A stretch of DNA of 64,000 nt from Pelagibius sp. Alg239-R121 (GTDB taxonomy: Bacteria > Pseudomonadota > Alphaproteobacteria > Kiloniellales > Kiloniellaceae): assembly GCF_947331435.1 (NCBI RefSeq), contig NZ_CAMZOF010000003.1, positions 310,001 through 374,000 on the forward strand. Reading direction: 5' to 3'. Below, in pieces: positions 1-64,000 of this stretch; within the stretch, counting starts at the first letter, position 1; each line of letters begins with the position of its first letter. Made by a program: the position numbers and the translations under genes. The notes beneath the pieces are model-generated. The model worked only from the letters and a program-made list of their open reading frames with translations, was not told the DNA's origin and searched no databases.

Positions 1-577
1 TACGCTCGATCCTGCCGTTTCGCCGTGCATTGACGATGGCGCGAGCGACTTGTCGGGCCCGGCGTTCCTCGCCGAGATGAAAGATGATGTCGGCCAGCTC
101 GCCTTCGGACAAACTATTGATCACGTCTGCCGCGGACGGGCGGTCGCTTTCTTGAGTGCCCTCCATACGCATGTCCAGATCAGCGTCTTGGCGGAAGGAG
201 AATCCGCGTTCAGCCTGATCGAGCTGCATGGAGGAGACGCCGAGATCCAGCACCACGCCGTCGACCTGCTCGATGCCTTCGTCTCGCAGCAGACTGTCCA
301 TTTCGCCGAAACAGCCCTCTACGATAAGAAGCTTGCCGTTGAAGCGCGCTGCCAGCTCCCGCCCCGCCTTGATGGCTGAGACATCCCGGTCAATCGCGAC
401 GACGCGGCAATCAGCGCTTTCCAGGATTGCGCGACTGTAGCCGCCGGCTCCCAGGGTCCCGTCGCTGTAGGTTTCGCCGTCCTGAGGCGCAAGCGCGGCG
501 AGCACTTCACGTAACATGACCGAGATGTGGTCACTGTCCTTGGCGAGTGTAAATTCTTGCGAACGCGGCTCCGTCAC
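1..577 (-). CDS. rsmH: 16S rRNA (cytosine-1402-N4)-methyltransferase RsmH (MraW), N-terminal part
   Basis: SAM-dependent methylase that modifies C1402 of 16S rRNA in the small-subunit P site. The minus-strand reading frame opens with GTG at 577 and runs off the window edge, so about 192 residues are visible. The N-terminus contains DHISVMLREVLAAL and then DGTLGAGGYSRAIL, the glycine-rich SAM-binding loop typical of RsmH, followed by VVAIDRD, the next Rossmann strand with its acidic residue. The start GTG overlaps the TGA stop of mraZ (shared bases 575-576), the usual coupled arrangement at the head of the division and cell-wall (dcw) cluster. Family assignment is from sequence motifs; the C-terminal part is outside the window. 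Confidence 0.93.
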   Translation of the reverse strand, partial: MTEPRSQEFTLAKDSDHISVMLREVLAALAPQDGETYSDGTLGAGGYSRAILESADCRVVAIDRDVSAIKAGRELAARFNGKLLIVEGCFGEMDSLLRDEGIEQVDGVVLDLGVSSMQLDQAERGFSFRQDADLDMRMEGTQESDRPSAADVINSLSEGELADIIFHLGEERRARQVARAIVNARRNGRIER

Positions 578-1038
578 TTTGCGGCGCCTCCGTTATCGCC
601 CATGGGAACGGTCAGGCCTTGAGCCCGGGCACGGTCGCGGGCAACAGTCTTGTGGGCCTCAAGGGCGTCGGGTTGCCAGATCTGAAATTGCCGGCCTTTG
701 CCGACGAAGGCTGCACGCTCCGTGATACCGGCGTGCTCAATCAGAGACGCAGGCAAAATAATGCGGCCTTCGCTGTCAAAAGGCAGCTGTAGCGAATCAG
801 CGAAAATCATGGTCGCCAAGTCGTCCTGGGTTTCCGAAAAAAAATCGTAACTCGAAACCCGTTCGTTCAATTTTTCAATGAAATCCATGCCGCAGGCTTC
901 AATGGCGTCCACCCGATACGACCGGAAGGCGATGATTCCATTAAATGACTGGGACGCGAGCGTTTGGCGGAACGTCGCAGGAACGGAAACCCGTCCCTTA
1001 CGATCCACCTTGTTCTCGAAGGTGCCGATGAACACCAC
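574..1038 (-). CDS. mraZ: Transcriptional regulator MraZ
   Basis: First gene of the dcw cluster; MraZ is a DNA-binding protein with two AbrB/SpoVT-like folds that forms ring oligomers and regulates its own operon. The 154-residue product has the diagnostic FENKVDRKGRVSVPATFR near residues 7-24 and a second copy, FDSEGRIILPASLIEHAG, near 87-104; these are the two swapped-hairpin domains. Length matches the family (about 140-155). The start is GTG (1036-1038), preceded by GGAG in GCAGGAGTGACGG. The stop overlaps the rsmH start. Phased TGGGA repeats about 100 bp upstream fit autoregulation. Confidence 0.95.
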   Translation of the reverse strand: MVFIGTFENKVDRKGRVSVPATFRQTLASQSFNGIIAFRSYRVDAIEACGMDFIEKLNERVSSYDFFSETQDDLATMIFADSLQLPFDSEGRIILPASLIEHAGITERAAFVGKGRQFQIWQPDALEAHKTVARDRARAQGLTVPMGDNGGAAK

Positions 1039-1135
1039 GACCCGTCACTCCTGCGGCAGATGCCGCTCCATTCACAAACCCGGTCCGGATATCCGGACCC
1101 CAAATCAGGACGCACTACAGGCGTCTAGTTCCCAT

Positions 1136-1180
1136 TGGGATCGTTTGGGATATCATGGGATCTGATGGGTGTCAATGGCA
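1136..1180 (+). promoter_or_regulatory. Phased TGGGA repeats, probable MraZ operator
   Basis: TGGGA occurs at 1136, 1146 and 1156, then TGGGT at 1166 and a weaker TGGCA at 1176, each starting exactly 10 bp after the last (one helical turn). Direct TGGGN-N5 repeats upstream of mraZ are the published type of MraZ-binding site in E. coli. Here they read on the strand opposite to mraZ and lie 98-142 bp from its GTG. The rest of the 1039-1460 gap has no convincing gene; it is AT-rich from about 1190 to 1340, as expected for a promoter region. Confidence 0.72.
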
Positions 1181-1460
1181 CACAAGTAAAACTATGCGCG
1201 TTAATAAGAGGTTAACAGCCGTTTTTGTGCCTATGGCAATGTAGTTTTTTCTCCTTAAACTTGCCTTCACTTACCGGATGACAGAAGTTTCTACTAAGAT
1301 TGTGGATTAATTGTGTTCACTCTATGTTCTGAGAAAGAAAAATTCCAGTAGAAACCACAGCAACAGTGACAATTCCGTGCCAAGGAATCGCTGATCTTTA
1401 CGCGCCGATCCTGGCCGTTGTGGCCGGCTGAAATCGACCCTGTTCTCTTTACTTTAGTAG

Positions 1461-1934
<474 letters not shown>

Positions 1935-1981
1935 TCTTCAGAGTTAGGCTCTCTCTCGCTTCGCGTCAATAGCTTCGCGGA

Positions 1982-2737
1982 TTATCCGTCGGAGCCGGAG
2001 GAGTGGCGTCGCCCGTCGAGTAGCCGCCGTAGTTGCCCTTGTGTTGCGGCGTCGGGGGTGCCCGATAGCCGGTCGGGCAGGAAATGACGCTGAAACGCGG
2101 TGATAACCAAGCGGGTTTCATTGTTGAGTATACCGTCCAGCGGGACCGCATAGCCGTACTCATGGAGCATCTTTTGTAACTGAGCCATGTCGCCGTCGGC
2201 GTCCCGCAGATCGCCTGACATTTCGCCGATAACTGTTTCATCCGTCGGCCAAACACCGATGCCGGATGCGGCGAGGCGCCGCCAGTCGAAGAGCTCGCCC
2301 GGATCCTCTTTGCGCAGGGGCGCGACGTCGGAATGTCCCAGGACGCGATCAGGTGTGATCCCGTGCCGGGTTAGGATGCCCTGCGCCAAAACAATCAGTG
2401 ACGTCATTTGTGGTTCCGGAAAGGGACGGTAGCCGAATTCGTGTCCGGGATTGATCAGCTCTATGCCGATAGAGCGCGCGTTGATGTTGCTGTCGCCGGC
2501 CCAAGACGAAACACCGGCATGCCAGGCGCGCCGGTCTTCGGGCACCAGCCGGTAAGTCAATCCGTCTTCGTCAATGCAATAGTGGGCGCTGACGCGGCCC
2601 GGCTCCGCGTTTGGGTCGCAGAGTTTTTCCAGGGCAACTTCGCCGCTGGGCATCCCGGTATAGTGCAGCAGCAAGATGTCGATCACCTGTCCGTCGCGGG
2701 AATCGTGATTGGGGGATGGGCGTTCGACGATCTTCAC
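1982..2737 (-). CDS. N-acetylmuramoyl-L-alanine amidase, Amidase_2 plus peptidoglycan-binding domain (AmiD-like)
   Basis: Zinc amidase that cleaves the bond between MurNAc and the stem peptide. In 251 residues the N-terminal part is an Amidase_2 (PGRP-type) domain: the first zinc ligand is H25 in LLLHYTGM, the other two are H135 and D145 in GHSDVAPLRKEDPG, and the catalytic glutamate is E93 in IGIELINPG. Residues about 180-245 form a PG_binding_1-like helical domain (LQKMLHEYGYAVPLDGILNNE). No signal peptide or lipobox is seen, so a cytoplasmic role in peptidoglycan recycling (AmpD-like) is possible despite the AmiD-like architecture. The start is GTG. It lies 3' of the coupled uup-EamA pair on the same strand. 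Confidence 0.9.
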   Translation of the reverse strand: MKIVERPSPNHDSRDGQVIDILLLHYTGMPSGEVALEKLCDPNAEPGRVSAHYCIDEDGLTYRLVPEDRRAWHAGVSSWAGDSNINARSIGIELINPGHEFGYRPFPEPQMTSLIVLAQGILTRHGITPDRVLGHSDVAPLRKEDPGELFDWRRLAASGIGVWPTDETVIGEMSGDLRDADGDMAQLQKMLHEYGYAVPLDGILNNETRLVITAFQRHFLPDRLSGTPDAATQGQLRRLLDGRRHSSGSDG

Positions 2738-2761
2738 GGCGCGGTCTCTTACGGTTGATCT

Positions 2762-3649
2762 CTACTGGCGCTCGGCGGTGGGCGCAGCCACCTTCGGGCG
2801 CCTCAGAACGATGATCGCAACTCCGATCACGGTCAAGCAGCCGCCCGCGATAAGGTACAGCGTCAGACTCTCGTCGAGAAACAGGACGCCGGAAAAGACA
2901 CCGACCACCGGAACCAGCAGTGTGAAGGGCATGGCCTGATTAAAGCTATAGCGCCGCAGTAGCCAATACCAGCAGCCGTAGCCGAAGACCACGACCAGTA
3001 GGCTCTGATAAAAGATGGCGAATACCGAGACCCAGTTCATCTGCAATATGATCTCGACCTGCCCCTCTTCGAACAAGAGCGAGGCGATCAGCAGCATTGG
3101 TGCGGCAAAGAGCGCCATCCAGGCATTGAGGGAAAAGCCGTCGACATCGGTCAGAAATTTGATCTGCACGTTGGCGATGGACCAGGTACAGGCGGCGGCG
3201 ATCACCAGGAATAGGGCCAGATACTGACCATCAAGTCGCGGTTCGCCTGCGACGAGGGCCACGCCGACAAACGCGATCGCCATCCCCAAAGCCCGGCGCC
3301 AGCCAAGCTTATCCTTGAAAAAGACGGCTGCCAGCAGCGCGGCGAAGGGTACCTGAAGCTGGATTGCGATCGCGGCTGTGGCGGCGTCAAGCACACGCAA
3401 TCCACTGAACATCAGGGCAAAATGCAAAAGACCGAGAGTGACGGCGATACCCACAACCTGCAACCAGCGTCCACTAGGCGGCTTGACGAAGGGAATGAGG
3501 ATGGCCGCAACCAAGGCAAAGCGCAGACCCATGAAAAGAAGCGGCGGCAGTTGCACGAGACCAAGTTTCGCGACCGCGAAGTTCAGGCCCCAGACCAGAG
3601 CCACGACCAGAAAGATGACAAGATGCAGCGGGGCGATCGTCCCTGACAT
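2762..3649 (-). CDS. EamA/DMT-family transporter (RhaT/YdcZ-like)
   Basis: Inner-membrane drug/metabolite transporter family protein with about ten hydrophobic segments and two EamA repeats (VALVWGLNFAVAKLGL near the N-terminus; GVFLFLDESLT-like sequence, here GVLFLDESLTLYLIAGG, near the C-terminus). The substrate cannot be told from sequence. An upstream in-frame start would extend it by 19 polar residues into the ABC-F gene, but the ATG at 3649 overlaps the ABC-F stop as TAATG. This coupling, and the hydrophobic start just after (MSGTIAPLHLVIFLVV), decide the start. About 295 residues, usual for the family. Confidence 0.88.
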   Translation of the reverse strand: MSGTIAPLHLVIFLVVALVWGLNFAVAKLGLVQLPPLLFMGLRFALVAAILIPFVKPPSGRWLQVVGIAVTLGLLHFALMFSGLRVLDAATAAIAIQLQVPFAALLAAVFFKDKLGWRRALGMAIAFVGVALVAGEPRLDGQYLALFLVIAAACTWSIANVQIKFLTDVDGFSLNAWMALFAAPMLLIASLLFEEGQVEIILQMNWVSVFAIFYQSLLVVVFGYGCWYWLLRRYSFNQAMPFTLLVPVVGVFSGVLFLDESLTLYLIAGGCLTVIGVAIIVLRRPKVAAPTAERQ

Positions 3650-5520
3650 TACCCTGACGCTTGCGTCGATGTCAGAGCTTCGCGACGCTCTTCCAGCTCC
3701 AGCCATCTTTCCTCCAAGGCACTTAGTTCATTTCTCGCGGCGTCGAGCTCCGAAGCTAATTTCGAGACGGCCTTGGGGTCACCGGCATAGAGCGACGGGT
3801 CGTTAAGCGAAGTTTCCAGCTCGGCCATTTGCGCGGTGATTTCCTCGATCTTTGCGGGCAAACCATCCAGCTCGCGCTGATCCTTATAGCTTAGTTTTCT
3901 GGCGCCGCTCTTGCTTCGCGGCTGGGCCGGTTGGTTCTGCTGTTTTATCTGAGCCTGCCTGCGTGATTGATCATTGGCAGCGGCCGGCCCTCCGAGTGCC
4001 TTTCGTTTCGCTAGATAATCAGAATATCCGCCAGCGTATTCCTGGACCTCGCCTTCGCCCTCGACCGCAATGATCGAGGTAACCAGACGATCAAGAAAGT
4101 CTCGGTCGTGACTGACGATCAGCAGAGTGCCGCGGTAGTTGTCGAGAACATCGAGCAGGAGATCGAGGGTCTCCATATCCAGATCGTTGGTCGGCTCGTC
4201 CAGAACGATCAAGTTGCTGGGGTTGGCGAACAGGCGGGACAGCAGCAGGCGGTTCTTTTCGCCGCCAGACAGGGTTCTGACCGGCTGACGGGCCTGGCCT
4301 TCGTCAAACAAGAAATCCCGTAGGTAGCCCACGACATGGCGCTGAACCCCCTGTACCATAATCGAATCACCACCATCCGGCGCGAGGCTCCGCCACAAGG
4401 TAGTATCAGGATCCAAGGCTTCCCGCCGCTGATCGAAGTAGACGGGTTTCAAATTGGTGCCCAGCTTCACGGAACCACTGTCGGGCGCCAGAGTTCCCAT
4501 CAACATCTTGACCAAAGTCGATTTGCCGGCGCCGTTGGGGCCTAGGATGCCGATCCGTTCACCGCGTTTGATTCGGGTCGAAAAGTTTTCGATGACGGCT
4601 TTGGCCGGGTTCACATCAGTGGCGTAGGCCTTTGAAATCTCCTTGGCCTCGATCACAACGTCACCGCCGCCTTCGGCCGTATCAACCGCGAGCTTGGCCG
4701 TGCCGGGTGCGTTCAGCCATTCACGGCGTTTCGCGCGAAGGTCCTGCAACCGCGCCAGACGCCCCTGATTGCGCTTGCGCCTCGCCGTCACGCCGCGCAG
4801 CAGCCATTTTTCCTCCCGGTGGATTTGCCGGTCAAGGCGGTGTTGTTCCTGTGATTCTCGCGCGAGAACCTCTTCAGACCACTCCTCGAAGTGCGCGAAT
4901 GATTTGTCCAAGCGTTGAATGCGGCCGCGATCGAGCCACAGAGTGCTACTTGTCAAACGGTTCAAAAAGGCGCGGTCATGACTGATGACCAGCAGCGCAC
5001 CATTGAACCGGGCAAGCTCGCCTTCGATCCACTCGATAGTCGGCAGATCCAAATGGTTGGTCGGTTCGTCAAGCAGCAAGACGTCCGGATCCTTGATCAG
5101 GGCGCGGGCGAGGGCCGCACGTCGTCCTTCACCACCCGAGAGCTCGGCAAGCGGGCGTTCGCCTTCAAGACCTACTCTGGCCAGGATTGCCGCAACCTGA
5201 TGCCGCGCATTCGGATCATCCTTATGGTCTTCACCGAGTCCGGCGGCGACATGATCGGCGACACTGCCGCCCGGCTCGAAACGCGGATCCTGGGGCAGAT
5301 AGGCGACGGCAGCACCCGGTTGCAGAAAACGGCTACCGCCATCAAGTTCCTGGACACCGGCGAGAACCTTTAGAAGCGTTGATTTTCCACTGCCGTTACG
5401 CCCAACCAGGCAGGCGCGCTCGCCGCGCGACAGGCCCATCGAAAGTGCCTCGAACAGCGGGCGCTGGCCGAAGGAAACTTTGGCGTCATGAAGAGCGAGC
5501 AGCGGAGCGGGCGGGGCCAT
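3649..5520 (-). CDS. uup: ABC-F family ATPase, Uup type
   Basis: Soluble tandem ATPase of the ABC-F family (translation and ribosome-associated). Two nucleotide-binding domains: Walker A GRNGSGKSTLLK with signature LSGGEGRRAALARAL in the first, and GPNGAGKSTLVK with LSGGEKNRLLLSRLF in the second; both have LLDEPTNHLD / VLDEPTNDLD Walker B boxes. An ABC-F linker lies between them (IHREEKWLLRGVTARRKRNQGR). The C-terminal 80-90 residues are a charged coiled coil (KIEEITAQMAELETSL and ELSALEERWLELEERR), which marks Uup rather than EttA. Length 623 fits Uup. There are no membrane segments, so it is not a transporter. The stop is coupled to the EamA gene. Confidence 0.93.
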   Translation of the reverse strand: MAPPAPLLALHDAKVSFGQRPLFEALSMGLSRGERACLVGRNGSGKSTLLKVLAGVQELDGGSRFLQPGAAVAYLPQDPRFEPGGSVADHVAAGLGEDHKDDPNARHQVAAILARVGLEGERPLAELSGGEGRRAALARALIKDPDVLLLDEPTNHLDLPTIEWIEGELARFNGALLVISHDRAFLNRLTSSTLWLDRGRIQRLDKSFAHFEEWSEEVLARESQEQHRLDRQIHREEKWLLRGVTARRKRNQGRLARLQDLRAKRREWLNAPGTAKLAVDTAEGGGDVVIEAKEISKAYATDVNPAKAVIENFSTRIKRGERIGILGPNGAGKSTLVKMLMGTLAPDSGSVKLGTNLKPVYFDQRREALDPDTTLWRSLAPDGGDSIMVQGVQRHVVGYLRDFLFDEGQARQPVRTLSGGEKNRLLLSRLFANPSNLIVLDEPTNDLDMETLDLLLDVLDNYRGTLLIVSHDRDFLDRLVTSIIAVEGEGEVQEYAGGYSDYLAKRKALGGPAAANDQSRRQAQIKQQNQPAQPRSKSGARKLSYKDQRELDGLPAKIEEITAQMAELETSLNDPSLYAGDPKAVSKLASELDAARNELSALEERWLELEERREALTSTQASG

Positions 5521-5541
5521 CGTCTTTAATCCGAAGCGCTG

Positions 5542-6276
5542 TCAGTTGATTTCGCGCAGCTTGCGGATCTGATCGTAGGCCGCATTGATATTGGCGAGCT
5601 TTTCGTTTGCCAGATCGACGAATTCCTGCGGCATGCCTTGTGCGATCAGACGATCCGGATGGTTTTCCAGTACCAGCTTTCGGTGGGCGGACTTGATGTC
5701 CTCGTTGCTGTCATCACGGCTGACGCCAAGAAGCTGATAAGGGTCGGCGCTGGAGGGACTGACGTTTTCTCCGTAAATCCGCTCCCACTGCTTTTCTGAA
5801 AAGCCGAAGATCTGTGCCACATTGCCCAGGAAGAGCAGCTCGTCATCTGTAACTTTGCCGTCGGCGCGCGCGATATGGAATAGTCCCCGGAGCAGTTCTT
5901 CGAGAACGGCCGGGTTGTTCTTGAACATGCGCGCGATCTGTTTCGCGTAGGGCTCGAAACCCTCCGAATCCTTGCGTGCCTGATCGAACAGTCGTCCAAC
6001 ATTCTTGACCTCGTCCGGCGGGATGCGGAAAACCTGCTTGAAGGCGGTGACCTCGTCGCGGGTCACGACACCGTCGGCCTTAGCCATCTTGGCGCCTAAC
6101 ACGATCACGCCGATGGTGAAGGCGATCTGCTTTGTCGCGTCACCCGCATGCTCGTCCGCAGGTGCCTCACGCAGTTTGTCCACTGCGTGCCCGGCAACAG
6201 CACCGATCAATGCACCAAGGGGCCCGCCTAGAGCCAAGCCGGCGGCGCCGCCAAGAATTTTGCCCCAAATGCTCAT
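5542..6276 (-). CDS. djlA: DjlA-like co-chaperone: TerB-like domain plus J domain
   Basis: Membrane-associated DnaJ-family co-chaperone. The 244-residue protein starts with a glycine-rich hydrophobic stretch (ILGGAAGLALGGPLGALIGA, residues 8-27) like the DjlA membrane anchor. A central TerB-like all-helical domain spans about residues 50-160 and includes MAKADGVVTRDE and IARADGKVTDDE, acidic motifs typical of TerB. The C-terminal J domain, about residues 177-240, carries YQLLGVSRDDSNEDIKSAHR and the HPD tripeptide in LENHPDRL. It lies 21 bp upstream of uup on the same strand. Confidence 0.9.
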   Translation of the reverse strand: MSIWGKILGGAAGLALGGPLGALIGAVAGHAVDKLREAPADEHAGDATKQIAFTIGVIVLGAKMAKADGVVTRDEVTAFKQVFRIPPDEVKNVGRLFDQARKDSEGFEPYAKQIARMFKNNPAVLEELLRGLFHIARADGKVTDDELLFLGNVAQIFGFSEKQWERIYGENVSPSSADPYQLLGVSRDDSNEDIKSAHRKLVLENHPDRLIAQGMPQEFVDLANEKLANINAAYDQIRKLREIN

Positions 6277-6608
6277 CTCGGTCTCTTCAGGTCCGTCTCT
6301 TCCATGTGTTGGGTGGTGTTACAGACCTTGACGCGAAGCCATTTGTCTGGAGGGGCCGTTGTAACGAACTGCTGCCGGTAATCAAGGGTAGCGGGGCTAT
6401 ACGCAGAGTCTGATCGATTTTCGACGAAACGGTGAAAATCGCGAAACTGCTTCACGTATTTATTGTTAACGGGCGATTCACGCATTCAATCGGAACCGTC
6501 AAGAGCGATCTTGCTCTAGGATCTGCATGTTGAGTTATTCCATGGGATGAAGTTCCGGGCAAGTCTCTCGCGAACAGGCAGTCTCAACTGCGCGCAAAAC
6601 GGGCGGGC
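6277..6608. other. Intergenic, no supported gene
   Basis: 332 bp between the djlA start and the end of the DUF3750 gene. A 70-codon minus-strand frame ends in ATGA overlap with djlA but has no family resemblance and unconvincing composition. The djlA promoter should lie here; no clear -35/-10 pair could be chosen. Confidence 0.5.
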
Positions 6609-7406
6609 CTATTGTGGGAGACGCCGTTGCGGCGGGTCAACGACGCCGATTCGTCCAATTCCCGGCAATTTGATCGCCAGATCCAACGGATCGACACCAA
6701 AGGCCAGCCCCAAAACACTGACCTCAAGACCTTCTTCAATACCCGCCATCACGCTAAGGAGTCCCAATGCAGAGACCTGCACGCCGGTCCCGCTCGGAGA
6801 TTTGGCAGCCAATGTGGTGACGCCCAGGTAGTCCTTGCCGACTGCAGTAGGTGGCAGATCCAGGCGAAGTTCTGGAACGGCTCTCGCAATTGTCGCCGTG
6901 AAGGTATTGGAATTAGGGCCTGGCCAGGTCTTGTAGGCATCCTTGTACGGATAGTTCCGGATCTCTGATTCGATTTTATCGATTACTGCCTCGACCTCCG
7001 GTCCCCGCAAGTCGACATAGATTTCCGGCAAAGATCCAAACCAGCGCCGGTCCGGCTGACCGTCGCGTCGTACCAGCGGCGAGCGCCCGCCCCAAAAACG
7101 CCAGCCGATGACTTCGTAAGTCGAGAAATGACTTGCGTTCTGCCGCTTGACCGAGATCCAGGTATGGACTGCAAAGGCGCCACGCCAACCGAAGGCGCGC
7201 GCGCCGTAGATCTGGACGACCGGCTCACGTACGACTGCCGGGTCGGGGGCAATTCCTGCGCTCTCCCGGCTTGCTTCCGCCCAATTTCTTGAAACGTTGG
7301 CCTGGCCGCTGACTGCCGCCATCAGTGGGCCTGCCAATAGCAGAACAACTGTGAGACCCAGACGCCGGACGATACGGGCAACACTTGAAAAGACACTCCG
7401 TTTCAT
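6609..7406 (-). CDS. DUF3750 domain protein, exported or membrane-anchored
   Basis: Uncharacterised family. The product has an N-terminal basic-hydrophobic segment (RRLGLTVVLLLAGPLMAAVSG) that reads as a signal peptide or anchor, then the DUF3750 core: VVQIYGARAFGWRGAFAVHT, KRQNASHFSTYEVIGWR, NYPYKDAYKTWPGPNSNTF and LPPTAVGKDYL. Conserved aromatic and asparagine residues suggest an enzyme fold, but no reaction is known to me. I chose the ATG at 7406 (MKRSVF) over a TTG two codons upstream. Transcribed divergently from the oxoprolinase gene across a 150-bp promoter region. Confidence 0.82.
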   Translation of the reverse strand: MKRSVFSSVARIVRRLGLTVVLLLAGPLMAAVSGQANVSRNWAEASRESAGIAPDPAVVREPVVQIYGARAFGWRGAFAVHTWISVKRQNASHFSTYEVIGWRFWGGRSPLVRRDGQPDRRWFGSLPEIYVDLRGPEVEAVIDKIESEIRNYPYKDAYKTWPGPNSNTFTATIARAVPELRLDLPPTAVGKDYLGVTTLAAKSPSGTGVQVSALGLLSVMAGIEEGLEVSVLGLAFGVDPLDLAIKLPGIGRIGVVDPPQRRLPQ

Positions 7407-7489
7407 AGGCAAACGCTGTCATGCATGTGTGATCTGATAAAGGCAATTTTAAGTGATGACTATGGCATTTGGGTTAATTTTCCATTATG

Positions 7490-7519
7490 TTGACATTTTA
7501 TCGATAAATTGTTTATAAA
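7490..7519 (+). promoter_or_regulatory. Sigma-70 type promoter of the oxoprolinase operon
   Basis: TTGACA at 7490-7495 and TATAAA at 7514-7519 with an 18-bp spacer, in an AT-rich stretch 37-66 bp before the ATG at 7556. The -35 is a perfect consensus match, rare in this GC-rich window. Confidence 0.75.
7494..7511. promoter_or_regulatory. Operator-like palindrome within the promoter spacer
   Basis: TTTATCGATAAA (7497-7508) is a perfect 12-bp palindrome; extended to CATTTTATCGATAAATTG it is an 18-bp dyad with one mismatched pair. It sits between the -35 and -10 boxes, where a bound repressor would block RNA polymerase. The winged-helix protein encoded after the oxoprolinase gene is the obvious candidate ligand, by inference. 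Confidence 0.55.
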
Positions 7520-7555
7520 ATCAAAATTACCATAATTAAGGCGAAAGCAGCAGCT

Positions 7556-10500
7556 ATGTCGGACGTATCAACCTCGGATCAGGTCGAACAAACTGGAGAA
7601 TGGCAGTTCTGGATCGATCGTGGCGGCACCTTTACGGACCTGGTTGCGCGCCGACCGAATGGATCTCTGGTGACCCACAAGCTGCTCTCTGAAAACCCAG
7701 AACAGTACAAGGATGCTGCTATCCAGGGTATCCGCGACCTTTTGGATGTGGCGCCGGAAGACGCCATTCCAACCGCAGCAGTCGAGGCGGTGAAGATGGG
7801 AACCACGGTGGCTACCAATGCCTTGCTCGAGCGCAAAGGAGAGCGGACGCTCCTTGTGGTTACAAATGGTTTCCGGGATGCCTTGCTGATTGCCTATCAA
7901 AACCGCCCGCAGCTCTTCTCCCGCAAGCTTGAGCGGCCAGAACGGCTTTATGAGCAGGTGGTCGAGATCGAGGAACGGATAAGTGCTGAAGGCGAGGTCC
8001 TGCAGCCTTTGAACCTGGAAAAAGCGCGTGGCGATCTTCAGGCCGCGTTTGATGCCGGCTTTCGCTCCGCCGCGATTGTGCTCATGCACGGCTATCGCTA
8101 TCACGATCACGAACGCCAGCTCGCCCGGTTGGCCTCGGAGATCGGCTTTCCACAGATCTCGGTCAGCCATCAGGTCTCACCTCTTATGAAATTGGTGTCG
8201 CGAGGCGATACCACGGTGGTCGATGCCTATCTTTCGCCAATCCTGCGGCGCTATGTCGATCAAGTCGCAGCCCAGCTTGGCAATGCACGCCTGATGTTCA
8301 TGCAGTCGAATGGCGGCCTTACGGACGCCAAACTGTTTCAGGGTAAGGATTCGATCCTTTCAGGGCCTGCCGGCGGCATCGTCGGCGCAGTTCAGACGGC
8401 GGCGATGGGCGGACTGGATAAGATCATCACCTTCGATATGGGTGGAACCTCGACCGACGTGGCGCACTATAACGGCGAGTACGAGCGGGCCTTCGAAACA
8501 CAGGTAGCCGGGATCCGGATGCGTGCACCGATGATGCAGATCCACACGGTTGCTGCAGGGGGCGGCTCGATCCTCCATTTTGATGGCGCCCGCTATCGGG
8601 TCGGCCCTGATTCAGCCGGTGCCAATCCTGGACCGACCTGTTATCGCCGGGGCGGCCCTCTGTCCGTGACCGACAGCAATGTCATGCTGGGCAGGGTGGT
8701 TCCTGAATTCTTCCCGAAAGTTTTCGGCCCGGACGCAGACCAGCCCCTGGACGGCGATGCCGTGCGGGAAAAGTTTACCGGCCTGGCAAACGAGATCCAC
8801 GAGGCGACCGGCGATCGGCGCAGTCCGGAGGACGTGGCCGAAGGTTTCCGGCGCATCGCTATCGAGAACATGGCCAACGCCATCAAGGAGATTTCGACTC
8901 AACGCGGATATGACGTCACTGAATACACGCTCTGCAGCTTCGGCGGGGCCGGCGGTCAACATGCCTGCGAGATCGCTGACACTCTTGGCATGACCAAGAT
9001 CTTTTTGCATCCCTTCGCCGGTGTGCTCTCAGCCTACGGCATGGGGCTTGCCGATCTCCGCGCTTTGCGGGAGCAAGCTGTGGAGGGAAGCCTGAACGAC
9101 AAGGTCGTCAGTGAGATTGCTTCGGTTCTCGATGAGCTTGCGGGTGAGGCTGTCGAGGAACTGAGCGCTCAAGGCATTGGCGCCGATCGTATTCACGTCT
9201 TGCGCAAGGTCCATCTGCGCTACGCAGGGACCGACTCCTCATTAATCGTCGATTTTGGAGACCGCGCCCAAATTATCGAAGGTTTCGAGCAGGCGCATCG
9301 CCAGCGTTATGGTTTCGTTACCGACAAGGATCATATCGTCGAGGCAATCTCGGTCGAGGCCGTGGGAACCACGGACAGTATTGAGGACAAGCATCTTGCG
9401 GTCTCGACGCGGAGCGAGCCGCCAAGGGCAACCGCGCAGGTCCGGATCTATGCTGGCGGTGCCTGGCACGATGCACCGGTTTTCGAACGCGAAGCGCTTC
9501 AGGCCGGGGATCTTGTTGATGGGCCGGCCATTGTGATCGAACCCACCTCGACCACCGTGGTTGAGCCTGGCTGGCAGGCCGTATTGAGTCCGCGAGATCA
9601 TTTGGTCTTAGATCGGGTCGTACCGCTCGAACGAGCTGTTGCGGTCGGAACCGATGTCGATCCGGTCATGCTCGAGATCTTCAACAATCTTTTCATGTCG
9701 ATTGCCGAACAGATGGGCTCGACCCTGGAAAACACCTCTTACTCAGTGAATATCAAGGAACGTTTGGACTTTTCCTGCGCAATCTTCGACCCAGAGGGCA
9801 ATCTCGTTGCCAATGCGCCTCATATGCCGGTGCATCTGGGCTCAATGAGCGAATCCATCCGCACCATTATCCGCGAGCGCGACGGGACAATGTCGCCAGG
9901 CGACGTTTACGTTCTGAACGCACCTTATAACGGCGGCACCCACCTGCCGGATATCACCGTCATTACTCCGGTGTTTGATCCCTCCGGTGAGAACATACTC
10001 TTCTTCGTCGCCAGTCGCGGCCACCACGCCGATATCGGCGGTATTTCGCCGGGTTCCATGCCGCCAAACAGCCGTACGGTCGAAGAGGAAGGCGTTTTGA
10101 TCGATAACTTCATGATGGTCGAGCAGGGCCGTTTCCGGGAAACCGAAACCAGGGATCTGCTGGCCTCCGGAACTTATCCTGCGCGCAATCCGAAACAGAA
10201 CATCGCCGATCTCAAGGCTCAGATTGCCGCCAATGAAAAGGGTGTTCAGGAGCTGCGCCGGATGGTCGCGCACTTCAGTCTGGAGGTGGTGCACGCCTAT
10301 ATGGGCCATGTTCAGGACAATGCGGAAGAGCAGGTGCGCCGCGTGTTGGACGTTCTGGCGGATGGCAGCTTCACGTACGACATGGATAACGGTGCACAGG
10401 TTTCGGTCGCCATCAAGATTGATAAGGCGGCCCGCCGTGCCGTGATCGATTTTGACGGCACTTCGCCTCAGTTGGAAAGCAACTTCAACGCGCCTTCATC

Positions 10501-11191
10501 AGTCTGCCGGGCTGCGGTGCTCTATGTCTTCCGGACTTTGGTCGACGATGAGATCCCCATGAACGAGGGCTGTTTGAAGCCGTTGGACATTCGCATTCCC
10601 GATGGCTCCATGTTGAAGCCAGAATATCCCGCCGCTGTCGTGGCGGGCAATGTGGAGACCAGTCAGGTGATCACCGATACACTTTATGGCGCCCTCGGCG
10701 TTTTGGCGTCGGCACAGGGCACCATGAACAACTTCACCTTCGGCAACGAAGAACATCAATATTACGAAACCATCTGCGGCGGATCTGGCGCCGGCGCCGA
10801 TTTCGACGGAACCGATGCCATCCATACCCATATGACAAACTCCCGGCTGACCGATCCGGAAATCTTGGAATGGCGCTTTCCAGTGCTCTTGGAGCGTTTC
10901 GAAGTTCGCCCTGGTTCTGGTGGCGCGGGCAGGCATCACGGCGGCGACGGAGCTCGGCGGGAAATCGTGTTCCGAGAAGCTATGACAGCGGCCATGCTGT
11001 CCAATCACCGCAAGGTTGCCCCTTTTGGCCTGTCGGGTGGGGGGAGCGGGGCGCTCGGAAAGAACTGGGTCGAGCGGACGGACGGCACGGTGGTGCCCCT
11101 GTCCGGGACCGACTCGGTCGAAATGACGCCGGGCGATCGCTTTGTAATCGAAACGCCAGGTGGCGGCGGTTACGGCGCAGCCGATGCATAA
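7556..11191 (+). CDS. 5-oxoprolinase / hydantoinase, fused A and B subunits (HyuA-HyuB)
   Basis: ATP-dependent amidohydrolase family; 5-oxoprolinase opens 5-oxo-L-proline to glutamate, and relatives act on hydantoins, so the substrate is not certain. The 1211-residue protein carries the HyuA part in about residues 15-690: phosphate-binding [12 protein letters not shown] near the N-terminus, [15 protein letters not shown], and [15 protein letters not shown]. The HyuB part, about 700-1211, has [20 protein letters not shown], the [11 protein letters not shown] region and the terminal ETPGGGGYG. Length matches fused OPLAH enzymes (about 1200-1290). It has its own promoter, and a winged-helix regulator gene follows 36 bp downstream, suggesting a substrate-induced operon. 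Confidence 0.9.
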
Positions 11192-11227
11192 GCGGTTCTG
11201 CCCAGCGGCTCACAGTTGGAGGATGAG

Positions 11228-11764
11228 ATGACCGGCGATACAGATTCACGGCGCAGCTTTGTCGCCTCCGCGCATCTGGTGTCGGAGAAGGCAACTGAAC
11301 TCAGTGAATTCGAGTTTGGACTGATCATCGCGTCAAACGCCTTCAACCGATGGATCGTTCGTTGTATGAGCGCCGCCGGTTACGGCGATCTGAACAGCCT
11401 GGATATTGAAGTACTGCACTCCGTCAATCACCGGGCTCGGGACAAGAAGCTTGCTGATCTCTGCTTTATTCTGAACGTGGAGGATACCCATACGGTGTCC
11501 TACGCCCTGAAAAAGCTGATCCGTCTCGGTCTGGTGGGCAGCACGCGCAGTGGCAAGGAAATCTCCTACGGCATGACCGAGGACGGCCGTGATGCCTGCG
11601 AGCGATACCGGCAGATCCGCGAGGACTGCCTGGTCAAGTCCATCGGGGCGTTCGGCAAGGGCACCGATGCCGAGTTCAATCAGCAGGTTGGGCAGGTCGC
11701 CGATGTTCTACGCGCCCTTTCGGGCCTCTACGATCAGGCCGCTCGCTCGGCCGCGTCGCTTTAG
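11228..11764 (+). CDS. Winged-helix DNA-binding protein, MarR-like (COG5631 type)
   Basis: Predicted transcription regulator of 178 residues. The central part reads as a winged helix: LNSLDIEVLHSVNHRARDKK, then LADLCFILNVEDTHTVSYAL as helix-turn-helix and KKLIRLGLVGSTRSGKEIS leading to the wing and YGMTEDGRDACERY. The ATG at 11228 is chosen because GGAGG (11218-11222) stands 5 nt before it; a longer TTG start four codons upstream would overlap this ribosome-binding site. Gene order implies it is co-transcribed with the oxoprolinase and controls it, perhaps through the promoter palindrome; this is inference. Confidence 0.82.
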   Translation: MTGDTDSRRSFVASAHLVSEKATELSEFEFGLIIASNAFNRWIVRCMSAAGYGDLNSLDIEVLHSVNHRARDKKLADLCFILNVEDTHTVSYALKKLIRLGLVGSTRSGKEISYGMTEDGRDACERYRQIREDCLVKSIGAFGKGTDAEFNQQVGQVADVLRALSGLYDQAARSAASL

Positions 11765-12155
11765 GGCGCTATCAAGCTCCAGAGAAATTTTGGTTTGGGC
11801 GCACAGTCGTCCGTCACGGGAACAATGAGCAGCTGTGTGGTGCGCCCTGAAAGCACGTCGAATGCGGCTGGGCTTGCTGAATCCTGAACGTCAGCATACG
11901 TGGACCGATACGACGTGAGTCTTCTCCCAGTATCCCCGGGGTTTGACCTTTGGGTCAGGATCGCGTTTCGTTAAACCAGGCCAAAGGTCTGTTAACCATA
12001 GCGTTCTATTCTGGCTCCTCTAGAGCACGACTTCAGTGGGTGGCGATTGCAGCACTGCCCCGGGTTCACTATATCTTGCGTCGAGTACTATGTGATGATC
12101 GGTGCCAAGGCTGTTGGCACCTGGGAAACCTCCGTCCCGCGTAAAAGGACCGGCT
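11765..12155. other. Intergenic with a perfect 8-bp stem-loop before the AsmA gene
   Basis: No gene was recognised. At 12101-12121 GGTGCCAA, a five-base loop (GGCTG) and TTGGCACC form a perfect hairpin 35 bp before the chosen AsmA start. No T-run follows, so it is not a classical terminator; it could be a regulator site or a 5'-UTR structure. Confidence 0.5.
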
Positions 12156-15100
12156 TTGAAGAAAACCTTAATTGGCATCGTCGCCTTGTTTGGGCTAGTG
12201 ATCGCCGCCGTTTTGATCGGTCCGGGCTTTGTAGATTGGAATAGCTACAAGAGTCAGATCACGGATCAGGTCATGGCGGCAACCGGTCGTGCCATAACGA
12301 TCGACGGCGACGTCAGCCTGCAGATTGTGCCCGCGCCGGAGTTGACCGCCTCACGGGGCCGTGTCGCGAATGCCGATCAGGGTTCCGAAGCAGACATGGC
12401 GACTTTCGAGCAACTCCAGGTTCGTGTTGCCTTCTGGCCGCTTCTTAAGGGGCAGTTGCAGGTCGAGAGCGTTTCTCTAATCGAACCCAAGGTGCTTCTT
12501 GAGGTCTATGCGGACGGCCGCAACAACTGGACCTTCGGTGCCTTGAGCCAAGGTGCGGCCGGAAAAGATGCAGCGACTGCCGATCCCCGGCCGTCACAGA
12601 GAGAGACCGGAACACAACCCGGCGCGGCGTCGGGATCAGACGATAAGCTCCGCATCGACAGATTATCGCTGCGCGGGGCGACGATTCTTTATCGTGACAC
12701 CGCCAAGGGCGTTGAGGAACGTTTTGATAACCTGGATGCCGACGTTGTTGCCGAATCCCTCGCCGGTCCCTTCTCGGTTCAGGGGCAGGCCCGGTTTCGC
12801 GGCCATGACATAGAATTTGACACCGCCACCGGTCGTTGGGTTGACGAAGGCGCAACGCAGCTCAGCGCAACGCTGTTGCTGCCGCGTCTAGAGGCGAAGG
12901 CACAGTTTTCGGGCACGGTCTCTCGCCATGTCGAAGGCGTTTCTCTGCGTGGGAAGACAAAAATTTCAGGGTCAAATCTGGCGGCGAGCTTGACCGGGTT
13001 CTCCCTGACTTCATCAGCGCCTGCGCCGCTCGCCAAAGCTTTTCGATTGGAAGCCGAGTTGTCGGCGGATATGGAGCGTGTGCTTGCCAGCGACATTGTG
13101 ATGGCGCTCGCGGATGCAGAGATTGTCGGTGAAGTGGAGATCCAGCATCAGTCTCCGCGCAGTGCACGCGTTACCTTGAATGCATCCCGGTTGGACATGG
13201 ATGCATTGCTCGCTTCTTCGGAGCCAGAGACAGGGAGCGGGAACGAAGAGACAGCGGTCGGCGAAGGGGAATCTCGGGTCGTAGATCCACAGAATTCAGA
13301 AGCCCGGAGCACAGGCGGGCAGGACCGCAGTTTCAGCATTCCGGACGATTTTGAGGCATCCATCCAGGTGGTTGTGGACGCGGCAATATATCGTCAGCAG
13401 GTCTTGCGGCAGATGCTCTTCAGTGCTGATGTGACCGATGGCCGGTTGGTGATTGCCGAGGCAGCAGCACTCTTGCCAGGCGGGTCGGACATTGCTGTAT
13501 CGGGCATCCTTTCGACGCCGCAGGGAACGCCGAGCTTTGATGGGCGGATCGATGGAGCTGCAGATAATCTACGCGGGGTGCTGCAATGGCTCGGCGTTGA
13601 TGCCGGTGCATTTCCTGCAGATCGCTTGCGAAAAACGACTTTCAGCAGCCGCCTGACCGCTACGCCAGAATTGGTGACATTCAGCGACATGGATCTGGTG
13701 ATGGATGTCACCCGTGTGAATGGTGGAGTCAGCGTCGCTGTGCGGGAGCGACCCGGCCTGGGTATCGGTCTTGCAATCGATCGTCTGGATCTGGACGCTT
13801 ACCTGCCGCGCAGTGAGGCCGTGGCTCCGGCTTCAGAACAGACCCAGGGAACGCCAAAGGTGTCGGGCGAGCAGTCTCAGGGCAACGCCACCAACATATC
13901 CGCAGCCGGTACACAGGATCTGCTCGACCTGTCTTTCCTGGATCGCTTTGACGCCAATCTCGATCTCAGGGTCGGAAGCCTTACCTATCAAGGTGCGTCA
14001 ATTCGCGATCTGCACCTGGACGGCACGCTGCAGGCGGCGTCTATGGTTCTGCGAAGCCTGAACGTCACGGATCTGTCCGGTGCCAACGTCCAGGCGACAG
14101 GCAGGATTGACGATCTGGCCAGGGAACCTTCCATCGATGGCCGTGTCGCGTTGAAGGTCAATGATCCGTCGCGTCTTGAAGCTCTTATCGGAAAGACGGC
14201 ACATGATTTAGGGCGTCTCGGCGCTTTTGCGCTGGATTCGACGCTGATCGGCACTCTGGAAAATCTCGCTGTCGACGGGAATCTTTCGGTCCAGGGTGCT
14301 CAGATTGCAGCTACAGGTCAAATCAAGTCTCTGAGTCTAGATCCGACCTTTGACCTATCGGTTGACGCGAAACACCCGGACTTCAATGGTTTGCTGCGCG
14401 TCTTGGCACCAGATTCCGGCTTTGGCGGTGGTCAAGGTGCGTTCTCGCTCGTAAGTCAGGTGACCGGATCACCTACAGCCGTGAACCTTCGCAACCTCAA
14501 TCTGCGTGCCGGTACCTTAAAAGCTCAAGGTTTGGTTGCGGCGGATTTCTCGGGCAACGTGCCGCAGCTGAATGTCGATCTGACTACGGATGAAATCCGG
14601 ACGAAGGATCTGAAATCCGATGCAGCGGACCGGCGGTCCGACAAGGCGCAGCGTCGAACGTCACGGTCCAAAGGGAGGGACTCAGGGTCTGACGTAGGTG
14701 CGACCTCGAGAAATACTGGGACACCCGACCTCTCTGGCGTTCATCGTCGTTGGTCACGCGATACCATCGATCTTTCGGGGTTTGCCGAAGTGGATGGGGA
14801 AATCCTGGTGCGCTCCAAGGCGATCGTTATTGATGATCTTCGCCTCGATAAGACGCTCTTGGAAGCGACCCTGAATGGTGGTCTGCTCTCAGTTCGCCGC
14901 TTCGAAGCGGGCGTCTATGGCGGATCTTTGCAGGCGAGCGGCACTATCGATGGGCGCGATGCGGCAGTCGTGGATTTCGCCGTCAATGCGACTGGCTTAA
15001 ACGCCGGACGGCTTGTGCGCGACCTCGCTGATTCCGACCGTATTACCGGTGCGCTGGACCTATCGGCTTCACTCCAGACTCGCGGGTCGAGTGAGGCGGA

Positions 15101-15638
15101 GTTGGTGCGTTCATTAGGCGGAAACGGACAGCTCGGCGGGACGTTGACCGCACGCGTTAAGGCAGAAGAACAGCTCGGCAACGTGGTTTTGGGTATTCTG
15201 GGCACCAAGGTTAAGGAAATCAGAGGTGTCAGTGATGCGACGACGGCCCTGTTCAGTGCCTTTGCGGGTGCGCCTGCAAAGTTAAGCGGAACCTTCAACG
15301 TCAAACAGGGCGTCGTCGAGACTACCGACACGCGGATCGACGGTCGTGATGCATCAATTTTCACGGCGGGAACGGCCAACTTGCCTGCTTGGCTCCTGGC
15401 GTCGCGTAGCGATCTCTTTCGCAGCCAGGATACTAACCAGCGAGACCCCTATGTTATTGCTGAGGTCAACGGGCCCTTGGATGAACCGAACGTGAAGGTC
15501 GGTGGCGAAGCCTTTAAGCGAAAGAAAAAGTCCGGCACATCGGGGTCATCATCTTCATCGGGATCCAGCTCATCTTCGTCGCAGAAGGTTAAACCGGAAG
15601 ACGTGCTCCGTGGGTTGCTGAAGGACTTGGCGAGATAG
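12156..15638 (+). CDS. AsmA-family protein (large envelope-spanning lipid-trafficking type)
   Basis: AsmA-like proteins are anchored in the inner membrane and bridge the periplasm; members of the family have roles in phospholipid transport to the outer membrane. The 1160-residue product starts with one membrane segment (TLIGIVALFGLVIAAVLIG) followed by the AsmA signature DWNSYKSQITDQV and GRAITIDGDVSL. Long beta-rich repeats follow, and a C-terminal AsmA_2-like region (about residues 880-1100) has LEATLNGGLLSVRRFEAGVYGG-like sequence. The C-terminus carries a serine-rich linker and a short helix. TTG at 12156 is chosen: AAAGGA ends 6 nt before it and it starts directly with KKT and the membrane helix. 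A GTG start 18 codons earlier would begin inside the hairpin at 12101. Confidence 0.88.
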   Translation: MKKTLIGIVALFGLVIAAVLIGPGFVDWNSYKSQITDQVMAATGRAITIDGDVSLQIVPAPELTASRGRVANADQGSEADMATFEQLQVRVAFWPLLKGQLQVESVSLIEPKVLLEVYADGRNNWTFGALSQGAAGKDAATADPRPSQRETGTQPGAASGSDDKLRIDRLSLRGATILYRDTAKGVEERFDNLDADVVAESLAGPFSVQGQARFRGHDIEFDTATGRWVDEGATQLSATLLLPRLEAKAQFSGTVSRHVEGVSLRGKTKISGSNLAASLTGFSLTSSAPAPLAKAFRLEAELSADMERVLASDIVMALADAEIVGEVEIQHQSPRSARVTLNASRLDMDALLASSEPETGSGNEETAVGEGESRVVDPQNSEARSTGGQDRSFSIPDDFEASIQVVVDAAIYRQQVLRQMLFSADVTDGRLVIAEAAALLPGGSDIAVSGILSTPQGTPSFDGRIDGAADNLRGVLQWLGVDAGAFPADRLRKTTFSSRLTATPELVTFSDMDLVMDVTRVNGGVSVAVRERPGLGIGLAIDRLDLDAYLPRSEAVAPASEQTQGTPKVSGEQSQGNATNISAAGTQDLLDLSFLDRFDANLDLRVGSLTYQGASIRDLHLDGTLQAASMVLRSLNVTDLSGANVQATGRIDDLAREPSIDGRVALKVNDPSRLEALIGKTAHDLGRLGAFALDSTLIGTLENLAVDGNLSVQGAQIAATGQIKSLSLDPTFDLSVDAKHPDFNGLLRVLAPDSGFGGGQGAFSLVSQVTGSPTAVNLRNLNLRAGTLKAQGLVAADFSGNVPQLNVDLTTDEIRTKDLKSDAADRRSDKAQRRTSRSKGRDSGSDVGATSRNTGTPDLSGVHRRWSRDTIDLSGFAEVDGEILVRSKAIVIDDLRLDKTLLEATLNGGLLSVRRFEAGVYGGSLQASGTIDGRDAAVVDFAVNATGLNAGRLVRDLADSDRITGALDLSASLQTRGSSEAELVRSLGGNGQLGGTLTARVKAEEQLGNVVLGILGTKVKEIRGVSDATTALFSAFAGAPAKLSGTFNVKQGVVETTDTRIDGRDASIFTAGTANLPAWLLASRSDLFRSQDTNQRDPYVIAEVNGPLDEPNVKVGGEAFKRKKKSGTSGSSSSSGSSSSSSQKVKPEDVLRGLLKDLAR

Positions 15639-15649
15639 GTCCGACTCGA

Positions 15650-15877
15650 TTACTCGCTTTCAGGCTGTCGCAATAGAGCCTGTTTGAGAATATAAGTTCT
15701 GACGGCGCTGGAAAGATTCCCGCTCCTGGTCTCGTCGATCTCTTCAATCAAGGCGTTGATCGAGATACTGCGTTCGCTGGCCAGCGTTTTCAGAACCTGC
15801 CAAAAGGCATCTTCCAAGCTTAGGCTGGTGCGATGGCCGGCGATGATGACAGAACGTTTTTTCAGTTCCGGTCCCAT
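15650..15877 (-). CDS. Ribbon-helix-helix protein (RHH_4 family)
   Basis: Small DNA-binding-like protein of 75 residues. The RHH_4 pattern is visible: KRSVIIAGHRTSLSLEDAFW (beta strand and first helix) and LASERSISINALIEEIDE (second helix). Its target is unknown. It begins 3 bp after the fumC stop, so it is co-transcribed with fumC; convergent to AsmA with an 11-bp gap. A second protein of this family, fused to a PAS domain, is encoded at 60784-61404. Confidence 0.85.
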   Translation of the reverse strand: MGPELKKRSVIIAGHRTSLSLEDAFWQVLKTLASERSISINALIEEIDETRSGNLSSAVRTYILKQALLRQPESE

Positions 15878-15880
15878 AGT

Positions 15881-17293
15881 TCAGTTCTTCGGCCCCGGAC
15901 CGATCATCTCTTCCGGTTTTACGAAACGCTCAAAATCTTCAGGGCTCAAAAGATCCAACGCCGCGGCTGCTTCTTTCAGGCTCGAATTGTCGTGATAGGC
16001 TTTCTTGGCCACTTTGGCGGCGTTGTCGTAGCCGATATGCGGGTTCAGGGCTGTGACGAGCATGAGGGATTGGTGCATCAGCTCTGAAATCCGTTCTTCG
16101 TTTGCCTCCAAGCCATCGATGCAATTGCTCCTGAAGCTGTCGCAGGCGTCGCCGATAAGTTTTGCCGATTGCAGCAGATTATAGATCAGCACGGGTTTGA
16201 AGACGTTGAGCTCGAAGTGGCCGTTCGAGCCGGCAATTGTGATGGTGACGTGATTGCCCATAACCTGTGTACAGACCATGGTCATGGCCTCAGCCTGGGT
16301 AGGGTTGACCTTACCTGGCATGATCGATGAGCCCGGCTCGTTGGCTGGTAACAGCAGTTCGCCCAGACCGCAGCGCGGACCCGAACCGAGCATTCGGATG
16401 TCGTGCGCAATCTTCATCAGGGACGCGGCCAGAACATTCAGTGCACCGGAGGTCTCGACAATCGCATCGTGAGCGGCTAGGGCTTCGAATTTATTTTCGG
16501 CGCTGGTGAAGGGCAGACCGGTGATATCAGCGACTTGAGCGGCAAAGACCTCTGCGAAGCCCTCGACTGAGTTCAGGCCGGTGCCCACAGCAGTCCCACC
16601 TTGTGCCAGCTGTCCAAGGCGCGGAAGCGTTCCTTTGATGCGTGCGATCCCATATTCGATCTGTTTGGCGTAACCGGAGAATTCCTGCCCCAACGTAAGG
16701 GGAGTGGCGTCCATCAGATGGGTTCTGCCGATCTTGATGATACCGTCGAAAGCTTCTGTCTTGGCGACCAAAGCCGCGTGCAGACGCTCCAGAGCCGGCA
16801 GGGTTTCACCGGCGATCTGTTGCAGTCCGGCGATGGACATAGCAGTGGGAAAGCTGTCGTTGGACGACTGCCCCATGTTGCAGTGATCGTTTGGGTGGAC
16901 CGGTGATTTGCCGCCGCGTGTGCCTGACAGGATCTCATTGGCCCGACCGGCGATCACCTCATTGGCGTTCATGTTGCTCTGTGTGCCTGAACCGGTTTGC
17001 CACACCACCAGCGGAAATTGCTCAAGCAACTCACCTGCGGCCACTTCCTCTGCGGCCTTGCAGATGGCTGCGCCGAGTTCGTTGTCCAGCAAGCCGAACT
17101 CGAGATTGGTTTTGGCTGCGGCGAGTTTCTGCGTGCCGAGAGCTTTGATCAGCGCGGATGGCATTTTTTCTCCACCGATCTTGAAGTTCTGCAAAGACCG
17201 CTGCGTTTGCGCCCCCCAATAGCGATCGGCCGGGACAGCGATGTCCCCCATCGAATCGCTTTCGATCCGTGTTTCAGTTTCATACGTCGTCAT
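15881..17293 (-). CDS. fumC: Fumarate hydratase, class II
   Basis: Fe-independent fumarase of the TCA cycle, hydrating fumarate to L-malate as a cytoplasmic homotetramer. About 470 residues, normal for FumC. Family hallmarks are [14 protein letters not shown] at the N-terminus, [53 protein letters not shown] (catalytic histidine region) and the signature [13 protein letters not shown] carrying the catalytic serine. The ATG at 17293 (MTTYETE) is preferred to a TTG two codons earlier. The RHH gene follows at once. Confidence 0.96.
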
Positions 17294-17474
17294 GATCAAA
17301 TCCGCTTCATCGTCATCCGCCGGTTCTGGATCTGCCGGACTGAACCGGGAAGTCTAGTTGCCGTTGCCGCCCAGTCCAGAGTGAAGTTGGATGATCCGTT
17401 CTAGGTCATATGGTTGGAGTAGTTTCATTGGCATGACTGGTCGCCTGGAGCGGACCGTCTGACGCGGATTTAGC

Positions 17475-18179
17475 CTAGTCCAATTCGCCCTGAAACACGC
17501 GGAGCGACCGAGAGTGAAAATCGCGGCGGTAAAGTACCAGCACAACCCAGGTGCAAGCCACGATAAAGACAGTTGAATGTACGAGCCAGCCGAGCGCCGC
17601 CAGCCCAAAGAAATAGGCGCGCATACCGCGCTGAAAGTGCTGACTTGCCAGATCGATGATCCGTCCCGCTTTCTCAGCGGTTTCCTGACGTTCCGGATCA
17701 TCGCCGGCGGAAGGATCATTTTTCGGGGTCATTGGCGTGGCACCGATCAGGATCGAGCAGTAGTTGAACAGCCGGACCGACCAGGCAAACTTGAAGAATC
17801 CATAGATGAAGATCGTTACCAGGATGAGGATCTTGGCTTCCCAGATCCAACGTGTCGTACCGACATCGACTGGGAGTTCGTCGAGCAGGGCTGTAACCTG
17901 GTCGGTGGCGCCGAGTACCGCGATTAATCCACCGACCACGAAGATTGAGGTTGAAGCGAAGAAAACAGCGGCGTTGAGCAGATTTCCCATTAGCGTGGAA
18001 TCGAGTATTCGATTTTCACGCTTGAGCATTTCGAACATCCAGCGACGCCGATAGGTGCTCAGCGCGTGATACATGCCTTTGGTTTTCTGCGGACCGTACT
18101 CAACGTAAAACGCGTAGCCGAACCAGCAGAACAGAAACCACGCAAACGAAATGTAATCGAGTGTAGAAACGTCATTCAC
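17475..18179 (-). CDS. DUF599 family membrane protein
   Basis: Uncharacterised integral membrane protein of 234 residues. Four hydrophobic segments are visible: about residues 9-27 (YISFAWFLFCWFGYAFYVEY), 66-90 (LNAAVFFASTSIFVVGGLIAVLG), 112-135 and 195-222 (YFFGLAALGWLVHSTVFIVA). Conserved DUF599 features include WMFEMLKRENRILDSTLMGNLL in the first cytoplasmic loop and RGMRAYFFGLAALGW. Start GTG at 18179. Lies 15 bp before the halogenase stop end on the same strand, with the halogenase gene upstream, so both may share a transcript. Confidence 0.87.
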   Translation of the reverse strand: MNDVSTLDYISFAWFLFCWFGYAFYVEYGPQKTKGMYHALSTYRRRWMFEMLKRENRILDSTLMGNLLNAAVFFASTSIFVVGGLIAVLGATDQVTALLDELPVDVGTTRWIWEAKILILVTIFIYGFFKFAWSVRLFNYCSILIGATPMTPKNDPSAGDDPERQETAEKAGRIIDLASQHFQRGMRAYFFGLAALGWLVHSTVFIVACTWVVLVLYRRDFHSRSLRVFQGELD

Positions 18180-18194
18180 CCAAGCGACCTGTGG

Positions 18195-19841
18195 TCAAGC
18201 GGTCGGCAGAGGGATTGTCGGGCGCACGGAAGTTCTGCTCTCGAAGACTGGTTTCGAGACACTGCCCGTATCAATCGTCGGTGTTATGGGCTGGTCGCCC
18301 CGGATATTCGCCAGCAGTTGATAATGATCTGGCATGGTCCGGAGAAGCTCGGCCTTGCGTTCTTCAAGCCTGCGCCCAAAGGCCTGCCAATGTTCATGCC
18401 GGACCGAACCTTCCAACGGAAAGTGTATGTCCCTGAAAAAGCCCTTTGGGTGGAGCGCAAAGATAAAATTCCAGTAGTTGAACAGCATGTAATCTTGGGT
18501 GTCGAAAGTCTCTGGAAAACGGGTTTTCCAGAGCTCGAACTTTTCGCGTAGAGAGTCGGGCAGGCGGCAGTCCTCGCGCGCCGACTTCCAGAAGGGGTCG
18601 GGGCGGTTCGAAGTGTAGTAGTGCGTCAGGATAAATTCCCGGATCTCTTCATAGAGACCGGTCATTAGCTGGTTGTAGCGGTTTGCCAGTGCGGGACTGC
18701 CCTTTTTGTCCGGAAAGTGCCCGACCAGCCAACGCGCGGCCATCTCGACTGTGTAGATTGCCGTGGCTTCCAGGGGTTCGATAAAGCCGTTGGAGAGGCC
18801 GATTGCAACACAGTTCTTAACCCAGAAACGCTGCGTATGGCCGATCCGCATCTTGATGACCCTTACATCGGGGTCAGGTGCGTCCATCGGCAGATCGCCG
18901 ACCGCTCTGAGGTGCTGGAAGAATTCGTCCCGGGCTTCGTCGTCGCTTCTAAACGCGCTCGAGAAGACGTAGCCCGTTCCGACCCGGCTGTAGAGGGGCA
19001 CGCGCCAAACCCAGCCGGCGCCCAAGGCGGTCGAGCGGGTACAGGGTTCGATCTTCGTTGGGTCCCGGTGCGGCAGCTGAACAGGAATCGCGCGGTCGTT
19101 GAGCAGAAAATCACCGTATGGAATGAAGGGTTCCTTAAGCACCTCTTTCATGATCATGCTCTTGAAGCCAGTGCAGTCGATTACGAACTCGACCGGTCGG
19201 TGTCCGCCCTGTTCGAGCTGCAGTCCTGAGATCGCGCCGGTCTCATCCTGGAACACCTCGATGACATCGTCCCGAATGTGTTCTATGCCCCGGGACAGCG
19301 CAACATCCCGCATGAACTCACCGAACAGGCCAGCGTCTAGATGGTAGGCGTAACCAATAGACTTTTCATAGTTTTCACCGTTCAGGGCGCGTGGGCCCTT
19401 GCGGGCGTGAATTAATGCGGAGTTGGCGGTCATATTGTCGGTGATTGCGGGATCTGCACCGTAAGGACCGAACTTATTAAAATGGTACGCCGGGGAATAG
19501 CCACCGACAGAGTTCGGGAAATTGAAGGGATGATAGAACGCAAAGGGTTTTCCGTGATCATCAACCGCCCAGTCGCCGAAACGCACGGAGATCTTAAAGG
19601 AGGCGTTGCAGCGCCGGAACAGCTCTGCCTCATCGATGCCGAGCTGCTGCATCAACATTGGCATTCCGGCCACGGTAGCCTCGCCGACGCCAACCGTCGG
19701 AATTTTCGGAGATTCGATCAGAGTGACTTTGACCGCCGGCCCTTCGCGGAAGGTGTTGACAAAAGTGCTGATGATCATGGCAGTCAGCCAGCCGGCAGTT
19801 CCGCCACCAACAATGGTTATGTGTTCAACTCTGTCGCTCAT
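18195..19841 (-). CDS. Flavin-dependent halogenase, tryptophan halogenase family
   Basis: FADH2-dependent halogenase-like enzyme (PF04820 family), which in characterised members chlorinates or brominates tryptophan or other aromatics using HOCl guided by an active-site lysine. The 548-residue product opens with the FAD loop GGGTAGWLTA (residues 12-21); K83 in ASFKISVRF aligns with the catalytic lysine region; the halogenase hallmark WxWxIP appears as WVWRVP, with valine for isoleucine. GLSNGFIEPLEATAIY is also typical. The ATG at 19841 is chosen because GGAGGG sits 4-5 nt upstream; an in-frame ATG five codons earlier lacks this. No flavin reductase or biosynthetic cluster is adjacent, so the substrate is unknown; many marine bacteria carry such orphan members. 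Confidence 0.88.
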   Translation of the reverse strand: MSDRVEHITIVGGGTAGWLTAMIISTFVNTFREGPAVKVTLIESPKIPTVGVGEATVAGMPMLMQQLGIDEAELFRRCNASFKISVRFGDWAVDDHGKPFAFYHPFNFPNSVGGYSPAYHFNKFGPYGADPAITDNMTANSALIHARKGPRALNGENYEKSIGYAYHLDAGLFGEFMRDVALSRGIEHIRDDVIEVFQDETGAISGLQLEQGGHRPVEFVIDCTGFKSMIMKEVLKEPFIPYGDFLLNDRAIPVQLPHRDPTKIEPCTRSTALGAGWVWRVPLYSRVGTGYVFSSAFRSDDEARDEFFQHLRAVGDLPMDAPDPDVRVIKMRIGHTQRFWVKNCVAIGLSNGFIEPLEATAIYTVEMAARWLVGHFPDKKGSPALANRYNQLMTGLYEEIREFILTHYYTSNRPDPFWKSAREDCRLPDSLREKFELWKTRFPETFDTQDYMLFNYWNFIFALHPKGFFRDIHFPLEGSVRHEHWQAFGRRLEERKAELLRTMPDHYQLLANIRGDQPITPTIDTGSVSKPVFESRTSVRPTIPLPTA

Positions 19842-20083
19842 TTTTCCCTCCGGCAAGTCTCAATGCCGAGATACAACCGGGCAGTACGCTGCTCTGCAGC
19901 GACCCGGGTCGATTATCTCATGTCGCGGCAACGCGCCCCTGTCTGCGCCCGACTCCCCCGAGACGCGGCTGCCCATAGATTACACGCAAACGAACGGCCG
20001 ATACCAGTGTCAGAACGAAATCAGTCGAGAGAATAGGCACTGACTGCATTCTGCGGCGCATCTTGCACGAAGTTTGTTGCAGA

Positions 20084-20449
20084 TCAACGGTCTTTGGAGC
20101 GTTTGCGTTTCTTGACGGGTTTGCTGCGTCGTGCCGCGCTTACGGCACGTTCGGCCCAAGGAAGCAGACTCTCGGGATCCTCCATGGCTTCGTCCGGAAC
20201 GGTCCAATAGGACATCTGGATTGGCTTCGATTTCCCCTCATAGGTAAAGGGCTCACCGCCGGCAGCGGAAAATTGCTCTTCGCTTTGGGAGTCGGCTTTG
20301 AAATAGAGGGTATCGAACGCGATGAGCGCGAACATGAGATCTTCAAGATAAAGGCCGTACCCCCCGAACATGGCCCGCGCTTTTACCGGTCCGAGAGGAA
20401 GAAGAAGGTCGAGACTGTGATCGACGATGGCTGGTCTTGGCTTCGCCAT
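20084..20449 (-). CDS. TfoX N-terminal domain family protein
   Basis: Small protein of 121 residues with the TfoX_N core: LDLLLPLGPVKARAMFGGYG followed by LYLEDLMFALIAFDTLYFKAD and a C-terminal tail very rich in Lys/Arg (RSKPVKKRKRSKDR). In gammaproteobacteria TfoX/Sxy proteins influence competence, but stand-alone TfoX_N proteins like this have no fixed role. The ATG at 20449 follows AAGGAAACATC, a good ribosome-binding site; an in-frame start eight codons upstream is less likely. Confidence 0.85.
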   Translation of the reverse strand: MAKPRPAIVDHSLDLLLPLGPVKARAMFGGYGLYLEDLMFALIAFDTLYFKADSQSEEQFSAAGGEPFTYEGKSKPIQMSYWTVPDEAMEDPESLLPWAERAVSAARRSKPVKKRKRSKDR

Positions 20450-20564
20450 GATGTTTCCTTCGGGATCGATCACACTCGAGAGGTGTGACTAACGAAGTGT
20501 TAACCCAGCCTCGTCAAAATGCAAACGAGTCCGCCGAGACCGAGACCTACCCAAGGCCTGAGCT

Positions 20565-20768
20565 ATGGATGATGAACTGAAACAGCGGGATCTTTCCAGC
20601 AAGCCCGATTCGCAACTGACCGCAGACGAGCGCAAAGAGCTTAAACGGCGGTTCGATGAATTCGTCGGAATTATGCGTTCACAGGGCATGGTGCCTGACA
20701 AACCGGCTAACAAGCCTGCAAAACGTGTAGAAAAGTGGAACCCGGCGACTCACGGTCGTCGGCATTGA
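20565..20768 (+). CDS. Small charged protein of unknown function
   Basis: 67 residues, very rich in Lys, Arg, Glu and Asp, with no hydrophobic segment. It starts MDDELKQRDLSSKPDSQLT, contains an amphipathic helix (DERKELKRRFDEFVGIMRSQ) and ends KRVEKWNPATHGRRH. I do not recognise the family. Codon use looks coding (GC-rich third positions) and it fills an otherwise empty gap between the divergent TfoX-like gene and the convergent sspB, but no strong ribosome-binding site is present. Confidence 0.5.
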   Translation: MDDELKQRDLSSKPDSQLTADERKELKRRFDEFVGIMRSQGMVPDKPANKPAKRVEKWNPATHGRRH

Positions 20769-20936
20769 AGCCTCACCGTCTTCGCCGGATCGGTGAAAAT
20801 GTGAACGGACCTTCCAATTTCACGGTCATTGGGTGAACTACGTTCTCAGTCGCTTCGAAGGGGATCAATCGGCTCTGGCGGCAGGCAGTTCGATCTTGGT
20901 CCAAAAAAGCGTGCGGCCGGAAGCGGCGTGTTCCTG

Positions 20937-21536
20937 CTATTTCTTCCGAAAAGTATCCAGCGTTACGACGTTGTCGCTATCATCGCCTTCGGCATCAGGA
21001 TCTTCCTCATCGCTCTCTGTGGCCTGATTTCCACCTGAAGATCCATCGCTTGAGTTGTCTTGTGGATCTGCGTTCGGAAAGTCGCCGCTAAGCGCCGCAT
21101 TGCCGTCGTCGGCGAGTGCAGGGTCGTTCGACAGGTTTTCATCTTCATCGTCTTCGGCGCTGTCACCCACGTCGAACTGCAGCCCGAAACGTACGGACGG
21201 GTCGGCGAAAGCTGCGACTGCTTCGAATGGGATAGTGAGTTTCTCCGGCACATCCGAGAAACTCAAGGTGACGCTGAAGATATCGTCTCCAACTTCGAGG
21301 TCCCAGAACTGGTACTGCAGGATGATCGTCATCTCGCCCGGATAGCGTTCCCGCAAATGATTGGGAATATCGACGCCGGGGTGATCGGTCCTGAAGGTTA
21401 TATAGAAGTGGTGGTCGCCGGGCAGACCGTTTTCGGCTGCATAGCTGAGCGAACGATGCACGACCGACAGCAGGGCATCCTCCACCATGCGGTCATATCG
21501 CAGCGCGTTATCCGAGCGATCCGTATCGTCCGCCAT
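20937..21536 (-). CDS. sspB: ClpXP adaptor SspB (alpha-type)
   Basis: SspB tethers ssrA-tagged and other substrates to ClpX. The 199-residue product has the folded substrate-binding part in about residues 15-130: LSYAAENGLPGDHHFYITF, TDHPGVDIPNHLRERYPGEM, QYQFWDLEV and FSVTLSFSDVPEKLTIPFEA. A long acidic disordered linker (D/E/N/S rich, about 135-190) leads to the C-terminal VVTLDTFRKK, the ClpX-binding tail (XB). The tmRNA gene lies about 150 bp upstream on the same strand, so tag and tag-reader are neighbours. Confidence 0.93.
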   Translation of the reverse strand: MADDTDRSDNALRYDRMVEDALLSVVHRSLSYAAENGLPGDHHFYITFRTDHPGVDIPNHLRERYPGEMTIILQYQFWDLEVGDDIFSVTLSFSDVPEKLTIPFEAVAAFADPSVRFGLQFDVGDSAEDDEDENLSNDPALADDGNAALSGDFPNADPQDNSSDGSSGGNQATESDEEDPDAEGDDSDNVVTLDTFRKK

Positions 21537-21689
21537 GCCCCGGTTGTCCCATCCCCCTGTGCGCAGCAGGTTTATCCTGTTGCATCAACATTCAACACCC
21601 CCAACTTGGCCGAATTTGGAAAAACCCGCAAGACGGCAAGCAGTGGGGCGCTTCTGTTGCCAGGTGCGCCCCGAACCCCGCCTCGACGT

Positions 21690-21990
21690 GTGAAGGCCGA
21701 GGGCTTAACTTGGCTACCAACCGCTGTTAAGCGGCGACGGCAAGCCCACTATCGTTGTCGTTTGCAACTATAGTTATGGCCCGATAACGGCGGTACCATG
21801 CCGGGCACCAAACACATCTTTACCACGCACGTCGATCCTGTTTCGCCCCCTCGATCCCGGTAATATCCTTTGTCCTAAACCTTGCTGGACGCTAGATACC
21901 AAGCCGGTTTTGGTGGAGGCGCCGGGTACTGCCCCCGGGTCCGTAACGCTTATTCCACATGCCTGTGTAGCACCATAGTCGGTTTCCCGA
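21690..21990 (-). ncRNA. ssrA: tmRNA, permuted two-piece type
   Basis: Rescues stalled ribosomes. On the minus strand the acceptor piece comes first, ending in GGCGCCTCCACCA with the CCA at 21911-21913. The coding piece starts at about 21850 with GGGGGCGAAACAGGATCGAC; its GGGGGCG pairs with CGCCTCC of the acceptor piece to make the tRNA-like acceptor stem. The tag reading frame (21727-21765) begins GCAAACGACAAC and encodes ANDNDSGLAVAA then TAA, ending in the hydrophobic residues read by ClpXP. This permuted order is the alphaproteobacterial form. The tag, CCA end and coding-piece 5' end are firm; the outer limits (about 21690 and 21990) are estimates. Confidence 0.93.
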
Positions 21991-21997
21991 CCCCTCC

Positions 21998-22026
21998 AAT
22001 ATAGGGTGAATCCTTCAAGGTTGAAA
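21998..22026 (-). promoter_or_regulatory. Tentative ssrA promoter
   Basis: On the minus strand TTTCAA (22021-22026) and TATATT (21998-22003) are separated by 17 bp, placing a start near 21990, which would give an acceptor piece of about 80 nt. The -35 is weak (three of six matches), so this is a suggestion. The remaining sequence to the thyA start at 22243 has no gene. Confidence 0.4.
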
Positions 22027-22242
22027 GCCTTGGTGAAGGGAAAGACCTTCCCGCGCGCTACATTGTGCCTGCCGACGCTAAATGCGGTGGTGCCGCCCGC
22101 CTTCAGACGCTAAACTTTGCGCGTACCAAGCTTGAGTAATCCGACGTTGCATCTGTTGATCAGGCAGGTTGAAGGCTCGAGGATTGGATGAAAGTAGCCG
22201 TTAACTCCATGGTAAATCACAAAATATGAGTGTCGGAAGCAG

Positions 22243-23037
22243 ATGAGACAGTATCTCGATTTGTTGGATCACGTGCGGAGCAATGGCGCCGACAAGGCCG
22301 ATCGGACCGGTACCGGCACGCGCAGCGTTTTCGGCTATCAGATGCGCTTTGATCTTGCGGAAGGCTTCCCCCTGGTGACAACCAAGAAGCTCCACGTGAA
22401 ATCGATTATTCACGAACTGCTCTGGTTTTTGAACGGCGACACGAATATCGCCTATCTCAAAGCCAATGGAGTACGGATTTGGGATGAATGGGCTGATGAA
22501 AACGGCGACCTTGGCCCGGTTTACGGCGCGCAGTGGCGATCCTGGCCGGGGCCTGATGGTCGAAAGTTCGATCAGATCACCGGATTGATCGATCAGATTC
22601 GTTCGAATCCGGATTCGCGCCGGCTGATCGTGAGCGCCTGGAATGTGGCAAACGTCGACTCCATGGCACTGCCACCCTGCCATTGTCTGTTCCAGTTTTA
22701 CGTCGCCGATGGAAAGCTATCCTGCCAGCTTTATCAAAGAAGCGCCGACATCTTTCTCGGCGTTCCCTTCAACATTGCCTCCTATGCTCTCCTGACCCTC
22801 ATGATTGCCCAGGTGACCGGTCTGAAAGCGGGCGATTTCGTTCATACGCTCGGGGACGCTCATCTCTACAACAATCACTTCGAACAGGCGGATGTGCAGC
22901 TGTTGCGTGATCCATTGCCATTGCCTCGAATGGTGTTCAAGCGCGATATCGGGGATATCTTTGGGTTCTCCTACGAAGATTTCGACTTGCAGGGCTATCA
23001 AGCTCATCCACATATCGCCGCAGCAGTTGCAGTCTAG
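22243..23037 (+). CDS. thyA: Thymidylate synthase
   Basis: Converts dUMP to dTMP with methylene-tetrahydrofolate, which ends as dihydrofolate. The 264-residue protein has the full ThyA pattern: [57 protein letters not shown], the catalytic cysteine in [12 protein letters not shown] (about residue 147), [20 protein letters not shown] and [12 protein letters not shown]. Length equals E. coli ThyA. Followed after 12 bp by folA, which regenerates the folate. Confidence 0.98.
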
Positions 23038-23049
23038 GACAAGGTCGAG

Positions 23050-23577
23050 ATGGGTAAGGAACCGCGTGTAGCCCTGATCTGGGCGATGGGCGATAACAGA
23101 GTTATCGGCAAAGACAACGATTTACCCTGGCGGCTGCCGGCCGATCTGAAACATTTCAAGGCCATGACCCTGGGTAAGCCGGTCATCATGGGCCGTAAGA
23201 CGTTCGATTCCATCGGACGTCCTCTACCGGGCCGCACGAATATCGTTGTGACGCGACGGGCCGATTATCGCCCGGACGGAGTTGTCGTCGTAAATGATCT
23301 GGACGAAGCGATCACCGTAGGACGCCAGGCGGCGGAGCGGGACGACAAGGATGAGTTCATGGTCATTGGCGGCGCGGAAATCTACGCCCTGATGCTAGAC
23401 CGGGCGGAACGTCTTTATGTGACAGAGGTTCATGGTGAATTCGATGGTGACGCCTTCTTCCCGCCGTTCGATCTCGAACGCTGGGTCGAGATAAGCCGGG
23501 AGACACATGCCTCAACGGCAGAGGACCGGCCGGCGCACAGCTTCGTTGTTCTGGACGTTGTGGAACCTGCTTGCTGA
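23050..23577 (+). CDS. folA: Dihydrofolate reductase
   Basis: NADPH-dependent reduction of dihydrofolate produced by the upstream thymidylate synthase. The 175-residue product shows IWAMGDNRVIGKDNDLPWRLPADLKHFK with the substrate-binding Trp-Arg region, PVIMGRKTFDSIGRPLPGRT for cofactor binding, and GGAEIYALML. Start ATG at 23050 lies 12 bp after the thyA stop, forming the usual thyA-folA pair. The 222 bp after it contain no convincing gene. Confidence 0.97.
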   Translation: MGKEPRVALIWAMGDNRVIGKDNDLPWRLPADLKHFKAMTLGKPVIMGRKTFDSIGRPLPGRTNIVVTRRADYRPDGVVVVNDLDEAITVGRQAAERDDKDEFMVIGGAEIYALMLDRAERLYVTEVHGEFDGDAFFPPFDLERWVEISRETHASTAEDRPAHSFVVLDVVEPAC

Positions 23578-23799
23578 GCCGTTGGACCGACGACCCAATT
23601 CGTCCCGGATAACGTTTGTCGTCGCTGGTCCCGCAAAAACCTTACGTCTCGCGGATCATCTGGTGCCGTGCCGGATTATCGAGCTTGGGGATATTGCACT
23701 TGCACCCGGCCTTCAGGGTGCCGTAGGTATTTGCGCATTGGCACGTGCTTCTGATTTTCGTTTGTTGAATTGACCCCATTTCAAGGTTTCGGCCCCTTC

Positions 23800-24822
23800 A
23801 TGAACATACTTTATGTCGGCAGTTGCCAAGGTTTCCGGGAGGCTGGAAAGTCTTATTACATCCCCAAGAAACTGGTAAACGGGTTCACCCGGAACGGCCA
23901 CAACGTCTACGCCTTCAACGATCGGGACTTTGCTCGGTTCTCCAACATCTTCCGCTCACGCAAGTGGGGGATCAGACCGCTCAACAAAAAGCTGCTCGAA
24001 GTCTGCGAGGAGTTCGCGCCTGATCTGATCGTGCTCGGCCACTGCGAAATGATTTGGAACACGACCCTGTCGGCGGTTCGCGAAACTTGCCCCGGTGTTA
24101 AGATCGTTTACCGCAATGTCGATCCGCTTATCCACGAGCAAAACGTCAAAGATATTCAGCGGCGCGTTGGGTTTGTCGACGGTATCTTCATTACCACGGC
24201 GGGGGAGGGCCTGAAACAGTTCAGCAGTCCTGACGGATTCGTCACCTTCATGCCGAACCCCGTTGATCGTGCCGTTGATACAGGCCGCAGCTTCGACAAT
24301 GCCTGCTCCGTGGATCTGTTCTTCGCGGGCGGTCCACTCGGCGAGAGCGACGCGCGGCGGGACCTCATGACAAGCCTGCTCACGAAACGGCCCGAGTTGG
24401 AGATCGCGGTTCATGGCTGCGGCATCAACAAGGATTACCTTTTCGGCAAGACCTATATGGACCGTTTGGCGCAGAGTAAGATGGGGCTCTGCCTGAACCG
24501 TACCTATGATTATCATTGGTATTCTTCGGACCGTTTGACCCAGTATATGGGCAACGGACTCGTGACATTCCTGCGCAGCGGCACTGGTTTTGAGGAATTT
24601 TTCGGAAACGACGATCTCGCGTTCTATGCTGACGAGGCCGAACTACTTCGTAAACTGGACATGTTTATGGCCGACGATGGCTATCGCGTAGCTGTTGCGA
24701 AAAACGGTTGGAAAAAGGCACATGAGGCCTTTTCGGCCGAAAAAGTCACCCAATACATTCTGGATACGACCTTCGGCGATGGGCTCACCCTCAATTACTG
24801 CTGGCCGACAGAAAAATACTGA
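23800..24822 (+). CDS. Glycosyltransferase, CgeB/GT-B-like
   Basis: Probable GT-B glycosyltransferase of about 340 residues. The N-terminal half starts with MNILYVGSCQG and has a Rossmann-like pattern (DLIVLGHCEMIWN, KIVYRNVDPL); the C-terminal half contains the FFAGGPLGESDARRDL loop, a LCLNRTYDYHWYSSDRLTQYMG segment typical of CgeB-like proteins, then GTGFEEFFGNDDLAFY and a closing helix. The ATG at 23800 is chosen because the motif starts there; a TTG ten codons earlier adds no homology. Together with the next two genes this suggests cell-surface polysaccharide or LPS synthesis; donor and acceptor are unknown. Confidence 0.78.
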   Translation: MNILYVGSCQGFREAGKSYYIPKKLVNGFTRNGHNVYAFNDRDFARFSNIFRSRKWGIRPLNKKLLEVCEEFAPDLIVLGHCEMIWNTTLSAVRETCPGVKIVYRNVDPLIHEQNVKDIQRRVGFVDGIFITTAGEGLKQFSSPDGFVTFMPNPVDRAVDTGRSFDNACSVDLFFAGGPLGESDARRDLMTSLLTKRPELEIAVHGCGINKDYLFGKTYMDRLAQSKMGLCLNRTYDYHWYSSDRLTQYMGNGLVTFLRSGTGFEEFFGNDDLAFYADEAELLRKLDMFMADDGYRVAVAKNGWKKAHEAFSAEKVTQYILDTTFGDGLTLNYCWPTEKY

Positions 24823-24850
24823 TCCGCGGATAGGCTGACTCTACGGTGGT

Positions 24851-25675
24851 TTATGGTGTGCTGGAAGTTCTCTGTGTATCTGAGGATTGCACGGTTTCAG
24901 CCTGCTGTTCCTGCGTACGTTGTTCCTGGATAAAGAGCGCTTTGTAATAGGAAAAGAGCTGGTATAGGGCGGCCATCATGGCCAGCAAAAACCCCATTTT
25001 GCCCTCCCGGTAGCCCTTGCGACCCCACAGGGCTTTCAGGAAACGGTGGCAGGCGCGCCGCAGCACGGTGCGAAAGGGCGGCAGAGGTTTCTGCGCCATA
25101 TCAATCGCCCGCATATCTGTGTACCAGATCAAGCGCTTGATCATATCGTTCAGATCACGGTCGACCAGGTGGGTGATGTGTCCCTTCAGCTCTTTGATCG
25201 GGTCTTTGAGTTCCAAGCTCGGGTGGATGCGCTGCAGCCCCCAGGTTTTGTAGCCCTTGGCAAAGAGGCGATCGCCGGCCGAGGCACCGAAGGACCCTGC
25301 CCAACCATATCGCAAAAGACGATTTCCGACATAGTTGTCAAACCGAATTTTGTAGCAACCCTTGATGCCCTCATCGACGACCTCTCGTATTTCCTTTGCC
25401 GTTTCGGGCAGTACACGCTCGTCGGCGTCGAGCTCGAGGATAAAGGGACCTGCACAAGCTTCGATCCCAAAATTTCGCCGGGCGCCTTCAATATCCCAGG
25501 AGCCCTCGAGGATGTTGGATGTGAATTCTTCGACGATTTTCCTAGTGCCGTCGGTGCATTTGTCGAGAACCACCACAATCTCGTCGCAAAAGTCGAGCGA
25601 TCTGAGAGCGTCCCCGATCATCTCTTCCTCATTGTGCGCTACGATAAGCCCACTGAGCCTGTTGCGGTGTTCCAT
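24851..25675 (-). CDS. Family 2 glycosyltransferase, LPS core WaaE/KdtX-like
   Basis: GT-A inverting glycosyltransferase of 274 residues. It opens with the GT2 fold, RLSGLIVAHNEEEMIGDAL and FCDEIVVVLDKCTDGT, and has the donor/metal motif LELDADERV. The second half resembles WaaE-type LPS core glucosyltransferases: YGWAGSFGASAGDRLFAKGY-like sequence and a membrane-associating helix (MGFLLAMMAALYQLFSYYK) near the C-terminus. Convergent with the CgeB-like gene (28-bp gap). Confidence 0.85.
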   Translation of the reverse strand: MEHRNRLSGLIVAHNEEEMIGDALRSLDFCDEIVVVLDKCTDGTRKIVEEFTSNILEGSWDIEGARRNFGIEACAGPFILELDADERVLPETAKEIREVVDEGIKGCYKIRFDNYVGNRLLRYGWAGSFGASAGDRLFAKGYKTWGLQRIHPSLELKDPIKELKGHITHLVDRDLNDMIKRLIWYTDMRAIDMAQKPLPPFRTVLRRACHRFLKALWGRKGYREGKMGFLLAMMAALYQLFSYYKALFIQEQRTQEQQAETVQSSDTQRTSSTP

Positions 25676-26045
25676 TTATTATCCGCTCTCTTTGACTTCT
25701 CTTGCCGGTCGGCGCGGCTGTTCAGCATCGGCCACCGACCCGCGTGGCGATCTCGAGATTTATAGTCAATCGCCAAGTGGCGTACAGGCTTTTCGGATGG
25801 AAATCCGAGGTTTCGGCGCGAAAGAGAAGCATTGTTAGCGGATTTCTTGAATTCGAGAAGTTGCAATCACGCTGGACAAATTGGGTTCCTGCCGCATAGA
25901 TACGGCTTAAGCGCTCCCAAGAGCGTTAGGCGGGCTTAAAACGTGCTCTCATTTTGCAATGCCGAGTCTTCTTTAATGAAAAGCGTTTGCTGTTCCGGCG
26001 TCGTCGTGCCGGGCTGTTACAAATTCTTCGAGATGCAGTGGTTTA
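25676..26045. other. Intergenic between divergent GT2 and O-antigen ligase genes
   Basis: 370 bp that should hold both promoters. No gene or clear RNA motif was recognised; composition is near the window average with an AT-rich part near 25960-26045. Confidence 0.4.
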
Positions 26046-27272
26046 ATGGTTTCTATTGGCGTTGGAAATAGCCGTCTGACTGACAAATATCATCGCATTC
26101 AGGGCTTATTGGAAAAACATGGCGTTTTTCAATGGCTCTATTTGGGGCTGGTGGCGTCCTTTTTCCTTTTCGACACGAAAATTCACCGCCTGTATTTCTA
26201 TGTCGCCGTCATTCCGGTCTTTTTGGTGTTTTCGCGCTGGAACGTTGTGAGGCAGGTTTTCAGGTTACCTTTGTGGCGCTTGGCAACACTGTATCTTTGC
26301 TATCTTTGGGCAACCCAGTTTTGGAGCGACAGCCCCAGTCTCTTCGGCCTGCTGAACCAGACCAGGCTGTTGTTCATGACGTTGTTTTTTATGACAATGA
26401 CGCTTTATCTCTCGATGGAAGATACGGACTTTCCGGAGAGAATTTTGCGATACTTTGCCTGGGCAGGCGCAATTGCCGCCGCCGCAGCGATCGCCTACCA
26501 CCTGATCTTCGCGGAAGCGATTGTCGGTCGAATGGCGGGTCCCGGGCGTGCCGAACACCCGATTATCGGCGCAACTCTCTATGGTGTGGCGGCCTTGTGC
26601 TTTCTGTGTTGCGTCGCCCGCTCAATGCCTACTTCATCGGGCAGGATCCTTGGCTGGGGCGCATTTCTAACTTTAATCGTGGCAATGTTGCTCACGCAGA
26701 GCCGCGGGCCGCTGCTCAGTATGGTGCTCGTCATTTTTATGTATCTGCTGGCGACCGGACGTTGGAAGCTTGCGATTCTCATCCCCCTGCCTGCGGTAAT
26801 CTACGTTGCATTGACGCTTTCGGGGGCAATCGAGCCTGGAACCTGGATCACGCGCGGGTCGACCCATCGATTTGGGATCTGGTTTCAATCTTGGGAATTG
26901 ATAACCGAAAGCGCGAAAGCGGTAATGATCGGGCAGGGAATTCTGACCGAATATGCCTTCAAACTGGCAAATGGATTATACGTCAAATCACCGCATAACC
27001 TGTTTCTCGCGAACCAGCTTTACGGTGGGATTGTCGCCAGCGTTCTATTTATCGGCTTGATTGCCACCGTGGCTTACAAGGCGCTCCAGAGATTTCGGAT
27101 GAGCGGAAATTTCGTTGTCTGCGCCTTGGCCTTGTTTGGTCTCGGTGTTGGCTTGTTTGATTACCGGACCGTTTTGATCAACTTGAGCCAGGAATGGATG
27201 TCATTCTGGCTGCCTGTTCTGCTGACGGCTTGCGGGTGGCCCTCGACTAACACTACTGCATCACGATCGTAG
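26046..27272 (+). CDS. O-antigen ligase / Wzy-like polymerase family membrane protein
   Basis: Polytopic membrane protein of 408 residues with about ten hydrophobic segments and the Wzy_C/WaaL signature LLTQSRGPLLSMVLVIFMYL in the middle. A large periplasmic loop follows (RGSTHRFGIWFQSWELITES) with the conserved His/Arg, then YVKSPHNLFLANQLYGG, typical of O-antigen ligases, which join undecaprenyl-linked glycan to lipid A-core. The sequence alone does not separate ligase from polymerase. The C-terminus overlaps the end of convergent mrp by 20 bp. Confidence 0.85.
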   Translation: MVSIGVGNSRLTDKYHRIQGLLEKHGVFQWLYLGLVASFFLFDTKIHRLYFYVAVIPVFLVFSRWNVVRQVFRLPLWRLATLYLCYLWATQFWSDSPSLFGLLNQTRLLFMTLFFMTMTLYLSMEDTDFPERILRYFAWAGAIAAAAAIAYHLIFAEAIVGRMAGPGRAEHPIIGATLYGVAALCFLCCVARSMPTSSGRILGWGAFLTLIVAMLLTQSRGPLLSMVLVIFMYLLATGRWKLAILIPLPAVIYVALTLSGAIEPGTWITRGSTHRFGIWFQSWELITESAKAVMIGQGILTEYAFKLANGLYVKSPHNLFLANQLYGGIVASVLFIGLIATVAYKALQRFRMSGNFVVCALALFGLGVGLFDYRTVLINLSQEWMSFWLPVLLTACGWPSTNTTASRS

Positions 27273-28395
27273 GCGATTGCCGCGCCCCAGCCTTATCGGC
27301 CGACAAACGCTCCCAGACGCTCTTTGCGATATCGATGTAGCGCTTCGCATGCTCGCCGTCTGGCGCGGATACAACAATCGGCCGTCCTTCATCGGAAGTG
27401 ACGCGAATGTCGATGTGGAGCGGCATTTCCCCCAGGAAATCCATACCTAGAGATTCAGCTTCCTTCTTGGCCCCGCCGTGGCTGAAGATGTGTGACTCAT
27501 GGCCGCAGTTGGGACAAATGAACACGCTCATGTTTTCGATGATGCCCAGAACCGGCACGTCAACCTTACGGAACATATTGAGGCCTTTTCTGGCGTCAAG
27601 CAGTGCAATGTCCTGCGGCGTCGAGACGATAATCGCGCCGGCGAGGGGGACCTGCTGAGCCATGGTAAGCTGGGCGTCGCCGGTTCCCGGTGGCATATCG
27701 ACGATCAGAACGTCGAGTTCTCCCCATTCCACGTCCCGCAACATCTGCTGCAAAGCTGACTGTACCATAGGGCCCCGCCAGATCATCGGCGTGTCTTCGG
27801 CAACGAGGAAGCCCATGGACATGCATTTGATGCCGAAATTTTCCATCGGCTTTAGGATCTTGCCATCGGGCGAGCTGGGCCTTCCGGAGATCCCTAGCAT
27901 TCTGGGCTGAGACGGACCGTAAATATCGGCGTCGAGCAGGCCGACTTTCAAGCCGATCCGCGAAAGAGCGAGCGAAAGATTGGCGGCTGTGGTCGATTTG
28001 CCGACACCACCTTTTCCGCTGGCAACAGCGACGATGGCGCCGACGCCGGGCACCAGCTGACGTTGAGCTCCTGCAGCTTGTGGCGGGCTCTGTCTGGGCG
28101 GTGCAGCCGCTGCAGCCTGTTGTGGCGGTGGTGCAGAGCCGGCAGCGCTGTGGGCGGTCAATACGGCCGTGACCGACAAGACACCCGGCAGGGCATGTAC
28201 CACATCTTCCGCGGCTTTACGCAGCGGCTCCATCTTCGGACCGCGCTGAGGATCGACCTCGATGGCAAAACCTACATTGCCATCTTTGATGACCAGCCCG
28301 GAAATCATGCTCAAACTGACGATATCGCTATCGCGGTCCGGGTCCCGTACGCTCTTGAGCGCTTCGAGAATTTGCTGCTCTGTAATCTGGCTCAT
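27253..28395 (-). CDS. mrp: Iron-sulfur cluster carrier ATPase Mrp/ApbC
   Basis: P-loop NTPase that carries and transfers Fe-S clusters. 380 residues: an N-terminal DUF59/MIP18-like domain (ILEALKSVRDPDRDSDIVSL, residues about 8-27), a Pro/Ala/Gln-rich linker, then the deviant Walker A ASGKGGVGKSTTAANL, DADIYGPSQPRMLG (Walker A') and DVLIVDMPPGTGDAQLT. A CxxC motif in SVFICPNCGHESHIF is the cluster-binding pair. Length and domain order are normal for ApbC with fused DUF59. Confidence 0.95.
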   Translation of the reverse strand: MSQITEQQILEALKSVRDPDRDSDIVSLSMISGLVIKDGNVGFAIEVDPQRGPKMEPLRKAAEDVVHALPGVLSVTAVLTAHSAAGSAPPPQQAAAAAPPRQSPPQAAGAQRQLVPGVGAIVAVASGKGGVGKSTTAANLSLALSRIGLKVGLLDADIYGPSQPRMLGISGRPSSPDGKILKPMENFGIKCMSMGFLVAEDTPMIWRGPMVQSALQQMLRDVEWGELDVLIVDMPPGTGDAQLTMAQQVPLAGAIIVSTPQDIALLDARKGLNMFRKVDVPVLGIIENMSVFICPNCGHESHIFSHGGAKKEAESLGMDFLGEMPLHIDIRVTSDEGRPIVVSAPDGEHAKRYIDIAKSVWERLSADKAGARQSPTIVMQ

Positions 28396-28596
28396 CCTTG
28401 AAACGAACGCCCTTTTGCCAATATTCCGTCTACGGCGTTAGACATGCGATAAATGTCCACAGGATGCAAATAAATCCGATGCTGAGCCATATTGCGGCAT
28501 TACGCTCGTGATATTGAGGCGAAATGAGTCTATATGAACATTATCGCGCGAAAACGTGCGCTTCGAATGTCGGTATAGTTAACGGGAAAAGCTTGA

Positions 28597-29739
28597 ATGC
28601 CCTGGGAAAATAAAGGTGGCGGCGGCCCGTGGGGCGGCGGCTCTGGCGGTGGCGGTAATGGTAACGGCGGTGGCCCGTGGGGCGGTCGCGGCGGTGGCGG
28701 CGGTGGACCCTCTGGTCCCAAGCCCCCCGATATAGAGGATCTGATCCGCAAGAGTCAGGACAAGGTTAAGGACATGTTGCCCGGCAGTGGCGGCCTGAAT
28801 GGCTCCATCATCGCGGTAATTGCGGTTCTGGCCTTTGCCGTATGGTTCGGATTCGGTGGTTTTTACCGTGTGGAAAGTAACCAGCAGGGTGTTGAACTGG
28901 TGTTCGGTAAGTGGGTGAATACGACCCTTCCAGGATTGAACTGGAATTGGCCTTATCCGATTGGATCGGTTGAGACGCCAGGTGTTACCAACATTCAGCA
29001 GACGGATATCGGCTTCACGAATTTAGGCCGCTCAGATAACAGCAGTGCGAAGCGTGATGTCCCGCAAGAAAGCCTCATGCTGACCGGCGACCAGAATATC
29101 ATCGATATCGATATGACGGTGCAGTGGAAGATTTCCGATGCTGGCGAATATCTCTTTAACGTTCGCGATCCTGAGCAAACGGTAAAAATCGCAGCTGAAA
29201 GCGCGCTGCGTGAGATTATCGGCCAGACAGATATTCAGCCTGCTCTGACCGAGGCTCGCCAAGATGTCCAGGTGCAGACCAGAAACCTGCTCCAGGAACT
29301 TCTCAACGAGTACAAGGCGGGTATCGAAATCACGGTCGTTCAGTTGCAGGAGGTGCAGGCACCGGGCGCCGTGACGGACGCTTTCGACGATGTTGCCCGC
29401 GCGATCCAGGACCTCAATCGGCTCCGCAACGAGGCGGACCGTTATCGCAATGACGTTTTGCCTAAGGCCCGTGGTGAAGCCCAAAAGATGATTCAGGGCG
29501 CGCAAGCCTACAAAGAACGCCTGGAAAACGAGGCAGAGGGTGAAGCTCAACGCTTCTTGTCAGTGTATGAAGCCTATAAGCAGAATCCCGAAGTGACCAA
29601 GCGAAGGATGTTCCTGGAAACCATTCAGAATGTCATGAGTAAGACCGACAAGGTTATCATGGACAACAATGCCGGAGGTGGTGCGGTTCCTTACCTTCCT
29701 CTCAACGAGCTGCGCGGCAACAGCGCGCCGCGTAATTAG
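28597..29739 (+). CDS. hflK: HflK, membrane protease regulator
   Basis: Band-7/SPFH protein that with HflC forms a large periplasmic cage around the FtsH protease. The 380-residue product has a very glycine-rich, proline-containing cytoplasmic N-terminus (residues about 3-45), one membrane segment (IIAVIAVLAFAVWFGFGGF), and the SPFH domain beginning YRVESNQQGVELVFGKWV. The coiled-coil C-terminal half (DRYRNDVLPKARGEAQKMI) ends in the usual disordered tail. HflC starts 11 bp downstream. Confidence 0.96.
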   Translation: MPWENKGGGGPWGGGSGGGGNGNGGGPWGGRGGGGGGPSGPKPPDIEDLIRKSQDKVKDMLPGSGGLNGSIIAVIAVLAFAVWFGFGGFYRVESNQQGVELVFGKWVNTTLPGLNWNWPYPIGSVETPGVTNIQQTDIGFTNLGRSDNSSAKRDVPQESLMLTGDQNIIDIDMTVQWKISDAGEYLFNVRDPEQTVKIAAESALREIIGQTDIQPALTEARQDVQVQTRNLLQELLNEYKAGIEITVVQLQEVQAPGAVTDAFDDVARAIQDLNRLRNEADRYRNDVLPKARGEAQKMIQGAQAYKERLENEAEGEAQRFLSVYEAYKQNPEVTKRRMFLETIQNVMSKTDKVIMDNNAGGGAVPYLPLNELRGNSAPRN

Positions 29740-29750
29740 GAGGGGTAGAG

Positions 29751-30653
29751 ATGTCGCAGACCAAGCTATTCGTCGCTGCCGTCGTTGTAATCCTGCTTGG
29801 GATCGCGGTTTCCGCGACCATGTTCACAGTGAATGAAAAAGAGCAGGCGATTGTCATGCAGTTCGGCAATCCCATAAGGGTCATTAGAGATCCGGGGTTG
29901 CACTTCAAGGTTCCTATCATTCAGAACGCACAGTATTACGAAAAACGCGTGCTGAATCTGGATCCGCCATCCGAGAGCGTTTTGTTGACCGATCAGAAGC
30001 GTGTTTTGGTCGATACTTTTGCTCGCTATAGAATTGAAGATCCCCTCAAGTTCTTTCAGACCGTAAGAGCAATTCCCAACGCCAATCAGCGGCTTTCGGC
30101 AATTATCAATGCCAGTACCCGTGGTGTTTTGGGTAATGCAACCCTGGCCTCGGTTTTGTCGAAAGACCGGACACCGATTCTGCAGGAAATTCAGGAACAG
30201 GTGAACGGGCAAGCAGCAAACTTCGGAATCACAATCCTTGATGTCCGTTTGCGCCGTGCGGACCTGCCAGACGAAACCGTCCAGTCGGTGTATGCGCGGA
30301 TGCGTTCGGAACGCGAACGGGAAGCAGCGGAATTCCGGGCGCAGGGCCAAGAGCTGGCACAGCGTATTACGGCCGCGGCCGATCGTGAAACGACGGTCAT
30401 AATCGCCGAAGCAACGCGGGAGTCTGAAATTCTGCGTGGTCAGGGCGAAGGGTCTCGGACCACGATCCTGAACGACGCTTATGGTCAGGATGCGGAGTTC
30501 TTCAACTTCTATCGTTCCATGCAGGCTTATGAAGCTTCGCTGGCTAACGACAGCACGTATCTTGTGCTCTCGCCCGACAGTGAATTCTTCGACTTCTTCA
30601 AGTCGGTCGGACCCGCAGTTACGGGCGGGAATGCCGCAGGTACCGGCAACTGA
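29751..30653 (+). CDS. hflC: HflC, membrane protease regulator
   Basis: Partner of HflK. 300 residues: N-terminal membrane anchor (LFVAAVVVILLGIAVSATMF), SPFH domain (TVNEKEQAIVMQFGNPIRVI) and the long helix with RMRSEREREAAEFRAQGQEL common to the family. AGGAGG overlaps the hflK stop and lies 8 nt before the ATG, giving a strong, coupled start. Confidence 0.96.
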   Translation: MSQTKLFVAAVVVILLGIAVSATMFTVNEKEQAIVMQFGNPIRVIRDPGLHFKVPIIQNAQYYEKRVLNLDPPSESVLLTDQKRVLVDTFARYRIEDPLKFFQTVRAIPNANQRLSAIINASTRGVLGNATLASVLSKDRTPILQEIQEQVNGQAANFGITILDVRLRRADLPDETVQSVYARMRSEREREAAEFRAQGQELAQRITAAADRETTVIIAEATRESEILRGQGEGSRTTILNDAYGQDAEFFNFYRSMQAYEASLANDSTYLVLSPDSEFFDFFKSVGPAVTGGNAAGTGN

Positions 30654-30692
30654 CGTCAGGTTTCTTTCCTGTCGGCTAGCTTACTTGGCTGA

Positions 30693-30722
30693 CGGTAATC
30701 GGGTTTTAGTGCCCGGTTACCG
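30693..30722 (+). other. Stem-loop between hflC and the DUF2065 gene
   Basis: CGGTAATCGGG (30693-30703) pairs with CCCGGTTACCG (30712-30722) over 11 positions with one G-U, around an 8-nt loop. There is no T-run, so it is not a canonical terminator; it ends 17 nt before the next start codon and may tune expression or stabilise the hflKC message. Confidence 0.55.
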
Positions 30723-30739
30723 TTGGCGGAAGATTGATA

Positions 30740-30925
30740 ATGACGGATTTTTTGACCGGCCTTGCGCTGGTCCTCGTTATCGAAGGCCTGTTCCTCGCAT
30801 TGTTTCCCAAGCGGTTGAAGGAGATCCTGACCCTGCTTGAGCGGTCTCCTATGGAGGCCCTGCGTATCGGTGGTCTGACGGCAGCAGCACTGGGGGTGCT
30901 GGGGGTCTGGTTGCTGCGCGGTTGA
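30740..30925 (+). CDS. DUF2065 family small membrane protein
   Basis: 61-residue protein with two membrane segments: FLTGLALVLVIEGLFLALF and IGGLTAAALGVLGVWLL, separated by PKRLKEILTLLERSPMEALR. This is the DUF2065 (YjeT-like) pattern; these proteins regularly follow hflC. Function unknown. ATG at 30740 is preferred to TTG at 30734. It continues the hflK-hflC-degP order. Confidence 0.85.
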   Translation: MTDFLTGLALVLVIEGLFLALFPKRLKEILTLLERSPMEALRIGGLTAAALGVLGVWLLRG

Positions 30926-31158
30926 GTTCTTTCCAGTGACTAAATGGTGTTTTTGGCTCATCGAGTCGCGAAATAGAGCACGATGCGGACGTCATGACGT
31001 TCCATACGTCACAATTCCGCCCCTTTTCTCTCACAGCTTCTTGATGAAGGATACCGGCGCGTTTAAAGGGCTTTCCCTTGATCGCTCGGAAGAGAATAAT
31101 AGATAGCACATACGAAGATGGGCGCGGGAACGTCGCTCTGGACATAATATATGAGGTG

Positions 31159-32685
31159 ATGACGGTGACGCTCGGACATCGATCCCGACCCCGCAGTCGC
31201 GTAAAAGCCGTTACGGCGGAGCGTGAGAGCTACAACAAAAGCTTATTGGCCATAGCGGTCACAACGATCATTGCTCTGCTGCTCTGGTCGTTTTCCGTTC
31301 AAGCGCGTGGCGCGCCCGATAGCTTCGCAGATCTGGCCGAGAAGCTTTTGCCTTCTGTCGTCAATATCTCGGCGAGCCAAACAGTCGTAAGCAATGGCGA
31401 TTCCGCAGAAGAACAGGAAGAAGGTCCGGCTCCGGGGCAGGATTTCGAAGAGTTCTTTAAGGATTTCTTCGAACGCCGCGGGCGTCCGCCAGAACGGCGC
31501 CGAGGCGGTTCGCAGGGCTCTGGCTTTATTATTTCCGACCAAGGCTACATCGTTACCAATCACCATGTGATCGAGGGTGCGGATAACGTATCCGTCCGTC
31601 TTCATGATGGCGTTACGTTGAAAGCGGAAGTTGTCGGTAGTGACGAAAAGACAGATTTGGCGCTGCTGAAGGTCAAGCCGCCGAAAGACATCGTGGCCGT
31701 TGACTGGGGTGATTCGGACGATACACGGATCGGTGACTGGGTTGTTGCGATCGGTAACCCCTTTGGGCTCGGTGGAACCGTCACGGCAGGGATTGTTTCG
31801 GCGCGTCAGCGTGATATCAACGCAGGCCCCTACGACGATTTCATCCAGACCGATGCTGCAATCAACCGCGGCAACTCCGGCGGCCCGATGTTCAATCTGG
31901 ACGGTGATGTGATTGGTGTGAATACCGCCATTTTCTCGCCATCCGGCGGGTCGGTCGGTATTGGTTTCGCCATTCCCTCGACCCTGGCACGCAACATTGT
32001 CAGTCAGCTTCGTGAATTCGGAGAGGTCAAACGTGGCTGGCTGGGTGTTCATATTCAGACGGTCACCGAAGAGCTTGCCGAAGGCCTCAGGCTGAAGGAT
32101 TCGAAGGGCGCGCTGGTTGCCTCTGTCACCGAGGGTGGTCCGGCTGAACAGGCCGGTATTCAGCAGGGCGACGTCATTTTGAAATTCGATGGCCGGGTTG
32201 TGCCCGACATGCGCAAGCTTCCCCGGATGGTAGCCGAGACGCCGATCGGTGAATCTGTCGATGTCGTTGTCTGGCGGCGAGGCGAAGAAAAAGTCGTGAA
32301 GGTCGATCTTGGCCGCCTGGAAGACGAGCCTCAGGTTGCCGCCGTACCGCAAAATCCGAAATCGGAAGACGTAACCGGCAAGGTCTCGGATCTCGGATTG
32401 GCTCTGGGGCAGATTACGCCGGAGCTGCGACAGCAGTTTGAGCTGGACGACAAGACCAGCGGTGTTGTGATCACTGCCGTGGACGGAAACGGAACGGCGG
32501 CCGAAAAAGGCCTGCGTGCCGGCGATGTGATCGTCGAGGTCGATCAGGAAGAGGTCGAAACCCCGGCGGAAGTTCAGCAGCGTGTGGAGAAGGCCAAAGA
32601 AGAAGGTTATCGTGTGGTAACCTTACTGGTGTTCCGACAGGGCGACTTTCAATGGGTGGCAGTGCGTCTGAAAAAGGACGGCTAA
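31159..32685 (+). CDS. DegP/HtrA-type periplasmic serine protease (Do family)
   Basis: Periplasmic quality-control protease, often named DegP, DegQ or MucD. The chosen ATG (31159) gives 508 residues: a basic N-terminus, one hydrophobic export or anchor segment (SLLAIAVTTIIALLLWSFSV) and a trypsin-like domain with catalytic H136 in TNHHVIEGADN, D166 in KTDLALLKV and S240 in NRGNSGGPMF. Two PDZ domains follow (about 280-370, GWLGVHIQTVTEELAEGL; about 400-490, SGVVITAVDGNGTAAEKG). A longer frame starting at TTG 31078 adds 27 residues without signal features. Ends at a strong terminator. Confidence 0.93.
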   Translation: MTVTLGHRSRPRSRVKAVTAERESYNKSLLAIAVTTIIALLLWSFSVQARGAPDSFADLAEKLLPSVVNISASQTVVSNGDSAEEQEEGPAPGQDFEEFFKDFFERRGRPPERRRGGSQGSGFIISDQGYIVTNHHVIEGADNVSVRLHDGVTLKAEVVGSDEKTDLALLKVKPPKDIVAVDWGDSDDTRIGDWVVAIGNPFGLGGTVTAGIVSARQRDINAGPYDDFIQTDAAINRGNSGGPMFNLDGDVIGVNTAIFSPSGGSVGIGFAIPSTLARNIVSQLREFGEVKRGWLGVHIQTVTEELAEGLRLKDSKGALVASVTEGGPAEQAGIQQGDVILKFDGRVVPDMRKLPRMVAETPIGESVDVVVWRRGEEKVVKVDLGRLEDEPQVAAVPQNPKSEDVTGKVSDLGLALGQITPELRQQFELDDKTSGVVITAVDGNGTAAEKGLRAGDVIVEVDQEEVETPAEVQQRVEKAKEEGYRVVTLLVFRQGDFQWVAVRLKKDG

Positions 32686-32702
32686 CTCCCCAACAAGGTT
32701 AT

Positions 32703-32761
32703 TTCCGCAACAATAGTGCGGAATTGGAAAGCGGTGACTTGTAAAAGTCACCGCTTTTTTT
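32703..32761 (+). terminator. Tandem hairpins, the second a strong Rho-independent terminator
   Basis: First hairpin TTCCGCA-N7-TGCGGAA (32703-32723). Second AAAGCGGTGACTT (32728-32740), loop GTAA, AAGTCACCGCTTT (32745-32757) followed directly by Ts: a perfect 13-bp stem and T-tract. It closes the hflK-degP transcript and insulates the adhesin gene. Confidence 0.92.
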
Positions 32762-33015
32762 GTGCGGAAAATAATATTTAATAATAAATTAGCGGCAGAT
32801 AATCAACAGTTATTGAAGAGAACAATAAAAACATAAAATAATAACGATAAAATTAAAAACATAATCGTATTTTTTACTAAAAAAACAAACTATAGAAAAA
32901 TACATATAAAATTTTAGAGAAAATTTTAATTCGAATAAATTAAACTCATATATTTTTGTGTAGTTTTAAATGCCACTTTCATTGAATTTTTAATCTCATT
33001 TGACGAAACTGCGGC
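32762..33015. other. AT-rich island upstream of the adhesin gene
   Basis: About 250 bp made almost only of A and T runs (for example ataaaattaaaaacataa and gaaaattttaattcgaat), in sharp contrast with the GC-rich surroundings. No ORF. It looks like a regulatory zone that bends DNA or binds a xenogeneic silencer, possibly containing the adhesin promoter. A TTGACA at 33023-33028 has no good -10 partner downstream. Confidence 0.7.
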
Positions 33016-33080
33016 CACAAGTTTGACACAGGTAGTGCCGCACCAGGAACGGAGCGGTTTTAGTCGAGGAGACGCCCGAG

Positions 33081-36000
33081 ATGACCGACGACCTTTCCCA
33101 AGGCTTCGATGAGACCAGCACCGACGTCGATGAGAATTCAGATAGCGATGCTGTCTTTAGCTCGGAGGCCATCGACCTCGTTGGTCAAAGTACGCCTTCA
33201 AGGGGTGCCGGTGTCGTGGTTCAACGGCCTGCGCCCGGATCAACTCAGGAATACAGTAATCTCGCGGGCGAGAACTTCCTCCTGGATTTCGATCCATCGG
33301 CGGCACAGTTCCTGGTCGAAGGCCAAAACGTTGTCTTAGGTTTCGACGACGATGGCGATAACGTCATCGACAGTCGCGTCGTGTTCTTGAATATGGTCGA
33401 TGCCGCCAGTGGCGAAAACGCGCCGGCATTTCAGATCGGCGAAGCGGAAATTCCAGTGGCACAGCTCCTGTCTCAGGCTGAGCAACTGTCAGGTGATGGT
33501 ACTCCGCTCGAAACCGCTGCGGGCGCAGAAGCTGTCAGCGGGGGTGGTTCGACCTATGGCGACAACCTTGGTGACCTGCTGAACCTATTGCTGGCGCAGG
33601 GAGTAATTGATGGGACTGCCCTCGCGTTTGGCGTTCCAAATCCTGATATAGCATTGGATCCGATCGATTTTGTCGAGGGGACGATCTCGATCGACTTTGT
33701 CACTATCACAACCGAAGTGTCCGAAGGCGATGTCACCGGCGCCTTCGATGGTGGTTTCGAAGATTGGCAGGCGAACCAGCATCAGGGCGATGCAACGCAA
33801 AGCCCCATGCGTATGAACGTCACCTTTAATCAGCCAGAGGGTGACGACGAAGTCCTCAATTTCATTACTATTTCCGAGATTCCAGAGGGTGTGACCATCT
33901 TCGTTGGTGATCCGACCAATCCGGCGAACGCCCAGAGCGGACCGGTCGTTCAGGTTGCTGCCGACGATATTGACGAAATCTACATTCTGCCGCCGGAACA
34001 CAGCGACGCCGATATTCCTCTGACAGTGACGGCTAACATCACCGATCCCACCGACGGCATCACCGCAACCACGACCCCCTTGACGGTGGTCGGCATCGTT
34101 GATGCGGCAGCCGACAAACCGATCCTCTCCGTTCGTACGTCGTCGCCGGAAAGCATGGAACGCGACAGCAGCTTTGTCGAGCTGCGGGGTGTTCGCCAGT
34201 ATGATGGCGAGGGTGGCGATTACGAAAATGAAAACGATGATAATCCGAAGGAAGAGAATTGCAGTCCGGAGGAAGCTCTGGTCAGCCTTTCGGTTGCTGC
34301 GACCTTCCCGGATTTTGAAGACGGCTCGGAAAGCCATAGCATTGTCGTTCGTGGCGTTCCCTCCGATTGGACCTTGATCGGCAACGAAGCTTTTCCCGAA
34401 GGCTCGGTCACGCATATCGTCGGCGAAGACGGTTTGGATACCTACATCTTCGCGGTAACAGACGGTTCTTTCGTCGAGACCGTGGTGTTCGATCCCCATG
34501 ACTGGTCGTCAGAACGCTTGAGTGATGGTTCGGCCAACACACTTGGCGATGCGGGTATCACGGTTGAAGCCATTGCAGAGGAAGTCGATTTCTCGGGCGG
34601 TGAACTGACTGAGTTGAATGATGTCGCGATAACCCGCGCGGACATTCATGTCTGCATCGAAGAGGACGTGCCTGAAGCTCAAAATGCGGCAGTAGCTTAC
34701 GATGAAACGCCGGGTGTGGACGACGACGCCAACGATGTCGCCGAGCTCGACGAAGACGTCGCTGACGGTCTTTCCGCTGCCTTTGGCGAGAGCTATGACG
34801 GCGACCTGCCCAAGGTCTGCGGCCAGGCACAGACGACGGTCAATTGGGAAATCTTCACGGATGGCACGGTTGATGCCGAGACTGCCGAACCATCGCAGTA
34901 TGCCGTCTCGTTCAGCTACGACGGCGAAACCTCCGGTCTTTTTACCGGTGGCAGCGAGAACCCGGAAGAGGTCTTCCTCTTCAGCGACCCCAACGATCCG
35001 ACCATTGTCTGGGGGATGACTGAGGCGGGAGAACTGGTTTTTGCCGGCCACCTGGATCCGAATCTTGCCGGTGAAAGTGCCGACTTCACCTTTGTCCAGT
35101 TCCAGCAGGTCAATCATCCCGAGGCTGGCGTGGCCGAAGACGGTGATCACGACGAGAATGCGGTTCCGAACCTTTCTCTGACTTACACCGTGACGGATGA
35201 CGAGGGCGATCAGGACTCCGCCGAGATCACGGTGAGCATTCAGGATGATGGTCCCAGCGCCGAAGCTTCTTCTGCAAGTCTCGATGAGTCTGATGGCTTC
35301 GAGGGCGAGATTCCTTTCGAGCTGCCGAAAGACGCACCGGATCCTTGTGGCCTTGCCAAGGGTGCTGTTTCCTTCACTGTTGGAAAGGATATCGTGGGTT
35401 CGGGTATCGAACTGGCTGAAGCCATGTCGGCGTCCTACATCAATCCGGAAACCGAGCAACTTGAATCCTTTGCAGTGACCTCCGCCGGTGACACTGTGAT
35501 TGCGTCTCTCAGCGAAGACGGCTCGGAAATCCGGGGCGAAACCGCAGACGGAGATCTGGTCTATCTGCTACGCCTCGATCAGGAAACCGGGGACTACAGC
35601 TTTATCCAGTTCCGTCAGATCGACCATCCGGTTGACGGCGACAGCGAGGCGGCGCAGGACGACACTCTGAACCTTCGCTTCAGCTACAAGGTCACTGATG
35701 GAGATGGTGACTTTGTCGTCAATGAAATTACGGTCTCCCTGGATGACGATGGACCCTCGGCCGAGACGGCCGCGATCGACTACGACGAAACAATGGGCCT
35801 GGGCATCGTGGACGGTGACCCGCAGGGTACGGATGAAACCGCTGCTGATCTGCCGGACGACCTGGAATTGCCGGAAGGAGCCGAGATTTGTGGTGTGGCA
35901 CAGACCACGCTCAGCTTCGATTTCGGTAAGGACGAGCTGGGTGGCCTGGTGCAGCTCACCGATGGTGAGGGGGAACTGCACGACGGTACAGATAGCGGGC

Positions 36001-39000
36001 TCGCTGCGACCGATGGCAGTGAGAGTATTTACCTCTACGGTGACGGCACGACGGTTGAGGGCCGCATAGGCGGTGAGGACGGTGAGGTCGCCTTTACCAT
36101 CCACCTGGACGGAGAAACCCTGTGGTTTGTCCAGCACAGTGCAATCGAGCACCCGGACGGCGAGTCCTTCGACGAGTCTGTATTCCTTCAGAATCTTGCC
36201 TACACCGTCACGGATGGCGATGGCGACAGCGTCACCAAATCCATCACCATCGAGATCCAGGACGACGGCCCCACAGCGACCGACACGGTCGAGGACACGA
36301 CCCTACGCGAGCAGAGGCTGACGGACAGTAACCCCTTTAACGACTCTGCCAGCGGCACGCTCAACTTCGACGGCGGCAAGGACGGCGCGAGTGTCACGGA
36401 CATCAGTTTCGATCATGCCAGCGACCCGGGCTCGGATTCCGATTTCGACGGCGGCCTGACATCCGGCGGTGCGCCGGTCGTGTTCGCTGCGGCGGTCGAT
36501 ACCGGGACTCACCTCTATCTGACGGGTTCGGCCGGCGGCAATGACGTCATCGAGATCCGCGTTGAGAAGGCCACGGGCAATTACGTAACCACCCTTATGG
36601 GTCCGATCGATCATCCGGATATCGACGAAACCGGTTCACTGGATAACCTCGATCTTTCGTTCAACTACACTGTCACGGACGGAGATGGTGATTCCGACTC
36701 TGCGCTGCTGACGGTTCGAGTCAGTGACGATGGTCCAAACGCGCGCTGGAGCCTGGCCCGCAGCCTCTCGGAGTCCGATCTCGACAACAATGGCCAGGAA
36801 TCCGTCAGCGGTAACCTCCGCTTCGACTTCGGCGCCGATGGTGCGGGCGGCGTTATGGTCACCGACCTTGCCTGGTCTCATGACGTCGGGCGGGACGGCG
36901 ATTTCGACAGGATACTGCGTGCCGGCGGTGAAGAGGTCGTCTTCGGTGCTGCGGTCGAGGACGGTTTGGGCAACATCGTTCTAACCGGCACGGCACCGAT
37001 CGGCGAGAGCGGTGCCTCCGTCGACGTCATCTCGGTGACGGTCAACCAGACAACCGGCGCCTACAGAATCGATTTGGACCACGCTCTGGATCACCCTGAT
37101 GCCGGCCAGACCGGCTTCCTGGACCAGTTGCTTCTGGCATTTAACTACACCGTCACCGATGCGGATGGCGACAGCGACTCCAATCTGCTCAAGGTGTTTG
37201 TGCGGGACGATGGACCGGATGCGCGCTGGACGGCCGCTGAGGAACCGCTCAAGGAACGCGATCTGGATGACAACGGCACCGAAAAACTTGAAGGTCAGCT
37301 CAACATCGACTTTGGTGCCGACGGACCTGGATCGGTTTCCGTCGACGATCTGCGCTTTGTTGCCGACCGTGAAGGAGGTTTCCGCTTCCTGTCCCTGACC
37401 TCCGGCGGTGAGGAAGTCATCTTTGGGGATGCGGTTGACGACGGCGAGGGTAACCTTGTTTTGACCGGTTCGGCGCCGATCGGTGAGGGCGGCGCGGTGC
37501 TCTCGGTGATATCCATCACCGTCGATAAGACAACCGGTGCCTACGTCGTCGAACTGGAGCAGCCGGTCGATCATCCCGACGTCAACCAGACGGGCGGGCA
37601 GGACCCGATCCGCCTGTGGTTCGAATACAGTGTCAGCGACTCCGATGGAGACAGCGATTCCAGCTGGCTGCAGATCGATATCTGGGATGACGGCCCCCGC
37701 GCCGGAAGCACCATCGCCGATGCGCCGCTCAGCGAAGCAGATTTCCACGACGATGGCAGCGAGTCGGTTCACGGCGATCTGGACTTTGACTTCGGTGCCG
37801 ACGGCCCCGGTAGCATCTCGAATGTGAGCTTCGCCGGTGCCGAGGATTCTGAGACTGGGACTGACGCCGCCCTTACGTCCGGAGGCGCTCCCGTGGCTTT
37901 CGGGGCGGCAGCCATCGTCGACGGCATGCTGATTCTGACGGGCGCGGCTGACGGCGAGGACGTTATCGAAATCAAGGTCGATCAGCAGACCGGTGAATAC
38001 TGGGTAACACTGCTTGGCCCTGTAGATCATCCGGATGTCGGTGAAAGCGGTGCTGCAGATCCCCTGGAGCTGACCTTCGACTTTATCGTCCAGGACAGCG
38101 ACAGCCCGGATTCTGCGAAAGGCAGCCTGACGGTCACTATCGAAGACGATGCTCCTGTGCTGGTCGATCCCTGTATCCACGGCAATCTCATCGTCAACGG
38201 CAGTTTTGAAGAGGGCCACGGCTTAGGCAGCCGCAATTGGAACACCTATGGCGAAGGCCGTATTCCTGGATGGAACCCGGATCTCGAGGCCTCCAATGCG
38301 CCGATCGAAATTCAGAACGGTCGACTCGGTGGCATCCGGGCACAGCACGGTACAGCCAAGCTGGAACTGGATTCCCACGCGCGCGGTCCCTTCTCTGAAT
38401 CCAACGCCCATATCTATCAGGACGTGGATACCAATCCGGGTGAGACTTACGAGCTGACCTTTCATTATGCGCCGCGTCCACGTGATGGCGGCAGCGGCAG
38501 CAGCGACGCCGAAGTCTGGTGGAACGGCGAAAAGGTCGCGACCCTGACCGATGACACACGCGGCTGGCAGGAAATCAACCTGAACGTCAAGGGTGGCGAC
38601 GGTGATACCTCCCGTCTTGAATTCCGTGCGGTCGGCAAGGAAAACACGCTGGGTGGTTACATCGACAACATCTCGCTTTGCCCTTGCGCCGCTGTGGACG
38701 AAGACGACCTGCCGAAGGGTACCGACGGTTCCGATTCTGTTTCGATCACAGCGGTTCTTGGTGTCGACTTCGGCGCCGACGGAGCAGGGTCGGTCATCGC
38801 AGCGGACGGCCCGGCAGGCCTCACCTCGAACGGCGAGGTCGTCACCTACAGCTATGATCCCGAAACCCAGACCCTGACGGCAACGGCCGACGGCGTTGTG
38901 GTCTTCACAGTGGTCTTTGATGCTGCTGGTGGCGAGTTCGGCGAGTTTACTTTCACCCTGGAAGGTCAGCTCGACCATCCCATCAGTGGAGAAGACATCC

Positions 39001-42000
39001 TCGATCTGGGACTTTCTTTCACTGCGACCGACGGCGACGGTGATTTCGTAGAAGGCACTGCCAACGTCAAGGTCGTCGACGATGTCCCGATCGCGGAAGA
39101 CAATGTCGACGAGGTCGAAGAGAACGGCGTTGCGACCGGCAATCTTATATCCGATGCCGGCCCTGACGGTGTCGATCAGGTCGGCGCCGACCAGAGCGGT
39201 GTGATCAGCAAGATCGTCCACAACGGTGTGACTTACGAATTGAATGCCGACGGAACGGCCTTAAGCGTTTCTGGCGGCGATCCTGCACCGGTCGAAAATG
39301 TCGACTACAGCTTCGACGGCACAACCCTGATCATTGAGGGTACCGAGCTTGGCGGCACCCTCTCGGTCGTGCTGACCGGTGCCGATGCCGGCGACTACAG
39401 CTATCGGTCCGTCGATGCCGGCCATGAATCCACGACCGCTACGGCCGGTTTCGATCTGGGAGACAGCTTGGGCAAATCGCCCGCTGAATGGGTAGCCTCG
39501 TTCGAAGATCAGGGCTTCACCCTGACGGCTTCGCGTTGGAATCCGGACACGGATAGCTACGACAGCGGCGTGCCGTTGAACAGCAAAGATGTTCGCATCG
39601 AGGGCAGCAATCTTTATGGCGGCGTCGGCACTGCAGGTGACGGCAATAATGGGGACTTTGCCGAAACCTCTTATCGTGACGTAGCCGGCCTGCCGGATGA
39701 TGCCCCATACGAATACATCGACATCGGCCTGCCGGGAGAAACCGATTCCGCCAGCTTGACGGTCGGCGCGCTCTTCAACGGTATCCTCTACGATCATGGG
39801 AACGTCGAGCAGCTCACCGTCGAAGTTTCCAATGACGGCGAGACCTGGGTTACGGCGACGGTCGACCCGGTACGCGGCGATTATGACGGCGTAATCACGA
39901 TCCACGTGAGTGGCGATGAGCCCTTTAGTCAGATTCGGGTCACACCGGTTCAGAGCGACAGCGGTTCGGGTCACAGCAACAGCGACTTCCTGATCCTGGG
40001 CGTGACAGCGCATGACTGTGCAGCGGCGGTCGAGGAAAGCTTCGATTACACCCTGCGGGATAGTGACGGCGATACCTCCAGCGCGACGCTGACCATCGGG
40101 GTCGAGCCGGGCGTTGCCGAACCTACGGTCGAGATTCAGGTGGACGCCGAGAGCGGCGCGATCTGCATCAAGGAAGACACCACCGGTACGGTCAACTTCA
40201 CGGCCAGCGCCGAAGGCGACGACGTAATCACTGAAATCGAGATTACCGGTCTAGACCCGAGCGCGACCTACGACTTCAGCCAGATTGAGCTGGATAATCC
40301 GGGTGCATCGGTTGTGATCTCGGAAGACGGTACCTCCGCGAAAGTGACCGGTCTGAACACGGCATCGGTGACCACCAGCTTTGAAGTGACGGCTCCGGCG
40401 GACAGCGATGTCGATCTGGGTACCCTGACCGTGACGGCGACGGCCCGTGACGAAGGTTACTGCCATACAGGCATTACCGCCACCGCGAGCGATTCGGCGG
40501 ATGTTGTGGTCGATGCGGTGGCCGATGCGATCACCATCACCAGTTTTAGTGTGAGCGATGCCAGCGGCGATGATGACATGACCTTCGGGGCTGGTGAGTT
40601 GGGCAGCCTGAATATTGCTGCGACCTGGGGTGACGGTGCTGATGGCTCTGAAGAACACAGTGTCACCATTGAGCTGCCGACCGGTTTCGTCTTCACTGAG
40701 TTCGCTGAAGGTGAATCGACTTTGACGCTGGATGACGTTTCTCTGCCGTTCGATATGAATATCGGTATCCAGGCCAGTGAAGATATCACCGATGGCGAAA
40801 ATCTTGCCTTTACGGTTACGGTCGACGGTGTGGAATTGGCGACCTTGGACGGTGACAACGGCGCCAGCGGTGTGGAAAAAGATCTCTCCGACAACACTGA
40901 GAGTGCCGAAGCCACAACTTACGCTTCGGTGCAGGTTGCCGTACCCGATCCCGATCTGGTGGTCGGCAGTAACGATAACGACGAGCCAGAGAACGCGACA
41001 CCACACTACGTCCCCGCGGACACGCCGCCGGCCGAAGGCGGCATCTTCGGCGGTGACGGCGACGACATTCTAATCGGCGATGTCGGTGGAACCGGTTCAG
41101 TGGAAGCGGCCGTGAATGTTTCCTATGTCATCGATGTGTCAGACTCCATGAGTTTCGTTCGGGTGAGTCTTCCCGATTACCAGACTTCCGGTCCGGATGC
41201 CGACGCTTATCGTCTTGAAGGCCTGCCACCGGGTGCCCGGGTTCAGTATGGCGACAGCTATAGCGAATCCGTCTATTTCAACAGCTCGGGAACTGCGACA
41301 CTGAGTGACGATCAGATGGGGGACCTGATCATCCGACTACCCGACGGCTCATTGGATCTCAACGAACCGGGTTTCAACATCACGGTTCAGCCATTGCAGT
41401 ACAGTGGAGGCGGCACGCATGCTGTCGGCACTCAACAGTCCAAGCCTGTCGATCCGTCAGAGGCAGGCCTGGTTGAGGCAAAAGAAGCTTTCACGGCGTT
41501 GCACGATTCCCTGCGCAATCAGCTCGCCAACAACAATTTGACCACCTTCCAGCTGGTCGCCTTCAACAGCGGGGTCGCGGTGAATCAGGTCTTCACTTAC
41601 GACCCGGTCGACGATCGCTTCGAGAATGACTCCGGTCAGGCTCTGGAAGCTGTAATAGCCAATCTGGGTGCCTCGGGTGGTACGCAATTCGAGGGGCCGA
41701 TCCAAGCCGTCGAAGACTTTCTGAATGACGGCAATCGACACGACGGCGCGGTTAACAAGGTCTATTTCCTCAGCGATGGTGAGGACAACGACGGATACGA
41801 CGCTTCGATCGACTTCGAAGGGATCGATGTTGGGGTCCATGTCTTCGGGATCGGGACGGAGATCGTGCCTGAGCAGCTTGCCCAGGTGGCCGGTGAAGGC
41901 AATACCGACTCCTCCGTTGTCATTGTCGAGGACACAGGTGATCTCTCGACGTTGCTGGGCGATCAGACCCTGACAATCCTGACCGACGTTGGCGAGGATG

Positions 42001-42635
42001 AAATAACCGGCGGCGAAGGCAACGACCTGATCTTCGGTGACGTCATCAATACCGACTGGATGCTCGATCCGGTCGAGGAGGGCGGACTCGGTGCGATCGG
42101 TGAAGCTGGTGGCGGTTACAATACTCTCGTTGATCATCTGACCGCGACCTTGGGGCAGGCACCGACCAAGCTCGAGGTCATGACCTTCATTCAGGACAAC
42201 CAGGACCGCTTTATCGAAGAGGCTGCTCACGATACCCGCGGTGAAGCCGATCTCATCAACGGTGGGGACGGTGACGATATACTGCTGGGCCAGGGTGGCG
42301 CTGATATCCTGATTGCCGGTGAAGGGGATGATGCCCTCTATGGCGGCGCGGACGGAGATACCTTTGTCTTTAATCTCACTGCTGACGAAGGCAATAACAC
42401 CATCTTCGACTTCTCAGCAGGCAGTGGCGACCGGCTGTCCTTCGAGGATGTCACCGACGGTGGTGACAGTGGCGAGGACATCAGCATTGAAGATGCGGTC
42501 GCATCCTTCTCCAAGACCGATAATGTGGTGACGCTGGAACTGCAGAGCGGAACCACGATCGTGTTCCAGGATCTCGACAACGCGATCAACGACTTGACTG
42601 ATCTCGACACCAATGCGCTGATCAACGGGACATGA
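33081..42635 (+). CDS. Giant RTX-type repeat adhesin, type I secretion substrate (LapA/Bap-like)
   Basis: 3184 residues, very acidic. N-terminal region (about 1-140) could be a retention module and is followed by TAAG at residues 145-148, the LapG-type cleavage motif. Repeats of about 155-170 residues end in YTVTDxDGDxD...DDGP; their DDGP/DDAP ends lie near 35244, 35745, 36261, 36726, 37206, 37686 and 38146. Around residues 1694-1873 is a jelly-roll-like domain (GNLIVNGSFEEGHG ... YIDNISLCPC). A von Willebrand A domain (about 2680-2970) has the metal site DVSDSMS (D2685). RTX nonapeptides (GGDGDDILIGD, GGEGNDLIFGD, GGDGDDILLGQGGADIL) flank it and lead to a C-terminal secretion signal. No Sec signal. 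GAGGAG lies 9 nt before ATG. Odd for a type I substrate: at least ten cysteines, often as VCGxA/ICGVA. Likely exported by the ABC/HlyD/TolC set nearby. Confidence 0.92.
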   Translation: MTDDLSQGFDETSTDVDENSDSDAVFSSEAIDLVGQSTPSRGAGVVVQRPAPGSTQEYSNLAGENFLLDFDPSAAQFLVEGQNVVLGFDDDGDNVIDSRVVFLNMVDAASGENAPAFQIGEAEIPVAQLLSQAEQLSGDGTPLETAAGAEAVSGGGSTYGDNLGDLLNLLLAQGVIDGTALAFGVPNPDIALDPIDFVEGTISIDFVTITTEVSEGDVTGAFDGGFEDWQANQHQGDATQSPMRMNVTFNQPEGDDEVLNFITISEIPEGVTIFVGDPTNPANAQSGPVVQVAADDIDEIYILPPEHSDADIPLTVTANITDPTDGITATTTPLTVVGIVDAAADKPILSVRTSSPESMERDSSFVELRGVRQYDGEGGDYENENDDNPKEENCSPEEALVSLSVAATFPDFEDGSESHSIVVRGVPSDWTLIGNEAFPEGSVTHIVGEDGLDTYIFAVTDGSFVETVVFDPHDWSSERLSDGSANTLGDAGITVEAIAEEVDFSGGELTELNDVAITRADIHVCIEEDVPEAQNAAVAYDETPGVDDDANDVAELDEDVADGLSAAFGESYDGDLPKVCGQAQTTVNWEIFTDGTVDAETAEPSQYAVSFSYDGETSGLFTGGSENPEEVFLFSDPNDPTIVWGMTEAGELVFAGHLDPNLAGESADFTFVQFQQVNHPEAGVAEDGDHDENAVPNLSLTYTVTDDEGDQDSAEITVSIQDDGPSAEASSASLDESDGFEGEIPFELPKDAPDPCGLAKGAVSFTVGKDIVGSGIELAEAMSASYINPETEQLESFAVTSAGDTVIASLSEDGSEIRGETADGDLVYLLRLDQETGDYSFIQFRQIDHPVDGDSEAAQDDTLNLRFSYKVTDGDGDFVVNEITVSLDDDGPSAETAAIDYDETMGLGIVDGDPQGTDETAADLPDDLELPEGAEICGVAQTTLSFDFGKDELGGLVQLTDGEGELHDGTDSGLAATDGSESIYLYGDGTTVEGRIGGEDGEVAFTIHLDGETLWFVQHSAIEHPDGESFDESVFLQNLAYTVTDGDGDSVTKSITIEIQDDGPTATDTVEDTTLREQRLTDSNPFNDSASGTLNFDGGKDGASVTDISFDHASDPGSDSDFDGGLTSGGAPVVFAAAVDTGTHLYLTGSAGGNDVIEIRVEKATGNYVTTLMGPIDHPDIDETGSLDNLDLSFNYTVTDGDGDSDSALLTVRVSDDGPNARWSLARSLSESDLDNNGQESVSGNLRFDFGADGAGGVMVTDLAWSHDVGRDGDFDRILRAGGEEVVFGAAVEDGLGNIVLTGTAPIGESGASVDVISVTVNQTTGAYRIDLDHALDHPDAGQTGFLDQLLLAFNYTVTDADGDSDSNLLKVFVRDDGPDARWTAAEEPLKERDLDDNGTEKLEGQLNIDFGADGPGSVSVDDLRFVADREGGFRFLSLTSGGEEVIFGDAVDDGEGNLVLTGSAPIGEGGAVLSVISITVDKTTGAYVVELEQPVDHPDVNQTGGQDPIRLWFEYSVSDSDGDSDSSWLQIDIWDDGPRAGSTIADAPLSEADFHDDGSESVHGDLDFDFGADGPGSISNVSFAGAEDSETGTDAALTSGGAPVAFGAAAIVDGMLILTGAADGEDVIEIKVDQQTGEYWVTLLGPVDHPDVGESGAADPLELTFDFIVQDSDSPDSAKGSLTVTIEDDAPVLVDPCIHGNLIVNGSFEEGHGLGSRNWNTYGEGRIPGWNPDLEASNAPIEIQNGRLGGIRAQHGTAKLELDSHARGPFSESNAHIYQDVDTNPGETYELTFHYAPRPRDGGSGSSDAEVWWNGEKVATLTDDTRGWQEINLNVKGGDGDTSRLEFRAVGKENTLGGYIDNISLCPCAAVDEDDLPKGTDGSDSVSITAVLGVDFGADGAGSVIAADGPAGLTSNGEVVTYSYDPETQTLTATADGVVVFTVVFDAAGGEFGEFTFTLEGQLDHPISGEDILDLGLSFTATDGDGDFVEGTANVKVVDDVPIAEDNVDEVEENGVATGNLISDAGPDGVDQVGADQSGVISKIVHNGVTYELNADGTALSVSGGDPAPVENVDYSFDGTTLIIEGTELGGTLSVVLTGADAGDYSYRSVDAGHESTTATAGFDLGDSLGKSPAEWVASFEDQGFTLTASRWNPDTDSYDSGVPLNSKDVRIEGSNLYGGVGTAGDGNNGDFAETSYRDVAGLPDDAPYEYIDIGLPGETDSASLTVGALFNGILYDHGNVEQLTVEVSNDGETWVTATVDPVRGDYDGVITIHVSGDEPFSQIRVTPVQSDSGSGHSNSDFLILGVTAHDCAAAVEESFDYTLRDSDGDTSSATLTIGVEPGVAEPTVEIQVDAESGAICIKEDTTGTVNFTASAEGDDVITEIEITGLDPSATYDFSQIELDNPGASVVISEDGTSAKVTGLNTASVTTSFEVTAPADSDVDLGTLTVTATARDEGYCHTGITATASDSADVVVDAVADAITITSFSVSDASGDDDMTFGAGELGSLNIAATWGDGADGSEEHSVTIELPTGFVFTEFAEGESTLTLDDVSLPFDMNIGIQASEDITDGENLAFTVTVDGVELATLDGDNGASGVEKDLSDNTESAEATTYASVQVAVPDPDLVVGSNDNDEPENATPHYVPADTPPAEGGIFGGDGDDILIGDVGGTGSVEAAVNVSYVIDVSDSMSFVRVSLPDYQTSGPDADAYRLEGLPPGARVQYGDSYSESVYFNSSGTATLSDDQMGDLIIRLPDGSLDLNEPGFNITVQPLQYSGGGTHAVGTQQSKPVDPSEAGLVEAKEAFTALHDSLRNQLANNNLTTFQLVAFNSGVAVNQVFTYDPVDDRFENDSGQALEAVIANLGASGGTQFEGPIQAVEDFLNDGNRHDGAVNKVYFLSDGEDNDGYDASIDFEGIDVGVHVFGIGTEIVPEQLAQVAGEGNTDSSVVIVEDTGDLSTLLGDQTLTILTDVGEDEITGGEGNDLIFGDVINTDWMLDPVEEGGLGAIGEAGGGYNTLVDHLTATLGQAPTKLEVMTFIQDNQDRFIEEAAHDTRGEADLINGGDGDDILLGQGGADILIAGEGDDALYGGADGDTFVFNLTADEGNNTIFDFSAGSGDRLSFEDVTDGGDSGEDISIEDAVASFSKTDNVVTLELQSGTTIVFQDLDNAINDLTDLDTNALINGT

Positions 42636-42682
42636 TGCCGTCAAATTCAGGGACGAGAGCCTGACCGGCAGCGTCACGAAAC

Positions 42683-42720
42683 AAAACCGGCCGCGAGTGC
42701 AGTCTCCCGGCCGGTTTTCT
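42683..42720. terminator. Rho-independent terminator after the adhesin gene, probably bidirectional
   Basis: AAAACCGGCC (42683-42692) pairs perfectly with GGCCGGTTTT (42709-42718) around a 16-nt loop. A-run on one side and T-run on the other mean it can end transcripts from both the adhesin (+) and the converging protease operon (-). Confidence 0.88.
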
Positions 42721-42877
42721 TATGGACGAAGCTTCGTTCGCAGCGCGTAGGGTGGCTCCGCTGGCGCCTGACCACTTTTCAATGAGTTTGTGGTACCGAT
42801 GGCTGTGAAAACGAATAGGCCTAGAACGGATTCACCAGGGCGACAGGTCTTCTAAGGCGATTTCGTCGAACCCGGAT

Positions 42878-43936
42878 CTATTCGTCGAGCTGACGGGCCA
42901 ATTCGCCGAGCAGCGAGACGCTTGGCTTTGCGGGCCCGGTCAGATGGGCATCATTCAGAAACGCCTGAATAGCAATACGCCGGCTGGAACGCGACGGGCG
43001 CTTACCTCTTCCACGCAGATACCCCAATTCCGACAACAGAAGGTCAATTGTCTGGATTGGAGTGTCTTCCGCCTTGCGATTGACGCGTGGTGGCTTGCCT
43101 TCCCGCCAGATGTTCCCGGCTGGCCGGAGAATGCGTGCAGCGCGGGCCGAACCGACATCGGGATGGAACACCGATACTGAAAGAGCGCCGGCGATATCCT
43201 GTTTCCCGTCAGAAGCACCGATGACATGGACGCCCGTGGCGTAGATTCCGCCATCTGTAAAAACCAGCAACGGCGAACCGGAGTCACCCTGCATGATGCT
43301 GCAACGGTGGGCGATACCAACGCCGTTTTTAAAATAACCGGCGATTTCGCATCCGAAGCCGGCTTTCAGACGGTGCGGTGCATCGCCGCGATAGCCGGCA
43401 TGGAGCAGGGTTGCACTGCCTTCAGACAGGTCCCTGAGTAATTCGTTGTCCAGGCGGCGCAAAGCCAGCCATCCGGCATCTTTTCCCAGCGGACGTGCCA
43501 GCTCCAGAAGCGCCCAATCGGTGACAGTATTTTTGACCGAAGCGTCCGAAGTTTTTTTGTATTTCTTGGATTGTTTGTACTTTTTGACTGACGAGGTGAT
43601 TTTGTGCTGACGGTTCTGATATCCCGCAGTGAAGCGGATTTCCGACGATTTGATCCAGCGGTTGCTCGCGCGGTCATAGAGGCAATGCGCGGCGGTCAAA
43701 ACATGCTTTTGGCTAATCAGGAAACCGGAACAATGCCCGATCGAGGTTTCGATTTTGCCGATGGCGCTCCAGGGGTACTCCATGGCATTGACGGTCACGC
43801 GTTCCGGGATTGCCCAGGCGGCGTTGACGCCAAGCCCGAGCGTGCTTGAGCCGAGGAGGGTCGCGACCAGCAGAGGCTTCAGTCTTTTCGGACTGCGGGC
43901 CGCTGCGAGAAACCGATGATGAGGCCATTTTGTCAT
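42878..43936 (-). CDS. Exported trypsin-like (S1) serine protease with C-terminal peptidoglycan-binding-like domain
   Basis: 352 residues. A signal peptide follows an extended basic N-terminus (KPLLVATLLGSSTLGLGVNAAWA, cleavage near residue 42). The S1 triad is complete: H84 in LTAAHCLYD, D140 in VTDWALLELA and S219 in QGDSGSPLL; cysteine pairs (C69/C85, C196/C212) suggest disulfides and a periplasmic or extracellular place. Residues about 285-350 resemble PG_binding_1 (IQTIDLLLSELGYLRGRGK ... RIAIQAFLNDAHL). It is the last gene of the minus-strand set that faces the adhesin, 76 bp after its paralogue. A role in adhesin processing is inferred only from position. Confidence 0.87.
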   Translation of the reverse strand: MTKWPHHRFLAAARSPKRLKPLLVATLLGSSTLGLGVNAAWAIPERVTVNAMEYPWSAIGKIETSIGHCSGFLISQKHVLTAAHCLYDRASNRWIKSSEIRFTAGYQNRQHKITSSVKKYKQSKKYKKTSDASVKNTVTDWALLELARPLGKDAGWLALRRLDNELLRDLSEGSATLLHAGYRGDAPHRLKAGFGCEIAGYFKNGVGIAHRCSIMQGDSGSPLLVFTDGGIYATGVHVIGASDGKQDIAGALSVSVFHPDVGSARAARILRPAGNIWREGKPPRVNRKAEDTPIQTIDLLLSELGYLRGRGKRPSRSSRRIAIQAFLNDAHLTGPAKPSVSLLGELARQLDE

Positions 43937-44012
43937 CGGCCAAGACTAGAACGAAAACTTGAGCCAAGTTTTAACGCGCAAGGTTAACGGCAAAGAATAG
44001 TTGCGGAGATGG

Positions 44013-45038
44013 TTAACGTACCTTCTCTTCGCTCAGTAGGAGCTGCTCAAGCAACTGAATGGAGGCTTGGCCGTCACGGGTAAGCTTTTGCTCCAATTGA
44101 AATTTTTTAATTGCTTCGGCGCGTTCTTTTGCGGTTCCTGCAGTGTCGGTTGATAGAAAACCCGATCTGTACAGCAGCGCATCAATGGCCTTGAGCGGCA
44201 GCCGATTAATCTTATCGTTCTCCTGGGGCTGCTGGCCTGGTCCCCAATAAGCTTTCAGTGCTGTCGAGAACTCCAGTGTCGCTGGACCCGTTGCTTCGGG
44301 ATGGAACGCCACCAGCGAGAGCGTGCCGGAGACAGGCCGGCCGTCCCATCGAACTTGAAGGACGTGGATGCCGATTACGGAAATCCGGCCGCGATCAAGG
44401 ACCAGCAACGGAGATCCTGAATCGCCTTTGGCAATCGGGCAGTCGTGCACCAAGCCGGAATTCTTAGAGAAATTGCCAACAAATGTGCAGCCAAATGTTG
44501 CGGTGATGACATGAGCGCGCTGCCTTTGATAGCCCGCTTGGAGCAGTATGGCTTTCTTTTGGTCGATCCGACTGCGCAGTCCCTCGTCAAGGCCACGCAC
44601 ACCAAACCACCCGGTCTGTCGTCCTATCCCTTTCTTCAGTCGGACGACAGCCCAGTCGGCGACCGCGTTCTCAGCAGATACCGACTGTGCGGGCTTGAAC
44701 GCCTTCGACACTTGGTAGCTTTCGACCGGCGAATGCAGACTGTAGTCTTCGCGTTGATAAGCAGCGACAAAATGAAGTTCGCTTGCGCCGCGCCATCGTC
44801 CGCTGATGTTGTCATATAGGCAGTGCGCTGCTGTAAGCAGCGTCTGCTCGCCGATCATAAAGCCGGTGCAATGTCCGCGCCCGCCCGCGTTGAGGCGCCC
44901 GATCGGGCTCCAGGGATAGGAATGCGCGTTCACTTCAATCCGGGATGCGTTGCCGTCATTCTTTGCAAGTGCCTGCCCGCTGCCCGATCCAAGCAAGCAT
45001 GCGGCTATCATCCAGGCTGTCGTTTTGCGTGCAAACAC
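44013..45038 (-). CDS. Exported trypsin-like (S1) serine protease, paralogue of the next gene
   Basis: 341 residues, GTG start. Signal peptide MFARKTTAWMIAACLLGSGS (GTG read as Met) with likely cleavage after QALA. Same layout as the neighbour: PWSPIG region, H72 in LTAAHCLYD, D128 in VADWAVVRL, S207 in KGDSGSPLLVL, and a C-terminal helical PG_binding-like part (KAIDALLYRSGFLSTDT ... AIKKFQLEQKL). The two proteases share about the same motifs but differ widely elsewhere, an old tandem duplication. Starts 5 bp after the HD-GYP stop, so it is translationally linked to the signalling gene upstream. Confidence 0.87.
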   Translation of the reverse strand: MFARKTTAWMIAACLLGSGSGQALAKNDGNASRIEVNAHSYPWSPIGRLNAGGRGHCTGFMIGEQTLLTAAHCLYDNISGRWRGASELHFVAAYQREDYSLHSPVESYQVSKAFKPAQSVSAENAVADWAVVRLKKGIGRQTGWFGVRGLDEGLRSRIDQKKAILLQAGYQRQRAHVITATFGCTFVGNFSKNSGLVHDCPIAKGDSGSPLLVLDRGRISVIGIHVLQVRWDGRPVSGTLSLVAFHPEATGPATLEFSTALKAYWGPGQQPQENDKINRLPLKAIDALLYRSGFLSTDTAGTAKERAEAIKKFQLEQKLTRDGQASIQLLEQLLLSEEKVR

Positions 45039-45043
45039 CGTCG

Positions 45044-47188
45044 TTAGGTTTCGTTCGCCGGTAAGCCAGCCAACAGTTTCTCGCCTGCCACGCTGCCGAC
45101 GACATCCCGCAGGGCCTCAACGATGCGTGTCGCATAGCGATCCTTGTTCTCGTTGAGGATCTTCAGGGTTTCTTCGTTGGAAAGACCTGCACGGTATGAC
45201 CGCGGCTCAACGCGGGCGGAGAAGACATCGCACACTCCGAGGATCTGCGCCGTAACCAGGATCGCTTCTGCTTTCAACCCAACCGGATAGCCGCCGCCAT
45301 CCAGCCGTTCGTGCATCTGATAGATCGTCGGCAGGACTGGTAACTCGAAGTCGATATCCCGTAGCATCGACGCGGCGTGATCCAAGTGTTTTCTGATTTC
45401 GGCGATTTCCGAATCATCAAGCCGGTCGGGTTTATTCAGGAGCTTACGGGAGATTGCCAGCTTACCGAGCTGAGATAGATTCGCCGCAATCTCCAAGGTC
45501 GAGACCTCTTCGCTGGAGAGCTGCAAGCGCTTGGCGACTGCAACCGCAAGGCTGGCGACGCGACGCGAATGGCCGGCCAGATAGGGATCTCGCAGTTCGA
45601 TGGCACGCACAAGTGCGGTTACCATTTGCCGGACGGCCCGGTCGCGTTTCTGCTGCTCTTCTACCAACTCGGTGACGTCACGCACTACAGAAACGACGCC
45701 GTTGGGCTGATCCTGTTCGTCGAGGAACGGCAGCTTGGAGAACTGCAGATGCCGCCGCTTGCCGTCTAAATAGACTTCTTCGTTAAAGGTCGTAACGGCC
45801 GCGCGCTCAAGAGCTTTTTTGTCGGACAGCGCGAGACGATCGGCTGTTCCCTGACCGAAGAGCGCAACATCATCCAGGCCGACAATATCCTCTGAATCCC
45901 GGCCCACGGCTTTGGCGAATGCGCTATTGGCGTAACGGTAGTTGCCATCGGGCGCTTTCAATCCGATGTAGTCTGCGATGCTGCCGTTGATGCTGTCTAA
46001 AAAACGTTTTTGGGTTTGGATTTGTGCCGCGAGGTGTCGGAACTGGTCTGCCATCATTCGATTGTGGCTGCTGCGCAGCTGCGCCCAGACCGCTCCAAAG
46101 ACGGCAACGATTGCAAAGACGATAAGAGCCATAGCGACGATGACAACCGTTGTATAGGTGTTAAGCTCAGCGTGGGCCGCACCCCGGTCCATTTCGAGAA
46201 CAGCCCAGAAGTCATCACCTGAAATTGGTGCGGCGCGGGCGTAGGCGACTTTCGTGCCATCGAGCGAAGATCCCGCTGTAAAAGGCAGGCTTTTGTGTCC
46301 GGGGATAAAGTCGCTGCCGGCAAGCGATTGTAATTCGGGTGTCCTGGTGGGAAGCAGTTCAATAAGACCGTTGTCGGGCGTCATATGAACTAGATGCAGC
46401 TGTTCGCCTTTGGGAGCGAGTGGACGCGGTGCCAGGCTCTCAGCCAACTTTACGGCCACCGGCGCCGTTACGATCAGCACACCGACAGGCGCGGCTTGAT
46501 CGGTCTGGGACGCGGCGGGCAGGATTGGAATATAGATATCCATGACCAGGCCTGCCGCCGCGGCACGTGGCGCGCCGAATTGCCTGTCGCCGGCCGCCAG
46601 GACCGAGAGCGCCAACTTGGCCTGCTGTGTTTCCAACGGTGCGGCTCCACCGCTCGTAACGAAAGCAACGCCGGCCTTGCCGACCACGTAGCCCGACACG
46701 AAGTCAGCCGAGATCACAAAATCTGTAAGAACTCTTTCCATGTAGGGGAGTTGTTCAAGCAACGCGATGCCGAGACCCGAGTCAGAATTCTGGTTCTGTT
46801 CGACCTGTGGCGTCGATTCGATCACGCCACCGGCTGCATCGACATCGCTCGCAAACAACCGGAAGAGCTCGCTCTCAACCAGCCGGTCGGCGAGCCGCGC
46901 TGTGCCGTCGAGCCAGGTTGAGATGACCTCTGCGCGTGCTTCTACCGTGATCCGCATCCGCTGCTGCAAGTCGCCAATCACCTGCGCTTTTTTTGATTCG
47001 ATTGTCAGCCAGGGAATGACGACGGCGATGACGACGATAGCGGCAAGGCCGATCAGGGCGGATTTTGGCAAGCCGTCAGGTGCATCGGGTGAGGATGCCG
47101 GCTGTTCCAGATCGATCGTGGCCAAATCAGTCTGGGCCAGATCAATCGATGATCGCTCCAACTCGTTCATTCTGTTGCCTATGGACAT
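45044..47188 (-). CDS. Membrane sensor with dCache-like, PAS and degenerate HD-GYP domains
   Basis: 714 residues. TM1 43-63, a periplasmic region of about 280 residues (dCache-like), TM2 346-368, a PAS domain at about 400-510 (YIGLKAPDGNYRYANSAF ... VVSVVRDVTELV), then an HD-GYP domain at about 525-695 (HSRRVASLAVAVAKRL; NKPDRLDD; GGGYPVGLKAE). HD-GYP enzymes hydrolyse c-di-GMP, but here the HD pair itself is replaced: LSQLGK (S572, Q573) where LHDIGK is expected, and one His of the HHE motif is Met625 (YQMHER). H540, H601, H626, D654 and GYP (633-635) remain. Loss of metal ligands argues for a receptor rather than an enzyme. It follows the LapG gene by 26 bp, where LapD is expected in Lap systems. 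Confidence 0.9.
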   Translation of the reverse strand: MSIGNRMNELERSSIDLAQTDLATIDLEQPASSPDAPDGLPKSALIGLAAIVVIAVVIPWLTIESKKAQVIGDLQQRMRITVEARAEVISTWLDGTARLADRLVESELFRLFASDVDAAGGVIESTPQVEQNQNSDSGLGIALLEQLPYMERVLTDFVISADFVSGYVVGKAGVAFVTSGGAAPLETQQAKLALSVLAAGDRQFGAPRAAAAGLVMDIYIPILPAASQTDQAAPVGVLIVTAPVAVKLAESLAPRPLAPKGEQLHLVHMTPDNGLIELLPTRTPELQSLAGSDFIPGHKSLPFTAGSSLDGTKVAYARAAPISGDDFWAVLEMDRGAAHAELNTYTTVVIVAMALIVFAIVAVFGAVWAQLRSSHNRMMADQFRHLAAQIQTQKRFLDSINGSIADYIGLKAPDGNYRYANSAFAKAVGRDSEDIVGLDDVALFGQGTADRLALSDKKALERAAVTTFNEEVYLDGKRRHLQFSKLPFLDEQDQPNGVVSVVRDVTELVEEQQKRDRAVRQMVTALVRAIELRDPYLAGHSRRVASLAVAVAKRLQLSSEEVSTLEIAANLSQLGKLAISRKLLNKPDRLDDSEIAEIRKHLDHAASMLRDIDFELPVLPTIYQMHERLDGGGYPVGLKAEAILVTAQILGVCDVFSARVEPRSYRAGLSNEETLKILNENKDRYATRIVEALRDVVGSVAGEKLLAGLPANET

Positions 47189-47214
47189 CTTGCTTGATCT
47201 CTTTTGGTAAAGCT

Positions 47215-47913
47215 TTATTGGCGAACGAAGTGCGCCCAGCGGGTGGTCTCATTCATCGAATACTGCGGCAGGTAGTGCTTATATTTTGAGTGTGACAAAA
47301 TGACGTTCGAAAGGCTATCGAGGACCAGGATGTCGTTTTTTTCGTATATTGCCAGAATGGCATGTCCGATATTGCGAATTCGGTCCATCACGATGACCAC
47401 ACGCATTTCCTGTTCCGAGAAACCCAATTCTTTGAGAGCGAAGTATTTTGCAATCGAAAAGTCCTCGCAATCGCCGGAACGGGTCATGAATTCCACGGGA
47501 CTGGCCCAATATTCATTCACGCCAAAAACTTCTTGGTCGAACTTGTACGGCCAGCGGTTAAAATAGCGGTTGACCGCACGAAGCTTCTCCTGCCGATTAA
47601 GGTTTCGGGCAGAGATGATGATTTCGCGCCAGGATTTTTGCACTTCGCTCGAACAGTTCGCCGCGTTGTTTGTGCAGGACTGAAACGCTTTTTGTTCTTG
47701 CTTGACCTGGTCCAGTACTCTGCGCCATTGAGGCAGGGCCTTGAAGGACTTCGATTTAAATTCGATGGTCCGGAAGATCCCGGGAGAGGCGGTCTGCAGG
47801 GATTTTGTCAGATCACTCAGCGTCGCGGAGCGTACGGGAAACGGCGCGGCTGGCAGCGCGGCAGCAAATGCCGCGATCCCCATGATAAACCGTCGCCGAT
47901 GCACCGTGAGCAA
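47215..47913 (-). CDS. lapG: LapG-type periplasmic transglutaminase-like cysteine protease (BTLCP, DUF920)
   Basis: LapG cuts the N-terminus of LapA-type adhesins and releases them from the surface when c-di-GMP is low. The 232-residue protein has the triad C149 in SGDCEDFSIAKYFAL, H184 in NIGHAILAIY and D199 in VLDSLSNVI; the H-to-D spacing (15) equals that in Pseudomonas LapG, as does the calcium-site DCE around the cysteine. WREIIISARNLNRQEKLRAV and the YFNRWPYKFD motif are also family-typical. The N-terminus HRRRFIMGIAAFAAAL (twin Arg then hydrophobic) looks like a Tat or Sec signal. Start uncertain: TTG 47913 or GTG 47904. Substrate inferred: the giant adhesin 4.6 kb away. Confidence 0.9.
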   Translation of the reverse strand: MLTVHRRRFIMGIAAFAAALPAAPFPVRSATLSDLTKSLQTASPGIFRTIEFKSKSFKALPQWRRVLDQVKQEQKAFQSCTNNAANCSSEVQKSWREIIISARNLNRQEKLRAVNRYFNRWPYKFDQEVFGVNEYWASPVEFMTRSGDCEDFSIAKYFALKELGFSEQEMRVVIVMDRIRNIGHAILAIYEKNDILVLDSLSNVILSHSKYKHYLPQYSMNETTRWAHFVRQ

Positions 47914-48124
47914 TTCCTGTTCATGATCTGGAGTCTGATCGCTTTTCGCTGAATCAGGGAAAAACGTGAATCAGTCTCTTAATCGTGTTTTCATTTCGGA
48001 AGTCTTACAGAAATTGGTTAATACGTTTTGAAGATATGCGGTATGGAACGATCTGGACTCAGTGCGTAATCGCCTGGAGCGGATCGCTTAAGAGCACAGC
48101 GTTCAAACTCCGGCCCTCTGGGCC

Positions 48125-49594
48125 TTAACCCCGCGCGAGACCTTCCAGCTGCAGCAGGAAGGTGATCAGCTGTGGTTGGATCCAGCCAAAGCGTTCCTGC
48201 GACCCTGAAACCGCACCCTTTAGTATGCGCGGTAGCGTTCGGGGGACGTCAATGATCCGGGAGCGCAGGTTTCCATCCGCAAGGTAAGCGCAAAGCTGCG
48301 TGAGATATCGCCTGTTGTGTTGTCGATTTGGTTGCGTCGACAAGCTGGAATCGGCATAGGGGATGTCGCGCCATTCGGGATAACTCTTCTCAATGGCTTC
48401 ACGATACACCTGACCGCCGACGAGTATAGGCTCCGGGATCGACATGGAGAACTCAAACAGCTCCTTGTCGAGGAAGGGTGTGTGAACCGTTTCTATGTCA
48501 TGAAGCAATCCAAAGGGAACCGGGGCAACGGCGCGCCGCATCCGTGACCAAAACAAAAAACTGGAAGTCGGGCAGACCTGTTCCGCATGTAGCTTGAGAT
48601 CCTCGACCACTCTGTGGATGGCTTTATCACGGCTTAGGAGTTTGTAGGTTTCTGCACTCAGCGTCTGCGAGAGAGTGGCTTCGGAATCGCCCAGTATGTC
48701 GATGGCAAGTTCGGTAAGCTTGCCGTCGCCGAAGAGTCTTGCGCGCTTGTCGCTGTAGAGATTGCAATCAATATTGATCCCGTCGTAGGAACAGTCGACG
48801 GCGGACGGGAGATACCTTGCCATCGGTACCACCCAGTTGTGTTCAAGCGTCGAGAATCCCATCCGCCTGTTCTTGTCTTTTTCTAGCGCGATGCTCGCCC
48901 ACTCGGCCGGTATCAAACGTTGCTCGATACCCAGGCGCTCAGTGATCAGGGCAGAAACTTTTGCGTCCTCGTTCGCGCGCGGTGGTGGATGCATCGCGGT
49001 CACGCAAAATTCAGGCAGATGGCTCTGACGGGCCAGTTCGAACAGAATGCGCCTGGACTCTTTACCTCCGCTCAAGGGCACTGTGAAACGGTTGCTCTTG
49101 GGTAGTCTGCGCGCAATTGATTGCGCGAACAGCTCATGGATCCCCTCCAGGATCGCTGCAGGCTTGAGATGTTGCGGTGAAGAGCGGAAGGGCGCACTTT
49201 CGATGTTGAGCCTGCCTTCACTCCAGGTCAGACGCGAATTCGGCGCTAAACAACGAATACTCTTAAACGGGGTGTCCTCGCCGACGAAATTTTGGCGGCG
49301 AATGAAAACGGACAGTCCGACGTCATCGAGCTCTTGAGGCGCACCGCATTCCAACAGGGTCTCAATCGAATCTGAGATGCAGAAGGTATCGCCCTTCTCG
49401 AAGTAGTACAGCGGCACCATGCCGAAGCGGCAATTCGACGCTGTAAGAGTAGCGCCATCCCAGTCCCATTTCGACCAAATGCCGACGCGGATGTTGTCGC
49501 TTCGCCTAACTCTGTGCTCGCGGGCAAAGTGAGGATTGCCTTTAACGCGGTTGCGCCCCGAAGCGAAGTTTAACTGGAAAAACTTAGACGACAC
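48125..49594 (-). CDS. Asparagine-synthetase-like protein lacking the N-terminal catalytic cysteine
   Basis: 489 residues, GTG start. The N-terminal part resembles a class II glutamine amidotransferase domain (GVGLSVFIRRQ-like DDVGLSVFIRRQNF, then FKSIRCLAPNSRLTW), but there is no Met-Cys start, so no glutaminase. The C-terminal synthetase-type domain has the PP-loop VPLSGGKESRRI, where Glu replaces the usual Asp of SGGxDS, and a closing YREAIEKSYPEWRDIPYADS. Such relatives activate carboxylates with ATP in unusual biosyntheses (for example lactam or lasso-peptide formation). It lies between the secretion adaptor and lapG on the same strand; its role there is unknown to me. Confidence 0.78.
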   Translation of the reverse strand: MSSKFFQLNFASGRNRVKGNPHFAREHRVRRSDNIRVGIWSKWDWDGATLTASNCRFGMVPLYYFEKGDTFCISDSIETLLECGAPQELDDVGLSVFIRRQNFVGEDTPFKSIRCLAPNSRLTWSEGRLNIESAPFRSSPQHLKPAAILEGIHELFAQSIARRLPKSNRFTVPLSGGKESRRILFELARQSHLPEFCVTAMHPPPRANEDAKVSALITERLGIEQRLIPAEWASIALEKDKNRRMGFSTLEHNWVVPMARYLPSAVDCSYDGINIDCNLYSDKRARLFGDGKLTELAIDILGDSEATLSQTLSAETYKLLSRDKAIHRVVEDLKLHAEQVCPTSSFLFWSRMRRAVAPVPFGLLHDIETVHTPFLDKELFEFSMSIPEPILVGGQVYREAIEKSYPEWRDIPYADSSLSTQPNRQHNRRYLTQLCAYLADGNLRSRIIDVPRTLPRILKGAVSGSQERFGWIQPQLITFLLQLEGLARG

Positions 49595-49750
49595 TACCGA
49601 ACCTACTGGTCTGCTCCAAGGGCAGAGAGATGAGCCAAATGCGTTGGGGAGCTCAAAGGTTTTGAACTCAAGGCTTTACTCTTAAGGGTACATGTTTGTA
49701 ATCCAGGCGGCGTCATTGCTCAGGACATACATATCGGAAAAAGGAACTGC

Positions 49751-51082
49751 TCAACGCTCCCGCAAAGCCTGGTCACGTGCCTTTAAGATCGGTTTGAGCA
49801 GATAGTCCAACACGGTCTTCTTGCCGGTCAGAATCTCGACGGTAGAGGTCATGCCCGGGATGATCGGCAGTTCGGCGCCGTTGCGTTGGAGCGTGATATC
49901 ACCGGTCCTGAGATAGACCCGATAGAAACTCTCACCCTGGTCATCCTTGATCGTGCCGGCCGATATGGTCTCAAGCTGCGCGTTGAGGCCGCCGTAAATG
50001 GAAAAATCATAGGCGGTAATCTTGATGGTCGCTTCTTGACCAGGGCGCAGGAACGCGATGTCGGACGGGCGGATCTGCGCTTCGATCAAAAGTGTGTCGT
50101 CCAACGGCACGATTTCGATGATGTCTTCCCCTGGACGAATGACGCCGCCAACTGTGTTGTGTTTGACTTCCTTGATGGTGCCACGCACCGGCGAACGAAC
50201 CTCGGTTCGTGTCACCAGATCTTCGCCGGCGGTCAGGGACTGGCTGATCGACTGTGCTTCCGTCCTGGCCTGGCTGAGTTCTTCGGAGACCTGAGCTTTC
50301 GTTGAAAGGACCAATTCGTCGATACGCTGCTGGGCTTCCAGAACCGCGGTCTGCAGGCGCGGCATGCTAAGGCGAATGGTTTTCAGCTCGCCTTCCAGAT
50401 CCGAGACCTGGCGGTCAATTCGGATAAGATCCAACCGCGGACTGATCCCCTTCTTGACCAGGGGGGCTGTGATTCCGCGTTCTTCCTGTGCCAATTTCAG
50501 GCTTCGGCGGAGCTGTTGGCTGCGGCTCTTGGCCTCGGTTATTTCCTGTTCGCGCTGGGACTTCTGCGCCTGCAAAACAGCGATCTGAGCGGTCAGCTGA
50601 CGTTTCCGGTTGTCAAATTGCAGGCGCTGGGTCGAGACCTCTCGGGCCGCATTTTCGATGACATTCTCGGAGAACTCGATTTCTCTGTCTTCCAGCTCGG
50701 CTTCGAGGCGGGCTGACTTCGCCAGCAGGGCAAAGTACTGGCTGCGCGTGTCCTGGAAAGTTGCCCGCGCCGCCGTGTTGTTGATGCGGACCAGAATATC
50801 GCCGGGTTCAACGATGTCGCCTTCACGCACCATGATCCCTGCGAGGATGCCACCCTCGAGATTCTGAATAATCTGGGTCTTGCTGGAGGGAACCACCGTG
50901 CCTTCGCCGCGTGTTACCTCATCCAGAACCGCATGGTTCGCCCAAATGCCGAACACAAGGAAGAACAGAAACGATGTCAGCGTCAGGATATAGGCAAAAG
51001 CACGACCGCGCCGGCGCGCCGCGGCGTGGACGTCGGGCATGAAGAAAAGGTCTTCATCCTTGTAGGGGTCGGAAGTCGACAT
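49751..51082 (-). CDS. Type I secretion membrane fusion protein, HlyD family (LapC-like)
   Basis: Periplasmic adaptor that links the inner-membrane ABC exporter to TolC. 443 residues: short cytoplasmic N-terminus, one membrane segment (RAFAYILTLTSFLFFLVFGI, about 27-46), a lipoyl-like half-motif (VVPSSKTQIIQNLEGGILAG), long coiled coil (about 120-290) and the second half (VRSPVRGTIKEVKHNTVGGV, about 290-315) leading to a beta-barrel domain (PGMTSTVEILTGKKTVLDYL), the HlyD C-terminal signature. It starts 98 bp after the ABC gene, same strand. Confidence 0.93.
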   Translation of the reverse strand: MSTSDPYKDEDLFFMPDVHAAARRRGRAFAYILTLTSFLFFLVFGIWANHAVLDEVTRGEGTVVPSSKTQIIQNLEGGILAGIMVREGDIVEPGDILVRINNTAARATFQDTRSQYFALLAKSARLEAELEDREIEFSENVIENAAREVSTQRLQFDNRKRQLTAQIAVLQAQKSQREQEITEAKSRSQQLRRSLKLAQEERGITAPLVKKGISPRLDLIRIDRQVSDLEGELKTIRLSMPRLQTAVLEAQQRIDELVLSTKAQVSEELSQARTEAQSISQSLTAGEDLVTRTEVRSPVRGTIKEVKHNTVGGVIRPGEDIIEIVPLDDTLLIEAQIRPSDIAFLRPGQEATIKITAYDFSIYGGLNAQLETISAGTIKDDQGESFYRVYLRTGDITLQRNGAELPIIPGMTSTVEILTGKKTVLDYLLKPILKARDQALRER

Positions 51083-51180
51083 GCGTCCTAATTCCTCACT
51101 GACTCTCTCGGTGCAACTGACCGTGAATCACTAGCATCTGATTTTCCCATTGCACTCCGATGTACTGCCACCTGCACACG

Positions 51181-53628
51181 TCAATTCGCACCGGCACGAA
51201 TGCGCCCCTGCTTCAAGGCTTCTAGGACTTCTTCCTTTTTGCCGTCAGCGACGATCTTGCCGTTGTCCAGGATGATCAGACGGTCCACGAGGCTGAGCAG
51301 CGAACTGCGGTGGGTTACAAGCAAAAGGGTCTTGCCGACCATCGCTTTGCCCAGGCGGTTTTTGAACATCGCCTCAGTCGAGTTGTCCATACCGCTGGTC
51401 GGCTCATCCATCAAAATGATCGGTGGATCGAGCAATAGAGAGCGCGCGATGACGACCGCCTGCCGCTGTCCGCCCGACAACGCCATGCCGCGCTCGCCCA
51501 CCTGTAGATCAAATCCATGCGGATGAGCTCGAAGAAAGTCGCTGACGCCTGCGACGGCAGCGGCTCGCAGAATGGTCTTGTCGTCGACATGCGGTGCGCC
51601 GAAGGAGATGTTTTCGCGCACCGAACCGAAGAAGAGATAGTTGTCCTGTGAGACATAACCGATATTACGGCGCAAATCCGCTGGATCGATTTGACGCAGA
51701 TCAGTGCCATCCATCAAAACCGAGCCTTCGGTCGGTTCGTAAAGGCCGAGCAAAAGGCGCGCGATGGTGCTCTTGCCTGACCCGATCCGCCCCAAGATGC
51801 CGATTTTCTCACCGGGCTTCACCTTGAAGCTGAGGTTGTCGAGGGCCAGGGGTTCCTGGTTCGGGTAGTTGAAATTGATCTTCTTGAATTCGATCTCACC
51901 GCTCAGGCGCGGCCGATGCAGGAAGGTTTTGTCCTGGTCGCGCTCGACAGGCGATTTCATCAGGGTGTCCAGCGACTTCAATGCGACCCGCGACTGCTGG
52001 AGCCGGGTCAGCATGCCTGCAATGGCGCCGAGCGGAGCCAGCGCACGGCCCGTGAGCATGGTCGAGGCCACCAGGGCGCCCATGGTGATTTCACCTTCGG
52101 AAATAAGATGAACGCCGTAGATCACGACGATAACCGTCACCAGTTGGATTGTGACCTGGGCGAAGGTCGTTGCGATGCCCGAGAGGAACCTTGCTTTGCC
52201 CGATGACTCCGCAGTCAGGCCGACAAAGCGTTCCCAGGAACGCTGCACCCGGCCCTCGGCGGCGGTTGCCTTGATGGTCTCCAGACCATCGATGGTCTCA
52301 ACGAGCAAAGCGTGCTTCTGGCTCGACTCCCGATGCGTCTTTTCTATGACTTTCCGCAAAGGTATCTGCAGACAGACACCCACAAAAATCACGATCGGTA
52401 CGGCAATCAGAGGGATCAGGGCAATCGGACCCGACACCAGGAAAATGACACCGAGGAACAGAAAGATGAAAGGCAGGTCGACAAAGGCGACCAGTGTTCC
52501 TGAGGTGAAAAACTCTCGCAGGCTCTCGAATTCGCGAAGATTGTTTGCCATTGCGCCGGTCGAGGGCGGTTTACTGGAGAGCTTCATGGACATCAGCTGC
52601 TCAAGCAACCTGCTGGCGATAATGACGTCTGCATTTTTGCCGGCAATATCGACGAAGTAAGTGCGCATGTTGCGCATAACGAACTCGAACAGGAACACCG
52701 TGCAAACGCCGAGGGCCAGAACCCAAAGCGTCTCAATAGCGTTGTTCGGTACGACGCGGTCGTAGACGTTCATGATGAACAGTGGGCTCGCGATCGCGAA
52801 GCAGTTGATCATGATCGAGGCCAGCGCCACGTGACTGTAGATCGGCCAGAACTTTGCCAGCGTGCCCCAGAACCAGGCTGTCGGCTGCTTGAGTCGGATG
52901 TCCAAGGCGCGATCGTCGAACTTGAACTCGGGCCGTGCAAAGATCGCGTAGCCGAGGTACTGCTCCTCCAGTTCCTCGATGTCGATGGTCTTGGTGCCGC
53001 CACCGCCCTCGGGCACCATAATTTCAGCAGACTGCTTGCCCTTGATCTGGGTGAGAACACAAGCCCCACTGCCTTTCAGCAGCAGAATACAGGGCAGGGT
53101 CACCTGCTGTATGGATTTTAGTTTGGGCCGGCGGACGACGCGCGCCGTAAGCCCGGCGCGTTCGGCGGCCCGGACTGCCAGCTCAGGAGTGAATCGCTGT
53201 TCGGCGTGCGGGAGTCCGGCCTTAAGAGCTTCCGCCGAAATCGGGCGCTGCAGCAGGGTGGCGAGGAAAGTGACGCATTGTACGAGCGGGTCTTCGAAGT
53301 CGACCATCGAGGGGGCAACATGCCACTCGGACTTAGCCGCTTCCAAGAGGTCCTCCGGTTGCAGCGGGCTTGTTGCTTTCTCGGCTTCCGGCTGCTGCGC
53401 GCTCCCCGATTCAGTGTTCAGCGGAGTCCCTGTCGATGCAGGCGCTGAATCCGTTGCGGATTGCGGTGCAGTGCCGGATCCAGGCTGGGGTGTCGACTCA
53501 GGTGCTGGCTCGGTCGTCGCGGCTTGTGGAGACTGACTTGCTTGCTGTTGCGGGGATGCGGAAGCTGTCCTCGCCCCGACGCTGTAATCGCGAGGTGCCA
53601 TCGTGCTCTTGTGGTCTCCTGCAGTCAT
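51181..53628 (-). CDS. Type I secretion ABC transporter (LapB/HlyB-like) with C39-like domain
   Basis: Inner-membrane exporter ATPase, 815 residues. A long Gln/Ser/Pro/Ala-rich N-terminus (about 1-95) precedes a C39-like domain (about 105-235, DPLVQCVTFLATLLQRPIS); the catalytic layout of true C39 peptidases is not obvious, so it is likely a substrate-docking domain as in HlyB. A six-helix membrane part (about 270-570) includes FIMNVYDRVVPNNAIETLWV. The ATPase has Walker A GRIGSGKSTIARLLLG, signature LSGGQRQAVVIAR and Walker B PPIILMDEPTSGMD. The Gln-rich N-tail is unusual. It heads the minus-strand cluster; expected substrate is the giant RTX adhesin. Confidence 0.93.
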   Translation of the reverse strand: MTAGDHKSTMAPRDYSVGARTASASPQQQASQSPQAATTEPAPESTPQPGSGTAPQSATDSAPASTGTPLNTESGSAQQPEAEKATSPLQPEDLLEAAKSEWHVAPSMVDFEDPLVQCVTFLATLLQRPISAEALKAGLPHAEQRFTPELAVRAAERAGLTARVVRRPKLKSIQQVTLPCILLLKGSGACVLTQIKGKQSAEIMVPEGGGGTKTIDIEELEEQYLGYAIFARPEFKFDDRALDIRLKQPTAWFWGTLAKFWPIYSHVALASIMINCFAIASPLFIMNVYDRVVPNNAIETLWVLALGVCTVFLFEFVMRNMRTYFVDIAGKNADVIIASRLLEQLMSMKLSSKPPSTGAMANNLREFESLREFFTSGTLVAFVDLPFIFLFLGVIFLVSGPIALIPLIAVPIVIFVGVCLQIPLRKVIEKTHRESSQKHALLVETIDGLETIKATAAEGRVQRSWERFVGLTAESSGKARFLSGIATTFAQVTIQLVTVIVVIYGVHLISEGEITMGALVASTMLTGRALAPLGAIAGMLTRLQQSRVALKSLDTLMKSPVERDQDKTFLHRPRLSGEIEFKKINFNYPNQEPLALDNLSFKVKPGEKIGILGRIGSGKSTIARLLLGLYEPTEGSVLMDGTDLRQIDPADLRRNIGYVSQDNYLFFGSVRENISFGAPHVDDKTILRAAAVAGVSDFLRAHPHGFDLQVGERGMALSGGQRQAVVIARSLLLDPPIILMDEPTSGMDNSTEAMFKNRLGKAMVGKTLLLVTHRSSLLSLVDRLIILDNGKIVADGKKEEVLEALKQGRIRAGAN

Positions 53629-53896
53629 TGCGACCGGATTTGTTCCGTAACCGGATTGTCATTGTCTCGCACCGGCTCAACCGACGCATGGAAATTACGA
53701 CGGCAATAATCCATCACTAGGTGCTTCCCATTGGTTAATGCCTCTCAAAAGATGGCATTGAATCTACACATTATGGTTAACGCAGTGTGAAAGGGCACGA
53801 AAAATACTTTTCTGCGGATTGCCTGACGACATGGGGGCGGTGGCGGCAGTGAATTTCACTCTGCCGCCACCTAAGCCGTGGGGAGCAGGCCTCAGA

Positions 53897-56800
53897 TCAA
53901 GCCAAGCCGAGTTTTTCCTTCGCAAAATCCGTTACTGCGCCATAGTCGGTCTTGCCGCTGCCGAGCAGAGGAATCTCAGTAATCTCGTGCAGGAGCCGCG
54001 GTAACTGGATCTCTGCCCAGCCCTTGGTTTTCCCATGCGCTTGCAGCTCCGATGGCTCGGCCTTTTCACGAGTCGTCAGAAGAACGATCTGTTCACCCTT
54101 TTTGGGGTCGGGCAGGGCGGCGGCAACATGTTGCTCGTCGGGCCAGAGTTCTGCAGCCAGAGCCTCAATCGCCGTCAGACTGACCATTTCGCCGCCGATC
54201 TTGGCGAAGCGTTTAGCGCGACCTGCAATGGTAACGAAGCCCTGGTCATCCAGCTTGCAGATATCACCGGTGTCGTACCAGCCGGTCTCGAGCGGTTGCA
54301 GCACCGCCGGCTTGTCGGCCTTTAGATATCCGCGCATGACATTGGGGCCACGGACGAAGAGCCGCCCGGCTTCCGGATCCTCAAGGCCGGGTACCGGCTC
54401 CAGGCGCGACTCTAGCCCGGGCAGGAGACGTCCGACCGTTCCGGGTTTGAAGTGCATGGGCGTGTTGACGGCCAAAACCGGAGCACATTCCGTCGCGCCG
54501 TAGCCTTCAAAAATGCGCAGGCCGAAGCGCTCAGCCCAAATGCGCCGGGTTTCATCCTTCACACGCTCTGCGCCGGCAAAGACGTACCGTAGGGAATAAA
54601 AGTCGTAACTATCAGCCTTGGCATAGGCCTGCAAAAAAGTGTCGGTCGCAAACAGGATCGTCGCGTTGCTGTGATAGATCATCTCCGGAATCACTTTGAA
54701 GTGCAGGGGCGAGGGATAGAGAAAGCTCGGGACCCCGGAAAGCAGAGGCAGGATCAAGCCACCGGTCAATCCGAAGGAATGAAACAGCGGCAGGGGATTG
54801 AAGACCTTGTCGACCGGATTAAAGTCCAGCACGGATGCGACTTGCCTGCAATTTGAGACGACGTTGCGGTGACTGAGGGCGACACCTTTGGGCAGCCCCT
54901 CCGAGCCGGAGGTGAAGAGGATGACAGCTGTATCGTCTGGACTTATCCCACGGCGCCGGTGCAGCGCAGCGGCGAATGGACGTTTTGCCAGAGCGGACAG
55001 GCGATCGAATGTCGTAATCTTGTCTCTGACGTCTTCCAGGTAGATGAGTTCGACGTGAGCAGCGAGCGCTTCTTCCAGCGCGGTCAGCTTGCCGAGCTCA
55101 ATGAAGCGGCGCGAAGTAATCACCTGCTTGATGTCCGCGGCCTTGATTGCTGCCTGGATTGATGCAGCGCCGGCTGTGAAGTTCAGCATGGCCGGGATTC
55201 TTCCCGTTCCTGAGAGACCCAGAAGCGTGATCACGCTGCCCACTGTATTGGGTAGGAGCAGCCCGACGGGAATTTCGGATGGCAGACGTTTTTCCAACGC
55301 TCGCCCCACGGCAAGACTGGCGGTGAGCAGGCCATCGTATGTGAAGGGCTTCTGCTCGACATCCCGTAGGATCTCGCTCTTTCGGCCATGGGCAAGCCTG
55401 GCGTCCAGAAAGGCGTCAAAGAGAGTTTGCGGGGTGTCCGAAGTCTCGAACATCATTTCAGACATGACGTCGTAGAGCTTTTGCGCCACGTTCTTGCGTC
55501 GCATCCGACCTGATAATCCCTCGTCACCATGGAATTCCCGGGGCTCCAGGACCGTCACCGTGATTTGCGGGAACCAGCGTTGGTGCACTTTACCTTTCAG
55601 ATAGGTCAATCGGCTGTGCTGGACGCCATCCAAACGGATTGGAACGATGGGGGCATCCGCTTTGTCGGCGATCATGCCCGGCCCTTCGTATATCTTCATC
55701 AAGGCGCCGGTCTGGGTCAGCCGGCCTTCCGGGAAGATGACACAGCGCTTACCCTTGGCGACTTCCTTGATCAGGGATTTGGTCGCCATTGGGTTGGTTG
55801 GGTCCATCGGGAAGGCTTCGACCAGCGAAAGGAACAACCGCACCCACCATTTCTTGGCCTGCTCGGTGTCCACCGCGAAAACCAGCTGTCCAGGCAGGAA
55901 GGCCGCGAGCAGGAGGCCGTCCAGATAGGACACATGGTTGGCTACGATCACGGCCTTGTCGCCGACTTTCTGCAGGTTCTCGACATCGCGGATCCTGACC
56001 TTGAACAAAACCCGCAAGATGGCCGCGGCCGTGGTTTTGAAGAGCTCCTGAGGCAACAGCTTGCAGATGTAGACAGCTGCGATTGCACTGCCGACCGCAA
56101 TCGCCAGGAAAATTTCGATGATTGTCGCGCCGATTGCGAGTGCGCCCGCAGTCAAACCCGCGGCCACGACAATGAAGAGCGCATTCAGAATGTTGTTGGC
56201 GGCGATGTTACGCGAACGGTGCGCGTCCTCGGACCGGCTCTGCAAGATGGTGTAGAGCGGAACGACGAAGAGGCCGCCGAACATCGCCAGGAGAGTGAGA
56301 TCGATCAGAAAACGCCAGTTGTGCCAATCGACCAGAAAGCTTGTTGCGGTATAGGTCACATCCGGCATTGTCACTGAACTGGCCGCAATGGCGAGATCGA
56401 GCGAGAAGACAGCGATCCCGAGGGCACCGAAGGGCACATACTTGGCACTGACTTCGCCCTTCAACAGCTTGCTGCAGAGCATCGACCCGGTCGCGATGCC
56501 GATCGTAAAGGTGGCGAGCAGGAGGGTTACGACTGTTTCATCACCGCCGATAATGTTTTTGGTCAACCCAAGAAACTGGGTCAGATAGGTTGCCCCCACG
56601 GCCCAGAACCAGGAGATGCCGAGGATCGAGAGGAAAACGGAACGGTTCCCGGCTGCATGCCGCAACACCCGTCGGGTCTGCCCGAACAACAGTGCATTTC
56701 CTTTACCCGCTTCCTGAATTTCGGTTGATGGGGTGGGCACGGCAGGCATGGCCGTTTTGGGAATAGCCCAACTCGCAGCCAGTCCCAGAACCGCGCAGAT

Positions 56801-57349
56801 CAGAAGTCCCGCACTCACCAGGCTACGCCCCGCTTCAGCCTCGATCAGCAGGCCGCCGGCAATGGTCCCGGCCAGGATGGCAAGAAAGGTTCCGCCTTCA
56901 ACCAGTGCGTTGGCATTCAATAGCTCATCAGGCTTCATCAGCTCAGGCAGGGCCGAGTATTTCACCGGTCCGAAAAAGGATGATTGCGTTCCCATGAGGA
57001 ACAACGTGGCGAGGAGCACCGTAACGTCGCCACTGAAAAAACCATAAGCCGCAAGTCCCATGATGGGAATTTCCATCGTCTTGATCAGACGCATGAGCCT
57101 GGTCTTCGACATGCGGTCGGCTATGTTGCCCGCCCATGCCGAGAAGAGGAAAAACGGCAAGATGAAAAGGCCTGTCGCCACGTTGACCAGGATTTCACCT
57201 TGGCCGTTCGTGTTGTCAGCCAGCTGAAAAATGATCAGGAAGGCCGCTGCGTTCTTAAAGAGATTGTCGTTCAGGGCGCCCAGGAACTGGGTTGCGAAAT
57301 AGGGCAAAAAGCGTTTGGTCTTCAGAAGAAACATCGGGCCGTTGGACAT
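53897..57349 (-). CDS. Fused lysophospholipid transporter (LplT) - acyltransferase - acyl-ACP synthetase (Aas)
   Basis: Lysophospholipid uptake and re-acylation protein of 1150 residues. Residues about 1-410 form an MFS transporter of LplT type (YFATQFLGALNDNLFKNAAA at the start). About 430-620 is a PlsC-type acyltransferase with HX4D in NHVSYLDGLLLAAF and the FPEGR motif in CVIFPEGRLTQTG. About 650-1150 is an AMP-forming acyl-ACP synthetase (VILFTSGSEGLPKGVALSHR; GYGATECAPVLAVN; GWYDTGDICKLDDQGF). In E. coli LplT and Aas are separate neighbouring genes (397 and 719 residues); the fusion is their sum and is known in other proteobacteria. A TetR gene lies 86 bp upstream, same strand. Confidence 0.93.
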   Translation of the reverse strand: MSNGPMFLLKTKRFLPYFATQFLGALNDNLFKNAAAFLIIFQLADNTNGQGEILVNVATGLFILPFFLFSAWAGNIADRMSKTRLMRLIKTMEIPIMGLAAYGFFSGDVTVLLATLFLMGTQSSFFGPVKYSALPELMKPDELLNANALVEGGTFLAILAGTIAGGLLIEAEAGRSLVSAGLLICAVLGLAASWAIPKTAMPAVPTPSTEIQEAGKGNALLFGQTRRVLRHAAGNRSVFLSILGISWFWAVGATYLTQFLGLTKNIIGGDETVVTLLLATFTIGIATGSMLCSKLLKGEVSAKYVPFGALGIAVFSLDLAIAASSVTMPDVTYTATSFLVDWHNWRFLIDLTLLAMFGGLFVVPLYTILQSRSEDAHRSRNIAANNILNALFIVVAAGLTAGALAIGATIIEIFLAIAVGSAIAAVYICKLLPQELFKTTAAAILRVLFKVRIRDVENLQKVGDKAVIVANHVSYLDGLLLAAFLPGQLVFAVDTEQAKKWWVRLFLSLVEAFPMDPTNPMATKSLIKEVAKGKRCVIFPEGRLTQTGALMKIYEGPGMIADKADAPIVPIRLDGVQHSRLTYLKGKVHQRWFPQITVTVLEPREFHGDEGLSGRMRRKNVAQKLYDVMSEMMFETSDTPQTLFDAFLDARLAHGRKSEILRDVEQKPFTYDGLLTASLAVGRALEKRLPSEIPVGLLLPNTVGSVITLLGLSGTGRIPAMLNFTAGAASIQAAIKAADIKQVITSRRFIELGKLTALEEALAAHVELIYLEDVRDKITTFDRLSALAKRPFAAALHRRRGISPDDTAVILFTSGSEGLPKGVALSHRNVVSNCRQVASVLDFNPVDKVFNPLPLFHSFGLTGGLILPLLSGVPSFLYPSPLHFKVIPEMIYHSNATILFATDTFLQAYAKADSYDFYSLRYVFAGAERVKDETRRIWAERFGLRIFEGYGATECAPVLAVNTPMHFKPGTVGRLLPGLESRLEPVPGLEDPEAGRLFVRGPNVMRGYLKADKPAVLQPLETGWYDTGDICKLDDQGFVTIAGRAKRFAKIGGEMVSLTAIEALAAELWPDEQHVAAALPDPKKGEQIVLLTTREKAEPSELQAHGKTKGWAEIQLPRLLHEITEIPLLGSGKTDYGAVTDFAKEKLGLA

Positions 57350-57435
57350 AATCGGCTCCCTAGAATTTTTGTATCAAATGAAACTTTTTGAGAAATTGAC
57401 GGGCTTTCGCCCTGTGTGCACCGGCGGAACGCTGA

Positions 57436-58032
57436 TTACGGACCCCCGCTCCGGTCCCCACAATTGCTTCCAAGGCAGGCTAATGCTGTTTCCACAAGGT
57501 CTTCCATGATCGAGGACATCGATGTTTCGAGACGTCCATATATCATGAAGACCGGCGGCTGCGTGATCAGACCCATAATGAACGCCGTCATCAGATTGGG
57601 ATCGGATTTACGGAATACGCCGGCCCCTACGCCCTCCGATATGATGCCGTAGAGTACCGATACCGGAGTTTTCCGGCCTTGCCCGCTATAGGGCAGGGCC
57701 TGATGCTGGGTGAGCAGCAGGAAGCGAAAACGCTCGGGCGCCTCATCATAGAGCCTGCATACATCCCGCAAGATGACGGAGAGCTTCTCCCGCGGACAGC
57801 TTTCCCGACCGGCAAGGGTGTCCCAGCGTTCGGCAAGGACGCTGTAGTGTTTATCGAACAGCACTTTGACCATCTCATCCTTGCTCGGGAAATGCCGATA
57901 TAGGCTGCCTTCGGCAACACCCGCGCCCGCCGCCAGGTCGCGGGTCGAGGTTTGCTGAATACCCTGTTCGGCGAACAGGCGTATGGCGGCATCTTCAATC
58001 TTCGCCCTTGTTGCGTCCGATCTGCTGTTCAT
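57436..58032 (-). CDS. TetR/AcrR family transcription regulator
   Basis: 198-residue repressor. N-terminal helix-turn-helix at about residues 8-55: ATRAKIEDAAIRLFAEQGIQ, TSTRDLAAGAGVAEGSLYRH and FPSKDEMVKVLFDKHY; the rest is an all-helical ligand domain. A much longer frame exists upstream, but ATG 58032 (MNSRSDATRAK) is the natural start: the family fold begins there, and the upstream extension would swallow the operator palindrome. Probably represses itself and the downstream phospholipid-repair gene. Confidence 0.9.
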   Translation of the reverse strand: MNSRSDATRAKIEDAAIRLFAEQGIQQTSTRDLAAGAGVAEGSLYRHFPSKDEMVKVLFDKHYSVLAERWDTLAGRESCPREKLSVILRDVCRLYDEAPERFRFLLLTQHQALPYSGQGRKTPVSVLYGIISEGVGAGVFRKSDPNLMTAFIMGLITQPPVFMIYGRLETSMSSIMEDLVETALACLGSNCGDRSGGP

Positions 58033-58048
58033 CGCATTTCCGATAATG

Positions 58049-58062
58049 AGTGAGCGCTCACT
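58049..58062. promoter_or_regulatory. TetR-type operator palindrome
   Basis: AGTGAGCGCTCACT is a perfect 14-bp palindrome (58049-58062), 17-30 bp before the TetR ATG. It matches the common TetR operator form (TGAnCGnTCA-like), placed to block this promoter. Confidence 0.8.
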
Positions 58063-58739
58063 TTTAATTGGGTGCTGTAAAATCTGTGTCAAGGATGTGG
58101 TGTGCTTGAGCGTCGGCGTTGGTGATTGAAGAGGCCAAAAACCCGAATCACTTTCAATCTGTACGGTGGGCAAGCTGTTTTGCGTTTTCGCCAAACGAGT
58201 GAAGAACAAATAGGTTCTCCAAGCACTCCAGGCTCTATAGAGGGTGTAGCTTCCATCTGGTTGCTCTATTGCAATTGTTTTCAAGAGTTTAGGCAGAAAG
58301 GCCTTGCGAAAATCTAAAGCGGTGTGGGAATAGATGGCTACAGATACCTGCCGCATTCGACCCTATTTTGCTGTTCAGGATCGCTTTTTAAGGCTGATTG
58401 GGGCTGTCTGCCCTATCAACACTTGGTTAACCCTGGATCAACTATGATCGGCAGACGTTCATTCTGAGTGTCGTTTTTCAGGAAAATACTCTCCAAAAAG
58501 TTGTCTTGTTTCCACGCTGCCTCTACGACTATTGGTGGCCGCAAAGCTGGTTTGCAAACTTCGCCTAAGGCTTCAAGACATTGACAGTTCGGGAATTTTA
58601 ACTGTAAAAGGCTGATCAGAATCTGCGTGGTGGATGTAGGGGGGCGAGTCTCTCGTGGGTGGTGTCGTCACCTCCCAAGCCGAGAGAGGGTGTGTCCTAG
58701 CCGAATTACGCTGTAATGATGTTGTAGGGGAAATCATAA
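58063..58739. other. Intergenic between TetR and TolC genes
   Basis: About 680 bp with no recognised gene. The minus-strand frame here is only the artificial extension of the TetR gene. Holds the divergent TolC promoter region; AT-rich pieces occur near 58360-58460 and 58590-58620. No terminator or RNA motif recognised. Confidence 0.45.
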
Positions 58740-60113
58740 ATGCGCCGTTCTCTAGGTGGCTTCGACCGCAATTTTAAAGCTGTATTGCTGGCAAGTGCGG
58801 TTCTTCTTCCGTTTGTCTCTGAAGCACAGGCGATTTCCCTAAAAGATGCTGTGGCCAATGCTATATCCACAAACCCGGACATTGGGATTGTGGCAAGCAA
58901 CCGGGAGGCTGTGGATCAGGAATTAAGGCAGGCACGCGGCCTCTATCTTCCGCAGATCGATGTTGCTGCCGGTTACGGTGTTGAGAACCTCAACAACCGG
59001 ACGTCCCGGCTGGGTGGTGGCGACAGCAGCACCCAGAACCGCAGAGAGTCTTCGATCACTCTTCAGCAGCGGATCTTCGACGGTTTTGACGCGGACAGTA
59101 CTGTCGCGCGCGAAAAGGCACGTGTCGAATCCGCGGCAGAGCGGGTCAGGGAAAACAGCGAGTTTCTTGGCTTGGATGTTGTCGGCGCCTATTTGGAAGT
59201 TCTCCGCCAGCGCGAACTGATTGCCCTGGCAGAGACCAATCTTCAAGTGCATTTGGACATTATTGCGTCGCTCCAGGAACGGCTCAACGCGGGTAGCGGC
59301 AGCCGTGCGGACGTCAGCCAGACTGAGGCGCGCGCCGCGCGCGCCCGGGCCACTCTGACTCAGACCTATAACGACCTGCGCGACGCCGAAGCCAACTACA
59401 CGCGGATCGTCGGTGAGTTTCCCGACGATCTGAACGCGCCGGTCCTGCCAGACAACGTTCTGCCGCTCGACCTGCCGGCTGCACTGGATCTGGCAGCAAA
59501 AAACAATCCGACGACGAAGATCTTCGAAGCCGACGTTCGCTCCGCGGATGCTGAAGTAGGTATCTCGGAATCGACCTTCTACCCCAGCGTTTCGCTCGAA
59601 GCCGAATCCGAATACAACGACGGAACCGACAGTTTCGACACCTATGAATTCAACAATCAGGTGATGCTGCGTGTTCGCTGGAACCTGTTCCGTGGTGGCA
59701 TTGACCGAGCCGCGCGTCAGGAAGCTCTGTCACGCGTTGCCGAGAGCAAAAACCGCCGTTATCAGGCTCTTGTCGAATCGCAGCGGGAAATGCGGCAGTC
59801 ATGGTTCGCTTTAGAAGCCAACCGTCAGGCGGTCTCTGATTTCTCGAGTTCGGTGGAGTTCAACAAAGAAACCCGCGATGCTTATCTCGAGCAGTTCAAT
59901 GTGGCTCAGCGGACCCTTCTGGATGTGCTGGATGCTGAGAACGAACTTTTCGTCTCTCAGGGGCAGCTGGTTTCTGCCATGACCAATGAAGAGCTGGCGG
60001 CCTATCGTGTTCTTGCTCTCAGCGGCCAGTTGCTGTCGACGCTTGAAGTTGCCGCGCCTGAGCAGGCTAATGTGGAGCATAAGTCCTGGGCGGAAGGCAT
60101 CTTCGAAGATTAA
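58740..60113 (+). CDS. TolC-family outer-membrane channel (LapE/AggA-like)
   Basis: Outer-membrane exit duct of type I secretion. The 457-residue protein starts with a signal peptide (FKAVLLASAVLLPFVSEAQA, cleavage near residue 32), then ISLKDAVANAISTNPDIGIV, the first TolC helix. Two OEP repeats follow: LDVVGAYLEVLRQRELIALA, LNAGSGSRADVSQTEARAAR with its GxxxxxDVxQ motif, and in the second NVAQRTLLDVLDAENELFVS. Length normal (430-490). It lies 5 kb from the ABC and HlyD genes, separated by the Aas and TetR genes, in divergent orientation. Confidence 0.93.
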   Translation: MRRSLGGFDRNFKAVLLASAVLLPFVSEAQAISLKDAVANAISTNPDIGIVASNREAVDQELRQARGLYLPQIDVAAGYGVENLNNRTSRLGGGDSSTQNRRESSITLQQRIFDGFDADSTVAREKARVESAAERVRENSEFLGLDVVGAYLEVLRQRELIALAETNLQVHLDIIASLQERLNAGSGSRADVSQTEARAARARATLTQTYNDLRDAEANYTRIVGEFPDDLNAPVLPDNVLPLDLPAALDLAAKNNPTTKIFEADVRSADAEVGISESTFYPSVSLEAESEYNDGTDSFDTYEFNNQVMLRVRWNLFRGGIDRAARQEALSRVAESKNRRYQALVESQREMRQSWFALEANRQAVSDFSSSVEFNKETRDAYLEQFNVAQRTLLDVLDAENELFVSQGQLVSAMTNEELAAYRVLALSGQLLSTLEVAAPEQANVEHKSWAEGIFED

Positions 60114-60339
60114 CCGCTTTGTGACTGGCCGTCTGATTCTTGTGCTTGCCTTATAGTTAACGCTTTTTGTGCATTTCTGGCAGCGTCTGTACCGCTCTCA
60201 GAACTGGCTAAAGACTTCTCAGAATAACCCCGAGTTGAAAGAAGCTCGCCTGTTTGGCGTGTTCCGCTGAGCATTGCCTTGACTCTTATGTTCGGGTATC
60301 TTTCGCTGAGAATAAGAATGCCAGGGTGTTGAAGTTACA

Positions 60340-60621
60340 ATGATCGGAACCGGCGAACAGTCTACGGAACTGATGGACGAGGACGACACGGTCGTCCTGG
60401 ACCTCGCTGATCTTTTGCCTGACGAATCAGGCGATGTCGTGCTGTTTTCGGGTGATGTGCTTCCTGTCAGCATCACAGCTCAGGAGGCTGTAACCGACCG
60501 CGGTGTCGCGGACGGGCATGTGACGGCGACCGGCGTGGACGTGACCGGCTTGAATTTTTACGCCTTTGAGAACGGTGTGACGATTTACAGTCTGTCGGAC
60601 GTTACGATCACCGAGTCCTGA
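60340..60621 (+). CDS. Small acidic protein of unknown function
   Basis: 93 residues with about 20 Asp/Glu, no Cys, and a beta-rich look: TVVLDLADLLPDESGDVVLF, then DVTGLNFYAFENGVTIYSLS near the end. I do not recognise the family. Codon use resembles coding sequence and the frame is open throughout. It follows the TolC gene by 226 bp on the same strand. Composition is like the N-terminal part of the RTX adhesin, so a type I substrate or accessory protein is conceivable; weak ribosome-binding site. Confidence 0.5.
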   Translation: MIGTGEQSTELMDEDDTVVLDLADLLPDESGDVVLFSGDVLPVSITAQEAVTDRGVADGHVTATGVDVTGLNFYAFENGVTIYSLSDVTITES

Positions 60622-60783
60622 TCGTTCGTGTGGCGAATCTCGCCATCAAAACACCAGACAATCCGCTGATTTTGCTGATAGTTTTGTAAAATTTCTCTAG
60701 CGTACTGACGCATGAGGCATTGGGGCTGTACTGCTGCGCCTTTGGAGGCCTTTGGCGCCTTCAACTGCGTGGGCCCTTCCGTG

Positions 60784-61404
60784 TTAGCGGGCCTGTGGGG
60801 CAATGGTCAGCCACATAACTGAGTAGAAGGTGAGCGGATCGTTGGACGGCAGCGCCAGTATCTTTCCTTGTGCAGTCGAGACGCGGCCTGGTGCGACGTG
60901 CAGAATACGGGCATCGATCGAGGCTGCACCGCCGTTAACCATATCCTGCCAAACTTCATTGAGCGAACGGCGTGTTCTGACTTGAACGATGGCGGTCAGG
61001 TCGGCACCCACGACCGGTGCGCCGGGCGTCCCCAGCCAACTGGTGAAGGCAGCGTTGCAAGCGATAATAGTGCGCTCATGAGAGAGAATAACGCCGGGCG
61101 TAGGACAGGCTTCGACGAGGTCGACAAGCGATGCGCGTCCGTCGCCGAGGTGTTGCTCCGCCAGTCCCCGCTCGGCGTCAAGCATGCAAAATACACGTAA
61201 GAACGAGGAAAAATTTTTGCCTTGATAGGTCTCTTCCATCTGGGCAACGAACTTACCCAGCCGGAGTTGATTACGGGCTGCCAAGTCTTCCAGACCTCGC
61301 CAAAACACAGGCTCCAAGCGGATCGAGTACCTGCGATTGTTGAACTGGACGATTCTAGGTTTCGGTTCTTGTTCGCTCGGTCTTGCCTGCGCGGGTCGTG
61401 CCAT
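60784..61404 (-). CDS. Ribbon-helix-helix (RHH_4) plus PAS domain protein
   Basis: 206 residues. Residues about 18-60 match RHH_4 (NNRRYSIRLEPVFWRGLEDL and LRLGKFVAQMEETYQ), a DNA-binding-like fold also seen in the gene beside fumC. About residues 85-200 form a PAS domain: LVEACPTPGVILSHERTIIA, then CNAAFTSWLGTPGAPVVGAD and a terminal strand FYSVMWLTI. This suggests a sensor that binds DNA directly. Ligand and targets unknown; no kinase or output beyond the RHH is present. Confidence 0.8.
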   Translation of the reverse strand: MARPAQARPSEQEPKPRIVQFNNRRYSIRLEPVFWRGLEDLAARNQLRLGKFVAQMEETYQGKNFSSFLRVFCMLDAERGLAEQHLGDGRASLVDLVEACPTPGVILSHERTIIACNAAFTSWLGTPGAPVVGADLTAIVQVRTRRSLNEVWQDMVNGGAASIDARILHVAPGRVSTAQGKILALPSNDPLTFYSVMWLTIAPQAR

Positions 61405-61668
61405 GTGTTCCGCCTGCTTGGCTAAAAGCCTGTAAGCAAAAACTCATATAATAATATGTAGGTTTTTTCAACACATGACGATGGCTTAGACCGGGGCGCT
61501 CAGATATGGGTAGGCTGTCAGGGCGTTGCGTTGGCACAAACGGCACCCTGTTTTGCACGTAAAGCTGCGGCTGAGGCTGCAGGATGCGCTTTCAGTGTGC
61601 GGCTATTGCTACGGGTTATCGGGCCAGGTTGAGACCATCAAGGAATAGGAGTCCTCAACCTAGGACGT

Positions 61669-62019
61669 TCAGGGGAGCATCAATTCTTCGCTGTCGCCAA
61701 CGATCGATCCCAGGTCTGTCAATTTGCTCCGCAAGCCATACCTGCGTGAGAGCTTCTTCTGCGCAGCCGATGGCAAGTCGGTCATCACAATGACCCGTTT
61801 GTCGATCAAGACAGCGATCAGATCTTCCAGCACGCGGATCATATCGATATCCGATGCAGCGAGATCATCTTTTACGACACCGTGCGGGACCTTACTCGAA
61901 CGCCCGAGAAAGGCCTGCAACTCGGGAGCGGCTATATCTAACTCTTCGGTCGCGATGGAACTTCGCTCGATATGAACCGAGGTGATTCTGCCGTCGCTGT
62001 CCCGGATCACGTAGGGCAT
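61669..62019 (-). CDS. Small protein of the 'tryptophan synthase beta-like' family
   Basis: 116 residues. The pattern PYVIRDSDGRITSVH, ELQAFLG, IRVLEDLIAVLIDKRVIVMTDLPSAAQKKLSRR matches small proteins often named tryptophan synthase subunit beta-like, a name of no clear meaning since no PLP lysine or TrpB fold is present. Function unknown. AGGAG about 10 nt before ATG. Leaves no operon partner. Confidence 0.72.
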   Translation of the reverse strand: MPYVIRDSDGRITSVHIERSSIATEELDIAAPELQAFLGRSSKVPHGVVKDDLAASDIDMIRVLEDLIAVLIDKRVIVMTDLPSAAQKKLSRRYGLRSKLTDLGSIVGDSEELMLP

Positions 62020-62252
62020 TGAAAAACTCCTGATGACTTGGTTCAGGCTATGCTCGAGTCGTTAAGTTTGAGTAAGCGTGGTTAACTTTGAGTAAGGGAA
62101 TTTTGTATTCGGAGACGCCACATAACCAGGCGCGGGCGGCGGGATGTTGTCTTGCTCGGATTTCGATAGGTTTGATTGATAAAGTGGCGTTATCGTGAAG
62201 AGCGACAGGCGTCCGACCCAGCAGGCGTCCAACTAGAAGGATAAAGGGCTTA

Positions 62253-63059
62253 ATGGCCGATAAAACTCCAAAGGCTTACCACGACGACAATTTCATGGGC
62301 AGTCCGAACGCCCGCTCGCTCCGGATTCTTGCGGAGTACCTAGAGCCGGAGAGTCGGTTTCGCAGATATAAAATTGATGACACGATTGTGTTCTTCGGCT
62401 CAGCCAGAATTAACTCGCGTGACGAAGCCGAGGCCGCCTTGGCCGAAGCCGAGAGCAGTGGCGGCGACATTGAAGCGGCACAAAAGAAGGTCGAACTCTC
62501 GCATTATTACGAATCGACTCGTGAACTAGCGCGCAGATTCACCGAGTGGTCGAAATCTCTGGACGACGTCGACAAGCGCTTCGTCGTCTGCACGGGCGGC
62601 GGACCGGGGATTATGGAAGCTGCCAACCGGGGCGCGTCCGAGGCGCGCGGTGTGAACGTGGGGTTAAACATCTCGCTGCCGTTCGAACAACACGAGAATC
62701 CCTATGCCACCCGCGAACTGATTTTCGAGTTTCACTATTTCTTCATGCGGAAGTTCTGGTTCACCTATCTGGCCAAGGCCATGGTCGTCATGCCGGGTGG
62801 TTTTGGGACGCTCGACGAGTTGTTCGAGACTTTGACTCTGATTCAAACCGATAAAATCAGAAAAAAAATGCCGATTGTTCTCTTCGGCAAGCGTTACTGG
62901 GAAAATGTTATTAATTTTCAAACGCTTGTCGACTTTGGAACGATCAGCAAAGAGGATCTCGATCTTTTCCTCCTGACCGACTCGATCGACGAGGCTTACG
63001 ACTACGTCACCGGGCAGCTCGCAACTCATGCTTTGGATGTTCGGGGGCCGAGTCTTTGA
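62253..63059 (+). CDS. LOG-family (TIGR00730) Rossmann-fold protein
   Basis: 268 residues with the LOG/lysine-decarboxylase-like signatures: CTGGGPGIMEAANRGASEAR and VVMPGGFGTLDELFETLTLI (PGGxGTxxE). LOG proteins cleave nucleoside 5'-monophosphates, in plants activating cytokinins; bacterial members probably act as nucleotide 5'-monophosphate nucleosidases, often misnamed lysine decarboxylases. An N-terminal extension of about 60 residues precedes the family core. AAAGGG precedes the ATG by about 6 nt. Confidence 0.87.
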   Translation: MADKTPKAYHDDNFMGSPNARSLRILAEYLEPESRFRRYKIDDTIVFFGSARINSRDEAEAALAEAESSGGDIEAAQKKVELSHYYESTRELARRFTEWSKSLDDVDKRFVVCTGGGPGIMEAANRGASEARGVNVGLNISLPFEQHENPYATRELIFEFHYFFMRKFWFTYLAKAMVVMPGGFGTLDELFETLTLIQTDKIRKKMPIVLFGKRYWENVINFQTLVDFGTISKEDLDLFLLTDSIDEAYDYVTGQLATHALDVRGPSL

Positions 63060-63425
63060 GTGTTGGGGTCGCCTGGTGACTCTGAATATGCCAGGCAAGC
63101 TATTGATAAAGCAGTGACAGTTCTATCTTCCATGCAGTGGATGAACTGCGGCGCAGGTTGTCCTGCGACGGCGTGCTTGGTCATACCGTCAGATCGAGAT
63201 TACTCGCGTGAAGCGTGCCAACGTCATTGCCATACATCGGCCTTATTTGCCGGAAAAATTATTCGCGGCGTAAACCGAATGTTCAATTTGAGCGTGCTTT
63301 TTAGATTCAAGGGCTTTTCCCATGCTAATCTATCCCAATATTCTCTAGCTGAGAGGAGGGCAACAGACTTAAAATAGCCCACGGGAATTTGGGCAAGATT
63401 ATCAAGAGGGAATGCATCGAGTTCG
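63060..63425. other. Intergenic before clpS
   Basis: 366 bp without a supported gene; a frame of about 100 codons starting at 63060 has no family features and poor composition. The clpS promoter should lie at the 3' end, which is AT-rich (63240-63350). Confidence 0.45.
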
Positions 63426-63749
63426 ATGAGTGACGACGGGAGAAACGATAACGATACCTCGACCGGGATTGTCGTCAAAAGCAAGCCTAAGACGAAGAAA
63501 CCGGCGATGTACAAGGTTTTGATGCTGAACGACGATTACACACCAATGGAGTTTGTCGTCCATGTTCTTGAGAACCTGTTTGGTAAGACGCGCGATGAAG
63601 CGACCCGCATCATGCTGCATGTGCACCAGCGCGGCGTCGGCGTCTGCGGCATCTATAGCTATGAAGTTGCAGAAACCAAAGTCACGCAGGTCATCGACTA
63701 CGCACGGCAGAACGAACATCCGTTGCAGTGCACGCTAGAAAAGGAATAG
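63426..63749 (+). CDS. clpS: ClpA adaptor ClpS
   Basis: N-end-rule adaptor that delivers substrates with large hydrophobic N-termini to ClpAP. 107 residues: a polar N-terminal extension (about 1-27) and the folded core with [20 protein letters not shown] (NDDYTPM is the substrate-pocket motif), [20 protein letters not shown] and [20 protein letters not shown]. Followed after 7 bp by clpA. Confidence 0.96.
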
Positions 63750-63756
63750 TGCCCAG

Positions 63757-64000
63757 ATGCTCTCCAACAACCTAGAACAGACGCTGCATCGTGCCTTGGG
63801 CTTGGCGAATGAAAGACGTCATGAGTATGCGACGCTCGAGCATCTTTTGCTGGCCCTGACCGATGATCCCGATGCGGTTGCTGTCCTGCGTGCCTGCGGG
63901 CTCGATCTGGATAGTCTGCGTAGCGACATTCTGGATTACATCGACAACGACCTGACCAGCCTGATCACCAGCCAGCTCGGAGACGCAAAGCCGACCGCTG
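63757..64000 (+). CDS. clpA: ATP-dependent Clp protease ATP-binding subunit ClpA, N-terminal part
   Basis: Unfoldase partner of ClpP. The ATG at 63757 opens a frame that runs off the window (81 codons visible): MLSNNLEQTLHRALGLANER, HEYATLEHLLLALTDDPDAV, then LRACGLDLDSLRSDI, which is the ClpA N domain that docks ClpS. Only the beginning is present; AAA+ modules lie beyond the edge. Confidence 0.93.
   Translation, partial: MLSNNLEQTLHRALGLANERRHEYATLEHLLLALTDDPDAVAVLRACGLDLDSLRSDILDYIDNDLTSLITSQLGDAKPTA

Follow-up and report, generated by a model that had tools for sequence, protein, structure and literature searches.

Here, we present an analysis of a degenerate HD-GYP protein encoded in a stretch of alphaproteobacterial DNA of 64,000 nucleotides (the window). 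Because matches to the DvhD structures span every one of its domains, we are confident, on the basis of homology and gene context, that this protein is the alphaproteobacterial counterpart of DvhD, i.e., an inner-membrane c-di-GMP receptor that derives from a dead HD-GYP phosphodiesterase and would restrain a LapG-type protease. The idea of an inactive HD-GYP domain as a c-di-GMP receptor has already been demonstrated for DvhD, and the published class-level distribution of DvhD may already cover Alphaproteobacteria (PMC13090378). What is new here is that the pair of a DvhD-type receptor and a LapG-type protease is widespread in Alphaproteobacteria. Replacement of LapD by a dead HD-GYP protein is apparently a common alphaproteobacterial way of controlling adhesin release, also beyond the sulfate reducers. 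The interest lies in this breadth, in the link between a LapG neighbor and a broken metal site, in an apparently uncharacterized branch of MN-type receptors, and in a trypsin-like companion protease.

The receptor gene and the parts of its product discussed below are as follows:
45044..47188, minus strand: DvhD-like receptor, 714 aa (phmmer matches to the DvhD structures 9rc0, 9rbz and 9rc2)
46187..46972, minus strand: periplasmic dCache domain, residues 73-334 (9rc2, the DvhD dCache domain, E 7.6e-28)
45662..45982, minus strand: PAS domain, residues 403-509 (PAS_4, E 4.1e-18)
45134..45613, minus strand: degenerate HD-GYP domain, residues 526-685 (Pfam HD_5, E 1.6e-34)
45470..45475, minus strand: S572-Q573, replacing the HD metal pair (motif search and alignment)
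45314..45316, minus strand: M625, replacing the first His of HH (motif search and alignment)

From the N to the C terminus, the protein consists of a transmembrane segment, a periplasmic dCache domain, a second transmembrane segment, a PAS domain and the degenerate HD-GYP domain, with the transmembrane segments, as read off the sequence, at about residues 43-62 and 346-370. In phmmer searches, residues 390-710 matched the PAS/HD-GYP structure 9rc0 of DvhD (E 3.5e-74), residues 504-710 matched 9rbz, and residues 73-334 matched 9rc2, this last sequence match being the basis of the dCache assignment. In the 8.0-Mb window genome, the receptor is the sole HD-GYP protein matching the HD_5 family.

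The first-pass annotation had described an HD-GYP domain in which the canonical LHDIGK reads LSQLGK and the HH of the third motif reads MH, while H540, H601, D654 and the GYP tripeptide remain. A motif search returned identical positions, with LSQLGK at 571-576, QMHE at 624-627 (M625 and H626), H540 in AGH, GYP at 633-635, and YR at 665-666. An alignment with PmGH agreed, in that the iron ligands E185, H189, H221, D222, H250, H276, H277 and D305 of PmGH correspond to Y536, H540, S572, Q573, H601, M625, H626 and D654 of the receptor. Three of the seven ligands common to typical HD-GYP domains (H221, D222 and H276 in PmGH) are therefore gone; the E185 position, a Tyr in the receptor, is also a Tyr in many intact HD-GYP domains. 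The pattern SQ..H..M(H/Y)..D is kept in relatives with 45-75% identity to the receptor, arguing that the substitutions are neither a sequencing error nor due to chance.

DvhD (DVU1020/BfsD; PDB 9rc0, 9rbz and 9rc2) of Desulfovibrio (Nitratidesulfovibrio) vulgaris Hildenborough has SQ at HD, MN at HH and a metal-free site, and did not hydrolyze c-di-GMP with any ion tried; it has two c-di-GMP sites, one canonical and one bridging, binds this nucleotide with a Kd of 99 nM and 3'3'-cGAMP with a Kd of about 0.5 uM, changes conformation upon binding of c-di-GMP and, in cells, governs DvhG, a protease of the LapG type (PMC13090378). The window receptor shares with DvhD the order of domains, the SQ at HD, the M at the first His of HH, and the LapG-type protease, type I secretion system and giant adhesin encoded alongside. 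It differs in having H626 and D654 where DvhD has N and N, in the ligand contacts K582I, M646R, E668N and P567S (DvhD numbering), and in belonging to an alphaproteobacterium in which trypsin-like proteases are co-encoded and the adhesin gene is convergent to the operon. The behavior predicted in the first-pass annotation, i.e., loss of hydrolysis with retained ligand binding, in parallel to degenerate EAL domains that became receptors, is thus the published behavior of the closest solved homolog, which comes from another class. For the window protein itself, homology to DvhD, with the same SQ, together with genome context supports the predicted loss of hydrolysis, the predicted binding and the LapD-like function reported for DvhD (PMC13090378).

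To compare the ligand pockets, the DvhD residue numbering was checked letter by letter against the structure chain. At the canonical site, Y523, L577, Y621, R650, Y652 and R653 of DvhD are kept (Y536, L590, Y634, R663, Y665 and R666 in the receptor), whereas K582, M646 and E668 are changed to I595, R659 and N681. At the bridging site, K520, P567 and R569 correspond to R533, S580 and K582. Among 38 SQ-type relatives, R659 is kept in 36, N681 in 33 and I595 in 24; the bridging Pro is kept in 29, and S580 is found mainly in the window genus. In DvhD, the P567T substitution weakened the effect of c-di-GMP, while M646A had a small effect (PMC13090378). c-di-GMP binding by the window receptor is likely from these comparisons; because some of the DvhD contacts are changed, its affinity and specificity are not predictable from the sequence.

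The genes around the receptor gene, a decisive context that had been absent from the first-pass annotation, are the following:
47215..47913, minus strand: periplasmic cysteine protease of the LapG/DvhG type (BTLCP; 232 aa), with a signal peptide (Peptidase_C93, E 6.5e-20)
49751..51082, minus strand: type I secretion membrane fusion protein of the HlyD/LapC type (TIGR01843, above cut-off)
51181..53628, minus strand: type I secretion ABC transporter of the LssB/LapB type (TIGR03375, above cut-off)
33081..42635, plus strand: giant RTX adhesin, 3184 aa, probable substrate (DUF5801, E 1.9e-66)
33513..33524, plus strand: TAAG at residues 145-148, the predicted site of LapG cleavage, single copy in the adhesin
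44013..45038, minus strand: trypsin-like serine protease with a signal peptide and a C-terminal peptidoglycan-binding-like region
42878..43936, minus strand: second trypsin-like serine protease, in tandem

The LapG-type gene is located 26 bp upstream of the receptor gene. Like LapG and DvhG, its product has a Cys-His-Asp triad (the Cys in GDCED, His184 and the Asp in LDSLSN) and the calcium-binding DCE motif; unlike them, it scores below the NCBI equivalog cut-off of the CystProtLapG model (E 3.7e-30). The adhesin gene converges on the receptor operon from the other side and encodes DUF5801 repeats together with vWA-like and RTX-like stretches, for which VWA and RTX score just under their cut-offs. 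A probable amphipathic helix, read from the sequence, precedes the TAAG motif, which is of the kind cleaved by LapG and DvhG (PMC13090378). Adhesins encoded by relatives have LETAAG at about residues 137-145, or, in two cases, L(E/V)VAAG at 171-184; a 'DP' turn motif as in LapA was not seen in the adhesin at 33081-42635, while the [T/A/P]AAG site is present and conserved. The gene order ABC-HlyD-LapG-receptor is likewise conserved across relatives. Between the HlyD and LapG genes of the window lies an asparagine-synthase-like gene (48125-49594, minus strand). Of the genus's three other genomes, L002 and L003 have this gene in the same position; L004 and other genera do not have it there.

We infer both c-di-GMP binding by the window receptor and the direction of LapG control, and propose the following model. 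At a high level of c-di-GMP, the cytoplasmic HD-GYP dimer would bind the nucleotide without hydrolyzing it, the stalk and PAS domain would rearrange, and the signal would cross the membrane. On the periplasmic side, the dCache domain would then keep the neighboring LapG-type protease inactive, so that the adhesin exported by the adjacent type I system would stay anchored via a putative N-terminal retention domain. Upon a drop in c-di-GMP, LapG would be freed, and its cleavage of the adhesin at TAAG (residue 145) would let the cell detach. The model does not account for the two trypsin-like genes.

Three other readings of the receptor have to be weighed. That the receptor scheme holds for a different ligand, e.g., 3'3'-cGAMP or pGpG, or with a low affinity for c-di-GMP, comes to mind because residues contacting the base and the phosphate are changed. 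These changes (M646R, E668N and K582I) are not random, given how often R659, N681 and I595 recur among the SQ-type relatives, and DvhD does bind 3'3'-cGAMP (PMC13090378). Nevertheless, Y536, L590, Y634, R663, Y665 and R666 are retained, M646A has little effect in DvhD, and the genome encodes ordinary GGDEF and EAL proteins; altogether, we regard this reading as unlikely. Rather less probable still is that no nucleotide is bound and that the dCache sensor controls LapG from the periplasm with the cytoplasmic part as a dimer scaffold. The loss of three metal ligands, the change of the bridging-site Pro to Ser in the window genus, and the additional loss of the GYP tyrosine in most MN-type relatives would fit a scaffold; however, SQ-type relatives show strong conservation of the GYP and of the RSYR contact motif, which is unexpected for a bare scaffold, and DvhD binds tightly with even fewer remaining metal ligands.

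We consider it highly improbable that the receptor is still an active phosphodiesterase that uses other ligands or metals, even though H540, H601, H626 and D654 remain together with the catalytic pair D534/K576. In PmGH, Ala at any one of H221, D222 and H276 essentially abolishes activity (PMC4159591), DvhD with the same SQ is inactive with every ion tried (PMC13090378), and an intact site was found in none of the LapG-linked relatives; based on the loss of metal ligands, this reading was rejected.

Using a threshold of E 1e-20, receptor relatives, some of which are other HD-GYP proteins, were found in 41 of the 61 genomes searched in the order and in 82 of 385 in the class. Among 398 genomes of the phylum searched at E 1e-55, only the window genome and one genome of the same class matched, and a search of a plasmid collection returned no full-length relative of the receptor.

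For a comparison of metal sites, we used 126 non-identical HD segments and counted LapG as a neighbor when encoded within 600 bp. In none of the 85 relatives with an adjacent LapG is the metal site intact, and all 10 relatives with an intact site lack a LapG neighbor, with a few of the 126 scoring as lost solely or partly from alignment gaps (e.g., L115, L152, L047 and L052). For the remaining 31 non-intact relatives, the stretch examined contained no LapG gene, partly due to contig ends. The link between LapG and loss of the metal site is significant in Fisher's test (p 6e-6) when kinship among the sequences is ignored, in a sample that was selected for resemblance to the window protein and in which intact enzymes are therefore under-sampled. 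A metal site that is always broken beside LapG and intact in unlinked proteins provides a simple criterion by which receptors can be distinguished from phosphodiesterases in genomes, and the relatives supply many natural variants for mapping the HD-GYP residues needed to bind versus to cut c-di-GMP.

The receptors fall into two main groups. Those with SQ, AQ or SG at HD are encoded in an operon on the same strand as LapG and keep the GYP in nearly all cases, whereas those with MN are mostly encoded head-to-head with LapG and have usually lost the GYP tyrosine; R650 and R653 (DvhD numbering) are retained in 63 of the 64 MN sequences. MN-type receptors (L039-L042, L104-L148, L175, L179, L181 and others) occur in many alphaproteobacterial families. 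No mention of the MN group was found in the literature searched, and this branch is apparently uncharacterized. In a tree of 115 HD domains, which was a quick search, contains 12 intact sequences and is not safely rootable, a branch with a support of 99 separates the intact enzymes from nearly all LapG-type receptors, the exception (L161_1049) not being LapG-linked. This separation would fit a metal site that was lost just once. The MN group and two stragglers form one starred branch of this quick tree. DvhD of D. vulgaris branches basally in the SQ group, and the tree therefore favors neither direction for any transfer. Four loci (L126, L136, L137 and L158) encode shorter receptors (513-579 aa) with SG, AG or AA at HD beside LapG and HlyD, and a scan of the L126 protein gave no recognized PAS domain. 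In L069, the full gene is followed, after about 1.1 kb, by a second, truncated copy of the receptor HD-GYP domain (12076-12639).

The trypsin-like gene at 44013..45038 begins 5 bp past the receptor gene, and its product has an apparent signal peptide and intact His, Asp and Ser residues. In most loci of the window lineage, the receptor gene is followed, often with an overlap, by a trypsin-like gene, usually a single one as against the tandem pair of the window. Four genomes of another family carry a trypsin-like gene in the opposite orientation, no more than 630 bp away. The peptidoglycan-binding-like C-terminal region scores above the cut-off in one relative and below it in the window copy. 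The published description of the Dvh operon includes no trypsin-like protease (PMC13090378). Our guess is that the companion functions in adhesin release or maturation. It is a tentative and rather doubtful idea that a trypsin-like protease and LapG act under one receptor in a two-protease release or maturation new to Lap/Dvh systems, with the MN branch following a second, differing ligand logic.

Among other known systems, the active HD-GYP proteins PmGH (4mcw/4mdz) and V-cGAP3 (5z7c) share the fold, the GYP and the RxY(R/K) motif with the window receptor but keep HD and HH and are not LapG-linked membrane receptors. Bd1817 of Bdellovibrio is also an HD-GYP protein without phosphodiesterase activity; however, it retains a di-iron centre and has no GYP tyrosine, the reverse of the window receptor (PMC4159591).

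Among named records, those nearest to the window are Kiloniellaceae and Denitrobaculum, which places it in Alphaproteobacteria. Its genome encodes a turnover of c-di-GMP, with ten GGDEF matches and ten EAL matches; of the EAL matches, one is below the cut-off and two are short contig fragments. LapD consists of LapD_MoxY_N, HAMP, GGDEF and EAL domains. The LapD of Pseudomonas fluorescens is a c-di-GMP enzyme that has degenerated into a receptor of the inner membrane and holds LapG in check; in this logic it resembles the window receptor, but its domains differ from dCache-PAS-HD-GYP. A search for a LapD-type receptor elsewhere in the window genome with the LapD_MoxY domain (PF16448), which matched in one other genome of the order and in none of 14 control genomes, did not find a canonical LapD domain. 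The genome encodes two BTLCP proteases. The second LapG-type protease (contig C5; L050, 8975-9661) has no receptor beside it; an ORF for a TpsB-like protein of two-partner secretion (TPS) lies at a distance of about 4.5 kb, an arrangement that brings to mind the control of the TPS adhesin CdrA by LapG.
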